Source of the DNA: a virus
Strand: one strand, 5' to 3'
IMG/VR virus record: IMGVR_UViG_3300042301_001235
Span: 1 to 36,254 of that record
DNA: 36,254 nt
Shown here: positions 1 to 36,254 of the stretch, piece after piece
Position numbering within the stretch: the stretch's first letter is position 1
How the letters are laid out: each line of letters begins with the position of its first letter
Made by a program: the position numbers and the translations under genes
The notes under the pieces: model-generated
What the model saw: only the letters and a program-made list of their open reading frames with translations
Told to the model about the DNA's origin: nothing
The model's database searches: none

Positions 1-211
1 GTGAAATTGCATCTACGGAAAGTACGTCTCCTACGATATCAAAATCTTCTCGTTTAGTAAGTGAAGTACCTCCAGGTACATTGGATACATCAATGTTTAA
101 TCCATAACATGCATCATCAACATACACGTTAATGATTAAATCAAATCCATCAACCGTGTCAATGGCAGTTATTCGTTTACCGAATATAAATTGTTTTAGT
201 GTTAGTTTCAT
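1..211 (-). CDS. Partial protein of unknown function (N-terminal 70 codons)
   Basis: The gene begins with ATG at 211 and runs off the left edge of the window, so only about 70 residues are visible. The product starts MKLTLKQFIFGKRI and then becomes an acidic, beta-rich sequence (for example INVYVDDACYGLNIDV). It starts 6 nt after the stop of the delta-60 gene, so it is probably cotranscribed with the fibre genes. No family is recognised. The first residues look like the short amphipathic leaders elsewhere in the window, but no L-x-E site follows closely, so I do not group it with them. The reading frame is clear; the function is unknown. Confidence 0.6.
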   Translation of the reverse strand, partial: MKLTLKQFIFGKRITAIDTVDGFDLIINVYVDDACYGLNIDVSNVPGGTSLTKREDFDIVGDVLSVDAIS

Positions 212-217
212 GAGTTT

Positions 218-2524
218 TTATGTTATTAAGTTTATAATTGAAGCTACAGCGGCATTAAATCCTGTACCTGTTCCATTAAATACATTGGATCCTTGATTGA
301 ATGTACTATCATATGCTGCCAATTGATTCATTTTTACAATATTTCCAATTATATTGTTATTATATAATAAAAATTGATTTCCAACATATATGTTATTGTT
401 TTTATCCGTACTTAATGCTTGGACATATCCCTGAGAGAGTGGATTTTGTGCTGAAAATCCGGTAGTGGGTGCAAATGTTGTATCTTTTGTTCCATTAGGA
501 GTTAGTTTTATAATGCGCGGTGATGCGGATCCTGAATAAGTAGTAAATGATCCGTATGCTATAATAGAATCATCTGCTAAAACTTTCAATGCTACGACAC
601 CATTTGCACCGAATCCTGTTCCAATGTTAAATGTAGTGTCCTTAGTGCCGTCAGTGTTTATTCGAACTATGTAGTTATTCGTTGAGCCCGAGTATATGCT
701 GAAATTTCCGCCAACAATAATTTTTCCTGTGGATTGTATTCCTATTGCAAGTACGGAGGTAGTGTTAAAACCGCTTCCCATATTAAATGTAGTGTCCTTA
801 GTTCCATCAGTGTTTATTCTAACAATGCTGGCGTTCGAACTACCCGAATATGCTGTAAAAGCTCCGATTGCTATGATTTTTCCATCAGATTGGAGTGCTA
901 GTTGATAGATTTGTCCAGTTCCGGCACCTGTTCCTACATTAAATGTAGTATCTTTAGTTCCATCAGTATTGATGCGCACAATGCGATTATTTGTTGAACC
1001 CGAATATGTTGTAAACTGACCTGCGGCAACAATTTTTCCATCAGGTTGAATTTTCATATCATATGCAACTCCATTAAGTCCTGCACCAGAGATAAATGTA
1101 GTATCTAAGGTCCCACTAGGATTTATTCTAGCAATTCGTATAGCGCTAGAGCCGCTATATGTTTGAAATGCACTACTCGCAATAAGTATTTTTCCATCAG
1201 ATTGTGTTACCATAGATGTAACAGTGGAAGAGGGTCCGATACCCACGTTAAACGTAGTATCTACAGCACCGGTATTGTCTAATTTTACAAGATAGTTAAT
1301 TGGGGGAGCTTGATATGTTGTAAAATCTCCACCCATATAGATATTGCTACCAGATACTAATACAGTTCGTACGGTTCCATTAAACCCTGCACTAGACTGT
1401 CCATTAAATGCAATGCTTCCGGAAATAAACGTACCGTCTATGGATCCACTAGGTGTTGTTTTTACAAAACGGTTAACTGTTGATCCACTATATGTTGTAA
1501 AGGAGCCTCCAACATAAACATTTCCTGAGGTGTCTAATGAAAACATGTTTATGGACGAGGCTACATTAATTCCAGTGCCTACATTATATGATGTATCGAC
1601 TTGCCCATTTGATAATACTCTAGCGATACGATTTCTAGTACTGCCACTTACCGTAGTAAATTGTCCTTGTATTAGTATTTTTTGATCGGGTTGTATTTTT
1701 ACGGCAAACACCTCATTGTTAATTGTTCCGGGATTAAATGTAGTATCTACGCTACCATTATCGTTTAATCTAGTAAGTCTTGTTACTGTAGATCCACTAT
1801 ATGATGTAAATGCACCACCTACAACTATTTTACCATCCGATTGAATATCTATTGAATTTACTGTAGAGGCAGTAAGAAACCCAACTCCGGTATTAAATGT
1901 AGTATCTCGAGTTCCGTCGGTATTAATACGCAAACTACCCGTACCGATTAACGAACCCGAGTATTGTGTTATTGTTGAACCTCCTACTAGTATTTTACCA
2001 TCACTTTGAATAGCTACACAATTTGCAGTAGCATTAAGTCCAGTACCTATATTAAATGTAGTATCATAGGTGCCATTGGTATTTAGACGAGCTATTCTAT
2101 TTCTAGTTGATCCAGAATATGCAGTGAAGGCTCCAACTGCTATGATTTTTCCATCGGGTTGAATTTTTATATCACTTACTTGCCCAGTAAATCCTACGCC
2201 AGTAACAAATGTAGTATCTCTAGTACCATTCGTATTAATTCTAACAATGTTCCCAATTACTGAACCTGAGTAATTATTAATACTTCCACCAACTATTAAT
2301 TTCCCATCGGACTGGGTTACTATACAAGTTGGGAATGACCCTCCAGGAAAACCAGTACCCATATTAAATGTAGTATCAATAGAACCTGATAAATCGGTTC
2401 GAATAATTCGATTGTAAATTGGTTGTTTATATGTTGTAAAATTGCCGGCTACATATAGGTAATCCAACAGAGCCGGAGTGATTCCAGGTATAAATTGTTG
2501 TATAAATGCAAAAGGTGTAAACAT
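218..2524 (-). CDS. Delta-60 repeat protein, probable tail fibre or receptor-binding beta-propeller
   Basis: This 768-aa protein is built almost entirely of about 50-aa units of the delta-60 type. Each has a QSDGK(I/L)-like strand, a GG-x-FTTYSGS-like turn, an R-I-N-(T/P)-(N/D)-G strand and a closing DTTFN-x-G motif. I count 14 units. Units 1 and 8 replace the SGS turn with a proline version (FTTYKQP and FTTYQAP). Units 7 and 14 both end in an FNG...GFN segment, so the protein looks like two tandem seven-unit halves. There is no signal peptide. It follows the 1052-aa fibre gene by 3 nt, with no clear Shine-Dalgarno. Delta-60 repeats are known mainly from secreted bacterial proteins; a host-binding role in the virion is inferred from its place among fibre genes. 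Confidence 0.75.
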   Translation of the reverse strand: MFTPFAFIQQFIPGITPALLDYLYVAGNFTTYKQPIYNRIIRTDLSGSIDTTFNMGTGFPGGSFPTCIVTQSDGKLIVGGSINNYSGSVIGNIVRINTNGTRDTTFVTGVGFTGQVSDIKIQPDGKIIAVGAFTAYSGSTRNRIARLNTNGTYDTTFNIGTGLNATANCVAIQSDGKILVGGSTITQYSGSLIGTGSLRINTDGTRDTTFNTGVGFLTASTVNSIDIQSDGKIVVGGAFTSYSGSTVTRLTRLNDNGSVDTTFNPGTINNEVFAVKIQPDQKILIQGQFTTVSGSTRNRIARVLSNGQVDTSYNVGTGINVASSINMFSLDTSGNVYVGGSFTTYSGSTVNRFVKTTPSGSIDGTFISGSIAFNGQSSAGFNGTVRTVLVSGSNIYMGGDFTTYQAPPINYLVKLDNTGAVDTTFNVGIGPSSTVTSMVTQSDGKILIASSAFQTYSGSSAIRIARINPSGTLDTTFISGAGLNGVAYDMKIQPDGKIVAAGQFTTYSGSTNNRIVRINTDGTKDTTFNVGTGAGTGQIYQLALQSDGKIIAIGAFTAYSGSSNASIVRINTDGTKDTTFNMGSGFNTTSVLAIGIQSTGKIIVGGNFSIYSGSTNNYIVRINTDGTKDTTFNIGTGFGANGVVALKVLADDSIIAYGSFTTYSGSASPRIIKLTPNGTKDTTFAPTTGFSAQNPLSQGYVQALSTDKNNNIYVGNQFLLYNNNIIGNIVKMNQLAAYDSTFNQGSNVFNGTGTGFNAAVASIINLIT

Positions 2525-2527
2525 AAC

Positions 2528-5500
2528 TTATATCATATTTCTTACGGAACTTACATAAACGTTGGTTGAATCAAATGCAATCATTGTTACTATGTCAATG
2601 GCATTTGCTGCAGCCGTACCTGTATATAAAGAACCAGATGGTTGTTTTACTAAAGAAGGAAATGTAACTGTACCGGTGCCTGCTGCGCCTTGAGTTACTA
2701 ATATATTAACGGTTTGACCTGGATTAATGTTAGTTGGGTTGATATGTGTGTTTGCTCCATTTACTAGTGCTAAAGTAAAGAAATTATTTGTTGACATATC
2801 AATCGAAGCAGTGTTTGAAGAAATGGATAATGCCGAAACTTGTCCTCGCAATGAGCCAGATACCGTTAGTGATCCAGATACCTGCAATGATCCTGATATT
2901 TGCACTGTGTTTCCTTCTGCTACTAACAAGTTGCTTCGAGTCCAAATGCTATTAATGTCATCATATGAACCATTACCAACTATAAATGAACTGGTACTAC
3001 TTAATGGTATATTACCTTGTCCAACTACAGATTGATACCAACCTAATGTTTGTGTACCAAGTCCGGCAGCGTGAGAAGCTACTCCGTATGCTTGACCACC
3101 GCCTTCTGCGTGAGAAGCGTTGCCGGCGGGTATATCGGAAACGGGTGGATTTGGACTTTCATAAACCCCTATTGTTATCTTAATTTCATTTGCAGTACTA
3201 ACAGAAGTGTCATACAACTGTATTTGTGTTAACGATGAAGTGAATGCTGATGATGAAATTTCATATCGATATGTGCTGGGTACACCTGCAATTTGTCCTT
3301 GGTCATCTTGAATTAGTACAAAACCACCCCCAACAAATTCGTTTATTCGATCGCCATATACCGGTTGTAACTTTATAACACCTGCAGATATAGACTCACT
3401 CATGGAATATCCGATCCAACCAGCAATACCGCTTCCTTCAGCGTGTGAAGCGTTGCCGTATGCAATACCACCGCCTTCAGCGTGTGAAGCGTTGCCGTAT
3501 GCTTGACCACCGCCTTCAGCGTGTGAAGCGTTGCCGTATGCGATTCCGCTTCCTTCTGCGTGAGAAGCGTTGCCGTATGCTCGACCGCCGCCTTCTGCGT
3601 GGGAGAATAAACCTTGTGCTATTGTGCTATTACCTTGTGCATGAGCTGCAAATCCTCCCCAGTACTGATCGCCGGTGTTGCTAGCAAAATTCGTAATACT
3701 ACCAATGCTAGCTGTGCTAGTAAGAAAAACAGTGTCAGTTACGTGCACCAGTGTATTTGTTCCGTTAAAAGAACATGAAGTAGCTATTAAATTGATATAG
3801 GTGTAGATGGCGTCATATCGTGAATCGTCTACACCTATTATATATCCTGCGTCAAATAGTCCAAGGCCGGATAAGTCTCCATACGTTGAAGAAATCGTAA
3901 ATACACCCGATGCAGTCATTGTAGCGTAATAACCTTTTAGATTACCGGTTGTTGTTTCGCTACCCTCGGCGTGTGAGTACGGTCCATTTGTTTGTGTAGT
4001 GCTACCCTCGGCGTGTGAGTAATCTCCAAAGGTTTTTGTATTGCTACCCTCGGCGTGAGAATTTTTACCGTTTGCTTGTGTATTGCTACCCTCGGCGTGT
4101 GAGTATCTTGCAAATGTTTGAGTTTGGAGTCCTTCTGCATGAGACCAATCTGCTACTGCGGTTGTGTTGTACCCTTCGGCATGACCCCCATTTGATACAG
4201 ATTGTAGATCACCAGCCCAAGATGTATATGCATAATCTAAACTTCCAACACTAAAATTACTATCATTGATACCGGTGTTATTCAAGGTTATGGTTGTATT
4301 AACTCCTCCAAAAACTGAAGTATTAACTACAAATGAAGTATTGTCTGGATATGCAGCACTGTTGTAGTATAACCTATTACCTGGAGCAAAGACAGCTGTT
4401 ACATCACCGGCTAATTGAAACACACCGGAAGTGATTGTGTTAAATTTTGCCCCATATAACTTAGATGTACTAGTAGCTGAGCCCGAACCTTCCGCATGCG
4501 ACCCAAATCCGAATGCACTAGTACTAGATCCCTCTGCATGGGAGTATTCACCGTAGGCTCCTACAGCTAACCCTTGTGCATGAGAAAATAAACCATTAGC
4601 TGCTCCTCCTGGTGATTGTTGTATTCGACCGAAGGTAGATCCCGCGAATGTTAAGATACCGTTGGTTAAAGTCAGTAATTGAGAATCAAAAGTTAAATTA
4701 GCTTCGCCGTTAATAACGCCGGTACCGGTAGCAGTTAATACGCGGTTGTCAGTGTTGTTTGTAATTGAACTAGATATAGAAGTTGCATCGTTAGCTGTAG
4801 TTGCGTAAGCTGCTGATGCGGCTGATGAAGCACTTGTTGAATTGTTTGAATATGAAGCTGTTGTTGCAAATGAAGCGCTTAATGCTTGTGTTGCATATGA
4901 AGCAGTACCAATTAAATTTCCTGTAAATGAACCGCTAAATGATCCTGTGTTTGATAAAAATTGATCTACTCGGTTTACTGTTGCTATTACAGATGGTATT
5001 CCGGGATGTGTGCCTGAAATTGGTTCTGCTAGTAATCTTAAATCAATATCAGCAGATATCCATATAATTTGATAATAATCTCCGGCTGCTGATGTTACAA
5101 ACCAGTTCCAAGCTGCGACTTGTTTGTCATTGTTGCCGCTTAGTGTTAATGTAGTTGCGGTGTCAGTTAAATCAATTCCGTTTTTACGTAACCATATTAC
5201 TATTTCATCTGCTCCACTATCCGTTTTATCTATTTGAGCAGAAAACTGAATATTGTATATCCCAGCATTAGTTGTTTTAACGTATGTGTTAAATGGATTT
5301 GTCGACCCAGAAATAGATACACCATTTGTAATGTCTGTTGAATTGAAAGACATTGAACGAGCTATGTTAGCTACGGGGTTTGTTTGGGTTGTAGTATCGT
5401 AGAAACTACCATATGAACCTGTTGCTGTATTAAAACTTGTACTTCCACTTAATGTAGCACTAACTGTTACTTGACCTAAACCATTGGTTGGTGATAATGT

Positions 5501-5686
5501 AACATTTGGACCTGCTAATAGTTGTGTAACACCACCATTTAAAGCGTATGAAGCACTTAATGCATTTAAAGCATTAGTTGCATATGAAGCTGTACCGAGT
5601 AATGATCCGGTGAATCCTGCTGTAGCTGTTACAGAGGTTAAGGTTGCATCAGAGCCAGACGTTATGACTTTTTTCCATGAGGGCAT
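2528..5686 (-). CDS. Large modular tail fibre with SHAEG (YadA-head-like) repeats
   Basis: This is a 1052-aa virion fibre candidate. The N-terminus (MPSWKKVITSGSDA) matches the start of the 276-aa protein upstream and is probably a shared attachment segment. Ala/Ser-rich strands with TASYA motifs follow. Residues of about 80-235 form a C1q/TNF-like beta-sandwich candidate (NAGIYNIQFSAQI...WLRKNG). From about residue 360 onward there are many SHAEG units of 13-14 residues, like the left-handed parallel roll of YadA/Hia heads. Three inserts of about 90 residues interrupt this stem. The C-terminus repeats SGSLxVSGSL and ends in a small beta domain. AAAGGA precedes the ATG. Fibre identity is confident; receptor and exact location are unknown. 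Confidence 0.8.
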   Translation of the reverse strand: MPSWKKVITSGSDATLTSVTATAGFTGSLLGTASYATNALNALSASYALNGGVTQLLAGPNVTLSPTNGLGQVTVSATLSGSTSFNTATGSYGSFYDTTTQTNPVANIARSMSFNSTDITNGVSISGSTNPFNTYVKTTNAGIYNIQFSAQIDKTDSGADEIVIWLRKNGIDLTDTATTLTLSGNNDKQVAAWNWFVTSAAGDYYQIIWISADIDLRLLAEPISGTHPGIPSVIATVNRVDQFLSNTGSFSGSFTGNLIGTASYATQALSASFATTASYSNNSTSASSAASAAYATTANDATSISSSITNNTDNRVLTATGTGVINGEANLTFDSQLLTLTNGILTFAGSTFGRIQQSPGGAANGLFSHAQGLAVGAYGEYSHAEGSSTSAFGFGSHAEGSGSATSTSKLYGAKFNTITSGVFQLAGDVTAVFAPGNRLYYNSAAYPDNTSFVVNTSVFGGVNTTITLNNTGINDSNFSVGSLDYAYTSWAGDLQSVSNGGHAEGYNTTAVADWSHAEGLQTQTFARYSHAEGSNTQANGKNSHAEGSNTKTFGDYSHAEGSTTQTNGPYSHAEGSETTTGNLKGYYATMTASGVFTISSTYGDLSGLGLFDAGYIIGVDDSRYDAIYTYINLIATSCSFNGTNTLVHVTDTVFLTSTASIGSITNFASNTGDQYWGGFAAHAQGNSTIAQGLFSHAEGGGRAYGNASHAEGSGIAYGNASHAEGGGQAYGNASHAEGGGIAYGNASHAEGSGIAGWIGYSMSESISAGVIKLQPVYGDRINEFVGGGFVLIQDDQGQIAGVPSTYRYEISSSAFTSSLTQIQLYDTSVSTANEIKITIGVYESPNPPVSDIPAGNASHAEGGGQAYGVASHAAGLGTQTLGWYQSVVGQGNIPLSSTSSFIVGNGSYDDINSIWTRSNLLVAEGNTVQISGSLQVSGSLTVSGSLRGQVSALSISSNTASIDMSTNNFFTLALVNGANTHINPTNINPGQTVNILVTQGAAGTGTVTFPSLVKQPSGSLYTGTAAANAIDIVTMIAFDSTNVYVSSVRNMI
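3435..3605 (-). repeat. 39-bp coding tandem repeats (AYGNASHAEG units)
   Basis: Four complete 39-bp units begin at 3435, 3474, 3513 and 3552, and a partial fifth begins at 3591. They are nearly identical at the DNA level and encode AYGNASHAEGGGQ-type 13-residue turns of the fibre stem. DNA identity is much higher than among the other SHAEG units, which suggests recent slippage or gene conversion. Confidence 0.85.
3960..4127 (-). repeat. 42-bp coding tandem repeats (SHAEGS units)
   Basis: Four 42-bp units start at 3960, 4002, 4044 and 4086. Each opens with the plus-strand string ctaccctcggcgtg and codes for SHAEGSNTQ-like 14-residue units. The ends of the units are conserved while the middles differ. 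They belong to the same fibre as the 39-bp repeats but use a different period. Confidence 0.75.
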
Positions 5687-5776
5687 AGTATATTCCTTTC
5701 GTGTTGCGGTTGGTTACATACACTTATGCCGTGCGTGTGCCCACTTCCTTGCGGCCTACAACATTTATAATAAATA
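5687..5776 (-). other. GC-richer leader between the 58-aa gene and the 1052-aa fibre
   Basis: This 90-nt gap is visibly richer in G and C than its surroundings (plus strand around 5711-5757, for example gccgtgcgtgtgcccac). A possible weak pairing is GCCG with CGGC across a 20-nt loop, but there is no convincing terminator. AAAGGAATATACT leads into the ATG at 5686. It probably acts as a 5' leader. Confidence 0.35.
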
Positions 5777-5777
5777 T
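5770..5777 (-). promoter_or_regulatory. ATATTTAT motif before the 1052-aa fibre
   Basis: The octamer overlaps the TGA of the 58-aa gene and lies 83 nt before the fibre start, so this copy has a longer downstream leader than most. TATAAATG follows directly on the coding strand. Confidence 0.45.
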
Positions 5778-5953
5778 CACTGTTTTAGATATTGCTCTTG
5801 TAGTTTCAATATGATGTTATAAAATGTTTCAACATGTTCTCCGCGGATAGAAACATCTTTGAGTATTGTTAACAAAAATTCAATTTCTTGTTTTGTTAAT
5901 TGAACGATTGGTTCAGGGGCGGATTGTGATTTTAATTTGTCTAATATGCTCAT
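5777..5953 (-). CDS. Small 58-aa protein of unknown function between fibre genes
   Basis: An uninterrupted ATG-to-TGA frame encodes 58 residues: MSILDKLKSQSAPEPI, then QLTKQEIEFLLTILKD, a short linker, and YNIILKLQEQYLKQ. The product is predicted to be two amphipathic helices without Cys or a membrane segment. It fills what would otherwise be a gap of about 280 nt in a densely packed region, and its lysine/glutamate-rich composition is like real genes here. It starts 14 nt after the stop of the 276-aa gene with no clear Shine-Dalgarno. It could be a small chaperone or adaptor for fibre assembly, but that rests on position only. No family is assigned. Confidence 0.65.
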   Translation of the reverse strand: MSILDKLKSQSAPEPIVQLTKQEIEFLLTILKDVSIRGEHVETFYNIILKLQEQYLKQ

Positions 5954-5967
5954 AACTTGTTTTATTT

Positions 5968-6798
5968 TTATGCGTAAATAAATATATCTCCGGTATTTGA
6001 ATCAACATGTATTGTACCAAATCCATTACTGGCGCCACCATAGATTGGTGCTGCACTCGGAGCAACAGCACTAGTTTCTACTGCACCCGCATACACTGCC
6101 GGAGCAAATGAATTGTCTGTTGCATTAAATGATGAAGTAAATCCCCAACGTGTTGTACCACTATCATAACCATATAATTCGCCAATGTTTTGTGTACCTT
6201 GTTGAACAACGATGCCACCATCGCCTGCAGTATTAGACCCGGATGCAAACAATACAAACCGATCTGCAACAAGCAAGTTTTGCGTATTTTGAAATGATGC
6301 TGTACCTAGTACGACTAAATTGCCTGTTAATGTTAATCCAACAAATGTAGGTGAGTCCGTTGTTTCTAGACCTAAATCTATAGTTGATCCAGCAACGCCA
6401 TTGTTTGTAAGTAGTGCTTGGCCTTGAGTTGGAGATGTTAATACTGAAGAAGATATTGCTGTACTACCGGCAAATATTTGTGTTTGTGTTACGCTACCAC
6501 CTAATGAAGTTGCGTTACCAGCAATTGTTATTGAAGAATTGGTTAAACTTGAATTAGGAATGCTACCTAATGTAAACGTAATAGAATCAGCACCAGCATC
6601 ACCTACGATATTTAAACCTGCACCTGATGATGATGCAAAGGTTAGTGTATCTGCCGCACTATCTGCTATTACATTAATGCCATTGATGGACATGGTAGCA
6701 AATGTATTTTGTGTCGGTGCCGATGTTAGATATCCAGCATCATTATTTAATTGTGTTACGTTACTGCCCGATACTACTACTTTTTTCCAAGTTGCCAT
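5968..6798 (-). CDS. Probable tail fibre/virion surface protein (276 aa)
   Basis: The protein begins MATWKKVVVSGSNVTQLNND, the same (M)xxWKKVxxSGS opening as the 1052-aa fibre, so both may dock to the same partner. The rest is low-complexity beta-strand sequence rich in Ser, Thr, Gly and Ala, with LTLTGNLVVLGTASF and a C-terminal segment FGTIHVDSNTGDIFIYA. There are no enzymatic motifs, signal peptide or transmembrane segment. An AGGA element lies upstream of the ATG. A second upstream ATG is in another frame. Placement among fibre genes and the repeat-like composition support a structural role; the exact part is unknown. Confidence 0.65.
   Translation of the reverse strand: MATWKKVVVSGSNVTQLNNDAGYLTSAPTQNTFATMSINGINVIADSAADTLTFASSSGAGLNIVGDAGADSITFTLGSIPNSSLTNSSITIAGNATSLGGSVTQTQIFAGSTAISSSVLTSPTQGQALLTNNGVAGSTIDLGLETTDSPTFVGLTLTGNLVVLGTASFQNTQNLLVADRFVLFASGSNTAGDGGIVVQQGTQNIGELYGYDSGTTRWGFTSSFNATDNSFAPAVYAGAVETSAVAPSAAPIYGGASNGFGTIHVDSNTGDIFIYA
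5978..5985 (-). promoter_or_regulatory. ATATTTAT motif before the 58-aa gene
   Basis: The motif lies inside the last codons of the 276-aa gene, 24 nt before the next start. It is the only copy placed within the preceding coding sequence rather than at or after its stop. Confidence 0.35.
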
Positions 6799-6818
6799 GT
6801 TTCATGTTCCTATTTTAT

Positions 6819-6826
6819 ATAAATAT
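6819..6826 (-). promoter_or_regulatory. ATATTTAT motif before the 276-aa fibre gene
   Basis: It reads TATATTTATATAAAATAGGA on the coding strand and ends 20 nt before the ATG. It sits wholly within the 33-nt gap between two fibre genes. Confidence 0.5.
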
Positions 6827-6831
6827 ATGCA

Positions 6832-7161
6832 TCAATCCAAACCTACAAAAAATGATCCAGATGTAAAATATATACCGCCATTTGGTGCAGAGCCTGTTAA
6901 GTTAACGCTTTGTGTTGCTATAACTATTACGCCACTTTGTGATACAGTTAATACGGGTTGATTATTAAAATTTTTAATTAAAAATATATTGTTTACGTCA
7001 CTTTTAATTTCCAGTGACCCTGTAATTACGGCACTACCAGAAAATGGAAATGTTCCGCCGCCACCGCCATTTAAAGCAAATGATGCAGTAATGGCATAAC
7101 TAGAAGAAATATTAAATAAAGATCCGGTTTGTAATTGTCCGGGCCTAAACTGCCTTGCCAT
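6832..7161 (-). CDS. Short fibre-like virion protein (109 aa)
   Basis: The product (MARQFRPGQLQTGSLFNISSSYA...) combines a TASFALNGGGGG turn with SGSAVITGSLEI and NQPVLTVSQSG strands. It resembles one module of the larger fibres. I choose the second ATG, at 7161, because it overlaps the stop of the gp15-like gene as TAATG and has GGGAG about 9 nt upstream. An ATG three codons earlier, at 7170, would leave no spacing. It is probably translationally coupled to the gp15-like gene. It may be a small fibre, or an adaptor joining fibres to the tail. Confidence 0.6.
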   Translation of the reverse strand: MARQFRPGQLQTGSLFNISSSYAITASFALNGGGGGTFPFSGSAVITGSLEIKSDVNNIFLIKNFNNQPVLTVSQSGVIVIATQSVNLTGSAPNGGIYFTSGSFFVGLD

Positions 7162-8384
7162 TATGCCCATCTCCCTTTAACTACGATAACATCATTTGCA
7201 TTAAGTGTATATCCTAATTCTGCAGTATCAAATACAATTGTTTGGGTTGCAATATCACTTGGTGTCCAAGTATATACTACTTTATCAACGTATTGTCCAT
7301 TGATAAATATATCAAATTCATTTTTAGATGCAACCGTAGTAGTTACTGGATTTACTGCGGCAAATGCTGCAATTGTTACTGTAGTAGTATTTGAATATGT
7401 TGCAATTCGTTCCGTTAAATTAGTTAAATAATTCATCGTGGTTGCATTGATATTTGTTATAGTTCCGCCTGACGAAACTGACACAATTCCGCCACTAGAA
7501 ATAACAGACTGCATTTGAAGCAGTTTAATTGGTACTTGCGTAGTTTCAAATATATTATTATCAACATCAACCGTCATTTCAAATACTAATTTTTTAACAG
7601 AATACATTTTTTTAATTGTAGATATTCTAACTTCTTGTTCAGACAGCAACGTGCCATGCACTGTTAATGGAATTGTCGCACGAACTAATCGGTCTTCTCC
7701 TACCGTATTAACAGTTTCAAATGATATTGAACCAATTGCCGTAGGAAATTTATTTCCTTCATTTCCCCAAGAAAATCGTCCATATGGTAATATTTGATCA
7801 ACTAACTCATTGAGTTGCGCAGTAAAATCACACCATATCATCATATCATATTCGACTGTAACATATTTTGGTATATCAACAATATAATATTCTTCTGATT
7901 GTTTTGGTTCATATTTTGGTATAGGAAATAATACATCTTCATATCTATTTCTAGAATTATATTTTGGACGAGATACAATGTAATTTTCAGAATTTGGTCG
8001 ATTAACATCTAATGATCGTTGTTCATCTTTTTCTGCTACACTGTTTCGTTTCAACATAATTATTGGAGATTGTAGCATTCCTTTTTCATCTCTAAGGTAT
8101 CCCAATCTACGTACATTGTCCCATTTTTCTCCATTTGCATAAATAACTGGCACTGAAAGTAATTGTTTATTTGCAGTTATTTGTGGCTGAATTTCATTTT
8201 CAATATACCATTTAATGGCATAATCAATATCATATATGGTTCGTTGTTTGGTTTTAACAACATCATCATCTCTTCTTGTTTGTAATGCTCTATTTAAAAC
8301 AAGATCAGGCGTCAATCCTTCTGTACTTTTAGGATTAGGCTTATTTGTTTTTCGATCTATGTCGTGTCTATTTAATCTAGGCAT
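7161..8384 (-). CDS. gp15: gp15-like tail sheath stabiliser/completion protein
   Basis: In T4, gp15 caps the tail and joins it to the neck. This 407-aa protein keeps the recognisable core: a VPVIYANGEKWDNVRR segment (T4 has VPITYASKEHF), then SPIIMLKRNS, then VTVEYDMMIWCDFTAQLNEL followed by VDQILPYGRF (T4 has TRYEDDMFQIVEQILPYF). A Ser/Thr-rich C-terminal extension from about residue 290 makes it longer than T4 gp15 (about 270 aa). It lies directly after the gp13- and gp14-like genes, as in T4, and starts 2 nt after the stop of the gp14-like gene with AAAGGA inside that gene's last codons. This is the best evidence here for a contractile tail. Confidence 0.7.
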   Translation of the reverse strand: MPRLNRHDIDRKTNKPNPKSTEGLTPDLVLNRALQTRRDDDVVKTKQRTIYDIDYAIKWYIENEIQPQITANKQLLSVPVIYANGEKWDNVRRLGYLRDEKGMLQSPIIMLKRNSVAEKDEQRSLDVNRPNSENYIVSRPKYNSRNRYEDVLFPIPKYEPKQSEEYYIVDIPKYVTVEYDMMIWCDFTAQLNELVDQILPYGRFSWGNEGNKFPTAIGSISFETVNTVGEDRLVRATIPLTVHGTLLSEQEVRISTIKKMYSVKKLVFEMTVDVDNNIFETTQVPIKLLQMQSVISSGGIVSVSSGGTITNINATTMNYLTNLTERIATYSNTTTVTIAAFAAVNPVTTTVASKNEFDIFINGQYVDKVVYTWTPSDIATQTIVFDTAELGYTLNANDVIVVKGRWA

Positions 8385-8386
8385 TA

Positions 8387-8905
8387 CTATCCTTTATATG
8401 GAAATGATTTATTAGTTCCACCTCTACGTAAATCAACAATATTTTGTGGCGTTTGACGTGTTGCATGTGCGTTACAAATAACAGATACACTATAACCATG
8501 ACTATCGCCATTTGGCCATGTTTCTGGATTCTTTCCTGCAAAATACTGATTTGCATCTACATTATCTAATTCGTAGTATTCATTATCCCAAAATACAATA
8601 TCTCCAACTTCAGGATAAAAATCAGCTTTTTCAAGTAAATCTCGAGAAACACCAAATGTTAATGTACGAGTATATGTATGACCATAATCATCCATTGCAG
8701 CAGATTTTTCATCTTTAGTAATCATACATGGAAGCAATAAAGAATCATAATATGATTTAGAATCAGATTCGCCATAAATATTAGATTCCGTAGTATCTAA
8801 TATCAATTTAAAAAATTCAATTTCAGTATCAACAATGGCATTAATCAATTCAGCATTGATTGATGCCAAAAATTTTGCATCTCGCATTGAACCAAATAGT
8901 GCCAT
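8387..8905 (-). CDS. gp14: gp14-like neck protein
   Basis: This 172-aa protein follows the gp13-like gene. Its features fit the gp14 head-completion family. An N-terminal helix carries NAELINAIVDTEIEFFKLIL, a segment with YTRTLTFGVSRDLLEKADFY comes next, and then VGDIVFWDNEYYEL-x-VD, where the family has a P-x-x-GD-x-(I/V) strand. It is shorter than T4 gp14 (256 aa). AAGGAG stands 7 nt before the ATG, one of the clearest ribosome sites in the window. The assignment rests on motif shape plus the T4-like gene order 13-14-15; a generic head-tail connector is the alternative. Confidence 0.6.
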   Translation of the reverse strand: MALFGSMRDAKFLASINAELINAIVDTEIEFFKLILDTTESNIYGESDSKSYYDSLLLPCMITKDEKSAAMDDYGHTYTRTLTFGVSRDLLEKADFYPEVGDIVFWDNEYYELDNVDANQYFAGKNPETWPNGDSHGYSVSVICNAHATRQTPQNIVDLRRGGTNKSFPYKG

Positions 8906-8914
8906 TGTATCTCC

Positions 8915-10141
8915 TTATCCAACATATATTTTTAATGGAACTTTAGCATATATTTCCATCATTTGTGTTGCTTCTGCATTTTGTCTCGTAATCATAGATT
9001 CTCGAGTCATTTTTTCTAAAAATTCACGAAGCTGTGTTATCAATGCTTCTTTTTCTGTTTGTCCTTGCGATGTTAGATCTGCACCATTTAGTGTTACTTC
9101 GCCATTTGGTATAGGAACAGATGAATATTTATTACGAATATATCCTAACATTTCTTTTGCAAGTGCCAATGCGTATCTAAATATCCACGCACGCCCCATA
9201 TCATTCACTCTACTGTATGTTTGATATGTATATGGTATATTTGATGCGTCCGTAATAACACCTCGCATAAGTGCTGTATTGCCAAATAACGCTGCCTCAT
9301 TTGTTTTTGATTCATCTAAAATAAATTCAATCCATACTTTATTGTAAAAAATTGAAGATGCCGATGAACCCGTGCCCGCAGTTGGTACTGGCCAAAATTT
9401 AATATCATCGCCGTGTATTTCAAATGTATAATGTGACTTACGTACCATATCATTAAATTCAATTGCCTGCAATCGAAGTAAGTCAGCATGAATTGGCATC
9501 ATCATAAATGATATGGACGGCGAAAATCCTCCAAAATTAAATGAATCCATTAATTGTTGTGAACCTAATCCTGTTCCAACAAATGGGTCAAAATATCTTA
9601 CAATAGCCGGCGGCGGATTATGTAAAACTCGTTTTACTTCTACCGAACTAGTTGTTAATACAATACCTAATGATTTAGATATTGCAGTACGTAAACTATA
9701 TGTTTGTTGTCCCGGTACTACATCTACTTCGGCTTTAAGCCATTTAATATTTCCTCCCGAATCAGCTTCGGTGCCATATGTTTTTGAAAGTTTTGTAATA
9801 TATCCAAATGAATTACCAATTAACGCATCAGTAAAACTATTATTTGTTAAAAAGTCTGAACCGGTTTGTATTCCTAATGTACTAAATAAATTGTTAACAA
9901 TGTTTACTTGATTTACTTGATTGGAATATTCAACGACTGCAGCTTCAAATGCAGTATAAAAATTTACTGCTTGCATTTCTACATCCATGATTGGATATCC
10001 TAATGTCTGTGCAGCCATTTTTGCAAACTTATCAGCATGCGATCGAAATACAGCATCAGCATCAAAAAATCCAAATGGAGTTGATCCAGTTGTAAACGAA
10101 GAACTGCCGGGCCAAATTGGTTTCTGAACACTGTAATCCAT
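8915..10141 (-). CDS. gp13: gp13-like neck protein
   Basis: The 408-aa product opens with IWPGSSSFTTGSTPFGFFD and continues with a TLGYPIMDVEMQAVNFYTAF helix, then a central beta domain (VDVVPGQQTYSLRT...). A conserved-looking LLRLQAIEFNDMVRKSHYTF segment follows, with FEIHGDDIKFWPVP after it. A C-terminal helical part has YIRNKYSSVPIPNGEVTLNG and EKEALITQLREFLEKM. This arrangement is typical of the neck proteins following the capsid gene in T4-related environmental phages. AAAAAGGAAAACG precedes the ATG. It would form the neck ring with the gp14-like protein. Confidence 0.65.
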   Translation of the reverse strand: MDYSVQKPIWPGSSSFTTGSTPFGFFDADAVFRSHADKFAKMAAQTLGYPIMDVEMQAVNFYTAFEAAVVEYSNQVNQVNIVNNLFSTLGIQTGSDFLTNNSFTDALIGNSFGYITKLSKTYGTEADSGGNIKWLKAEVDVVPGQQTYSLRTAISKSLGIVLTTSSVEVKRVLHNPPPAIVRYFDPFVGTGLGSQQLMDSFNFGGFSPSISFMMMPIHADLLRLQAIEFNDMVRKSHYTFEIHGDDIKFWPVPTAGTGSSASSIFYNKVWIEFILDESKTNEAALFGNTALMRGVITDASNIPYTYQTYSRVNDMGRAWIFRYALALAKEMLGYIRNKYSSVPIPNGEVTLNGADLTSQGQTEKEALITQLREFLEKMTRESMITRQNAEATQMMEIYAKVPLKIYVG

Positions 10142-10158
10142 CGTTTTCCTTTTTAATT

Positions 10159-10166
10159 ATAAATAT
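10159..10166 (-). promoter_or_regulatory. ATATTTAT motif before the gp13-like gene
   Basis: The motif overlaps the TGA of the PhoH gene by one base and ends 17 nt before the ATG. AAAAAGGAAAA follows it. Confidence 0.5.
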
Positions 10167-10831
10167 CAATACGTTTCATTTAGAAGTTTTAAAATTTCAT
10201 TTAATGATTCGTGTCGATGATTGTCTAATAATATGATTTCATTTACATATTTTGACTTTGTTAATTTAGGTACTTCATGTACTGCTGAATCATTTGAAAA
10301 TTTTAAATCTATTTGATAACGATCTCCGGTAAGTATCATGATACTATCTTTACCCAATCGAGATACAACCATTTGTAGTTGTTGTTTAGTTAAATTTTGA
10401 AATTCATCTACAATACAAACCGAATGATCAAATGTGCGTCCTCTAAAATGTGCTAAAGAAACTAATTCAATGTTTTCTTCTTTTTCCATTTTATCTAGAA
10501 TCTCTGGTTTATTATAAACCTTACGCATATTGCTACGTAATGGAACTAACCACGGATCCATTTTTTCTGCTAATGAACCAGGAAGAAATCCATTATCTTC
10601 ATTTGATACGGTAGGCCGCGTTATAATAATTTTATTGATTTGTCTTTTAAAAAACATATCAAGTGCTACTTGAACTGCTAACAATGTTTTTCCAGAACCA
10701 GCTTTACCTAAAATAAAATTAAATGGTGTTTCTATAATTTTTGCTTTTGCTTGTTTTTGTTCTTCTGATAATGTAATTGAAAATTTAATATCAGTTTTTG
10801 GGGGAGTTTTTTCTCTGTTTTGTGTAGCCAT
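10166..10831 (-). CDS. phoH: PhoH-like P-loop ATPase
   Basis: A 221-aa single-domain ATPase. The Walker A motif is G42-KAGSGKT49, followed by IIITRPTVSNEDNGFLPGSL, a hallmark of PhoH. The Walker B motif is VCIVDEFQNLT with D142 and E143, and an arginine-finger-like MVVSRLGKDS segment plus ILTGDRYQID complete the fold. The N-terminal 17 residues are Lys/Thr-rich. PhoH-like proteins are common in T4-related phages and resemble the N-terminal half of superfamily 1 helicases; their role in infection is not settled. AAGGA lies upstream of the ATG, and the gene follows the 91-aa gene by 12 nt. Confidence 0.92.
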   Translation of the reverse strand: MATQNREKTPPKTDIKFSITLSEEQKQAKAKIIETPFNFILGKAGSGKTLLAVQVALDMFFKRQINKIIITRPTVSNEDNGFLPGSLAEKMDPWLVPLRSNMRKVYNKPEILDKMEKEENIELVSLAHFRGRTFDHSVCIVDEFQNLTKQQLQMVVSRLGKDSIMILTGDRYQIDLKFSNDSAVHEVPKLTKSKYVNEIILLDNHRHESLNEILKLLNETY

Positions 10832-10843
10832 AACTGTCCTTAA

Positions 10844-11119
10844 TTATAATAATTTTGTAAGCGTTGATTCTCGCAATGTCATCGTTTTAAGCGTTTCAAT
10901 TTTTCCTAAACACATTTGACGAATTGCAAAAAATGTTTTTCTAGCAGGATATGGAGTCATGATTTTAATTTTTATTAATTCACGATCTTTTCCTAAATCT
11001 TGTTCAATGTGAACCATTAAAACTAAACGAATAGCTCGTATGCGGTCTAATACATCAATAAGACGACCGTCATATTGAATTTCTGCAAACATTTCATATT
11101 TGTGTCTTTCTACTGCCAT
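10844..11119 (-). CDS. Conserved-type small protein of unknown function (91 aa)
   Basis: The start at 11119 gives MAVERHKYEMFAEIQYDGRL, then LIDVLDRIRAIRLVLMVHIEQDLGKD, then ELIKIKIMTPYPARKTFFAIRQ. This alternating beta/alpha pattern could form a small ferredoxin-like fold, but I do not recognise the family. The same frame is open back to 11167, but that would translate through the capsid terminator and the ATATTTAT motif, so I reject the longer form. The first gene after the terminator, it precedes phoH. If the motif 9 nt upstream is a promoter, the mRNA would be nearly leaderless. Confidence 0.7.
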   Translation of the reverse strand: MAVERHKYEMFAEIQYDGRLIDVLDRIRAIRLVLMVHIEQDLGKDRELIKIKIMTPYPARKTFFAIRQMCLGKIETLKTMTLRESTLTKLL

Positions 11120-11128
11120 ATCTTTTAT

Positions 11129-11136
11129 ATAAATAT
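11129..11136 (-). promoter_or_regulatory. ATATTTAT motif between the capsid terminator and the 91-aa gene
   Basis: It reads TATATTTATATAAAAG on the coding strand, 9 nt before the ATG and just after the intrinsic terminator. A signal placed directly after a terminator is what one expects of a promoter that restarts transcription, so this copy is among the most informative. Confidence 0.55.
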
Positions 11137-11145
11137 ACAAACAGT

Positions 11146-11172
11146 AAAAAAGGGTGACCGAAGCCACCCTTT
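11146..11172 (-). terminator. Intrinsic terminator after the major capsid gene
   Basis: On the coding strand AAAGGGTGGC and GTCACCCTTT form a ten-position stem with one G-T wobble, capped by a cUUCGg tetraloop and followed by a run of six T. It lies 50 nt after the capsid stop. Stem, tetraloop and T-run are all textbook. Confidence 0.93.
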
Positions 11173-11221
11173 CTTTTTTAATTAGTTAATTCGTTAATTA
11201 TCGTTTAATCGAAGTTAACTA

Positions 11222-12871
11222 TTAAAGCGTGTTAAGACCGTGAACGTATACTTTTCCGTAGAATTCTGGACGAACTACTTTCTTCGCGTAACGTGTCATA
11301 ACACCTTTACGTGGAGTGAAGTTCACCGGATCGTATACAAGCGGAGTCATAATTAATGGAATATATGGACTAAATACAGCACCCGTTTCAAGGAACTGAG
11401 TACCACGGAATCCCATAAGGATTACATTCTCTTTCATGTATGGGTTTTTGTATACGGTGTAACGATTATTTACTGAACCAATTTTTTGAACACCAGCAGC
11501 AAATTCCATTTTGTTACCATCTGTATCAGCAGCAAATCCTGGGATAGACTCGAGGATAGTTGCAACTGCAGGAGATGTTACTAAGAAGTTAGCACCACCA
11601 CGTAATGTTTTTTGGTGAATTTTATTAGATACTTTTTGAAGTTTAGTACCTAAAGTTTGGAACCATCCACCTTGGGTGTTATAGAATCCATCTCCTAAAC
11701 CTGGAGTAGCTGTACCTGCTGCAAGAGTGGTAAATGATGTACCATCAAATATTGTATTGTTTCGAGCTGACCAATATTCAGTTGTTGGAGCTGCTGCAAT
11801 TAACATATCAAGGATTTCAAGATCGATTTCCATTGATACATATTCAGACAACATTGAAGTCAATTCAGCTTCAGCATCAATTGAATGGTATGCATTTAAG
11901 TCTTGAGCAAATTCAGGTGTCCAAACTGCTTTCAACTTACGTGTTTTAGCAACGATTGGTTCTGATTGCATTTCAAGGTTAATTTCTGGAATGTCGATAT
12001 CAACATTATATCCATTTGCATACGTAGTTTTATCTTCAAAATCACCTCTTGTAATGTCGGTAGGCTGTTTGCTATAATTCAATCGAATTGTTCCTGCAGT
12101 GATAGCAGCTTGAACGCTAGTTGCGATAGATGAAGAAACTACAAATGATGCGGTAAAGTTTGAAGTAATTGTTGAAAATGCTTGTACTGGAGCTAATTCA
12201 GTACCTGCTGCTACTAATGTAAATGAACGAACTGCATATAAATCTGCATCAGTTGGAACATTAACAGTAACCATTTTGTATTGAGTTGAACCTGAATAAG
12301 CAGAATCACCATTAACTTGTACGGTAGTTGGAGTAGATCCAGTTGCAATTTCAGTTGCAGTCAAAATTGATGAAGAAACTGAATTAATTGAATATCCAAA
12401 ACGACCAGCCCCATAAAGACCGCCTGATGGATCATTTGCAGTAGTGGTAACACCGAACATTGAGTCATCAGCGTTAGGAGAACCAAACGGATCACCTGTT
12501 CTGTTTAAATTGTCGTTATCAAATCCTGGTTGAGCTGTACCATATTTAAAGTCTAGATAGAAAATAAGACCTGATGGTAAGTTCATTGGTTGAACTGAAA
12601 CGAATTCTTTTGCAGCAAATTCAGCAAAGATACGACGTACCAATGGAAGTGCTACACCTGCCCACTCTTCTGAACCAGCTGCTACACCAGTTGAAGAAGC
12701 TTCTTTTACTAATTGACGTGCTTGGTTTTCAAGCAATTGAGCCATTCCGGCTTTTTCTGTTTCGCCCTTAAGGCCTTCTAATAAACCGGTTCTTTCCCAC
12801 TTTGAAGCCAATGCTTTTGCTTGGTTTCGTTGTACGAAATCATTGGTTTGTAATAAATTTGAGATACTCAT
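11222..12871 (-). CDS. gp23: Major capsid protein, gp23-like
   Basis: The 549-aa product aligns in layout with T4 gp23. A charged N-terminal propeptide ends at about LVKE57-A58, matching the gp21 cleavage region FLTE-A of T4. A helix VALPLVRRIFAEFAA and the gp23 signature VSVQPMN (residues 91-97) plus LPSG follow. The middle holds a Ser/Thr-rich insertion (about residues 165-270), then SEPIVAKTRKLKAVWTPEFAQDL and the C-terminal LTPLVYDPVNFTPRKGVMTR-type segment. A purine-rich AAAAAGGAAAAAAAATG leads the start. It is 30 nt after the scaffold gene and ahead of a strong terminator. About 440 copies line the T4 head, so high expression is expected. Confidence 0.95.
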   Translation of the reverse strand: MSISNLLQTNDFVQRNQAKALASKWERTGLLEGLKGETEKAGMAQLLENQARQLVKEASSTGVAAGSEEWAGVALPLVRRIFAEFAAKEFVSVQPMNLPSGLIFYLDFKYGTAQPGFDNDNLNRTGDPFGSPNADDSMFGVTTTANDPSGGLYGAGRFGYSINSVSSSILTATEIATGSTPTTVQVNGDSAYSGSTQYKMVTVNVPTDADLYAVRSFTLVAAGTELAPVQAFSTITSNFTASFVVSSSIATSVQAAITAGTIRLNYSKQPTDITRGDFEDKTTYANGYNVDIDIPEINLEMQSEPIVAKTRKLKAVWTPEFAQDLNAYHSIDAEAELTSMLSEYVSMEIDLEILDMLIAAAPTTEYWSARNNTIFDGTSFTTLAAGTATPGLGDGFYNTQGGWFQTLGTKLQKVSNKIHQKTLRGGANFLVTSPAVATILESIPGFAADTDGNKMEFAAGVQKIGSVNNRYTVYKNPYMKENVILMGFRGTQFLETGAVFSPYIPLIMTPLVYDPVNFTPRKGVMTRYAKKVVRPEFYGKVYVHGLNTL

Positions 12872-12901
12872 TTTTTTTCCTTTTTTGTTTGTTTTTTGTT
12901 A

Positions 12902-13954
12902 TTACAATAATCCTGCTAATTTTTTCCATCTGTTAGCTAATTCGAAGCCTTCAGATAAAACATTTGTTGTTTCTACACTTGGAGCCGTAGTTCTCGTTGG
13001 TTTAGACGCGATAGATTCTTTAACTACTCGCTTCTTTGTTGGACGATTAAAACTTTCCGCTAATGTAGAAAATACTAATTTAACTTCTCTTGTATTTCCA
13101 GCTCTATCAAAATTTTCAATTACTTTCATTTTTTGAGCTTCATTCAATTCAAAGTTACGGAACAACTTGTTAGTGTAAAGAAGTTTAGCGTTAAGCAAAT
13201 TAACTTCATTGATAATACTTTTTAATTGTTTAACTGTTCGGTATGCTTCTTCCAATTCAGTTTTAGTATCATCTAATTCCATTGCCATTGCATCAACATC
13301 TTCTTCTGTCATGGTCATTGAATCTGATTCTTTATCTTCTGGAAATTCATTTCCATCTTCTTCACGAAGAATTGCTTCAATAATTTCTTCAATGCTTTCA
13401 TCTTCATCTTCATCACCATACATACCTTCCGGCATCATTTCTTCTTCTTCTCCTTCGTACATTCCTTCCATAGACATAGACATATCATCAACATCTTCTT
13501 CTGGCATTGTATCTAAATCTCCTTCTAATTCACGAATGATAGATTCTAATTCTAGATCATCTTCTGCCATATCCATTCCTTCATTGTACTCAGCAGTCAT
13601 TTCTTCTTCTGATGCTGGCATTTCTTCTGCAGGCGCTACCGCACCTTCTTCTTCACCGGCCATTCCAACTTGGAAGTTATAATCTTTACCACCAACTGAT
13701 GCTGCTAAAGAATCATCTGTCCAACTGAAATCGTCACCCATCTCCGCTCCTGCTTCTGCACCAGCGTCTACTACTGGTTCTTCTGCGGGCATTTCTTCTT
13801 CGCCTTCAACTTCGTTTTGTAGCTTTGTTTGCAACATAGCTTCGAGTCTAGGAGCGAATGCTTCTTGTAAAGCAATTTTTGCATTTGCAAGAGCAGTTTC
13901 CTTAACTGTCTTTGCATCAGCAATTGCTTGTTTTAGCAAGTCTGATTTTGCCAT
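12902..13954 (-). CDS. gp22: Prohead core scaffold, gp22-like
   Basis: A 350-aa, strongly acidic protein. The N-terminal helix (MAKSDLLKQAIADAKTVKET) is followed by a long Glu/Asp/Met-rich disordered region (about residues 50-215). A coiled coil (about 222-265, LDDTKTELEEAYRTVKQLKS) and a helical C-terminus with LNEAQKMKVIENFDRAGN follow. It ends in a Lys/Arg-rich tail with FELANRWKKLAGLL. gp22 forms the inner core on which gp23 assembles and is then degraded by gp21. Position directly before gp23 and the acidic low-complexity body support this. TTAAGGAGAAAAAAAATG is the strongest ribosome site in the window. Confidence 0.85.
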   Translation of the reverse strand: MAKSDLLKQAIADAKTVKETALANAKIALQEAFAPRLEAMLQTKLQNEVEGEEEMPAEEPVVDAGAEAGAEMGDDFSWTDDSLAASVGGKDYNFQVGMAGEEEGAVAPAEEMPASEEEMTAEYNEGMDMAEDDLELESIIRELEGDLDTMPEEDVDDMSMSMEGMYEGEEEEMMPEGMYGDEDEDESIEEIIEAILREEDGNEFPEDKESDSMTMTEEDVDAMAMELDDTKTELEEAYRTVKQLKSIINEVNLLNAKLLYTNKLFRNFELNEAQKMKVIENFDRAGNTREVKLVFSTLAESFNRPTKKRVVKESIASKPTRTTAPSVETTNVLSEGFELANRWKKLAGLL

Positions 13955-14082
13955 TTTTTTTCTCCTTAAATTTGTTTTTTGGAAATAAGATTATTTGAAT
14001 CTTAATAGAATAATTAAATTATAGACACTATATAAGAAATAGCGTATTTACAAATAAATATACCATTGAATAAAAAAACAGT
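13955..14082 (-). other. Leader between the bS21 terminator and the scaffold gene
   Basis: After the terminator comes one ATATTTAT copy and then nearly 100 nt of AT-rich leader. It holds a small hairpin at 13987-14003 (AAGATT, loop CAAAT, AATCTT) and ends with AAGGAG. It is the longest leader before a head gene and may set the high expression of scaffold and capsid. Confidence 0.5.
14054..14061 (-). promoter_or_regulatory. ATATTTAT motif heading the scaffold-capsid unit
   Basis: It reads TATATTTATTTGTAAATAC on the coding strand, 21 nt after the end of the T-run of the bS21 terminator and 99 nt before the scaffold start. Its position after a terminator favours a promoter role. Confidence 0.5.
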
Positions 14083-14110
14083 AAAAAAGCCCTAACTTTT
14101 TTGTTAGGGC
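14083..14110 (-). terminator. Intrinsic terminator after the bS21-like gene
   Basis: GCCCTAAC and GTTAGGGC form a perfect 8-bp stem with an A6 loop and a T6 tract on the minus strand. It ends 20 nt after the stop at 14131, insulating the scaffold-capsid unit from upstream transcription. Confidence 0.93.
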
Positions 14111-14130
14111 CTTAAAAAATCTTAAAAATC

Positions 14131-14367
14131 TTAAAGTGAATGTAGATCTTTAATCCTTTGCATAAATTGTGCAGCTTGTTTTTGTTTTCTTCGTTTGACA
14201 CTTGGTTTTACAAATTCTTTGCGATCTTTTGTTTTTTCTAAAACTTCGGTAGCTTTTACTTTACGTTTCCAAGTGCGCATTGCAAATCCTAAATCTTGAT
14301 TTACTACATTTACAGCCGTGGGGTTGCCTGGCACAATTGTTTGATGTTGTTTTTGTTTTTTATTCAT
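14131..14367 (-). CDS. rpsU: bS21-like ribosomal protein
   Basis: This 78-aa basic protein matches the bS21 pattern. It has an F-A-M-R-x-W-K-R-K-V helix where cellular S21 has A-L-R-R-F-K-R, then an RKEFVKPSVKRRKQKQAA segment (cellular form: RREFYEKPTxxRKRxxxxA) and a helical basic tail QFMQRIKDLHSL. The first 27 residues (MNKKQKQHQTIVPG...) are an unusual extension. bS21 sits at the mRNA exit/anti-Shine-Dalgarno region of the 30S subunit, and phage copies are known in aquatic phages. It could replace the host protein to favour phage mRNAs. It lies at the end of the terminase-portal-protease run, just before a terminator. Confidence 0.75.
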   Translation of the reverse strand: MNKKQKQHQTIVPGNPTAVNVVNQDLGFAMRTWKRKVKATEVLEKTKDRKEFVKPSVKRRKQKQAAQFMQRIKDLHSL

Positions 14368-14377
14368 ATATGATTAA

Positions 14378-14854
14378 TTAAATTTCTTGTTGTGGCTTTT
14401 TTGCAGATTGTCTAACATTAAATCTAAAATGTTTTAATTCTGGTTTCTGTGCTAAATAACCTTGAAGCTTTTGTGATTCTAATGCAGGATCTTGTCCTAA
14501 TCTAAAATAAAAATATCCAATTTTACCAGATTGCGATAATGTTTTCTTAATTACCGTAAAACCTTTTCGTTCTGCCCATTCTTGAATTTCTTGTGACGTT
14601 TGTTGTGCAGTTGCTGGATCTCGAAGTACGTATTCAACTCCACCTTGATAATCAGTTAAATTATTAACCAATTGTGCTTCATCTAAATCTCCTTCTTTCA
14701 TTGTAGCTGTTAAATCTTTCATTGCAGCTGCAATTTCTTTTGCATTAGTTACGTCATCTTTAGTAAACTTATAAGGAGATGATTGTATAGTTTTTTCGTC
14801 TTGTTCTTTTAATCCAAAGAATTCTTTGTATAATTTTCTAAACTTGCTCATCAT
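14378..14854 (-). CDS. Unknown protein in the head-assembly cluster (158 aa)
   Basis: The product begins MMSKFRKLYKEFFGLKEQDEK, an amphipathic leader with an L-x-E site at residues 15-17 that resembles capsid-targeting peptides. A helical stretch (about 30-65) and a small alpha/beta segment with EWAERKGFTVIKKTLSQSGK and GYFYFRLGQDPALES follow. No family is recognised. AAGG lies before the paired ATGATG start, and it sits 40 nt after the 124-aa gene. Its place between prohead protease and bS21 suggests a head core or internal protein processed by gp21; that is inference. Confidence 0.65.
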   Translation of the reverse strand: MMSKFRKLYKEFFGLKEQDEKTIQSSPYKFTKDDVTNAKEIAAAMKDLTATMKEGDLDEAQLVNNLTDYQGGVEYVLRDPATAQQTSQEIQEWAERKGFTVIKKTLSQSGKIGYFYFRLGQDPALESQKLQGYLAQKPELKHFRFNVRQSAKKPQQEI

Positions 14855-14894
14855 CTACCTTTTTATAATAATAAATTTTTTTCATTAATCCAAA

Positions 14895-15269
14895 TTATTC
14901 AACTTCAAAATATTTGCTTAAACCTGAAGCAATATCTTCATATGCTGCACTCAATCGTTGTTGTAATTGATTCATTTCTTTTGCTGTTGATTCAAATACT
15001 TTATATGAATCATTCAATGTTTTCATATGACGCTTAATTGTTACGTTATCAAACCAATCTCCAGATTCAGATGCAATTTGTTCTGCTTTATTTACGATAT
15101 CCTTAACTCGTTCCGTTAATTCTTGCAAATCGCCACGACCATATACTGAATCAGACATTTCAGAAAAACGTTTTACTTGCGCAACGAATTCAGCTTTTTC
15201 TTCTTTTGATAACGGTTGTGGCTGATCTTCAGTGATCATTTCCAAAATATATTTTAAATTCGTTTTCAT
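14895..15269 (-). CDS. Unknown helical protein in the head-assembly cluster (124 aa)
   Basis: A mostly helical, acidic 124-aa protein. It starts MKTNLKYILEMITEDQPQ, a leader with I-L-E and I-T-E sites, and continues with LTERVKDIVNKAEQIASESGDWFDN and a coiled-coil-like KEMNQLQQRLSAAYEDI. The start overlaps the protease stop as TAATG, so translation is probably coupled to gp21. This coupling and the cleavable-looking leader favour a small prohead core component. No known family is recognised. Confidence 0.65.
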   Translation of the reverse strand: MKTNLKYILEMITEDQPQPLSKEEKAEFVAQVKRFSEMSDSVYGRGDLQELTERVKDIVNKAEQIASESGDWFDNVTIKRHMKTLNDSYKVFESTAKEMNQLQQRLSAAYEDIASGLSKYFEVE

Positions 15270-15901
15270 TATATTATCCTACATTTACCATCTTCACACA
15301 AAATTGATGTAATGATGTTGTTTACTTTATTATATTTAGTTGTATGTGCCATTTTATTAACAGATTCGTTCATGTGCGTAGGACGCATAAAAGCCCCATG
15401 AGTTGATGGATTAGATACGAAATCCCAACATATCAATTCAAAATCTTCTTGAACTTCTACTACACCTTCATTTCGCAATTCTTTAACTGAACCTAATCCG
15501 CGCGATGAAATGCCTAATGTAATTCCTGCTCTAAAAAGTTCTTTAAGAATTTTACCAGATGGAGTATCTAGTATCTGTACTGCTCCTTGTAAATCATCGC
15601 CACTCCACCATATTTTTAAAACGTTGTGAGAAACGTTATTTAAATTTACAACCGAAGATTCTGGATGATCTAGTTCACCCAATGCTCTATGTTGGTCAAT
15701 ATATTCTTGTTGATATCGTCGACATTCTCTTTCTAAAATAGGCTTTGGATAAACTCGACCATTTTGATTTTTGGCTCCTGCTCGTTGCAAAACTCCTTGT
15801 ACAACAAAACCACCAGGTATTCCATATGCAGCACCGCTTGATTCAGTTAATGAACCAACAGGCTTAAATGGCATATATTCTACTATTAGTTGTTTTGACA
15901 T
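15269..15901 (-). CDS. gp21: Prohead core protease, gp21-like
   Basis: A 210-aa serine protease of the T4 gp21/U9 type. The catalytic His lies in ALGELDHPESS (H79). The Ser is in GITLGISSRGLGSV (S132), and D160-FVSNPS provides the third conserved block. The N-terminal part has the family's substrate-interface motif NQNGRVYPKPIL. gp21 cuts scaffold, capsid and internal proteins after (L/I)-x-E. The C-terminal 35 residues could be autocleaved. AGGAGA precedes the ATG, and the gene starts 1 nt after the 226-aa gene. It explains how the proposed leader peptides in this window would be removed. Confidence 0.93.
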   Translation of the reverse strand: MSKQLIVEYMPFKPVGSLTESSGAAYGIPGGFVVQGVLQRAGAKNQNGRVYPKPILERECRRYQQEYIDQHRALGELDHPESSVVNLNNVSHNVLKIWWSGDDLQGAVQILDTPSGKILKELFRAGITLGISSRGLGSVKELRNEGVVEVQEDFELICWDFVSNPSTHGAFMRPTHMNESVNKMAHTTKYNKVNNIITSILCEDGKCRII

Positions 15902-15902
15902 G

Positions 15903-16583
15903 TTATTCTCCTAATGCTCTTACACGTTCTGATATTTTAATTAATCGTTCTGATATTTTATTTAATGATTTTTCTACTGAAGTACCATATCCATTTCTTG
16001 CAACACTAGATTCGGTTTTTAAACGAGATGCATAATTCACTGTTTGTTCAATTTCTTGCAATTGTCGAGCAACTTCTTTAATGGTTTGTTTTATTTTTTG
16101 TTCCGGCGTTGATTTTGAATTTCCCGTTGCATAAGCTCGATATGATTCAACTAAATGTTCATATTTTTTATCTATAATTTCCGAAACGCTTTTCATATGT
16201 TTACTTGGTTTATTTGGCATAGGTTTCGATGGATATTCATATGATTTATTAAACCAATCGTTTTCATCATCGCTAAATGGAAATTTATCATTGAATTCTT
16301 CTTCTTCTGATTCTGGATGTTGATATGTATCATCTTTCCATCGAAATGATGGTGGAGTATTTACAGATTCATACGTTTTTGTTTTATTTTTCCATTTACC
16401 TGGTTTAGCAAATGCAGCTGGAGTACTAAATCCTGCCACTGCACCCGTTACATTTTGTTCGTCTAATTCTTCTTCATTTTCGCAAACACACTGATCTTTT
16501 GGCCTATCACATGAATCACAATAATCACTCGATTCAATCTCATCAAAACGCTTTTTCATTTCATTTAATAACGATTTCATCAA
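15903..16583 (-). CDS. Unknown Cys-cluster protein in the head-assembly cluster (226 aa)
   Basis: The protein starts MMKSLLNEMKKRFDEIESSD, a possible targeting leader. A four-cysteine knuckle follows (residues 22-34, CDSCDRPKDQCVC), which could bind zinc. The middle is Glu/Asp- and Pro-rich and low in complexity, with VTGAVAGFSTPAAFAKPG at 45-62. The C-terminal 90 residues are helical and basic, with a KSLNKISERLIKISERVR repeat. The start overlaps the 282-aa stop by 4 nt (ATGA), implying coupled translation. No family is recognised. Location between portal and protease suggests a prohead core protein. Confidence 0.6.
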   Translation of the reverse strand: MMKSLLNEMKKRFDEIESSDYCDSCDRPKDQCVCENEEELDEQNVTGAVAGFSTPAAFAKPGKWKNKTKTYESVNTPPSFRWKDDTYQHPESEEEEFNDKFPFSDDENDWFNKSYEYPSKPMPNKPSKHMKSVSEIIDKKYEHLVESYRAYATGNSKSTPEQKIKQTIKEVARQLQEIEQTVNYASRLKTESSVARNGYGTSVEKSLNKISERLIKISERVRALGE

Positions 16584-17428
16584 TGTAATCCTTTTAATTC
16601 TTTAATTAGATCATAGTATCTTAATAACGAAAGTATATGAGATTCTTTAATAGCTTTCATATTTTCTACCGTACATAGCATTTCTGAAAGTTTTTTTACT
16701 TTTATTTTAGTAGCTTTGTCAGTAATTAATTTTGATTGTTCAAACAATTGTTTTTTAATTTGCGGAATTATAACTTGAATATATTCTTTAAGAGCTGTAG
16801 TATCATTAACATTAGTTATGTATTTATTCAATAATTGTTTTTGCGATTCATCTAAAATAGAATATTTGTCATTGAATTTATCTACAAGTAATTTGTATGT
16901 TAATAATCGTATTTCTTTTGGTTGCGATTCAAATGATTCCATTAATGGATCTTTAACTATAGATTTTTTTTCTACAATTAATCCATTATCTAGAATTACA
17001 TTTTTACATTCTAATAACTGTTTTGGGTTATCTGTTTCTTCATATTCAAACAACATATAAATAGAAGCTAATGCTTTATAGTTATTGATGTGAATTTTTG
17101 ATAAATCAGAAAATACAAATTTTTCAGAAATTTCTTTAACTAAATTATATTTTTGTCGTTTTAAAATACTTTGATTTAATTTAGTATATGCATTTTTAAT
17201 TGTGCGAATATAATCCAAACCTTGAGCTTCACTACGGAATTGTTCTTTTACTAATGCATTATATAATTGTAATTCTTTTGCTAATTCGGTATTTTTTCCA
17301 AAGTATTTTTTGATAATATCTATAGTAACTGACTTATTTGATGTTAGTGTTTCCGAAGTTAATTTTCGGACTAACATTTCAAAAAGAATGCCGGTATTCT
17401 TATATTTCGAATGTTTTAATTTCTTCAT
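16580..17428 (-). CDS. Unknown helical protein following the portal gene (282 aa)
   Basis: This is a Lys-rich, almost entirely helical protein. It starts MKKLKHSKYKNTGILFEMLV and includes KKYFGKNTELAKELQLYNAL, LEYEET-type acidic turns and YSILDESQKQLLNKYI. There are no cysteine clusters, signal peptide or membrane segments. It sits between the portal and the 226-aa gene, where T4 has small genes 67 and 68, but it is about three times longer than those and not visibly similar. A role in prohead initiation or core assembly is possible from position only. It has no clear Shine-Dalgarno. Confidence 0.6.
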   Translation of the reverse strand: MKKLKHSKYKNTGILFEMLVRKLTSETLTSNKSVTIDIIKKYFGKNTELAKELQLYNALVKEQFRSEAQGLDYIRTIKNAYTKLNQSILKRQKYNLVKEISEKFVFSDLSKIHINNYKALASIYMLFEYEETDNPKQLLECKNVILDNGLIVEKKSIVKDPLMESFESQPKEIRLLTYKLLVDKFNDKYSILDESQKQLLNKYITNVNDTTALKEYIQVIIPQIKKQLFEQSKLITDKATKIKVKKLSEMLCTVENMKAIKESHILSLLRYYDLIKELKGLH

Positions 17429-17451
17429 ATGTTCAGTACTTTATTTTTTTA

Positions 17452-17459
17452 ATAAATAT
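17452..17459 (-). promoter_or_regulatory. ATATTTAT motif before the 282-aa gene
   Basis: It ends 23 nt before the ATG, in the 39-nt gap after the portal stop. It is followed by TAAAAAAATAAAG. Confidence 0.45.
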
Positions 17460-17467
17460 GTTTACTT

Positions 17468-19306
17468 TTATAAAATGTTCTTTTCATCTAACATTGTTCC
17501 AGAATCTAAATCTTGTTTTTGATTTTCATTGGTTTTAAGTGATTCTGTAATGATCGATGTTTGTTTTGTTTTTATTTTTTTCAACATATTAATATTTTCG
17601 GCAGAAATAGCTCTAGCTGTCTTTGCTGCCTTAGGATCTGGTAAAAATGCTGACTTTTGATTTTCCGGATTAAATGCTTGATTTATACTTTTCATACCCG
17701 TAGGATCCCATCCAAATTCATTTTTATGTTGTCCAAATTTAATTCCTTCTTTCGGACGACCTCCCGCATCTTTATCTTCAACGTCACTGGTCGACATATG
17801 AACTGTTGCTAAATCGTGTGGAGTGCCAAATGATTGACCAGTTACCGCAGGATCATTACCTTCTTGTTCAATTTGATTTTGACGGAATCGCAATTTTAAA
17901 TCTTCAACAACGTTGCTTCGTTCTTGCAACCATTGATCTTCTGACATGTTAAATATGTATTCATAAATGTATTTATCAGAAATTAATTTTGAATCGCGCA
18001 TTGCAGTTGCTAATGTCATTTTTTCAGTCATTAATGCAACTTTTTGTTGATCATATATAATTGATGGTGCGGTTAATTCTAATTCAAAACTAATTAAATC
18101 TTCGCCCTCATAACCTTGTGCATATAAATGTATAATTGCAATCTTAGTTAATTCAGATGTTGTAATTTTTTGAATTCGTTCAATTGTTCTAGCAAAACGA
18201 ATATCCATTGATGCTAAAGTAGATTTTCCTTCAACTCCTTCGTCATATCCTAAAAATGGTTTAGGAATTTTTAAAGCAGCCATCATTTTATGTTTGATAT
18301 AATCAATATCATCCATTCCGGTAAATGTCATACCAGGTAATGTATCAATTGCTGTAGTTGAATTTCCACCGCGAACTGGTAAATAATAATCTTCTAACAT
18401 GTTGTTCAAATTAAATTTAAGATTATAATTACCTGTCGTTGGATCGATATGTGGAATTTTTTTCATTTTGTTGATAATAGTTTCCATAAATGAATCAACT
18501 TCATTTGGTGGAATGTTACCAATATCAATTTTAAAAATACGTTTTTCTGGAGCACGCATAATACGATGTATTAGCATTGCATCTTCCATCATCATAAGTT
18601 TTTGAAATTCTTTACGAGCGCCTTCTAACATTGATCTACCATATGGTAAAAAATTAGAATCCGATAACATACGGAAATGTGCTATTTCAAAAACATCATA
18701 TTGTCGTTGTTGATCTGCAATATGTTTAAATTTAATTTCATATTCGCCAGTAACTTCATTATATTCTTCCCAACGTTCAATTTCATAACTAGAAAATGGA
18801 CGTGCATTAATAATTCCATATTCATCGGCAATATCTAATTTTAAAAAGAAATCACCATATTTGGTCATATTGCGAATCCAAGTCCATAAATTAAATTCTA
18901 TATTTAATACATCATAAAATAAATTATAAAGTATTTTTTGTACTTGCGTGTTGTTACATTTAATTGTTAAAATATCACCAAATTGATCTGCAAGTGTAGA
19001 TTCATCAGAATATATATCTAATGCCGAACTGATAATAGGATCTTTATCCATCATTTCATAATCAGCATAAAGTTGCATACGATTTTGATGCATATAGTAG
19101 TTAGAATCATAACCACCCATACCACCTACACGATGTTTATTTGCACCATGCAATCGTGTATATCTATCTGCAATTTTACTTTGATTTAAATTACCAACGG
19201 ACTGAAGTCGGTTTGTATCAACAACGCGAAGTTTATCTTTTCCATATGCACGAACTATTACATTCGTTGCAAATAAATTACGTAATCGTTTAGCTAAAGA
19301 TGCCAT
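17468..19306 (-). CDS. gp20: Portal protein, gp20-like
   Basis: A 612-aa protein with the gp20 layout. It has an N-terminal basic helix (MASLAKRLRNLF), YYMHQNRMQLYADYEMMDKD and PIISSALDIYSDEST, then TKYGDFFLKLDI and the helical wing MMMEDAMLIHRIMRAPEKRI. MTFTGMDDIDYIKHKMMAAL and KIPKPFLGYDEGVEGKSTLA are typical of T4-family portals. The C-terminal 110 residues are hydrophilic. The dodecameric portal forms the DNA entry vertex and starts prohead assembly. It follows terminase after a 53-nt gap with no sheath or tube gene between them, unlike T4. It shows no clear Shine-Dalgarno. Confidence 0.93.
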   Translation of the reverse strand: MASLAKRLRNLFATNVIVRAYGKDKLRVVDTNRLQSVGNLNQSKIADRYTRLHGANKHRVGGMGGYDSNYYMHQNRMQLYADYEMMDKDPIISSALDIYSDESTLADQFGDILTIKCNNTQVQKILYNLFYDVLNIEFNLWTWIRNMTKYGDFFLKLDIADEYGIINARPFSSYEIERWEEYNEVTGEYEIKFKHIADQQRQYDVFEIAHFRMLSDSNFLPYGRSMLEGARKEFQKLMMMEDAMLIHRIMRAPEKRIFKIDIGNIPPNEVDSFMETIINKMKKIPHIDPTTGNYNLKFNLNNMLEDYYLPVRGGNSTTAIDTLPGMTFTGMDDIDYIKHKMMAALKIPKPFLGYDEGVEGKSTLASMDIRFARTIERIQKITTSELTKIAIIHLYAQGYEGEDLISFELELTAPSIIYDQQKVALMTEKMTLATAMRDSKLISDKYIYEYIFNMSEDQWLQERSNVVEDLKLRFRQNQIEQEGNDPAVTGQSFGTPHDLATVHMSTSDVEDKDAGGRPKEGIKFGQHKNEFGWDPTGMKSINQAFNPENQKSAFLPDPKAAKTARAISAENINMLKKIKTKQTSIITESLKTNENQKQDLDSGTMLDEKNIL

Positions 19307-19326
19307 AGTTTTATTTTTATTTTATT

Positions 19327-19334
19327 ATAAATAT
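19327..19334 (-). promoter_or_regulatory. ATATTTAT motif before the portal gene
   Basis: It reads TATATTTATAATAAAATAAA on the coding strand and ends 20 nt before the ATG, in the 53-nt gap after terminase. No Shine-Dalgarno lies between the motif and the start. Confidence 0.5.
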
Positions 19335-19359
19335 AACTGATTAAAGAACAGGGGTGTAT

Positions 19360-20940
19360 TTAACGGATTAACCAAGTTAAATCTTCATCATTGAAACCGT
19401 TATTCCATTTCCAACTGTCAGATCCGTTATTCATATTCTTACCAGTATAAATTACAGAATCAGTTTTTGTAAATTGTGAAAGTGCACGTTTATGTAATTC
19501 AATTCCTTGTTGTCGCAGTTTAAGCGATGTATCTCGTAACCATAATCCAATACAAAAAGACATAACAAGGTCATCATTATATCCGTTTTGTGATTGTGCT
19601 TTGCCATTTAACCATACAAAAACAAAAAGTTCTTGTATTAATCTTTTTGAACGAATTACTGGAGTTCGTTCTCTCATATACATTTCAAGTGCTGATATCA
19701 TTAATGGACGTGTACGAGATGTTGTTGATACTCCAGGAACCATTTGGGTTTTATCCTTCATATCATAACCTTTTTTAAGTTGCACATCTATATCAACATA
19801 TCCGTCATCTTTATATGTATAAAATAAATTTTCATATCCGCGGTCTAACGCTGGTTGAATTGCTGCCCAACCTATGTTTGCATTTTCAATTGCTAGCAAT
19901 GCATTGTTCCATTCTGTTGCAACAGACACAAGCATATTACCAAAATCTTTAGGTGGAAGTTTACCTTTATACTCAGCAACTTGTGATACAGATTCAACAT
20001 CAATAACATGAAATGTTGACCAGTCAGCACCATCACCACGAGCAACGTCAGCTACTACTATATAATTTTTTTCGTAGTTAGGATATTCCCAAATCCAATA
20101 TCCATTATCAAATCCTCGTCGTTCGATAGGTTCTATGCACTTTATTTCATAATCCATTAATATAGCGCCATCTATTACAGTATGACCAGATGAAATAAAG
20201 TCACAATCACATTCTTGAGCTGCACCTCGTTCTCCTAACAATTTAGTTTGTTCATCGCGCCATGTTTGATCGCGGTCTGGGTGAACGGTCCAATGCAATT
20301 TAATTGTATGGAATCCATTAATTTCTTGCTCAGCTTCTGACCATACTGAATGAAACCAGTTACCAATACCGTTAGGTGTAGATAAAACAATAGCACCACC
20401 ACCTGTTGATAATGTTGCTTGCGATGCTACCCATATTTCTTCAATATTGCGAATAAAGGCAGCCTCATCTATAATTAACAATGATAATGCTTCAGAACGT
20501 GCTCCTGTGGTTGCAGATGAAACTGCTTTAATTTGTGAGCCATTTTTAAATTTCAATGAAAGTTTATTATCAGCTTCAATTGTTCCTTTCAACCAACTAG
20601 GTAAATTGTCATGCATTACTCGTACTTTTGTTACTAAGTTTTTTGCTACTTCTTGTGTCGTTGCAATAACAAGTACGTTAAAATCTTCATTGAATAACAT
20701 GCTCCAAAGAGCAAAGCCGGCTGATAATGTTGATATACCTAACTGTCGTGACTTTAAGATTACATTGTAACGATTATCTCGCAATTCAGTTAATGAATCT
20801 TCCTGAAATGGATATAAATTAAATTTGATCTTACCACGTTTAGGATGTTGAATATAACAATATTGCTTCATGAAAAAAACAGGATCTTTAGCACACATCG
20901 TGTACTGTTGTTGAATGATCTGTTTTATATTTTGCGACAT
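19360..20940 (-). CDS. gp17: Terminase large subunit, gp17-like
   Basis: A 526-aa DNA-packaging motor. The ATPase domain has an adenine-binding YPFQ (residues 43-46), a Walker A variant ILKSRQLGIST (61-71), Walker B LLIIDEAAF (D158, E159) and coupling motif LSTPNG. The RNase-H-like nuclease domain has VVADVARGDGADW with D298, an acidic IENANIGW (E352), and YNDDLVMSF near 457. Length fits the family (T4 gp17, 610 aa). It starts 1 nt after the 126-aa membrane-protein gene with no clear Shine-Dalgarno. No small terminase (gp16) was found in the window. Confidence 0.95.
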   Translation of the reverse strand: MSQNIKQIIQQQYTMCAKDPVFFMKQYCYIQHPKRGKIKFNLYPFQEDSLTELRDNRYNVILKSRQLGISTLSAGFALWSMLFNEDFNVLVIATTQEVAKNLVTKVRVMHDNLPSWLKGTIEADNKLSLKFKNGSQIKAVSSATTGARSEALSLLIIDEAAFIRNIEEIWVASQATLSTGGGAIVLSTPNGIGNWFHSVWSEAEQEINGFHTIKLHWTVHPDRDQTWRDEQTKLLGERGAAQECDCDFISSGHTVIDGAILMDYEIKCIEPIERRGFDNGYWIWEYPNYEKNYIVVADVARGDGADWSTFHVIDVESVSQVAEYKGKLPPKDFGNMLVSVATEWNNALLAIENANIGWAAIQPALDRGYENLFYTYKDDGYVDIDVQLKKGYDMKDKTQMVPGVSTTSRTRPLMISALEMYMRERTPVIRSKRLIQELFVFVWLNGKAQSQNGYNDDLVMSFCIGLWLRDTSLKLRQQGIELHKRALSQFTKTDSVIYTGKNMNNGSDSWKWNNGFNDEDLTWLIR

Positions 20941-20941
20941 G

Positions 20942-21322
20942 TTATTTCAATATTTGATTAATTAATATTCCAGAGCCTAATGTTGTAAATATACCCATTC
21001 CGAACCATAAACCTTTTGCCTCATACCATTTTGGTTTTAGATAACGCTCTCTTCGAATATATAATTCTACATTTTCTTGTAATAATGCAATTTGTTGATC
21101 TTTATATCGAATCTGTAATGAATCTAATTTAATTAATTCATCTTGTTGTTTAGATAACGTCACATACTTATCAATTAATGCCGTATTAATTGAATCTAAT
21201 GCAAATAAAGAATCTAATGTATATGAAATATCGACAATTTCTTGTTGCGTAAAACATGTATCTGGTTTAGTTTGCGTAAATGCAAATACCGGAAATAATA
21301 ATATAACTAATAATCGTTTCAT
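20942..21322 (-). CDS. Exported coiled-coil protein with C-terminal membrane segment, possible spanin
   Basis: A 126-aa protein. It has a signal-like N-terminus (MKRLLVILLFPVFAFTQT), a long coiled coil (about 30-95, with QQDELIKLDSLQIRYKDQQI) and a hydrophobic C-terminal segment (FGMGIFTTLGSGILINQIL). A molecule anchored or exported at the N-terminus and membrane-bound at the C-terminus resembles a unimolecular spanin. However, no lipobox is visible: the only early Cys is in KPDTC, without the expected small residues. It is tandem with another membrane coiled-coil gene, 1 nt apart. A lysis or membrane-connector role is possible but unproven. Confidence 0.55.
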   Translation of the reverse strand: MKRLLVILLFPVFAFTQTKPDTCFTQQEIVDISYTLDSLFALDSINTALIDKYVTLSKQQDELIKLDSLQIRYKDQQIALLQENVELYIRRERYLKPKWYEAKGLWFGMGIFTTLGSGILINQILK

Positions 21323-21323
21323 G

Positions 21324-21662
21324 TTATTTTTTTGGTTTTCTTCCGCGACGGGTTTTATTTAAAATATTTTGTTTAGCATCGTCTACTGGCAATTCTGTTA
21401 CTTTTAATTCTTCTTTGGCAGTTTCTAATTCAGCAATTTCCGTTTTAGTTTCTTGAATTTCTTGTTTAACTTCGACACGTTGTTCTTCAATTACTTCAGT
21501 TTTTCCTTGAAGTTGATCAATTTGTTGATTATTGTCATCAATCTTATCATCAATTTTTTTAACTTTTCGTTTTTCATTGTTATTAAATGCCATAGCGAAA
21601 ATAGCTAATAATGCTAATACTGCTCCGGCAATAACTGCCCAATATTTTTTAATCGTTTTCAT
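21324..21662 (-). CDS. N-anchored membrane coiled-coil protein, possible i-spanin-like
   Basis: A 112-aa protein with a single hydrophobic segment (about residues 8-26, WAVIAGAVLALLAIFAMAF). A heptad-rich coiled coil follows (about 35-92, KIDDKIDDNNQQIDQLQGK and EVKQEIQETKTEIAELETAK), and the C-terminus is basic (TRRGRKPKK). This fits the N-in, periplasmic-coil plan of an inner-membrane spanin, paired with the 126-aa neighbour. It also resembles Rz-like or generic membrane adaptor proteins. The start overlaps the 216-aa gene by 14 nt. Function is not established. Confidence 0.5.
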   Translation of the reverse strand: MKTIKKYWAVIAGAVLALLAIFAMAFNNNEKRKVKKIDDKIDDNNQQIDQLQGKTEVIEEQRVEVKQEIQETKTEIAELETAKEELKVTELPVDDAKQNILNKTRRGRKPKK

Positions 21663-22299
21663 TGTTTTTTGTTTCTCCGTTTAAGTTTGCTAAAAATTTT
21701 ATTTTAAATTCATCGAATTGTTTTTGTATAGTGTTTTCAAATTCTTCTGGCGTCATCTTTGATGACCATGTTTCTACTTGACCATCTGAATTAGAAACAA
21801 ATTCTTGTGCTTGAGTGTATGTTTGTTTTAACATTTCAACATCGCGTTCTGCTTCTCGCAACCAAGCTAATGCATTTTCTCGAATTTTATTTTGTTCATA
21901 TTCTTTATATTCGCCAGATTTTTTTAATTCATGTTCCATTTCAATCACACAATCAAAACACATTCCATGAATCTTTCTCATTTTTTGATCTAAATGATGT
22001 GTACCTGCACATGTGCAAGTATCTTTTCTACAATTAGGAAATGATTTTATTTCATCCCTAATATTTTGAAAAATATCAGAATTTTTTGTTTTTCGAATTC
22101 GGAAACCTTCTCGCTGTTCTATAACATATGTATTTCCGTGAATATCAGTTTCTTCCCATACATCGCCAACATCATGATGTTCAGATTGTTTTGCTCGTGC
22201 TTTAGCATCTGAAAAACCAACTGTTTTTTTAGTTTGAAACTTATGGGTGCCATCCAACATCTGTTGAACAGCTTTAACATTTTGTAACTTTTTAGACAT
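21649..22299 (-). CDS. Unknown Cys/His-rich protein (216 aa)
   Basis: The central part (about residues 88-121) has NCRKDTCTC, THHLDQ and MCFDC, giving five cysteines and two histidines likely to bind zinc. The N-terminus (QMLDGTHKFQTKKTVGF) is basic and the C-terminal third is a helical, acidic, coiled-coil-like stretch. GDVWEETDIHGNTYVIEQRE gives a short beta hairpin. No family is recognised. It is cotranscribed with the 302-aa gene (5 nt upstream) and the membrane coiled-coil gene (14-nt overlap). It may be a virion or DNA-binding accessory protein; no stronger claim is possible. Confidence 0.55.
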   Translation of the reverse strand: MSKKLQNVKAVQQMLDGTHKFQTKKTVGFSDAKARAKQSEHHDVGDVWEETDIHGNTYVIEQREGFRIRKTKNSDIFQNIRDEIKSFPNCRKDTCTCAGTHHLDQKMRKIHGMCFDCVIEMEHELKKSGEYKEYEQNKIRENALAWLREAERDVEMLKQTYTQAQEFVSNSDGQVETWSSKMTPEEFENTIQKQFDEFKIKFLANLNGETKNNEND

Positions 22300-22304
22300 A
22301 TAAC

Positions 22305-23213
22305 TTATTGTTTGTTTTCTTCAGAATTATTTGCAGCTGATTGAATTTTACTTAATTTTTTTACTGCTAATTTATTTAATAATTTGTAAAAATTTTTAGT
22401 ATCAGCTAATTCTGCATCTTTAAATAACTTGTTTAATACTTGCGCAATCGTTTCAATTCTACCAATATTTCCTCGTTCTCTTTCCAACGCTTTGGTTATT
22501 TTTTTAACTGCATCTTTTTCTTGTTCTTCTGGATCTTCTTCAGCTGCTGGTTCTTCTGCTGGTGGTGCAGTTGGAGCTGGTGCGGGTGGAGCAGCTGCAT
22601 CAGGTGCCGGAGGTGTTGCTGCGGCATCAGGTGCCGGAGGTGTTGCTGCGGCATCAGGTGCTGGAGGAGCTGCGGCATCAGGTGCTGGAGGAGCTGCGGC
22701 ATCCGGTGCCGGTGCGTCTGCTGGAGCGTCTGGTGCTGGGGCTTCTTCTTCTGGAGCATCTGTTGGTGCGCCTTGTTCTCGTAAAACTTTTGCTATTTTT
22801 CTACGAATATATTCTCTAACCAATTGTTCTTTTTTTGCATTAGACAAACGATTAATACGTTCTTTAAGTTCAGTGGTAGTAACACCATGATCAATTTCAT
22901 CTCGTTTTTCTAGATACTCATCTGAATCTTCTTCTTGACGTTTACGTAAAACATTCATTGCATGTTTTGGATCATATTCACCATCTTCAAGTTTTTTATA
23001 TAAACGGTCTTTGTCAGTATATTTCGGATACATTTTACCGTCGTCTTGCATGGCTTTATCTGTTTTACGAGCAACCTTTTCTTGTTTCTTACCCGTAGAA
23101 TATGGGTTTAATTTTTCATCTTTATCATCATATGTATAATCTTTAAGATCTTTACGATATGTTGGTTTTTTATTTTCTGGTTTTTTATACTTGCTTTTGT
23201 GTTTTTCAGCCAT
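22305..23213 (-). CDS. Unknown protein with Pro-Ala-Asp repeat linker (302 aa)
   Basis: The N-terminal 120 residues are very hydrophilic (KHKSKYKKPENKKPTYRKDL...). A helical LVREYIRRKIAKVLREQ follows (about 130-147). Residues 148-225 are a low-complexity Pro/Ala/Asp linker of roughly five PPAPDAAA units. The C-terminal 75 residues are helical (VLNKLFKDAELADTKNFYKL). The linker is coded by repeated ggtgccgg-type DNA that is much richer in G+C than the rest of the window. No family is recognised. The layout (charged head, flexible linker, helical tail) suggests a scaffold or tether, but this is inference. Confidence 0.6.
   Translation of the reverse strand: MAEKHKSKYKKPENKKPTYRKDLKDYTYDDKDEKLNPYSTGKKQEKVARKTDKAMQDDGKMYPKYTDKDRLYKKLEDGEYDPKHAMNVLRKRQEEDSDEYLEKRDEIDHGVTTTELKERINRLSNAKKEQLVREYIRRKIAKVLREQGAPTDAPEEEAPAPDAPADAPAPDAAAPPAPDAAAPPAPDAAATPPAPDAAATPPAPDAAAPPAPAPTAPPAEEPAAEEDPEEQEKDAVKKITKALERERGNIGRIETIAQVLNKLFKDAELADTKNFYKLLNKLAVKKLSKIQSAANNSEENKQ
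22590..22700 (-). repeat. GC-rich coding repeats (PPAPDAAA units)
   Basis: Short in-frame units of about 24-27 bp, repeated about five times, encode the Pro-Ala-Asp linker of the 302-aa protein. The plus strand carries repeated gcatcaggtgccgg/gcatcaggtgctgg strings. The region is a local GC peak and prone to slippage. Confidence 0.75.
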
Positions 23214-23233
23214 GATTAAATTCCAATTTTAAT

Positions 23234-23241
23234 ATAAATAT
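23234..23241 (-). promoter_or_regulatory. ATATTTAT motif before the 302-aa gene
   Basis: It lies in the 29-nt gap after the fusion enzyme gene, ending 20 nt before the ATG. A weak TTGGAA follows it. Confidence 0.5.
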
Positions 23242-23242
23242 G

Positions 23243-25246
23243 TTATCGCGCGTATTTCAATACTCCTAGTATCTGATTAACTGGTGCAAATGCTCCGGTA
23301 AGTTTATATGTATTGCCTCGATATGTAAATACTACTCCTTCCGAAGGAACTATTGCATCAAATCCTCCCAATCGTTCAATTCGTTTAAGTTCCAATTCTA
23401 ATTTAGAAATTGTTGCTGGATTTGGATTATTTTGTAATTCTTTTGTAAGTTCGGCTAATTCTTGTTTGATTTGTTGAACTGTCTTAGATGGATTTGCTGC
23501 TAAGAAATTTTCTGCATTTTTTAATGCAACTGCACCTAACCGTAAAAATATAGTTTCAAACGGTTCCATGTTTTGTTTGTAATATCGTTTAAATTCATTT
23601 TTATCAAATTCTTGAACCCAATTTAAAAATTCTGGATTTGTAATTTGTTTTTTAAGTGAGGTCATGCTTTCTGATTTATCAAAAAATGCCCAGCGATATA
23701 TCAATGCATTTAAAACGTTTTCTGGAATATCATATCCCATTTTTTCAGCTTGACCTTTAATAACATCACGCCACCATGCTCGATGATATTCAGTAACACG
23801 ATCTGTATCTTTTAATCCATATCGATTTTGTAATTGCGCAATTTCATTAAAAAATGCAGATTGTTGATCTTCAAAATCAGATATTCGGCCGATTTTAATT
23901 TTTTGTGGAGGAATAAATGAAAATGTTTTTTGAAGATGTGCGTTAGCGTCTTGTATAATACCTTGCAAGGTACCGCCTCCAGTCAAATCCGTTTCAACAA
24001 CATTTCCTTGTTCATCATATTCTATTAAATTGTGAAATTGTAATACAGCAACTTCATATGCAATAACGTTACGTGTTGCTGGATAAATAATTTCCATGTT
24101 AGCAAATACAAGACCATTTTTAAATATTTGATTGAGTTTATCTTGTGGTACGCGACTAAATGCTTCTGCTAAATCTTCTGCAGCATTTCCAAATGCATCT
24201 GATATTGGTCCTCTTCCTCCGAACTTATCTTGTATTTCTTGTACTGACATTGGATTGATTACAGTACCTTTATTACGAGCAAAACCAATTTGTCCGTTTT
24301 TCCATGTTACTTGAATATTTTGCCCGTCAGTTTTTTCAGTTACTGCAGCTTCTATGTCTAAACGTCCTTCTAATGCTCTGCTAACAATTTCTTTCATATC
24401 ATTGAAAGTTAAACCATGATCATCCCATGGATGTGCCATATGTCCTGCAGCGCCGCCTTCTGTTAATACTGCGCCGTATACTGTTTTTGGAAATTTATCA
24501 AAATCATATACGAATGATCTTTCGTGATTTGAATCTAAAAAATTTCTAAGTTTGTTTATTTTGTTACCATGGCGATTTTTTTCGGACGCATTCATTATCG
24601 CTTCAATTACGTCCGTTACATCTTCTTGCAATTGTGTCGCCCACCATTCTTTTGTAAATAATGCTTCTTGTAATCCTGTTAAGATTTGCCAAGCATTTTT
24701 AACTACTGCATCTTTAAACTGAGGATATGATGCTCGAAATGTTTCATAATCATTATTAGCAATTGCTTGTCGTACCGTAGTGGCAGATATAGGCGCACCA
24801 TTTGCATATGTTTCCGGATCTACATCAATACTTAATTCTGTTGCATCAATTCCTGCAGGAATTTTACGTCCTTTTTTATCACCAATTGTTGCATACTTGT
24901 CTACATTTGGAACAAACGTTTTTGCTCTAACGTAATCATCTCCTTTGGCAGAAGCAGCCATGGCATAACGTCCTTTTGCATCGGATGGCAAATCAAACAA
25001 ATATTCATACGCTGCCACAATGGGTGAATTATGTTGCGTAGGTTGAATGATGATGTCAGGATTGTTATTGAGTAAATTAAACATTTCAATGCTTTGTTCT
25101 CTAGTAATACCATCTCTAGAATTTGGTCCAATTAATAATATTACTCGACCTACTTGCGGAGATTCTGCATATCGTTGTGCTAATGCTAAATGAGCTCCAG
25201 TTAATGGTTTAAATCCTCCGGGAAATAAAACTGTTATTTTATTCAT
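23243..25246 (-). CDS. Nucleotidyltransferase-nucleic acid ligase fusion enzyme
   Basis: A 667-aa two-domain protein. Residues 1-190 form an adenylyl/cytidylyltransferase (HIGH-type) fold with GGFKPLTGAH (10-19) and ISATTVR (153-159), as in NMN adenylyltransferases. Residues of about 255-667 look like a covalent nucleotidyltransferase (DNA/RNA ligase) core. Motif I is EKTDG with K305, motif III-like FANMEII contains E385, motif IV is SEGVVF (635-640) and motif V is YKLTG with K648. A helical insertion separates motifs III and IV. Similar fused proteins occur in T4-related aquatic phages. A role in nucleic-acid repair linked to NAD or nucleotide chemistry is inferred; the substrate is unknown. 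Confidence 0.75.
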   Translation of the reverse strand: MNKITVLFPGGFKPLTGAHLALAQRYAESPQVGRVILLIGPNSRDGITREQSIEMFNLLNNNPDIIIQPTQHNSPIVAAYEYLFDLPSDAKGRYAMAASAKGDDYVRAKTFVPNVDKYATIGDKKGRKIPAGIDATELSIDVDPETYANGAPISATTVRQAIANNDYETFRASYPQFKDAVVKNAWQILTGLQEALFTKEWWATQLQEDVTDVIEAIMNASEKNRHGNKINKLRNFLDSNHERSFVYDFDKFPKTVYGAVLTEGGAAGHMAHPWDDHGLTFNDMKEIVSRALEGRLDIEAAVTEKTDGQNIQVTWKNGQIGFARNKGTVINPMSVQEIQDKFGGRGPISDAFGNAAEDLAEAFSRVPQDKLNQIFKNGLVFANMEIIYPATRNVIAYEVAVLQFHNLIEYDEQGNVVETDLTGGGTLQGIIQDANAHLQKTFSFIPPQKIKIGRISDFEDQQSAFFNEIAQLQNRYGLKDTDRVTEYHRAWWRDVIKGQAEKMGYDIPENVLNALIYRWAFFDKSESMTSLKKQITNPEFLNWVQEFDKNEFKRYYKQNMEPFETIFLRLGAVALKNAENFLAANPSKTVQQIKQELAELTKELQNNPNPATISKLELELKRIERLGGFDAIVPSEGVVFTYRGNTYKLTGAFAPVNQILGVLKYAR

Positions 25247-25261
25247 TATGTTTCTTTATAT

Positions 25262-25269
25262 ATAAATAT
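25262..25269 (-). promoter_or_regulatory. ATATTTAT motif before the fusion enzyme
   Basis: The motif shares one base with the TAA of the 928-aa gene and ends 15 nt before the ATG. The coding strand reads TAATATTTATATATAAAG. Confidence 0.5.
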
Positions 25270-28055
25270 TAATCCAATTGTTTCCATGCACTATTTAAGT
25301 AGCAATATATATGCTCATCTGCGCCAGATCCTGAAACTTTAATATGGCCAGACGAAAATGGATTAGGTGCACCGTATAGAGCTTCATTTCTTATTACTAA
25401 ACCAAGTGGAAATTGTGGACTTAATGTATCATAACTAGATACTGTTTGTATTTTCCAATCATTTGTACTTTGTGCTAAAAATACACGATTACCTGTATTT
25501 ACTTTAAATGTATTTGAATAAGATGACGTGCCTATAGTATATGTTTGAAATGCAGGAAATATCCAATCATCTGTATCTGATGAAATTCGACTATCTAATG
25601 CATTAGGTGATGGAAAAAAAATTGGAGTTGCATTTCTAGAAATATAATTTGTACCTGCAGATTCTATAACTATAAATGTTGCATAATTCTGCCAGTCGGC
25701 GTATGTCGGCGTATGTATATTTATAGCTCCAATTGGATATGATAAACTTACATTAATACGTATAAACATTGCCGGACCAATACCAACAGTTGCTGGATCA
25801 TATGATCCGGTTAAATTTAATGCATAATACGGGTTGCTGCCTGCGTCTATATATGTGCTTAAATTATTAAGGCTGCTATCGATTATTACAGCACGAAATT
25901 GATATAAATCTGCTAAATTAACACCTCGAAATTCGCCATCTGACGCTGTTATGTTTCCCTGTGCATCTAAATGAAAATTAGATGCAGAAATTTCAATATT
26001 TCCATTAGCACCACTAATAAACGTTGATGACGGATTACCAAAGAAAAATTTATCTGTTCGAACATCTATTTCAGAATCTGTAGTTGAATATCTAAAATAA
26101 CTTGAAGTATTTGCATAAAGTTCTAATCCAACGCCGCTGTATGCTGCGCCGCCTTTTGTTCCTGCGCTTCCTGGTAATGCTGATCCAGACCAAAGTAAAA
26201 ATCCTGGAAAACCTGCAGCAAATCCTTCATATCCCAATGATCTAACAAATCCTGAATTTGGATATCCGCTAATTGCAACACCACTATTTAATGAATCTGC
26301 AACATATAAAGATCCAGTAAGCATTGAATAATTACCATCGATATATCGATTTCCACCTTCCCAATCTTTGTTATAAACATATGATACTTGTTTGCTTTTT
26401 TCACCATTTACATTATAATATTCTACTTTAAATGAAATTTGATTTCCAATTTTGTGAGTAGTATTAATTAGTGTTTTTAATCTAGTATAATCTGGAGTAT
26501 ATCCTGTTTCGTTATCAGTTGTTGTTCGTACATCTGCAATTTGCCATTCTCCATCTTCTACTACAACAAGCAAAATTCCTGTACCTGAATAGTCTGCTTC
26601 AAAATTAAATACATAGTCATCAAATCGTTGATTATCTGATGTTACAATTATTTCGCCAATTCGTTTTCCAAATTCGCTAGGAAATTCTTGATTAAAATAA
26701 TCAGTTGGATCTTGATAAAAACTACTACCTGATAGATATATTGATAGTTTAGGGTTGTTTACGCTGTTTCTAGTACCTAATGCATCAATTGTAACTTTGT
26801 ATGATGCATTGGCTTTAAAAATGCCTTTATATGCAGATTTAATTTGAGCAACTTGTACTGAATTTTTATTTGTAATATCAATTGAACTAGAAATTAACAT
26901 TGCATTTGCTAATGATGCTGTAGTCCAAGTTAACGTAGTTGGTGTTATTTCTATGCCATTTTGATATGTATGTGCATCCCAATATGCATTGATAATACTT
27001 TGTGATGTAAATGTTCCTATCGATTTATCAGGATATAATGATGATGTACTAGTTATAAATAATTCAATTTCATCTAGTTCTACATCATTAACCAATTCCC
27101 ATGTTCCGACAGTACCGTTATTATTTGTAAATACTTTGATTCTAGAAACATCTCCAGTTGCAGGTTGTAAATTTGATATTTGTATAAATGCAAACGATTG
27201 CGAATTTTCTGTTTCTACATATGTTGGTGTTGCTTCATATGATATTGAATATGATGAAAATAAAAATTCAGTGTAAATGTGAGGATAAATACTTTGGCTA
27301 CTATATACTGTATATTCTGTATCTAACAAGGCTGTTGTTGGACTTAATATCTTTTTTATCGAAGATACATACGCCGTCGTAGGAATTGTATAATTAGGTG
27401 TTGGAGTTGGTGAAACTGGAGTAGATACAGTTATTGTACCTGATGTCATATCATTAATAAATTCACCACCAGCTATTTCGATTGCAGGTTGATTATTATA
27501 ATAAAAATATCGTACGCTTCCCGTATTGTATGTTGGAAATTGAGTGGTATTTGGATATCTTCTATCTAATTGTACCCCTATAATTTCTTCAACAGTTACA
27601 TCCGGAATAGTTTCAAAAATAATTTCTGATATGTTCGATACATTTGGGTTTACTGGAACTGATCTAGACCATCTAATATTAGTACGACCTTTCCATTCTT
27701 GCGGTACTGGCTGATTGTTAATAACTTCAGCTTCTGCAACTAATGTAATCGTACAATCACCTGGAGATGAATCTTCATAAATAAAAATTGAAATTACTCG
27801 CGATTTATCATCATCAATAAAATCAACAACTTCAGTATAGATTGGATCGCCATTATAATCTAATACTTCAATTCCTAAAGTTCCGCCTACATGTAAATTA
27901 GTTGGATGTCCTCGAAGTTTAAATAAATTTTTTCCAGCAGTTAATCTAGTAGGAAATTCAGTAATTTGAAAATAATCAGGCGATGTTAATGATGTATCTT
28001 CAAAATATACTGGCGTAAATTGTAAACCTTTATAAACTGCTTCTTTACGTTCCAT
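25269..28055 (-). CDS. Large virion protein, probable tail/baseplate or fibre component (928 aa)
   Basis: A long beta-rich protein. The N-terminal 130 residues (YFQITEFPTRLTAGKNLFKL, LGIEVLDYNGDPIYTEV, VISIFIYEDSSPGDCTITLV) form an immunoglobulin-like segment seen at the start of large virion proteins of T4-related environmental phages. The middle has several beta-sandwich-like regions and the C-terminal 300 residues are rich in Ser, Tyr and Asn, ending GSGADEHIYCYLNSAWKQLD. A NIEISASNFHLDAQGNITASDG segment (about 715-740) is typical of fibre stems. There are no enzyme motifs. It stands between recombination genes and the fusion enzyme, apart from the other fibre genes, so its place in the particle is uncertain. 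Confidence 0.65.
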   Translation of the reverse strand: MERKEAVYKGLQFTPVYFEDTSLTSPDYFQITEFPTRLTAGKNLFKLRGHPTNLHVGGTLGIEVLDYNGDPIYTEVVDFIDDDKSRVISIFIYEDSSPGDCTITLVAEAEVINNQPVPQEWKGRTNIRWSRSVPVNPNVSNISEIIFETIPDVTVEEIIGVQLDRRYPNTTQFPTYNTGSVRYFYYNNQPAIEIAGGEFINDMTSGTITVSTPVSPTPTPNYTIPTTAYVSSIKKILSPTTALLDTEYTVYSSQSIYPHIYTEFLFSSYSISYEATPTYVETENSQSFAFIQISNLQPATGDVSRIKVFTNNNGTVGTWELVNDVELDEIELFITSTSSLYPDKSIGTFTSQSIINAYWDAHTYQNGIEITPTTLTWTTASLANAMLISSSIDITNKNSVQVAQIKSAYKGIFKANASYKVTIDALGTRNSVNNPKLSIYLSGSSFYQDPTDYFNQEFPSEFGKRIGEIIVTSDNQRFDDYVFNFEADYSGTGILLVVVEDGEWQIADVRTTTDNETGYTPDYTRLKTLINTTHKIGNQISFKVEYYNVNGEKSKQVSYVYNKDWEGGNRYIDGNYSMLTGSLYVADSLNSGVAISGYPNSGFVRSLGYEGFAAGFPGFLLWSGSALPGSAGTKGGAAYSGVGLELYANTSSYFRYSTTDSEIDVRTDKFFFGNPSSTFISGANGNIEISASNFHLDAQGNITASDGEFRGVNLADLYQFRAVIIDSSLNNLSTYIDAGSNPYYALNLTGSYDPATVGIGPAMFIRINVSLSYPIGAINIHTPTYADWQNYATFIVIESAGTNYISRNATPIFFPSPNALDSRISSDTDDWIFPAFQTYTIGTSSYSNTFKVNTGNRVFLAQSTNDWKIQTVSSYDTLSPQFPLGLVIRNEALYGAPNPFSSGHIKVSGSGADEHIYCYLNSAWKQLD

Positions 28056-28074
28056 TCGTGAATATCTTTTTTAT

Positions 28075-28082
28075 ATAAATAT
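28075..28082 (-). promoter_or_regulatory. ATATTTAT motif before the 928-aa virion gene
   Basis: It overlaps the TAA of the SbcD-SbcC gene by one base and ends 19 nt before the ATG. This copy could switch from recombination-gene to virion-gene expression. Confidence 0.5.
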
Positions 28083-31000
28083 TACGTATGAGATATCTTG
28101 CTAAATCCGTTTGTTTTGTTTACTTCAATTAAATTATCTACCATATCTCGCATTGAATCTACGTGTGATATGATAATTGAAAAATCAAATTTAGTTCGAA
28201 AATAATCAAATAAGTTTACTACTGATGAAATGTGCTCTGCATCTAATGAACCCCAACCTTCATCGATTGCAATAAAATTAGGACGAGGCAATGCCGAAAC
28301 ATTGATAAGTGCTATGCGAATTGCTAATGATGAAATAAAACGTTCCATACCAGACGTTAATTCTAATGGCCAATAGTTATCTTCATCATAAATGATATAT
28401 CCGTTAATATTTTTGCCATCAGTATTTAATACCATGTTAAAATCAACAATCTGATTAAGTACATTGTTTATTTCAGATTCAATTTTAGGAACAGCTTTTG
28501 AAATTAATTCATACGGAATACCATCTCGTTTAACTGATTCTAAATAATATCCATAAGCCTTATATTCAGTTTCTAATTGACGATAACGATCCAATTGTTC
28601 TATTGCAGCACCTTTATTTGTTTTTGCAACTTCAATTGCACCAAAGAGTGATTTGATTTGTTCTTGTATGTTTTTTATTTGATCTGAACATGTTGCAATT
28701 TGTTGTTTACATTCATTGATTTGCGTATCAACATGTTGATTATGTGTAATTGCTGTTTCATTTTTGCGAAATGATTCTTGACGTTCTACGGTAGTTTCTA
28801 ATTCAGATTCTCGAGTTTGTAAATCACTTTCTAATATTTGCAATTGTAATTCATTTCGTTCTAACGTAATTTTTTTAGTTGCAATAGTATTTTTAAGTTT
28901 ATTATATTGAGTTTCTAATTCAAATACTGGTTTTAATGATTCTAATTCTGTATTAAGATCTTCAATGCGTTGTTGTAAATCGTTTAATATTGTTCGATCC
29001 GTTTCAATTGTATTTTGTGCCTCGATTGCATTTTGAACGAAAACGTTAGATGTACAGTATTTGCAGTTTGGATCATATTCGTGAGATTCAAGATGTTTAA
29101 TTTTTTCTTGTTTTCCATTTACGATTTCCTTTTGTTGTCGATATTTTTGTAAAAGTGTGTTAACTGAATGTTCTGTTTTTGTGTAGTGTGTTGTTTTTGT
29201 TGTAATATCATCAACATCAAATTGAGTTAATTGTTCTTCTTGAGTTTCAATTTCTGTAGTTAATGTTTCTAATGCTTGTTCTGCCGTTTCAATGTCTTGT
29301 TGAATTGATTCAATCGTAGCAATTAAATCTTGTTCTTGACGTTGCAATTCATTGATGTTTGGTCCATCGTATGTAGTTGGAAGTTTTGTTTCAATCAAAG
29401 AAACAATTTGTTCTTGAAGACTGTTTCTCGCGTCTTGTTGCGTATCTTCTTGTTGTTCTAAAGAAATAATATTGTCTTGATTCTCTGAAATAATTGCATC
29501 AGCTTGAACAATGATTTCAGCAAAATCTGTTTTCTTATAATCTTTTAAACGACCCGATGTTTCTTTGATTTCATCTGCTGCAAGCTGATAAAGTTGTTCA
29601 AACACTGTAATATCTAAAAATTGTGATAATAAGTCTTTGCGTTCTTTTTGTGACTTTTCAATAAAATTGTTGTTGTCAGCTTGAAGTGAAAATGCAGTTA
29701 AAATAAAATCATCATATGTGCCTAAATAGCGACGAATGTTTTTATTTGTTTCACTGCGTTCTTCTCCGTTTAAATTTTCTGAATCAGTATAAAATTCTAC
29801 ATCAACTTTAACGTGCGATTCTTTCTTTTTATTTTGAGTACCTCGTCGTTCTATGGTATACATAACACCATTCATTTCAAAACGAAATACACCACGGAAC
29901 CATGTTTTCTTATTATTTAAAACTTCATTTGCTTTGCTTGTTTTGCTACATTTATCAAATATAGTATAAGTAATTGCATCAAGCAAACTAGATTTTCCAG
30001 ATGTATTTGCGGCAAATAAACCACATACATCAGATAAATTTTCAAAATTTAAAACATTGCCTTCGCCATATGAAAACATGTTGTCAAATTCAAATGATAC
30101 AGGATGCCATGTTGTATGACGAATTGATTCTACTGCAGGTAATTTTGAATTAATTGTGCGATTGATATGTCGAATTGCATCAACTTCTTCTGCAGTTGCT
30201 TGTGGAAAATTCGAATCAATATAATCTGTTAATAATGTATTTTGATATTCAACATCGCGTACATTTCCAATAGCTAAACTAGATGATGTTGAAGTTGCAG
30301 CACTACCAATTGTTCTTTGAATTGTAATATCTTCTACATCATATTTTTTACGAATTGCAGCAATAAGTTTTTTCATATCTGCTGCACTCGTTTCATTAAA
30401 TTTAATACGAACCCGAGGACGTTGTGGCATTCGAGCTGGTGCGTTAATGATTGTAGCTCCTTGAGTTTCGATAGTTACATAACCATATTCATTGTGTATT
30501 TCATGAAACTCTGCACTGCGTTGTTCTACGTCCCAAACCAATATTCCATGAATCAATGCTTCGCCATGATTTTGTTGAATCAATGAACCTGGATATGCAA
30601 CTGTCTTTGCATCATCTAAGAATTGTGCTGGCTTATGTATATCACCTAACAACGTAATGTCATGTCCTTCAAACAAATCAACACCTACATGTTCATTTGA
30701 TATTTGATATCCAATATCCGTTTTAGCAGTATTAACAGCACCATGGTGCAATGCAATTTTATATGGAGCGTCAAAATCTTTTGCTCGAATATAATCTGCA
30801 GGTGTTTTATCAACTGCCATATGATTCCATGTTATGCCGCCAAATTCAAACAAACCATTATCTTTGATAAAATGAATGTTAGGATTCTTAATAACATCTA
30901 ATACTGGAGATATTGCATCAATCCTGTGCATGTTATTTAGATTCATATCATGATTACCTAAAATAACAATTGTAGGAATTGTAAAACCATTAAAGAAATC

Positions 31001-31228
31001 TACAAGCATTTGAACTAGCTCCGGAGACATATCTAATTTGCTATGCACAATATCACCAGTAACTACTGCAACACTATTTCCTGTTGCATGCGTTTCAATA
31101 TGATCAAATAATGTTTTAAATACTTGTCGGTATTCTCGATGACGTTTTAATGTACGTATATGTACATCGGAAATATGAAAAATTTTGTCAATTTTTTCTA
31201 AAGGAGAATCTATTTGTTTTATGTCCAT
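28082..31228 (-). CDS. gp47-gp46: Single-chain SbcD-SbcC (gp47-gp46) nuclease-ATPase
   Basis: A 1048-aa fusion of the two subunits of the Mre11-Rad50-type recombination nuclease. The phosphoesterase half has DVH (21-23), GD (58-59), GNHD (91-94), HHG (161-163) and GDIH (195-198). The ATPase half starts near residue 375 with Walker A FAANTSGKSS (405-414). Two long coiled-coil arms meet at a CKYC zinc hook (C722, C725). The signature is LTSGMERF (from 957) and Walker B ends in IDEGWGSLD (D989, E990). In T4 these are separate gene products that resect ends for recombination-driven replication. The fused start overlaps the primase end by 10 nt. Confidence 0.9.
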   Translation of the reverse strand: MDIKQIDSPLEKIDKIFHISDVHIRTLKRHREYRQVFKTLFDHIETHATGNSVAVVTGDIVHSKLDMSPELVQMLVDFFNGFTIPTIVILGNHDMNLNNMHRIDAISPVLDVIKNPNIHFIKDNGLFEFGGITWNHMAVDKTPADYIRAKDFDAPYKIALHHGAVNTAKTDIGYQISNEHVGVDLFEGHDITLLGDIHKPAQFLDDAKTVAYPGSLIQQNHGEALIHGILVWDVEQRSAEFHEIHNEYGYVTIETQGATIINAPARMPQRPRVRIKFNETSAADMKKLIAAIRKKYDVEDITIQRTIGSAATSTSSSLAIGNVRDVEYQNTLLTDYIDSNFPQATAEEVDAIRHINRTINSKLPAVESIRHTTWHPVSFEFDNMFSYGEGNVLNFENLSDVCGLFAANTSGKSSLLDAITYTIFDKCSKTSKANEVLNNKKTWFRGVFRFEMNGVMYTIERRGTQNKKKESHVKVDVEFYTDSENLNGEERSETNKNIRRYLGTYDDFILTAFSLQADNNNFIEKSQKERKDLLSQFLDITVFEQLYQLAADEIKETSGRLKDYKKTDFAEIIVQADAIISENQDNIISLEQQEDTQQDARNSLQEQIVSLIETKLPTTYDGPNINELQRQEQDLIATIESIQQDIETAEQALETLTTEIETQEEQLTQFDVDDITTKTTHYTKTEHSVNTLLQKYRQQKEIVNGKQEKIKHLESHEYDPNCKYCTSNVFVQNAIEAQNTIETDRTILNDLQQRIEDLNTELESLKPVFELETQYNKLKNTIATKKITLERNELQLQILESDLQTRESELETTVERQESFRKNETAITHNQHVDTQINECKQQIATCSDQIKNIQEQIKSLFGAIEVAKTNKGAAIEQLDRYRQLETEYKAYGYYLESVKRDGIPYELISKAVPKIESEINNVLNQIVDFNMVLNTDGKNINGYIIYDEDNYWPLELTSGMERFISSLAIRIALINVSALPRPNFIAIDEGWGSLDAEHISSVVNLFDYFRTKFDFSIIISHVDSMRDMVDNLIEVNKTNGFSKISHT

Positions 31229-32160
31229 AACATGTCCATTTTAAGTGCCATGATGCGCTCAAAAGTTAATATATCAGTATTGTTGATAATTTCTGTAATT
31301 TGTTCAAAACCTAATTCCGATGCATCCGCATCTTCAAGTCGTATAAAATAAACATTCAATCCTTCTGCCATGAAACGTTCTGCAATTTGTATTGCATTTC
31401 GAAGTGCATCGGCATCTAAGCAAATATAGATATCGCGTACGCGTTTTTCGATGATTTTCTTTTGTAATGCAGGTTGAATAATTTTACCAAATAATGGAAT
31501 TGCGTTGCGTTTAATTGCAATTGCATCAAATGAACCTTCACAAAGAATGATTGGTTGTGACCAATTTATTGTTAAATCAAATCCAATGATATCTTTTGAA
31601 ATTTTAGGATTTTTATGTTTTTGTTTGTCTGCTCGATAATACGCTCTTGATACAAAATAATTTAATTGTCCGGTATCATCATAACTAGGAATAATTATTT
31701 TGCCAGAATATTCACCATGTTCGCAATAACCAATTCGATACTTTAAAATATCTAACATGGTTACTCCACGTTGTTTTAAATAATGAATTGCATTTCTATA
31801 ATCAGGTGTTGTTTTTGCAATCCATAATGGAGCATAATGTTCTGGCAATGCAATTGCAGTAACTGTTTTTGTTTCAGTGGTATTGCGATATCGAGATGTT
31901 TCAATTATTTTTGCTAGCTGTTCAAACCGTTCTTTAGGCAATCCCATTTGTTTAAACAAACTAGATATAGTACGGCCTTTTTTATCAGATATCCAACAAT
32001 GCCATGGATTTTCTCCGTTGTGGTTAGTATTGATATCAATTTCTAACTTAGGTTTGTAATGTGAAGTAAATGGAGAAAAGAATGCAATATTATTACCTGA
32101 AGTAGATTTACCTTTACCTAAAACAGATTCTAATAATTGTAACAGTTTAAGATTCTTCAC
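31219..32160 (-). CDS. gp61: DNA primase with TOPRIM domain, gp61-like
   Basis: A 313-aa primase. The TOPRIM core has IILCEGSFDA (E208) and IYICLDADALRNA (D249, D251). The N-terminal zinc region is eroded. Where the family usually has CPxC, this protein has SPFTSHYKPKLEIDI (29-43), and the usual CWxC is CWISD (55-59), so most metal ligands are gone. The first codon is GTG at 32160 with no clear Shine-Dalgarno, and no early in-frame ATG replaces it. In T4-type replication gp61 makes primers with the gp41 helicase. The start MKNLKLLQLLE resembles the leader peptides seen elsewhere here, though a packaged primase would be surprising. Confidence 0.82.
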   Translation of the reverse strand: MKNLKLLQLLESVLGKGKSTSGNNIAFFSPFTSHYKPKLEIDINTNHNGENPWHCWISDKKGRTISSLFKQMGLPKERFEQLAKIIETSRYRNTTETKTVTAIALPEHYAPLWIAKTTPDYRNAIHYLKQRGVTMLDILKYRIGYCEHGEYSGKIIIPSYDDTGQLNYFVSRAYYRADKQKHKNPKISKDIIGFDLTINWSQPIILCEGSFDAIAIKRNAIPLFGKIIQPALQKKIIEKRVRDIYICLDADALRNAIQIAERFMAEGLNVYFIRLEDADASELGFEQITEIINNTDILTFERIMALKMDMLWT

Positions 32161-32338
32161 AATTATAATATAAAGAAATTCTGTAAGGAATCCAATTAAT
32201 ATTAATTAATAATATATTGTTAAGCACATACATTTCATTACTGGCTTAACGATTGAATCAATAAATTCTTCAATCTATTAATAAAATAAATTTCATTAAT
32301 TTTCATGAATATATTATTTTTTTTTCAAAAAACAAACC
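32161..32338 (-). other. 178-nt AT-rich gap with two abutting hairpins
   Basis: This is one of the two longest gene-free stretches in the window. It contains GTTAAGC (32219-32225) pairing with GCTTAAC (32244-32250), directly followed by GATTGAA (32251-32257) pairing with TTCAATC (32269-32275). A 14-nt palindrome AATTAATATTAATT lies at 32194-32207. No T-run follows the stems, so they are not simple terminators. A 22-codon frame (32238-32306) is too short to accept. It may hold the primase promoter, an RNA structure or an RNA-processing site. Confidence 0.5.
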
Positions 32339-32821
32339 TTATTTAAAGAAACGTTTAACATCAACTGCTTCTTCGCCTCGTTTTATGCATTCTGCCATCC
32401 ATTCTGCAGGAATTTCTTTTTTTGCAACATGAACGATTCCTAACTTACGAGCATATGCTTCATACGTCGTTGGAGATGTTTTTGACAATTTTTGATTAGG
32501 ATTTTGAAACACCATTCGTATATCAATTCCAGGATTTGATTGCAATACGTGTTTCATTTTAGTACGATCTGCAGTAGTCCAACGTCCTTTTGTTTCAATA
32601 TACATAGTAGCTCCATTGCGTTTTGTAAACACAAAATCCGGGGTATATTTTGCTTTGCGCTCTGGCACAACGTAATTTAATGTTTCTGCTTCGTAACGAA
32701 GTTCATATTCGGTTTGTTTGATTTGTTCAGATACGGTTAATTCTAATCCTGATTTATAACCATGTTTAAGTGCATTAGCTCGTTTAGAATTTCCCGAACT
32801 ATGAAAGTGATTTTTTCTCAT
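32339..32821 (-). CDS. Endonuclease I-like Holliday-junction resolvase
   Basis: A 160-aa nuclease of the T7 endonuclease I type (PD-(D/E)xK fold). The expected active-site pattern is present: E27 in GLELTVSEQ, D62 in YTPDF, and E76 plus K78 in YIETKGRW. The N-terminal basic stretch (KRANALKHGYKSG) could contact DNA. Such enzymes cut branched DNA to clear junctions before packaging, the role of gp49 in T4, which this gene could replace. It is close to the primase and SbcD-SbcC genes, and its start lies 9 nt after the stop of the M15-like gene. Confidence 0.8.
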   Translation of the reverse strand: MRKNHFHSSGNSKRANALKHGYKSGLELTVSEQIKQTEYELRYEAETLNYVVPERKAKYTPDFVFTKRNGATMYIETKGRWTTADRTKMKHVLQSNPGIDIRMVFQNPNQKLSKTSPTTYEAYARKLGIVHVAKKEIPAEWMAECIKRGEEAVDVKRFFK

Positions 32822-32830
32822 AACATTTTT

Positions 32831-33565
32831 TTAAAAGTATATCCATTTAAAGTTATATGTTTTTGTAGTATATGAAGATCCATTATTTTTATAAAATATA
32901 ACATCATATTTTTCATTTTTTTTATTTTTAATATCCGAACTAATTAACTCAATTAACTGGCTTAAAGTTTTCATGTTTTGTTTGTTTTTTTCATCAACAA
33001 CACGATTCCAAAAATTAAATCTCCAAACATACTTATTAAATTCGTCTATCAAAAAATTTGATGCACCGGTTTCGTCATCATTAATTAAACTAGTATATGG
33101 TGAAAAATATTTTTTTGGATTTTTTGTTATCATGTTATAAAAACGATCAAATATAATTTCCAATTTAGCATTAACATATAAATCATATACTGGTTTAGTT
33201 CCCGTAATAAAATCTACATGTACATGATCTGTATGTGGATTTGGTCCTGTATAATTTTGTTCACTGAATGAAGGCGCCGAATATATTTTTCTGTTATAAA
33301 TAATATATTGTACGTTTAATTTTTTACCATGTTTGATTAAAAAATTTTTTAAAGCTTCCATTGTTGATTTAGAACCAGACCAATCCCATGCATTTCCATA
33401 TGCATGCTGCGATAATTTATCAGATCCTGCAATAGTTCGATAATTATATCCACCAATCGTTGACCATTTATTTGCTGCAAATTGTGGCTGAGCTAATACG
33501 AACTTTTTACAGAATAATGCATTTTCTGTATAAGTCGACTCCGTTAACATATGTTTTAATTTCAT
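32831..33565 (-). CDS. M15-like peptidoglycan peptidase with capsid-targeting-like leader
   Basis: A 244-aa protein whose residues 35-120 show the VanY/M15 metallopeptidase pattern. It has SQHAYGNAWDW (H54 and D61 as metal ligands) and HTDHVHVDF (H114 and H116). The C-terminal half is Lys/Asn/Tyr-rich and not recognised. The leader MKLKHMLTE ends in L-x-E followed by Ser, matching the start of the 178-aa protein. The start overlaps the 606-aa stop as ATGA, so translation is coupled. It could act as an endolysin or as a virion-borne wall-cutting enzyme; there is no signal peptide. The leader favours packaging, but this is inference. Confidence 0.72.
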   Translation of the reverse strand: MKLKHMLTESTYTENALFCKKFVLAQPQFAANKWSTIGGYNYRTIAGSDKLSQHAYGNAWDWSGSKSTMEALKNFLIKHGKKLNVQYIIYNRKIYSAPSFSEQNYTGPNPHTDHVHVDFITGTKPVYDLYVNAKLEIIFDRFYNMITKNPKKYFSPYTSLINDDETGASNFLIDEFNKYVWRFNFWNRVVDEKNKQNMKTLSQLIELISSDIKNKKNEKYDVIFYKNNGSSYTTKTYNFKWIYF

Positions 33566-35382
33566 TCTTCTTTTACTTTGATATTACTTGATGAAATATA
33601 TGCTGTTTTTGTTCCAGATCCGCCACTTACCGATCCAATTGAGTACATTGTATATTTTGAATCACCTTTACCTTTAATTTTTCCTGTTTTAACGGCAGTA
33701 ACAGTATATTTCGGGAGTAATCGATCTTTTGGTACATTTGGAATAAATGATTCAAATTGATTTGAAGACCATGAATATAAATTAACTGTTGTTGCGGTTA
33801 TAGTAAAAGTTTTTTTCTTCTTTTTAGGTTTTGGTTCTGGTTTTGGAGTTGGTTTTGGTTCCGGTTCTTCTGTTTTTGCAGTTTTACCGTGTTTAATATT
33901 TAATTGATTGATTATATCATTTTGCAAAATTTTAGTAAATTTTAAATCAGTATCAACAGTTTTAATATCAGTTTCAAATTGTGATTTTGGATATTTATAC
34001 CATGATGTATCATTTAAAAAATATACATAATCGGCTTCTGTATTTATAGTAATCATACCATCCGTAGTTTGCCATTCATATGGATATGTTACCGATTCGA
34101 CTGCGACGGAATTAGTTTTGATATCTAAATCGTTTTGTGCAATTTTAGAATAAACGCCGTCGACATATTTTCCTAAACTGTTACCATCAATAGTTGTAAT
34201 ATAACCTGTTTTAAATTTTAATGATTGTTTTTGCATTGACAATGATGAATCATCTGTAAACCATGTTCCCGTATACGTTCTATTATTATTAAATGTAGCC
34301 GTTCCTTCTTTTAAAAATACTTTTAATTTTGCATAAGAATCAATTGTTGCTCTAGTTCCTTTGCCAATTGTAACTACATTTTCTTTTGTTATATCTCCTT
34401 TGAAACTTTCTATTTCAGTAGGTTTTTGAATTCCAAAATATGTAATTGAAGATGCAATTATTGGATATCCATCTTTAAACTTACCTGTTAATTTTACATT
34501 TTCATTGCTAGTTTCATCTTGAAATATCATTGTTCCATCATATGGTAAATATGTATCAATAATTTCTCCTGCAGGGCCTACTATTGAAGTCCAAAGTATA
34601 TCACCATAAACACCTTTAATTGGTCCTCGCATTTCGACATCAAATGTAATTATTTTTTGACCATTTCCCAAATCTTTTGTTACAGTAGGAATGATATCCG
34701 AGGTAGCTTGGGAACTAATTTTTATTTCTATATCTGTTACATTTGACAAATCCGGAAATGATAATGATGATATATCAGTATTTGTTGCGGATGCAACATC
34801 TTTAAATGTAGTCATCCAGTTTTCAAAACTATTTTTACTTATTATTGGAATTTTATCTAATTTTGTTATTGTTGCAGCTCGAGATCGAGACGCACCTGTA
34901 ACTGGAGTATCACTTTTTAGTTTATTTTGAATTTCTTCAATTGCATTTTCATACACGGATGTATCATAAATCCATATATGAAATACCTTTTTACGGTTTG
35001 TTGATTTAACTGGAATTATAATGAACGTATGTTTTCCGTCATTATATCTTGCGTTAGCACCTGAGCCAACCGTACGACCCATCGAACAAATTGTTTTGAT
35101 ATCATCTAAAATAAAATTATCATTAACCGATGCATCTTTTGATGGTTTAACAAATGTAATTACAAATGCAGAATATGCCCCTCGTTGTTTTGCAATCTTT
35201 TGAGCATTTTGAGTACGAAGTTTTCCTTTTCCATATGATACCGTACCTAATAATTTTACTATATAGCCTGATTTAGATCTAGGAGTATCTCCAGCAGTAA
35301 CAGATAATTCAGTAGTGCCATCTACTTCAGAAACATCTTCACGAAGCATTTTTAAAATAAGATTTTCTATTAATGTACTCAT
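33562..35382 (-). CDS. Large modular protein with capsid-targeting-like leader (606 aa)
   Basis: The leader MSTLIENLILKMLREDVSE ends in an L-x-E site. Residues of about 40-150 form an alpha/beta domain (YSAFVITFVKPSKDA, KHTFIIIPVKST). The middle has MORN-like turns (GTMIFQDE, LTGKFKDGYP, GTATFNNNRTYTGTWF). A Pro/Lys/Glu linker (about 500-520, EPEPKPTPKPEPKPKKKKK) precedes an SH3-like C-terminal domain (TATTVNLYSW...YTVTAVKTGKIKGKG). MORN plus an SH3-like end is unusual in a phage protein. It sits between the kinase-like and peptidase genes. It may be an internal virion protein or wall-binding module; no family is assigned. Confidence 0.6.
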   Translation of the reverse strand: MSTLIENLILKMLREDVSEVDGTTELSVTAGDTPRSKSGYIVKLLGTVSYGKGKLRTQNAQKIAKQRGAYSAFVITFVKPSKDASVNDNFILDDIKTICSMGRTVGSGANARYNDGKHTFIIIPVKSTNRKKVFHIWIYDTSVYENAIEEIQNKLKSDTPVTGASRSRAATITKLDKIPIISKNSFENWMTTFKDVASATNTDISSLSFPDLSNVTDIEIKISSQATSDIIPTVTKDLGNGQKIITFDVEMRGPIKGVYGDILWTSIVGPAGEIIDTYLPYDGTMIFQDETSNENVKLTGKFKDGYPIIASSITYFGIQKPTEIESFKGDITKENVVTIGKGTRATIDSYAKLKVFLKEGTATFNNNRTYTGTWFTDDSSLSMQKQSLKFKTGYITTIDGNSLGKYVDGVYSKIAQNDLDIKTNSVAVESVTYPYEWQTTDGMITINTEADYVYFLNDTSWYKYPKSQFETDIKTVDTDLKFTKILQNDIINQLNIKHGKTAKTEEPEPKPTPKPEPKPKKKKKTFTITATTVNLYSWSSNQFESFIPNVPKDRLLPKYTVTAVKTGKIKGKGDSKYTMYSIGSVSGGSGTKTAYISSSNIKVKEE

Positions 35383-35398
35383 TACATACTACTTTTAT

Positions 35399-35406
35399 AT
35401 AAATAT
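35399..35406 (-). promoter_or_regulatory. ATATTTAT motif before the 606-aa gene
   Basis: It lies in the 27-nt gap after the kinase-like gene, reads TATATTTATATAAAAG on the coding strand, and ends 16 nt before the ATG. Confidence 0.5.
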
Positions 35407-35409
35407 AGA

Positions 35410-35946
35410 TTACCAATCAACCATTACCATATTTCCGTCCCACATCATGATGTTGTCTGATTTGAAATCTAAATCCAAATCTAATTCCGGAATATTTAGT
35501 TTATCGATATCTGTTTTTAATGCATTTAAAAAATTATCAATCATAGGATCAATTGAATCTGTTTCCTGAATAAAATTAAAAATAGAAACTTCGCCGCCTT
35601 CATCTCGTGCATAAACAGCAAAATCTTGCATAAATAAATCAATTGATTTTTTAATTCGTACTGGTAAATCTGAAGCATTTGCCATAATGTACATGTTTTT
35701 ACCATCTACATAATAAACCGGAATAAAAGTTGTAAATTCATTATATCGATCTACAATTCGATCTGCAACTTCATATTCATCTTGTTCTTTAGTAATTTTA
35801 AAAACTTTATCTTCTCCATCAATTTGATAAACGCGACCATTATCTCCGCCGGCTATAAAACGAAATTCTTTATTTTCTATTTTTTTTAAACAACGTTGTA
35901 AATCTGAATCAGATAATTCTCGAAGTAAATGTTTTAATCGTATCAT
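35410..35946 (-). CDS. Minimal protein-kinase-like protein with capsid-targeting-like leader
   Basis: A 178-aa protein with a shortened kinase fold. It has a glycine loop AGGDNGRVY (32-40), a VAIK-like lysine in VFKITK (K50), a possible helix-C glutamate at E57 or E59, and a hinge-like YYVDGKNMYIMANA. The catalytic loop is D160-F-K162-S-D-N165, and it ends on D177-W178 where kinases have DFG. The substrate lobe after DFG is absent, so it may be a kinase-like ATP-binding switch or a small-molecule kinase. The leader MIRLKHLLRE-LS ends in L-x-E. AAAGGA precedes the ATG, and the upstream gene ends 2 nt before it. Confidence 0.65.
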   Translation of the reverse strand: MIRLKHLLRELSDSDLQRCLKKIENKEFRFIAGGDNGRVYQIDGEDKVFKITKEQDEYEVADRIVDRYNEFTTFIPVYYVDGKNMYIMANASDLPVRIKKSIDLFMQDFAVYARDEGGEVSIFNFIQETDSIDPMIDNFLNALKTDIDKLNIPELDLDLDFKSDNIMMWDGNMVMVDW

Positions 35947-35948
35947 GT

Positions 35949-36254
35949 TTATCCTTTAAACAATATGTTTTTATCTAAATCCAAACGTATTAAAAAATTC
36001 ATATCAACATCATTGCGTTTTCTTATTGGCTGTGCTAATTTGCCAATCGCCAATAATTGTCCGGCATCATCATATAATCCCAACGTTGTAATATATGGCG
36101 CAAAATCTGATCCAGAAACAAATGAATAATATGTTTGATCATTATCTTGTGTCAATGTTAAATTTGTAGACATATTAAAATCGCCAGCATCTAATCTAGT
36201 AACCACACTAAATTCATGAATGGTTACGGTACTACGATATGACGCAGTAAATGG
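35949..36254 (-). CDS. Partial virion-type protein (C-terminal end)
   Basis: The frame is open to the right edge, so the gene starts outside the window; 101 residues are visible. The sequence contains RLDAGDFNMSTNLTL, APYITTLGLYDDAGQLLAIG and KLAQPIRKRNDVDMNFLIRL, a C-terminal segment typical of large virion proteins in T4-related environmental phages. An internal GTG at 36206 is not the start, since the same frame continues upstream. The gene ends 2 nt before the kinase-like gene. The exact particle component is not identifiable from this piece. Confidence 0.65.
   Translation of the reverse strand, partial: PFTASYRSTVTIHEFSVVTRLDAGDFNMSTNLTLTQDNDQTYYSFVSGSDFAPYITTLGLYDDAGQLLAIGKLAQPIRKRNDVDMNFLIRLDLDKNILFKG

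Follow-up and report, generated by a model that had tools for sequence, protein, structure and literature searches.

bS21 is the ribosomal protein that phages carry most often, and the reason has been an open question since 2019. Structures and genetics place the protein at the pocket of the anti-Shine-Dalgarno sequence (ASD) and at the 5' mRNA exit channel (PMC9976891). In Flavobacterium johnsoniae, Tyr54 of bS21 stacks on A1534 and helps to hide the ASD, and loss of bS21, of its C-terminus or of Tyr54 raises translation of a reporter with a strong Shine-Dalgarno sequence (SD); Phe or Tyr at position 54 is a signature of the Bacteroidia (PMC9976891). Published delta-C ribosomes are largely devoid of bS21. 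The sole obvious SD of this organism is held by rpsU, the bS21 gene, and is read by ribosomes that lack bS21, an arrangement described as autoregulation through an extended SD (McNutt et al. 2023, PMC9976891). Among phages, the bS21 of Bacteroidetes huge phages has been proposed as a substitute for host bS21 on late genes (Chen et al. 2022, PMC9723584), and that of Pelagibacter phage HTVC008M is cited by both PMC9723584 and PMC9976891 as entering E. coli ribosomes (Mizuno et al. 2019, PMC6375957). Where phage S21 carries a basic N-terminal extension, this was predicted to bind RNA and to assist initiation on the mRNAs of the phage (Al-Shayeb et al. 2020, PMC7162821). Earlier publications thus cover both phage bS21 within head-gene clusters and the basic N-terminal extension of phage S21. 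We found no publication linking phage bS21 with SD use, with the proviso that subscription papers or preprints may hold one, and as far as can be told the correlation with SDs, its gene specificity, its dependence on an N-terminal arm and the inverted logic of rpsU described below are new.

The locus described here lies in a 36,254-base IMG/VR virus record (IMGVR_UViG_3300042301_001235; hereafter the window, meaning the whole stretch of DNA analysed). Like the genes of Chen et al., its bS21 gene adjoins terminase, portal, protease and major capsid protein (MCP) genes and encodes an aromatic residue at position 54. Chen-type genes lie on the strand opposite to the structural genes, whereas the window gene shares their (minus) strand. 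Chen-like loci in IMG/VR, with bS21 on the opposite strand, encode an armless, host-like protein (MIIIEVGKRENIDRALKRYKYK...) and lack SDs at both MCP and protease, while the window bS21 carries an N-terminal arm (hereafter armed) in an SD-using phage. With the system of McNutt et al. the locus shares the position of the protein and the question of access to the ASD; that host has a very strong SD on rpsU only, whereas in these phages rpsU is SD-less and moderate SDs lie on genes for what are probably high-copy proteins. The basic extension recalls that of Al-Shayeb et al. (2020, PMC7162821), whose report, in the part concerned, ties S1 rather than S21 to missing SDs and does not describe a KKQKQH...PGN arm or the constraint on it. 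HTVC008M belongs to another phage lineage with another host, and its bS21 is likened to ours by description, not by sequence (PMC6375957, as described by the citing papers). Lastly, the RpsU of Microcystis phage Mel-JY01 (PP395634) occupies the same slot between protease and scaffold, but has no basic arm, Lys at position 54 and a moderate SD of its own, in a phage with SDs at portal too.

Mel-JY01 (L133), recorded from Microcystis elabens, has a T4-like head cluster and an MCP 55% identical to those of Bacteroidota phages, and its true host deserves a check.

A bS21 gene in the head-gene cluster

The head genes of the window are T4-like and lie almost entirely on the minus strand: large terminase (TerL), portal, prohead protease, bS21, a scaffold-position gene, MCP, PhoH and gp13-, gp14- and gp15-like genes. 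By MCP, the nearest named phage is Flavobacterium phage immuto (56%). The features of the bS21 gene are as follows.

14131-14367, minus strand: bS21 (rpsU) gene, 78 aa, by Pfam, NCBIfam and PDB sequence matches; without an SD of its own
14134-14316, minus strand: bS21 core, residues 18-78 (PF01165 match at residues 19-67; AlphaFold model)
14317-14367, minus strand: N-terminal arm, residues 1-17 (MNKKQKQHQTIVPGNPT); absent from 80 cellular bS21, most conserved segment
14164-14166, minus strand: codon for Phe68, aligned with Tyr54 of F. johnsoniae bS21 (ungapped alignment with 7jil)
14086-14113, minus strand: intrinsic-terminator-like hairpin, 11-pair stem followed by a T run, directly 3' of bS21

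The preliminary description of this DNA had recognized a bS21 core within a head-gene cluster, and both points hold. The open reading frame scores above the cut-offs of Pfam PF01165 (37.1 bits against 27, aligned residues 19-67) and NCBIfam TIGR00030 (34.8 bits against 28.95, aligned from residue 18), and the closest solved chain is F. johnsoniae bS21 (7jil). The gene sits between hyp158/prohead protease and scaffold/MCP on one shared strand. An AlphaFold model has three helices (residues 26-39, 42-48 and 55-77; mean pLDDT 80, pTM 0.41), and its top Foldseek matches were weak, to the bS21 chain of the human mitochondrial ribosome (E about 0.3). The 5' neighbour stops 10 nt ahead of bS21. The hairpin directly 3' of the gene makes bS21 look like the final gene of its own unit, set apart from the scaffold-MCP unit.

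The N-terminal arm

The preliminary description had counted about 27 novel residues ahead of the core. An extension is real, but the ordinary N-terminal strand had been counted in: the alignment with 7jil has no gaps and an offset of 14, and the family profiles start at residues 18-19, so that the window protein extends about 14-17 residues beyond cellular bS21. Nor is it novel as a kind, given the published extensions on phage S21 (PMC7162821). Two comparisons proposed at that stage, with related phages and with host bS21, were carried out. All 80 cellular Flavobacterium-type bS21 have nine residues ahead of the shared core and lack the basic extension of the window protein, while across related phages the arm (consensus M[NS]KKQKQHxxIVPGN) is the most conserved part of the protein.

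Our first 80 relatives were collected with bS21 itself as query, and this sample is biased towards the arm because MNKKQKQH was a search seed; a second sample was therefore anchored on the neighbouring prohead protease. Wherever a protease-anchored locus continues for more than about 900 nt downstream, it has an armed bS21, which rejects the arm as an artefact of seeding. In this sample mean identity was 0.95 for residues 1-8 and 0.68 for the core, and pN/pS was 0.12 in residues 2-8 compared with 0.52 in the core. The arm is kept, with synonymous changes, in 47 distinct genes of a sample not seeded with it, and this conservation indicates that the extension is translated. An internal start at Met30, which would leave no extension, is rejected by the conserved codons upstream of it and their low pN/pS, and constraint on an RNA element rather than on protein by synonymous changes at the Asn and His codons.

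The arm is disordered in the AlphaFold prediction and carries a net charge of +3 in the first 15 residues of most members. In divergent relatives its sequence varies, yet the arm remains basic and in most cases finishes with a PG motif ahead of a V-x-V strand.

Four of 148 cellular genomes of the Bacteroidota phylum (G042, G047, G089 and G097; L522-L525) encode a bS21 with Arg at position 54 and a longer N-terminus ending in RPGVGIKV, which resembles the phage PG..VKV segment on a non-identical extension. One of them, G042, has 62% GC and an SD peak ratio of only 2.1.

SD sequences gene by gene

Gene starts were called by simple rules blind to SDs, and the percentages below count distinct upstream sequences, which do not equal independent evolutionary events.

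12878-12882, minus strand: AAGGA, SD of the MCP gene (11222-12871); SD in 98% of 59 distinct orthologue upstream sequences
13962-13967, minus strand: AAGGAG, SD of the scaffold gene (12902-13954); 93% of 54
15908-15912, minus strand: AGGAG, SD of the prohead protease gene (15269-15901); 80% of 55
15277-15280, minus strand: AGGA, SD of hypothetical head gene hyp124 (14895-15269); 89% of 45
16589-16593, minus strand: AAGGA, SD of hypothetical head gene hyp226 (15903-16583); 88% of 56
10147-10151, minus strand: AAGGA, SD of the gp13-like gene (8915-10141); 93% of 27
8911-8916, minus strand: AAGGAG, SD of the gp14-like gene (8387-8905); 100% of 25
8390-8394, minus strand: AAGGA, SD of the gp15-like gene (7161-8384); 88% of 24
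17468-19306, minus strand: portal gene (PF07230), SD-less contrast class in the same cluster; SD in 0 of 37
19360-20940, minus strand: TerL gene (PF03237), SD-less contrast class in the same cluster; SD in 0 of 29

The upstream scan bears out the earlier remark that head and neck genes have AGGA-type sites while many other window genes do not. Such sites precede scaffold, MCP, PhoH, the gp13-, gp14- and gp15-like genes, protease and the two head hypotheticals, at 5-7 nt from the start (8 nt if gene 15903-16583 uses its second start codon), and are missing from bS21, portal, TerL and most genes at 16.6-35 kb. The PhoH site is not conserved among relatives (15% of 27 orthologue upstream sequences), and bS21 has an SD of its own in 2% of 66. 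Because portal and TerL are excluded, the SD class does not consist of head genes as such. In distant armed genomes it adds tail sheath, tail tube, SSB and GroEL, with polymerase, DnaB, primase and exonuclease remaining outside. Judging from gene identity, the class would be best described as high-copy proteins.

SD use among relatives according to bS21 state

MCP-anchored loci were gathered with immuto and Mel-JY01 as queries, and presence or absence of bS21 was confirmed by whole-contig profile searches. An SD precedes MCP in 96% of 96 distinct upstream sequences from loci with bS21, compared with 13% of 54 from loci without it. Split by arm, the counts are 90/91 for armed bS21, 0/6 for armless bS21 and 7/54 for no bS21, and the protease SD is likewise missing from all seven Chen-like armless loci. 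Portal and TerL lack SDs in nearly all armed phages. Genome-wide, armed phages show a sharp peak of SD tetramers 7 nt ahead of their starts, and bS21-less phages a flat profile; the ratio of the 5-9 nt spacing peak to background is 24.6 for the window clade, 39.4 for other armed phages, 80.6 for Mel-like phages, 0.29 for armless, 1.56 for bS21-less and 2.9 for the L289 subclade. Single armed genomes range from 6.4 to 69, and bS21-less long contigs of immuto-like and L289 type from 0.3 to 1.0. Immuto has the orthologues in matching gene order without SDs, and we therefore rejected operon position as the cause of the SDs.

In the MCP tree, armed and bS21-less groups form a deep split. Within the armed part of the tree, the well-nested L267 and the weakly placed L264 have neither bS21 nor SDs, and L252, with an armless bS21, has no MCP SD and a weak genome-wide peak of 2.6. 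L265, a candidate for an armed locus without an SD, was set aside since AAGGA lies directly ahead of its called start, which is probably mis-called. Few independent changes underlie the comparison (one deep split, L267 and L264), and the armless outgroups are represented by only 6-7 distinct loci; within these bounds, it is the arm, and not bS21 in itself, that co-varies with SD use in the sequences compared.

One bS21-less MCP-related subclade (L289, L297-L300, L308, L310 and L312) has retained SDs of AAGGA type ahead of MCP, protease and tail sheath, though elsewhere in its 297-kb contig SDs are avoided. No bS21 was present in any contig of this subclade searched (up to 297 kb). A phage-encoded bS18, as a second component of the pocket or an explanation of this subclade, was sought and not found.

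Start signal of rpsU and residue 54

The sequence upstream of the window bS21 gene is AACAAGAAATTTAATTAATCATAT, with an energy of -2.0. An extended SD on the own gene, as in Bacteroidia-type bS21, is absent here and occurs in one of 72 distinct window-clade members, the other 71 being SD-less. Among other bS21-bearing loci rpsU has an SD in 9%, these being the Mel-like ones. By contrast, all 80 cellular Flavobacterium rpsU genes have a strong extended SD (median -19.8 by our own duplex score), in hosts reported to lack SDs elsewhere. The logic of the host gene is thus reversed in these phages, where rpsU is SD-less and other genes bear SDs.

Position 54 is aromatic in all 69 window-clade members having a residue there (37 Phe, 32 Tyr); outside the clade, 23 of 43 bS21 from armed or related phages have Arg. 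Since the clade retains the aromatic residue, any action of the arm on the ASD would have to occur despite its hiding, or by regulating it.

Proposed mechanism

We postulate that the armed bS21 replaces host bS21 and makes the hidden ASD of Bacteroidota usable for high-copy phage proteins, a reading drawn from the sequence comparisons to which we give slightly less than an even chance. First, bS21 would be made from its own start, which, being SD-less, unmodified host ribosomes can translate; its synthesis should lie outside the host feedback loop. Second, the core would take the place of host bS21 on the 30S platform. Third, the basic arm (KKQKQH...PGN), with the N-terminus near the 5' mRNA exit channel, may stabilize or expose the SD-ASD helix, such that moderate SDs (about -6 kcal/mol) would work where host ribosomes need about -20. 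Lastly, the SD-bearing genes (capsid, scaffold, protease, neck, tail sheath and tube, SSB and GroEL) would gain translation, and portal, TerL, polymerase, helicase and most host mRNAs would not. The fuller version, in which unlocking of the Bacteroidia ASD favours SD-marked high-copy viral mRNAs over SD-less host and viral ones while the SD-less bS21 gene escapes host bS21 feedback, is tentative, a possibility that we would stop short of calling probable.

Correctly spaced, gene-specific SDs co-occur with the conserved arm of a bS21; that causation runs from the arm to SD use is what we infer from this pattern. The preliminary description had suggested that a phage bS21 could shift translation towards one class of genes carrying good SDs. 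Conserved, gene-specific SDs that track the armed bS21 agree with this, with the amendments that the class appears to be one of high-copy proteins, that the co-varying factor is the arm and that the bS21 gene itself is SD-less. Several observations count against the proposal: the uniformly aromatic residue 54 of the window clade should favour hiding the ASD rather than freeing it, SDs precede MCP, protease and sheath in the L289 subclade with no bS21, and in the Mel-JY01-like clade SDs are widespread with no basic arm.

The contrast between armed phages with SDs and armless or bS21-less phages without them offers a concrete, testable answer, for one large phage group, to why phages carry bS21, namely that bS21 variants can alter the start signals that the ribosome reads. 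If true, this would be a clear viral case of a specialized ribosome, in which a viral ribosomal protein switches on a mode of starting largely abandoned by the host phylum; it would also explain the arm and offer a means of controlling expression through SDs in Bacteroidota, which normally ignore them.

Host evidence and alternative explanations

The main rival is an SD-competent host. The hosts of armed phages, whether SD-competent lineages of the Bacteroidota phylum or others such as cyanobacteria, would on this account read SDs already, the SDs would mark highly expressed genes and bS21 would serve otherwise; we regard this as unlikely, though to be taken seriously. Mel-JY01, reported from Microcystis, combines SDs with a bS21 in the same slot, and the L289 subclade has SDs with no bS21. 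A cellular genome of the Bacteroidota phylum, G073, has an SD peak (ratio 11.7) and an Arg54 bS21, matching the residue found in 23/43 phage proteins outside the window clade. Because some genomes of the phylum, such as G073, use SDs, some of the armed phages may have a host whose ASD is free, and for those with Arg54 an SD-using host is quite possible.

The window clade itself points the other way, its Phe or Tyr at position 54 being like that of Bacteroidia. GroEL of a relative, G001, is up to 71% identical to that of Bacteroidota genomes, compared with about 61% for proteobacterial GroEL. Among solved chains it matches an ancestral Fibrobacteres-Chlorobi-Bacteroidetes chaperonin best (719 bits, against about 665 for E. 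coli and 524 for the chloroplast protein). In five Bacteroidota genomes sampled, among them the four best GroEL matches, SD peaks occur in 0-10% of genes, compared with 20-25% in phages G001 and G003. The SD-less genes of these two phages have, like those of immuto and unlike those of Mel-JY01, A at -11 to -13 and T at -1 in their start context, and the near-uniform lack of SDs at portal and TerL in armed phages also sits poorly with an SD-competent host. The evidence leans to an SD-less Bacteroidota host for the window clade. Three further searches were uninformative or empty: MCP had no match in 395 Bacteroidota genomes, the Bacteroidota -33/-7 promoter motif was enriched neither here nor in immuto, and a scan of genome contigs with the phage family confirmed no relatives.

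Simple replacement, in which phage bS21 completes ribosomes or evades host shut-off when host bS21 is short and the arm aids competition for the 30S subunit with no choice of mRNA, seems improbable to us. Competitive ribosome binding has been proposed as one role of the extensions (Al-Shayeb et al. 2020, PMC7162821), the retained aromatic residue 54 would fit, and the armless phage bS21 presumably works without SDs; the occurrence of SDs with the arm, and their lack where bS21 is armless or missing, would be left unexplained. It is very improbable that infection depletes host bS21, leaving bS21-free ribosomes to read the SD genes until phage bS21 restores SD-less translation. F. johnsoniae ribosomes lacking bS21 do prefer strong SDs, but the known effect needs SDs below -13 kcal/mol (PMC9976891), whereas phage SDs average about -6.5; nor would this account require a conserved arm, or sit easily with the SD-less phages that have armless bS21. 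That the arm has an unrelated function (binding of a phage protein, or packaging into virions, raised by Chen et al. 2022, PMC9723584, and in keeping with a gene among virion genes) and shares only ancestry with the SDs is likewise very improbable, despite the few independent evolutionary changes, as L264 and L267 change in both traits together and varied basic arms with PG motifs across divergent clades suit contact with nucleic acid.

Other features of the window

Two further genes encode repetitive proteins. The first (2528-5686), preceded by a strong SD (AAGGA, -9.8), encodes a protein of 1052 aa that is likely a tail fibre or adhesin; its many HAEG(S/G) repeats resemble head repeats of the YadA type. 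The second (22305-23213) encodes a 302-aa protein with a long mid-protein Ala-Pro-Asp repeat (APPAPDAA). In addition, TATTTATA is enriched on the coding strand of the window (218-35946, minus strand) and of G001, G003 and immuto, with 42 occurrences against 17 expected in G001, 43 against 11 in G003 and 28 against 13 in immuto. It often lies just ahead of SD-less gene starts, for example that of portal, and is possibly a late promoter giving short leaders.

What the first reader, a model, noticed from the sequence alone, without database searches (positions are those of the whole stretch)
32831..35946. Three adjacent genes share a capsid-targeting-like N-terminal leader, suggesting a head-packaged effector set
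The products begin MIRLKHLLRE-L, MSTLIENLILKMLRE-D and MKLKHMLTE-S: short basic amphipathic peptides ending in L-x-E. T4 internal proteins (IPI-III, Alt) carry such a leader (for example MKTYQEFIAE), which directs them into the prohead and is cut by gp21 after (L/I)-x-E. A gp21-like protease is encoded here. The leaders sit on otherwise unrelated proteins: kinase-like, MORN/SH3-like and M15-like peptidase. Similar starts occur on the 124-aa (MKTNLKYILEMITE-D) and 158-aa proteins. A shared leader on unrelated bodies is best explained by shared trafficking, pointing to a set of proteins injected with the DNA.
Basis: partly seen in the sequence, partly recalled or inferred. Interest (0 to 1): 0.75.

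Follow-up and report, generated by a model that had tools for sequence, protein, structure and literature searches.

The report
Phage cargo proteins sharing capsid-entry tag
A group of uncultured, T4-like viruses, probably of Bacteroidota, puts the same kind of short, protease-removable tag on many unrelated proteins, which very likely loads them into the virus head so that they enter the next cell with the DNA; this extends a trick known from phage T4 to a new and gene-rich set of candidate effectors.

Summary
The window is a 36 kb fragment of a far-T4-like myovirus with its own gp21/S77 prohead protease. The three genes encode an APH/protein-kinase-like protein, a MORN-like/SH3-like protein and an M15-type peptidase, each starting with a short leader ending in (L/I)xE.

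In 58 distinct related loci the slot between the kinase gene and an endonuclease gene carries 0-2 fast-changing genes. All 69 non-redundant products have (L/I)xE within their first 22 residues, against 10.4% of internal windows.

In 53 distinct kinase genes P1 Glu10 is invariant, P3 Leu8 is 52/53 with synonymous codon changes, and P2 is free. Leu4, Leu7, Leu8 and Glu10 fall on the positions that control targeting and processing in the T4 capsid-targeting sequence. Prohead core proteins carry the same site. Two adjacent genes of a relative share a 54/60-nt leader, then diverge to chance. The slot's first gene shares an upstream AT element with structural genes.

Best reading: a capsid-targeting leader, removed by the prohead protease, on a swappable cargo set. 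Targeting and cleavage are well supported indirectly; injection is inferred. Known kind (T4 internal proteins), new variant.

The parts
35410..35946 (-). 178-aa APH/protein-kinase-like protein, first gene of the leader-bearing set; conserved in all related loci
   Evidence: AF2 pLDDT 86; Foldseek hits are protein kinases/APHs, best E 5.6e-4, prob 0.9-1.0 but TM only about 0.3-0.45; K50, D160, N165, D177 invariant in A1
35917..35946 (-). leader MIRLKHLLRE (codons 1-10), predicted cleavage after E10
   Evidence: P3 L8 52/53, P1 E10 53/53, P2 variable, synonymous codon changes; residues 1-8 pLDDT < 50
33562..35382 (-). 606-aa slot-1 cargo protein: N-terminal alpha/beta region, MORN-like repeats, P/K-rich linker, C-terminal SH3-like beta domain
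   Evidence: alignment A3; AF2 C-terminal domain pLDDT about 81-93, rest low; no PHROG or convincing Pfam family
35338..35382 (-). leader MSTLIENLILKMLRE (codons 1-15), predicted cleavage after E15 (possible earlier site LIE|N)
   Evidence: related slot-1 leaders end in (L/I)xE in all relatives
35398..35406 (-). ATATTTATA element upstream of the slot-1 gene, shared with structural operons
   Evidence: ATATTTAT/TATTTATA present upstream of 44/50 slot-1 genes and 42/46 of the structural genes just before the kinase gene; 3/48 endonuclease, 3/34 primase, 0/29 gp46/47-like genes
32831..33565 (-). 244-aa slot-2 cargo protein: M15-type zinc peptidase
   Evidence: SQHAYGNAWDW and DHVHV motifs conserved in most A2 members; weak PDB profile hits incl. 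L-alanyl-D-glutamate peptidase E 0.47
33539..33565 (-). leader MKLKHMLTE (codons 1-9), predicted cleavage after E9
   Evidence: L7 and E9 near-invariant in A2 despite 22-36% identity
15269..15901 (-). gp21-like S77 prohead protease, the presumed leader peptidase
   Evidence: Peptidase_S77 E 3.8e-32; phrog_207 E 3.8e-54
15228..15269 (-). N-terminus of 124-aa prohead core candidate, site LKYILEMITE|DQ
   Evidence: (L/I)xE|D kept as TLLE|D, TILE|D in relatives
14804..14854 (-). N-terminus of 158-aa prohead core candidate, site FFGLKE|Q
   Evidence: kept as FFGLTE|Q, FFGLTE|A, FFGLNE|E, FFGINE|S; phrog_14971 virion structural E 3.6e-5
15903..16583 (-). 226-aa core candidate, leader MKSLLNE|M
   Evidence: MKSFLREM, MKSFIKEI, MRSLLKEM in relatives
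22305..23213 (-). 302-aa protein with an internal site YIRRKIAKVLRE|QG resembling the slot-1 leaders
   Evidence: site conserved in five phages
12902..13954 (-). scaffold-like protein with several (L/I)xE sites and C-terminal RWKKLAGLL
   Evidence: alignment of seven phages
11222..12871 (-). major capsid protein with predicted propeptide site ARQLVKE|ASSTG
   Evidence: phrog_138 E 4e-68; site reads VKE|A, VSE|A or ISE|A in seven phages

Best explanation
The leaders are capsid-targeting sequences. During prohead assembly the short, usually basic amphipathic N-terminus binds the scaffold/core and draws each protein into the prohead; the phage's gp21-like S77 protease then cuts after (L/I)xE, releasing the mature protein inside the head beside the DNA. 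The proteins leave with the genome and act in the next cell before phage genes are expressed: the kinase-like protein by phosphorylating host targets, the M15 peptidase on cell wall during entry or late lysis, the MORN/SH3-like protein in an unknown way. The region after the conserved kinase gene is a variable cargo slot, and further leader-bearing genes lie elsewhere in relatives' genomes. Shown: the leader, its conservation pattern, identity of the site with that of head proteins, leader transfer between bodies, shared upstream element. Inferred: packaging, cleavage, injection, activities.
For: 69/69 slot proteins have (L/I)xE in the first 22 aa vs 10.4% of internal windows; P3 L 55, I 14; P1' Gln 39/69; net positive leader in 54/69. 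In 53 distinct kinase genes L4 52, L7 48, L8 52, E10 53, with positions 6 and 9 free and synonymous codon changes, so selection acts on the peptide. These match T4 IPIII, where residues 4 and 7 govern targeting and 8 and 10 processing (PMC9026906). The same (L/I)xE site is conserved in core proteins, and (V/I)xE in the capsid precursor. Genome-wide excess only in the S77 phages tested, with a peak at residues 8-12. Leader transfer: 54/60 nt identical, then 22/60. Shared upstream element with structural genes. Leader disordered, body folded in the kinase model. T-even internal proteins are known to be diverse with only the targeting sequence conserved (PMC3012670).
Against: No virion proteomics for this group was found in the papers searched. 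Simple pattern matches also fall on a primase and the protease itself. The leaders vary in length (E at residue 4-20), which is looser than in T4. Mel-JY01 alone shows only a weak excess. The slot proteins fall mostly into two families, so they are not 69 independent cases. Proteins of 600-750 aa are large cargo for passage through a portal. Only two control phages were used.
Confidence: 0.8

Rival explanations
1. The leader-bearing proteins are prohead core/assembly factors that are cleaved by the protease but stay in, or leave, the head without acting in a host cell.
For: The 124-, 158- and 226-aa proteins beside the protease carry the same sites and look like core proteins.
Against: Slot proteins are dispensable: six records have an empty slot and the 169 kb relative gave no match to either family. 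Their bodies look like a kinase fold and an M15 peptidase, not scaffold, and they diverge fast.
Confidence: 0.13
2. The slot is a lysis or cell-wall cassette: the M15 peptidase and SH3/peptidoglycan-binding partners act in lysis, and the leaders are ordinary amphipathic starts.
For: The nearest cultured M15 relative (Arthrobacter phage 1191A) lies next to a holin; one slot-1 protein has a sub-threshold PG_binding_1 match; no other lysis enzyme was identified in the relatives, though this search was inconclusive.
Against: That relative has no leader. Protease-like P3/P1 conservation is not expected for a lysin, and the same leaders sit on a kinase-like protein and on genes far away. G001, without the slot families, must lyse by other means.
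Confidence: 0.07
3. Chance: short basic amphipathic starts with L-x-E are common.
For: A primase and some unrelated genes match the pattern; the window alone gives only 7/34.
Against: 69/69 vs 10.4%, invariant P1 and near-invariant P3 with free P2 in 53 distinct genes, no significant excess in the two control phages.
Confidence: 0.02
4. The conserved 5' end is kept for an RNA or DNA reason (ribosome loading, overlap with the upstream gene, recombination site), not for the peptide.
For: Kinase starts overlap or abut the preceding gene in several loci; leaders can be exchanged as DNA blocks.
Against: Leader codons vary synonymously (four codons each for L4, L7 and L8, five for R3) while residues stay; different slot proteins keep the peptide rule with quite different DNA.
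Confidence: 0.03

Closest known systems
T4 internal proteins IPI, IPII, IPIII and Alt with the 10-residue capsid-targeting sequence (PMC9026906, PMC3012670)
   Same: Short N-terminal leader cut at (L/I)xE by a gp21-type protease; conserved leader on diverse, dispensable, fast-changing bodies; key residues at 4, 7, 8 and 10.
   Different: Different phage group and probable host; cargo bodies unrelated; cargo includes a kinase-like protein and an M15 peptidase; leader length varies, P1' often Gln; several leader classes.
Giant-phage ejection proteins of SPN3US, phiKZ and 201phi2-1 (PMC5694885, PMC10052503)
   Same: Head proteins with propeptides cut by a phage protease and ejected with DNA.
   Different: Mostly long propeptides, motif AxE or SxE, S80-type protease.
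bS21-encoding Bacteroidetes phages (PMC9723584)
   Same: Same gene set of bS21, protease, portal, terminase and capsid in one region; the window encodes bS21 at 14131-14367, so it probably belongs here.
   Different: The passages read describe structural genes and bS21; searches for the second leader motif and for capsid targeting in Bacteroidetes phages found no report of a leader.
Phage T7 gp16 internal core protein (from memory, not checked here)
   Same: A wall-acting enzyme carried in the head and ejected.
   Different: No capsid-targeting leader of this type; a podovirus.

Membership tests
T4-type capsid-targeting sequence (CTS) proteins | Leader of about 10-20 residues at the very N-terminus ending in (L/I)xE | tested here: met
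   69/69 slot proteins, E at residue 4-20
T4-type capsid-targeting sequence (CTS) proteins | A gp21/S77 prohead protease in the same phage | tested here: met
   homologues in G001, G002, G004, G005, G008
T4-type capsid-targeting sequence (CTS) proteins | Same cleavage consensus as the phage's own head and core proteins | tested here: met
   the capsid precursor has Val/Ile at P3
T4-type capsid-targeting sequence (CTS) proteins | Conservation at positions 4 and 7 (targeting) and 8 and 10 (processing) | tested here: met
   10-residue kinase leader only (PMC9026906); longer leaders not tested for this
T4-type capsid-targeting sequence (CTS) proteins | Presence in the virion and cleavage in vivo | not testable with these tools
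   No proteomics held
T4-type capsid-targeting sequence (CTS) proteins | Ejection into the host cell | not testable with these tools
   Inference by analogy
T4 internal protein families (IPI/IPII/IPIII/Alt) by body homology | Detectable similarity of the mature domains | tested here: not met
   No such Pfam or PHROG match for the window proteins or the cargo tested
APH/protein-kinase-like fold | Fold and catalytic K, D, N, D residues | tested here: met
   all four invariant; TM-scores modest and the chain ends at the DW motif, so activity is unknown
M15 peptidase | SxHxxGxAxD and HxHV zinc motifs | tested here: met
   (motif lost in the fused L052 protein); profile hits weak; no Pfam M15 match for the window protein at E <= 1

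The most novel reading that the evidence does not exclude
A widespread group of uncultured Bacteroidota phages carries a large, swappable arsenal of head-packaged effectors (of the order of ten or more leader-bearing genes in one 169 kb genome, in several leader classes including L-x-E-N-M-x-R-F-G-T-K-N-L-x-E), among them a small kinase that is injected with the DNA, so that the leader can be used as a search key for first-minute phage effectors and counter-defence proteins.
Probability: 0.5. Interest if true: 0.8.

Novelty: new variant of a known kind. Interest (0 to 1): 0.62.

Why it matters
Proteins injected with phage DNA act before host defences cut in, yet in T4 only a few are understood. 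A sequence rule that marks such proteins in uncultured phages makes them findable by computation and directly testable in a cultured relative. It also shows that leader-plus-hypervariable-body evolution, known from T-even phages, is used by a distant phage group with enzyme-like cargo.

Tried and rejected
(1) Pfam/PHROG/NCBIfam on cargo proteins: almost nothing above cut-off; PrlF-antitoxin, DRAT and sulfotransferase matches rejected as sub-threshold; the DRAT-like protein is only 128 aa. (2) Direct relatives of the 606- and 244-aa proteins in IMG/VR: only a 100% identical contig; solved by anchoring on the kinase gene. (3) Kinase relatives in annotated phages or in genome contigs: none. (4) AF2 of the 606-aa protein: mean pLDDT 56, Foldseek uninformative. 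(5) Search for another lysis enzyme in relatives: nothing found, not conclusive. (6) Per-gene test of the AT element against leader genes in whole genomes: not significant, probably because many leader genes lie inside operons; the locus-based test is clear. (7) One immuto leader (ILSEQFRRMQKLAGIITE) resembles the scaffold C-terminus; a single case, kept as a lead only. (8) Virion proteomics for immuto: the Baltic Flavobacterium phage paper held does not mention this phage or mass spectrometry.
Full report
WHAT IS THERE. The window is a 36,254-base IMG/VR fragment, 33% G+C, with essentially all genes on the minus strand. It encodes the head module of a distant T4 relative: T4-type major capsid protein, scaffold-like protein, S77 prohead protease, portal, terminase, PhoH and ribosomal protein bS21, then a gp46/47-like protein (named from its sequence), primase and a phage endonuclease I. 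The nearest cultured relatives are Flavobacterium phage immuto (capsid protein 56% identical) and Microcystis phage Mel-JY01 (55%). bS21 next to protease, capsid, portal and terminase is the hallmark of phages predicted to infect freshwater Bacteroidetes (PMC9723584), so this phage probably belongs there. The three genes of the finding are at the stated places with the stated starts.

THE SLOT. The 178-aa kinase-like gene has 59 relatives in IMG/VR, and an alignment-based search matched 248, of which 80 were kept. In 58 distinct loci the region between it and the endonuclease gene holds none, one or two genes; six records listed have an empty slot. The products differ greatly: single-linkage clustering of bodies gives clusters of 41, 18, 3, 2, 2, 1, 1 and 1, and the members aligned with the window proteins are 16-36% identical to them. 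Yet every one of the 69 non-redundant products has (L/I)xE within 22 residues of its start, whereas internal windows of the same proteins have it in 10.4%. Two main leader forms occur: long ones like MKQNLLERIIRTMLFE|QS for slot 1 and short ones like MKTNLHE|QG for slot 2, plus MIRLKxLLxE-like ones. P1' is Gln in 39 of 69. The counts are not independent because of shared descent, but all eight body clusters follow the rule.

WHY IT LOOKS LIKE A PROTEASE SITE. In 53 distinct kinase genes position 8 is Leu (52) or Ile (1), position 10 is always Glu, and position 9 varies freely (Arg, Gln, Phe, Lys, Leu, His); codons for the fixed leucines vary, so the peptide and not the DNA is under selection. 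That is the (L/I)xE rule of gp21. Leu4 and Leu7 are also nearly fixed; in T4 IPIII residues 4 and 7 control targeting and 8 and 10 processing (PMC9026906). The same site is kept in proteins that should be protease substrates if this phage matures like T4: the 124-aa protein (MITE|DQ, TLLE|DQ, TILE|DK), the 158-aa protein (GLKE|Q, GLTE|A, GINE|S) and the 226-aa protein (LLNE|M, FLRE|M, FIKE|I). The capsid precursor has LVKE|A, IVSE|A or LISE|A, that is Val or Ile at P3. In the AlphaFold model residues 1-8 of the kinase are disordered while the body folds well.

GENOME-WIDE. The strict leader pattern is in excess at N-termini over internal Met positions in the window and four relatives, not in Cellulophaga phages phi4:1 and phi38:1, which I used as non-T4 controls (that they lack S77 is assumed from their being unrelated phages, not searched). 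The positional profile peaks at residues 8-12 in the S77 phages (2.4-2.5 per 100 positions against 0.87 in controls). In the 169 kb relative G001, leaders such as MIRLKHILTE|Q, MIKLKSILNE|G and MKLRNLLFE|A sit on many small unknown proteins, and a second class (LxENMxRFGTKNL) occurs on others. The last of the first group is conserved with its leader in immuto (69% identity). Two neighbouring G001 genes share 54 of their first 60 nucleotides (MKKLENILAENMRRFGTKNL) and then fall to 22 of 60, i.e. the leader has been copied onto an unrelated body.

EXPRESSION. The element ATATTTATA lies upstream of the structural gene before the kinase gene in 42/46 loci and of slot-1 genes in 44/50, but rarely upstream of the endonuclease (3/48), primase (3/34) or gp46/47-like gene (0/29). 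Whether it is a promoter is inference, but slot-1 genes carry the same upstream signal as structural genes.

WHAT THE CARGO MAY DO. The kinase-like protein matches protein-kinase and APH folds (best PDB E 5.6e-4, probability 0.9-1.0, TM about 0.3-0.45) and keeps Lys50, Asp160, Asn165 and Asp177 in all 20 aligned relatives, ending right after the Asp-Trp that corresponds to the metal-binding motif. The 244-aa protein has the M15 zinc motifs, but only weak database hits. The nearest cultured relative of its catalytic part, in Arthrobacter phage 1191A, sits next to a holin and has no leader. The 606-aa protein has MORN-like repeats and an SH3-like C-terminal domain by inspection and model shape only. 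Neither slot family was found in the 169 kb relative (one search had no positive control in the set), and its slot is empty by direct reading, so they are accessory.

MECHANISM AND LIMITS. Best reading: the leader binds the prohead core, the protease removes it, and the mature proteins ride in the head and are injected. The first two steps rest on strong indirect evidence; injection and activities are inference from T4, where internal proteins are diverse anti-defence factors with only the targeting sequence conserved (PMC3012670; PMC9391042). Rivals are head-assembly factors that are not injected, or for the M15 gene a lysis role. Chance is contradicted.

NOVELTY. The principle is known from T4. 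New are the phage group, the size and variability of the predicted cargo set, the kinase-like and peptidase cargo, and the leader classes. Searches of the open literature for the second leader motif and for capsid targeting in Bacteroidetes phages found no earlier report; the library is incomplete.

Noticed in passing
L061:16011-17364 (G001), L065:9268-12873, L073:15956-16805, L075:3024-3401: A second leader class, LxENMxRFGTKNLxE, with two (L/I)xE-like sites about 12 residues apart, on several unrelated accessory proteins.
   Followed up: partly
window upstream of 5968, 8915, 16580, 17468, 22305, 23243, 25269 and 33562 genes (minus strand): ATATTTATA/TATTTATA element (TATTTATA is the reverse complement of the T4 late promoter TATAAATA as I recall it) upstream of structural genes; a second element TTCTTATATT precedes other genes in G001, perhaps another expression class.
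   Followed up: partly
window:12902-13954 C-terminus; L080:1676-2140: Scaffold C-terminus (L/I)(S/N)E-x6/7-R(W/M)xKLAG(L/I) is conserved in seven phages, and one immuto protein has nearly the same motif as its N-terminal leader (ILSEQFRRMQKLAGIITE): leader as scaffold mimic?
   Followed up: no
window:14131-14367: Ribosomal protein bS21 gene between capsid and protease genes (Pfam E 2.6e-9).
   Followed up: partly
window:23243-25246: 667-aa protein related to a Mel-JY01 gene annotated cytidylyltransferase-like; starts FPGGFKP and contains EKTDGQN, which recalls nucleotidyltransferase plus RNA-ligase motifs, among structural genes; relatives reach 1028 aa.
   Followed up: no
L080:2262-2576 (immuto26A_189): 104-aa leader-bearing protein annotated as tRNA(Ile2) agmatinyltransferase, probably a wrong name; its G001 relative also bears the leader.
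   Followed up: partly
window:31219-32160: The DNA primase starts MKNLKLLQLLES and matches the leader pattern, a likely coincidence that shows the limit of a regex.
   Followed up: yes
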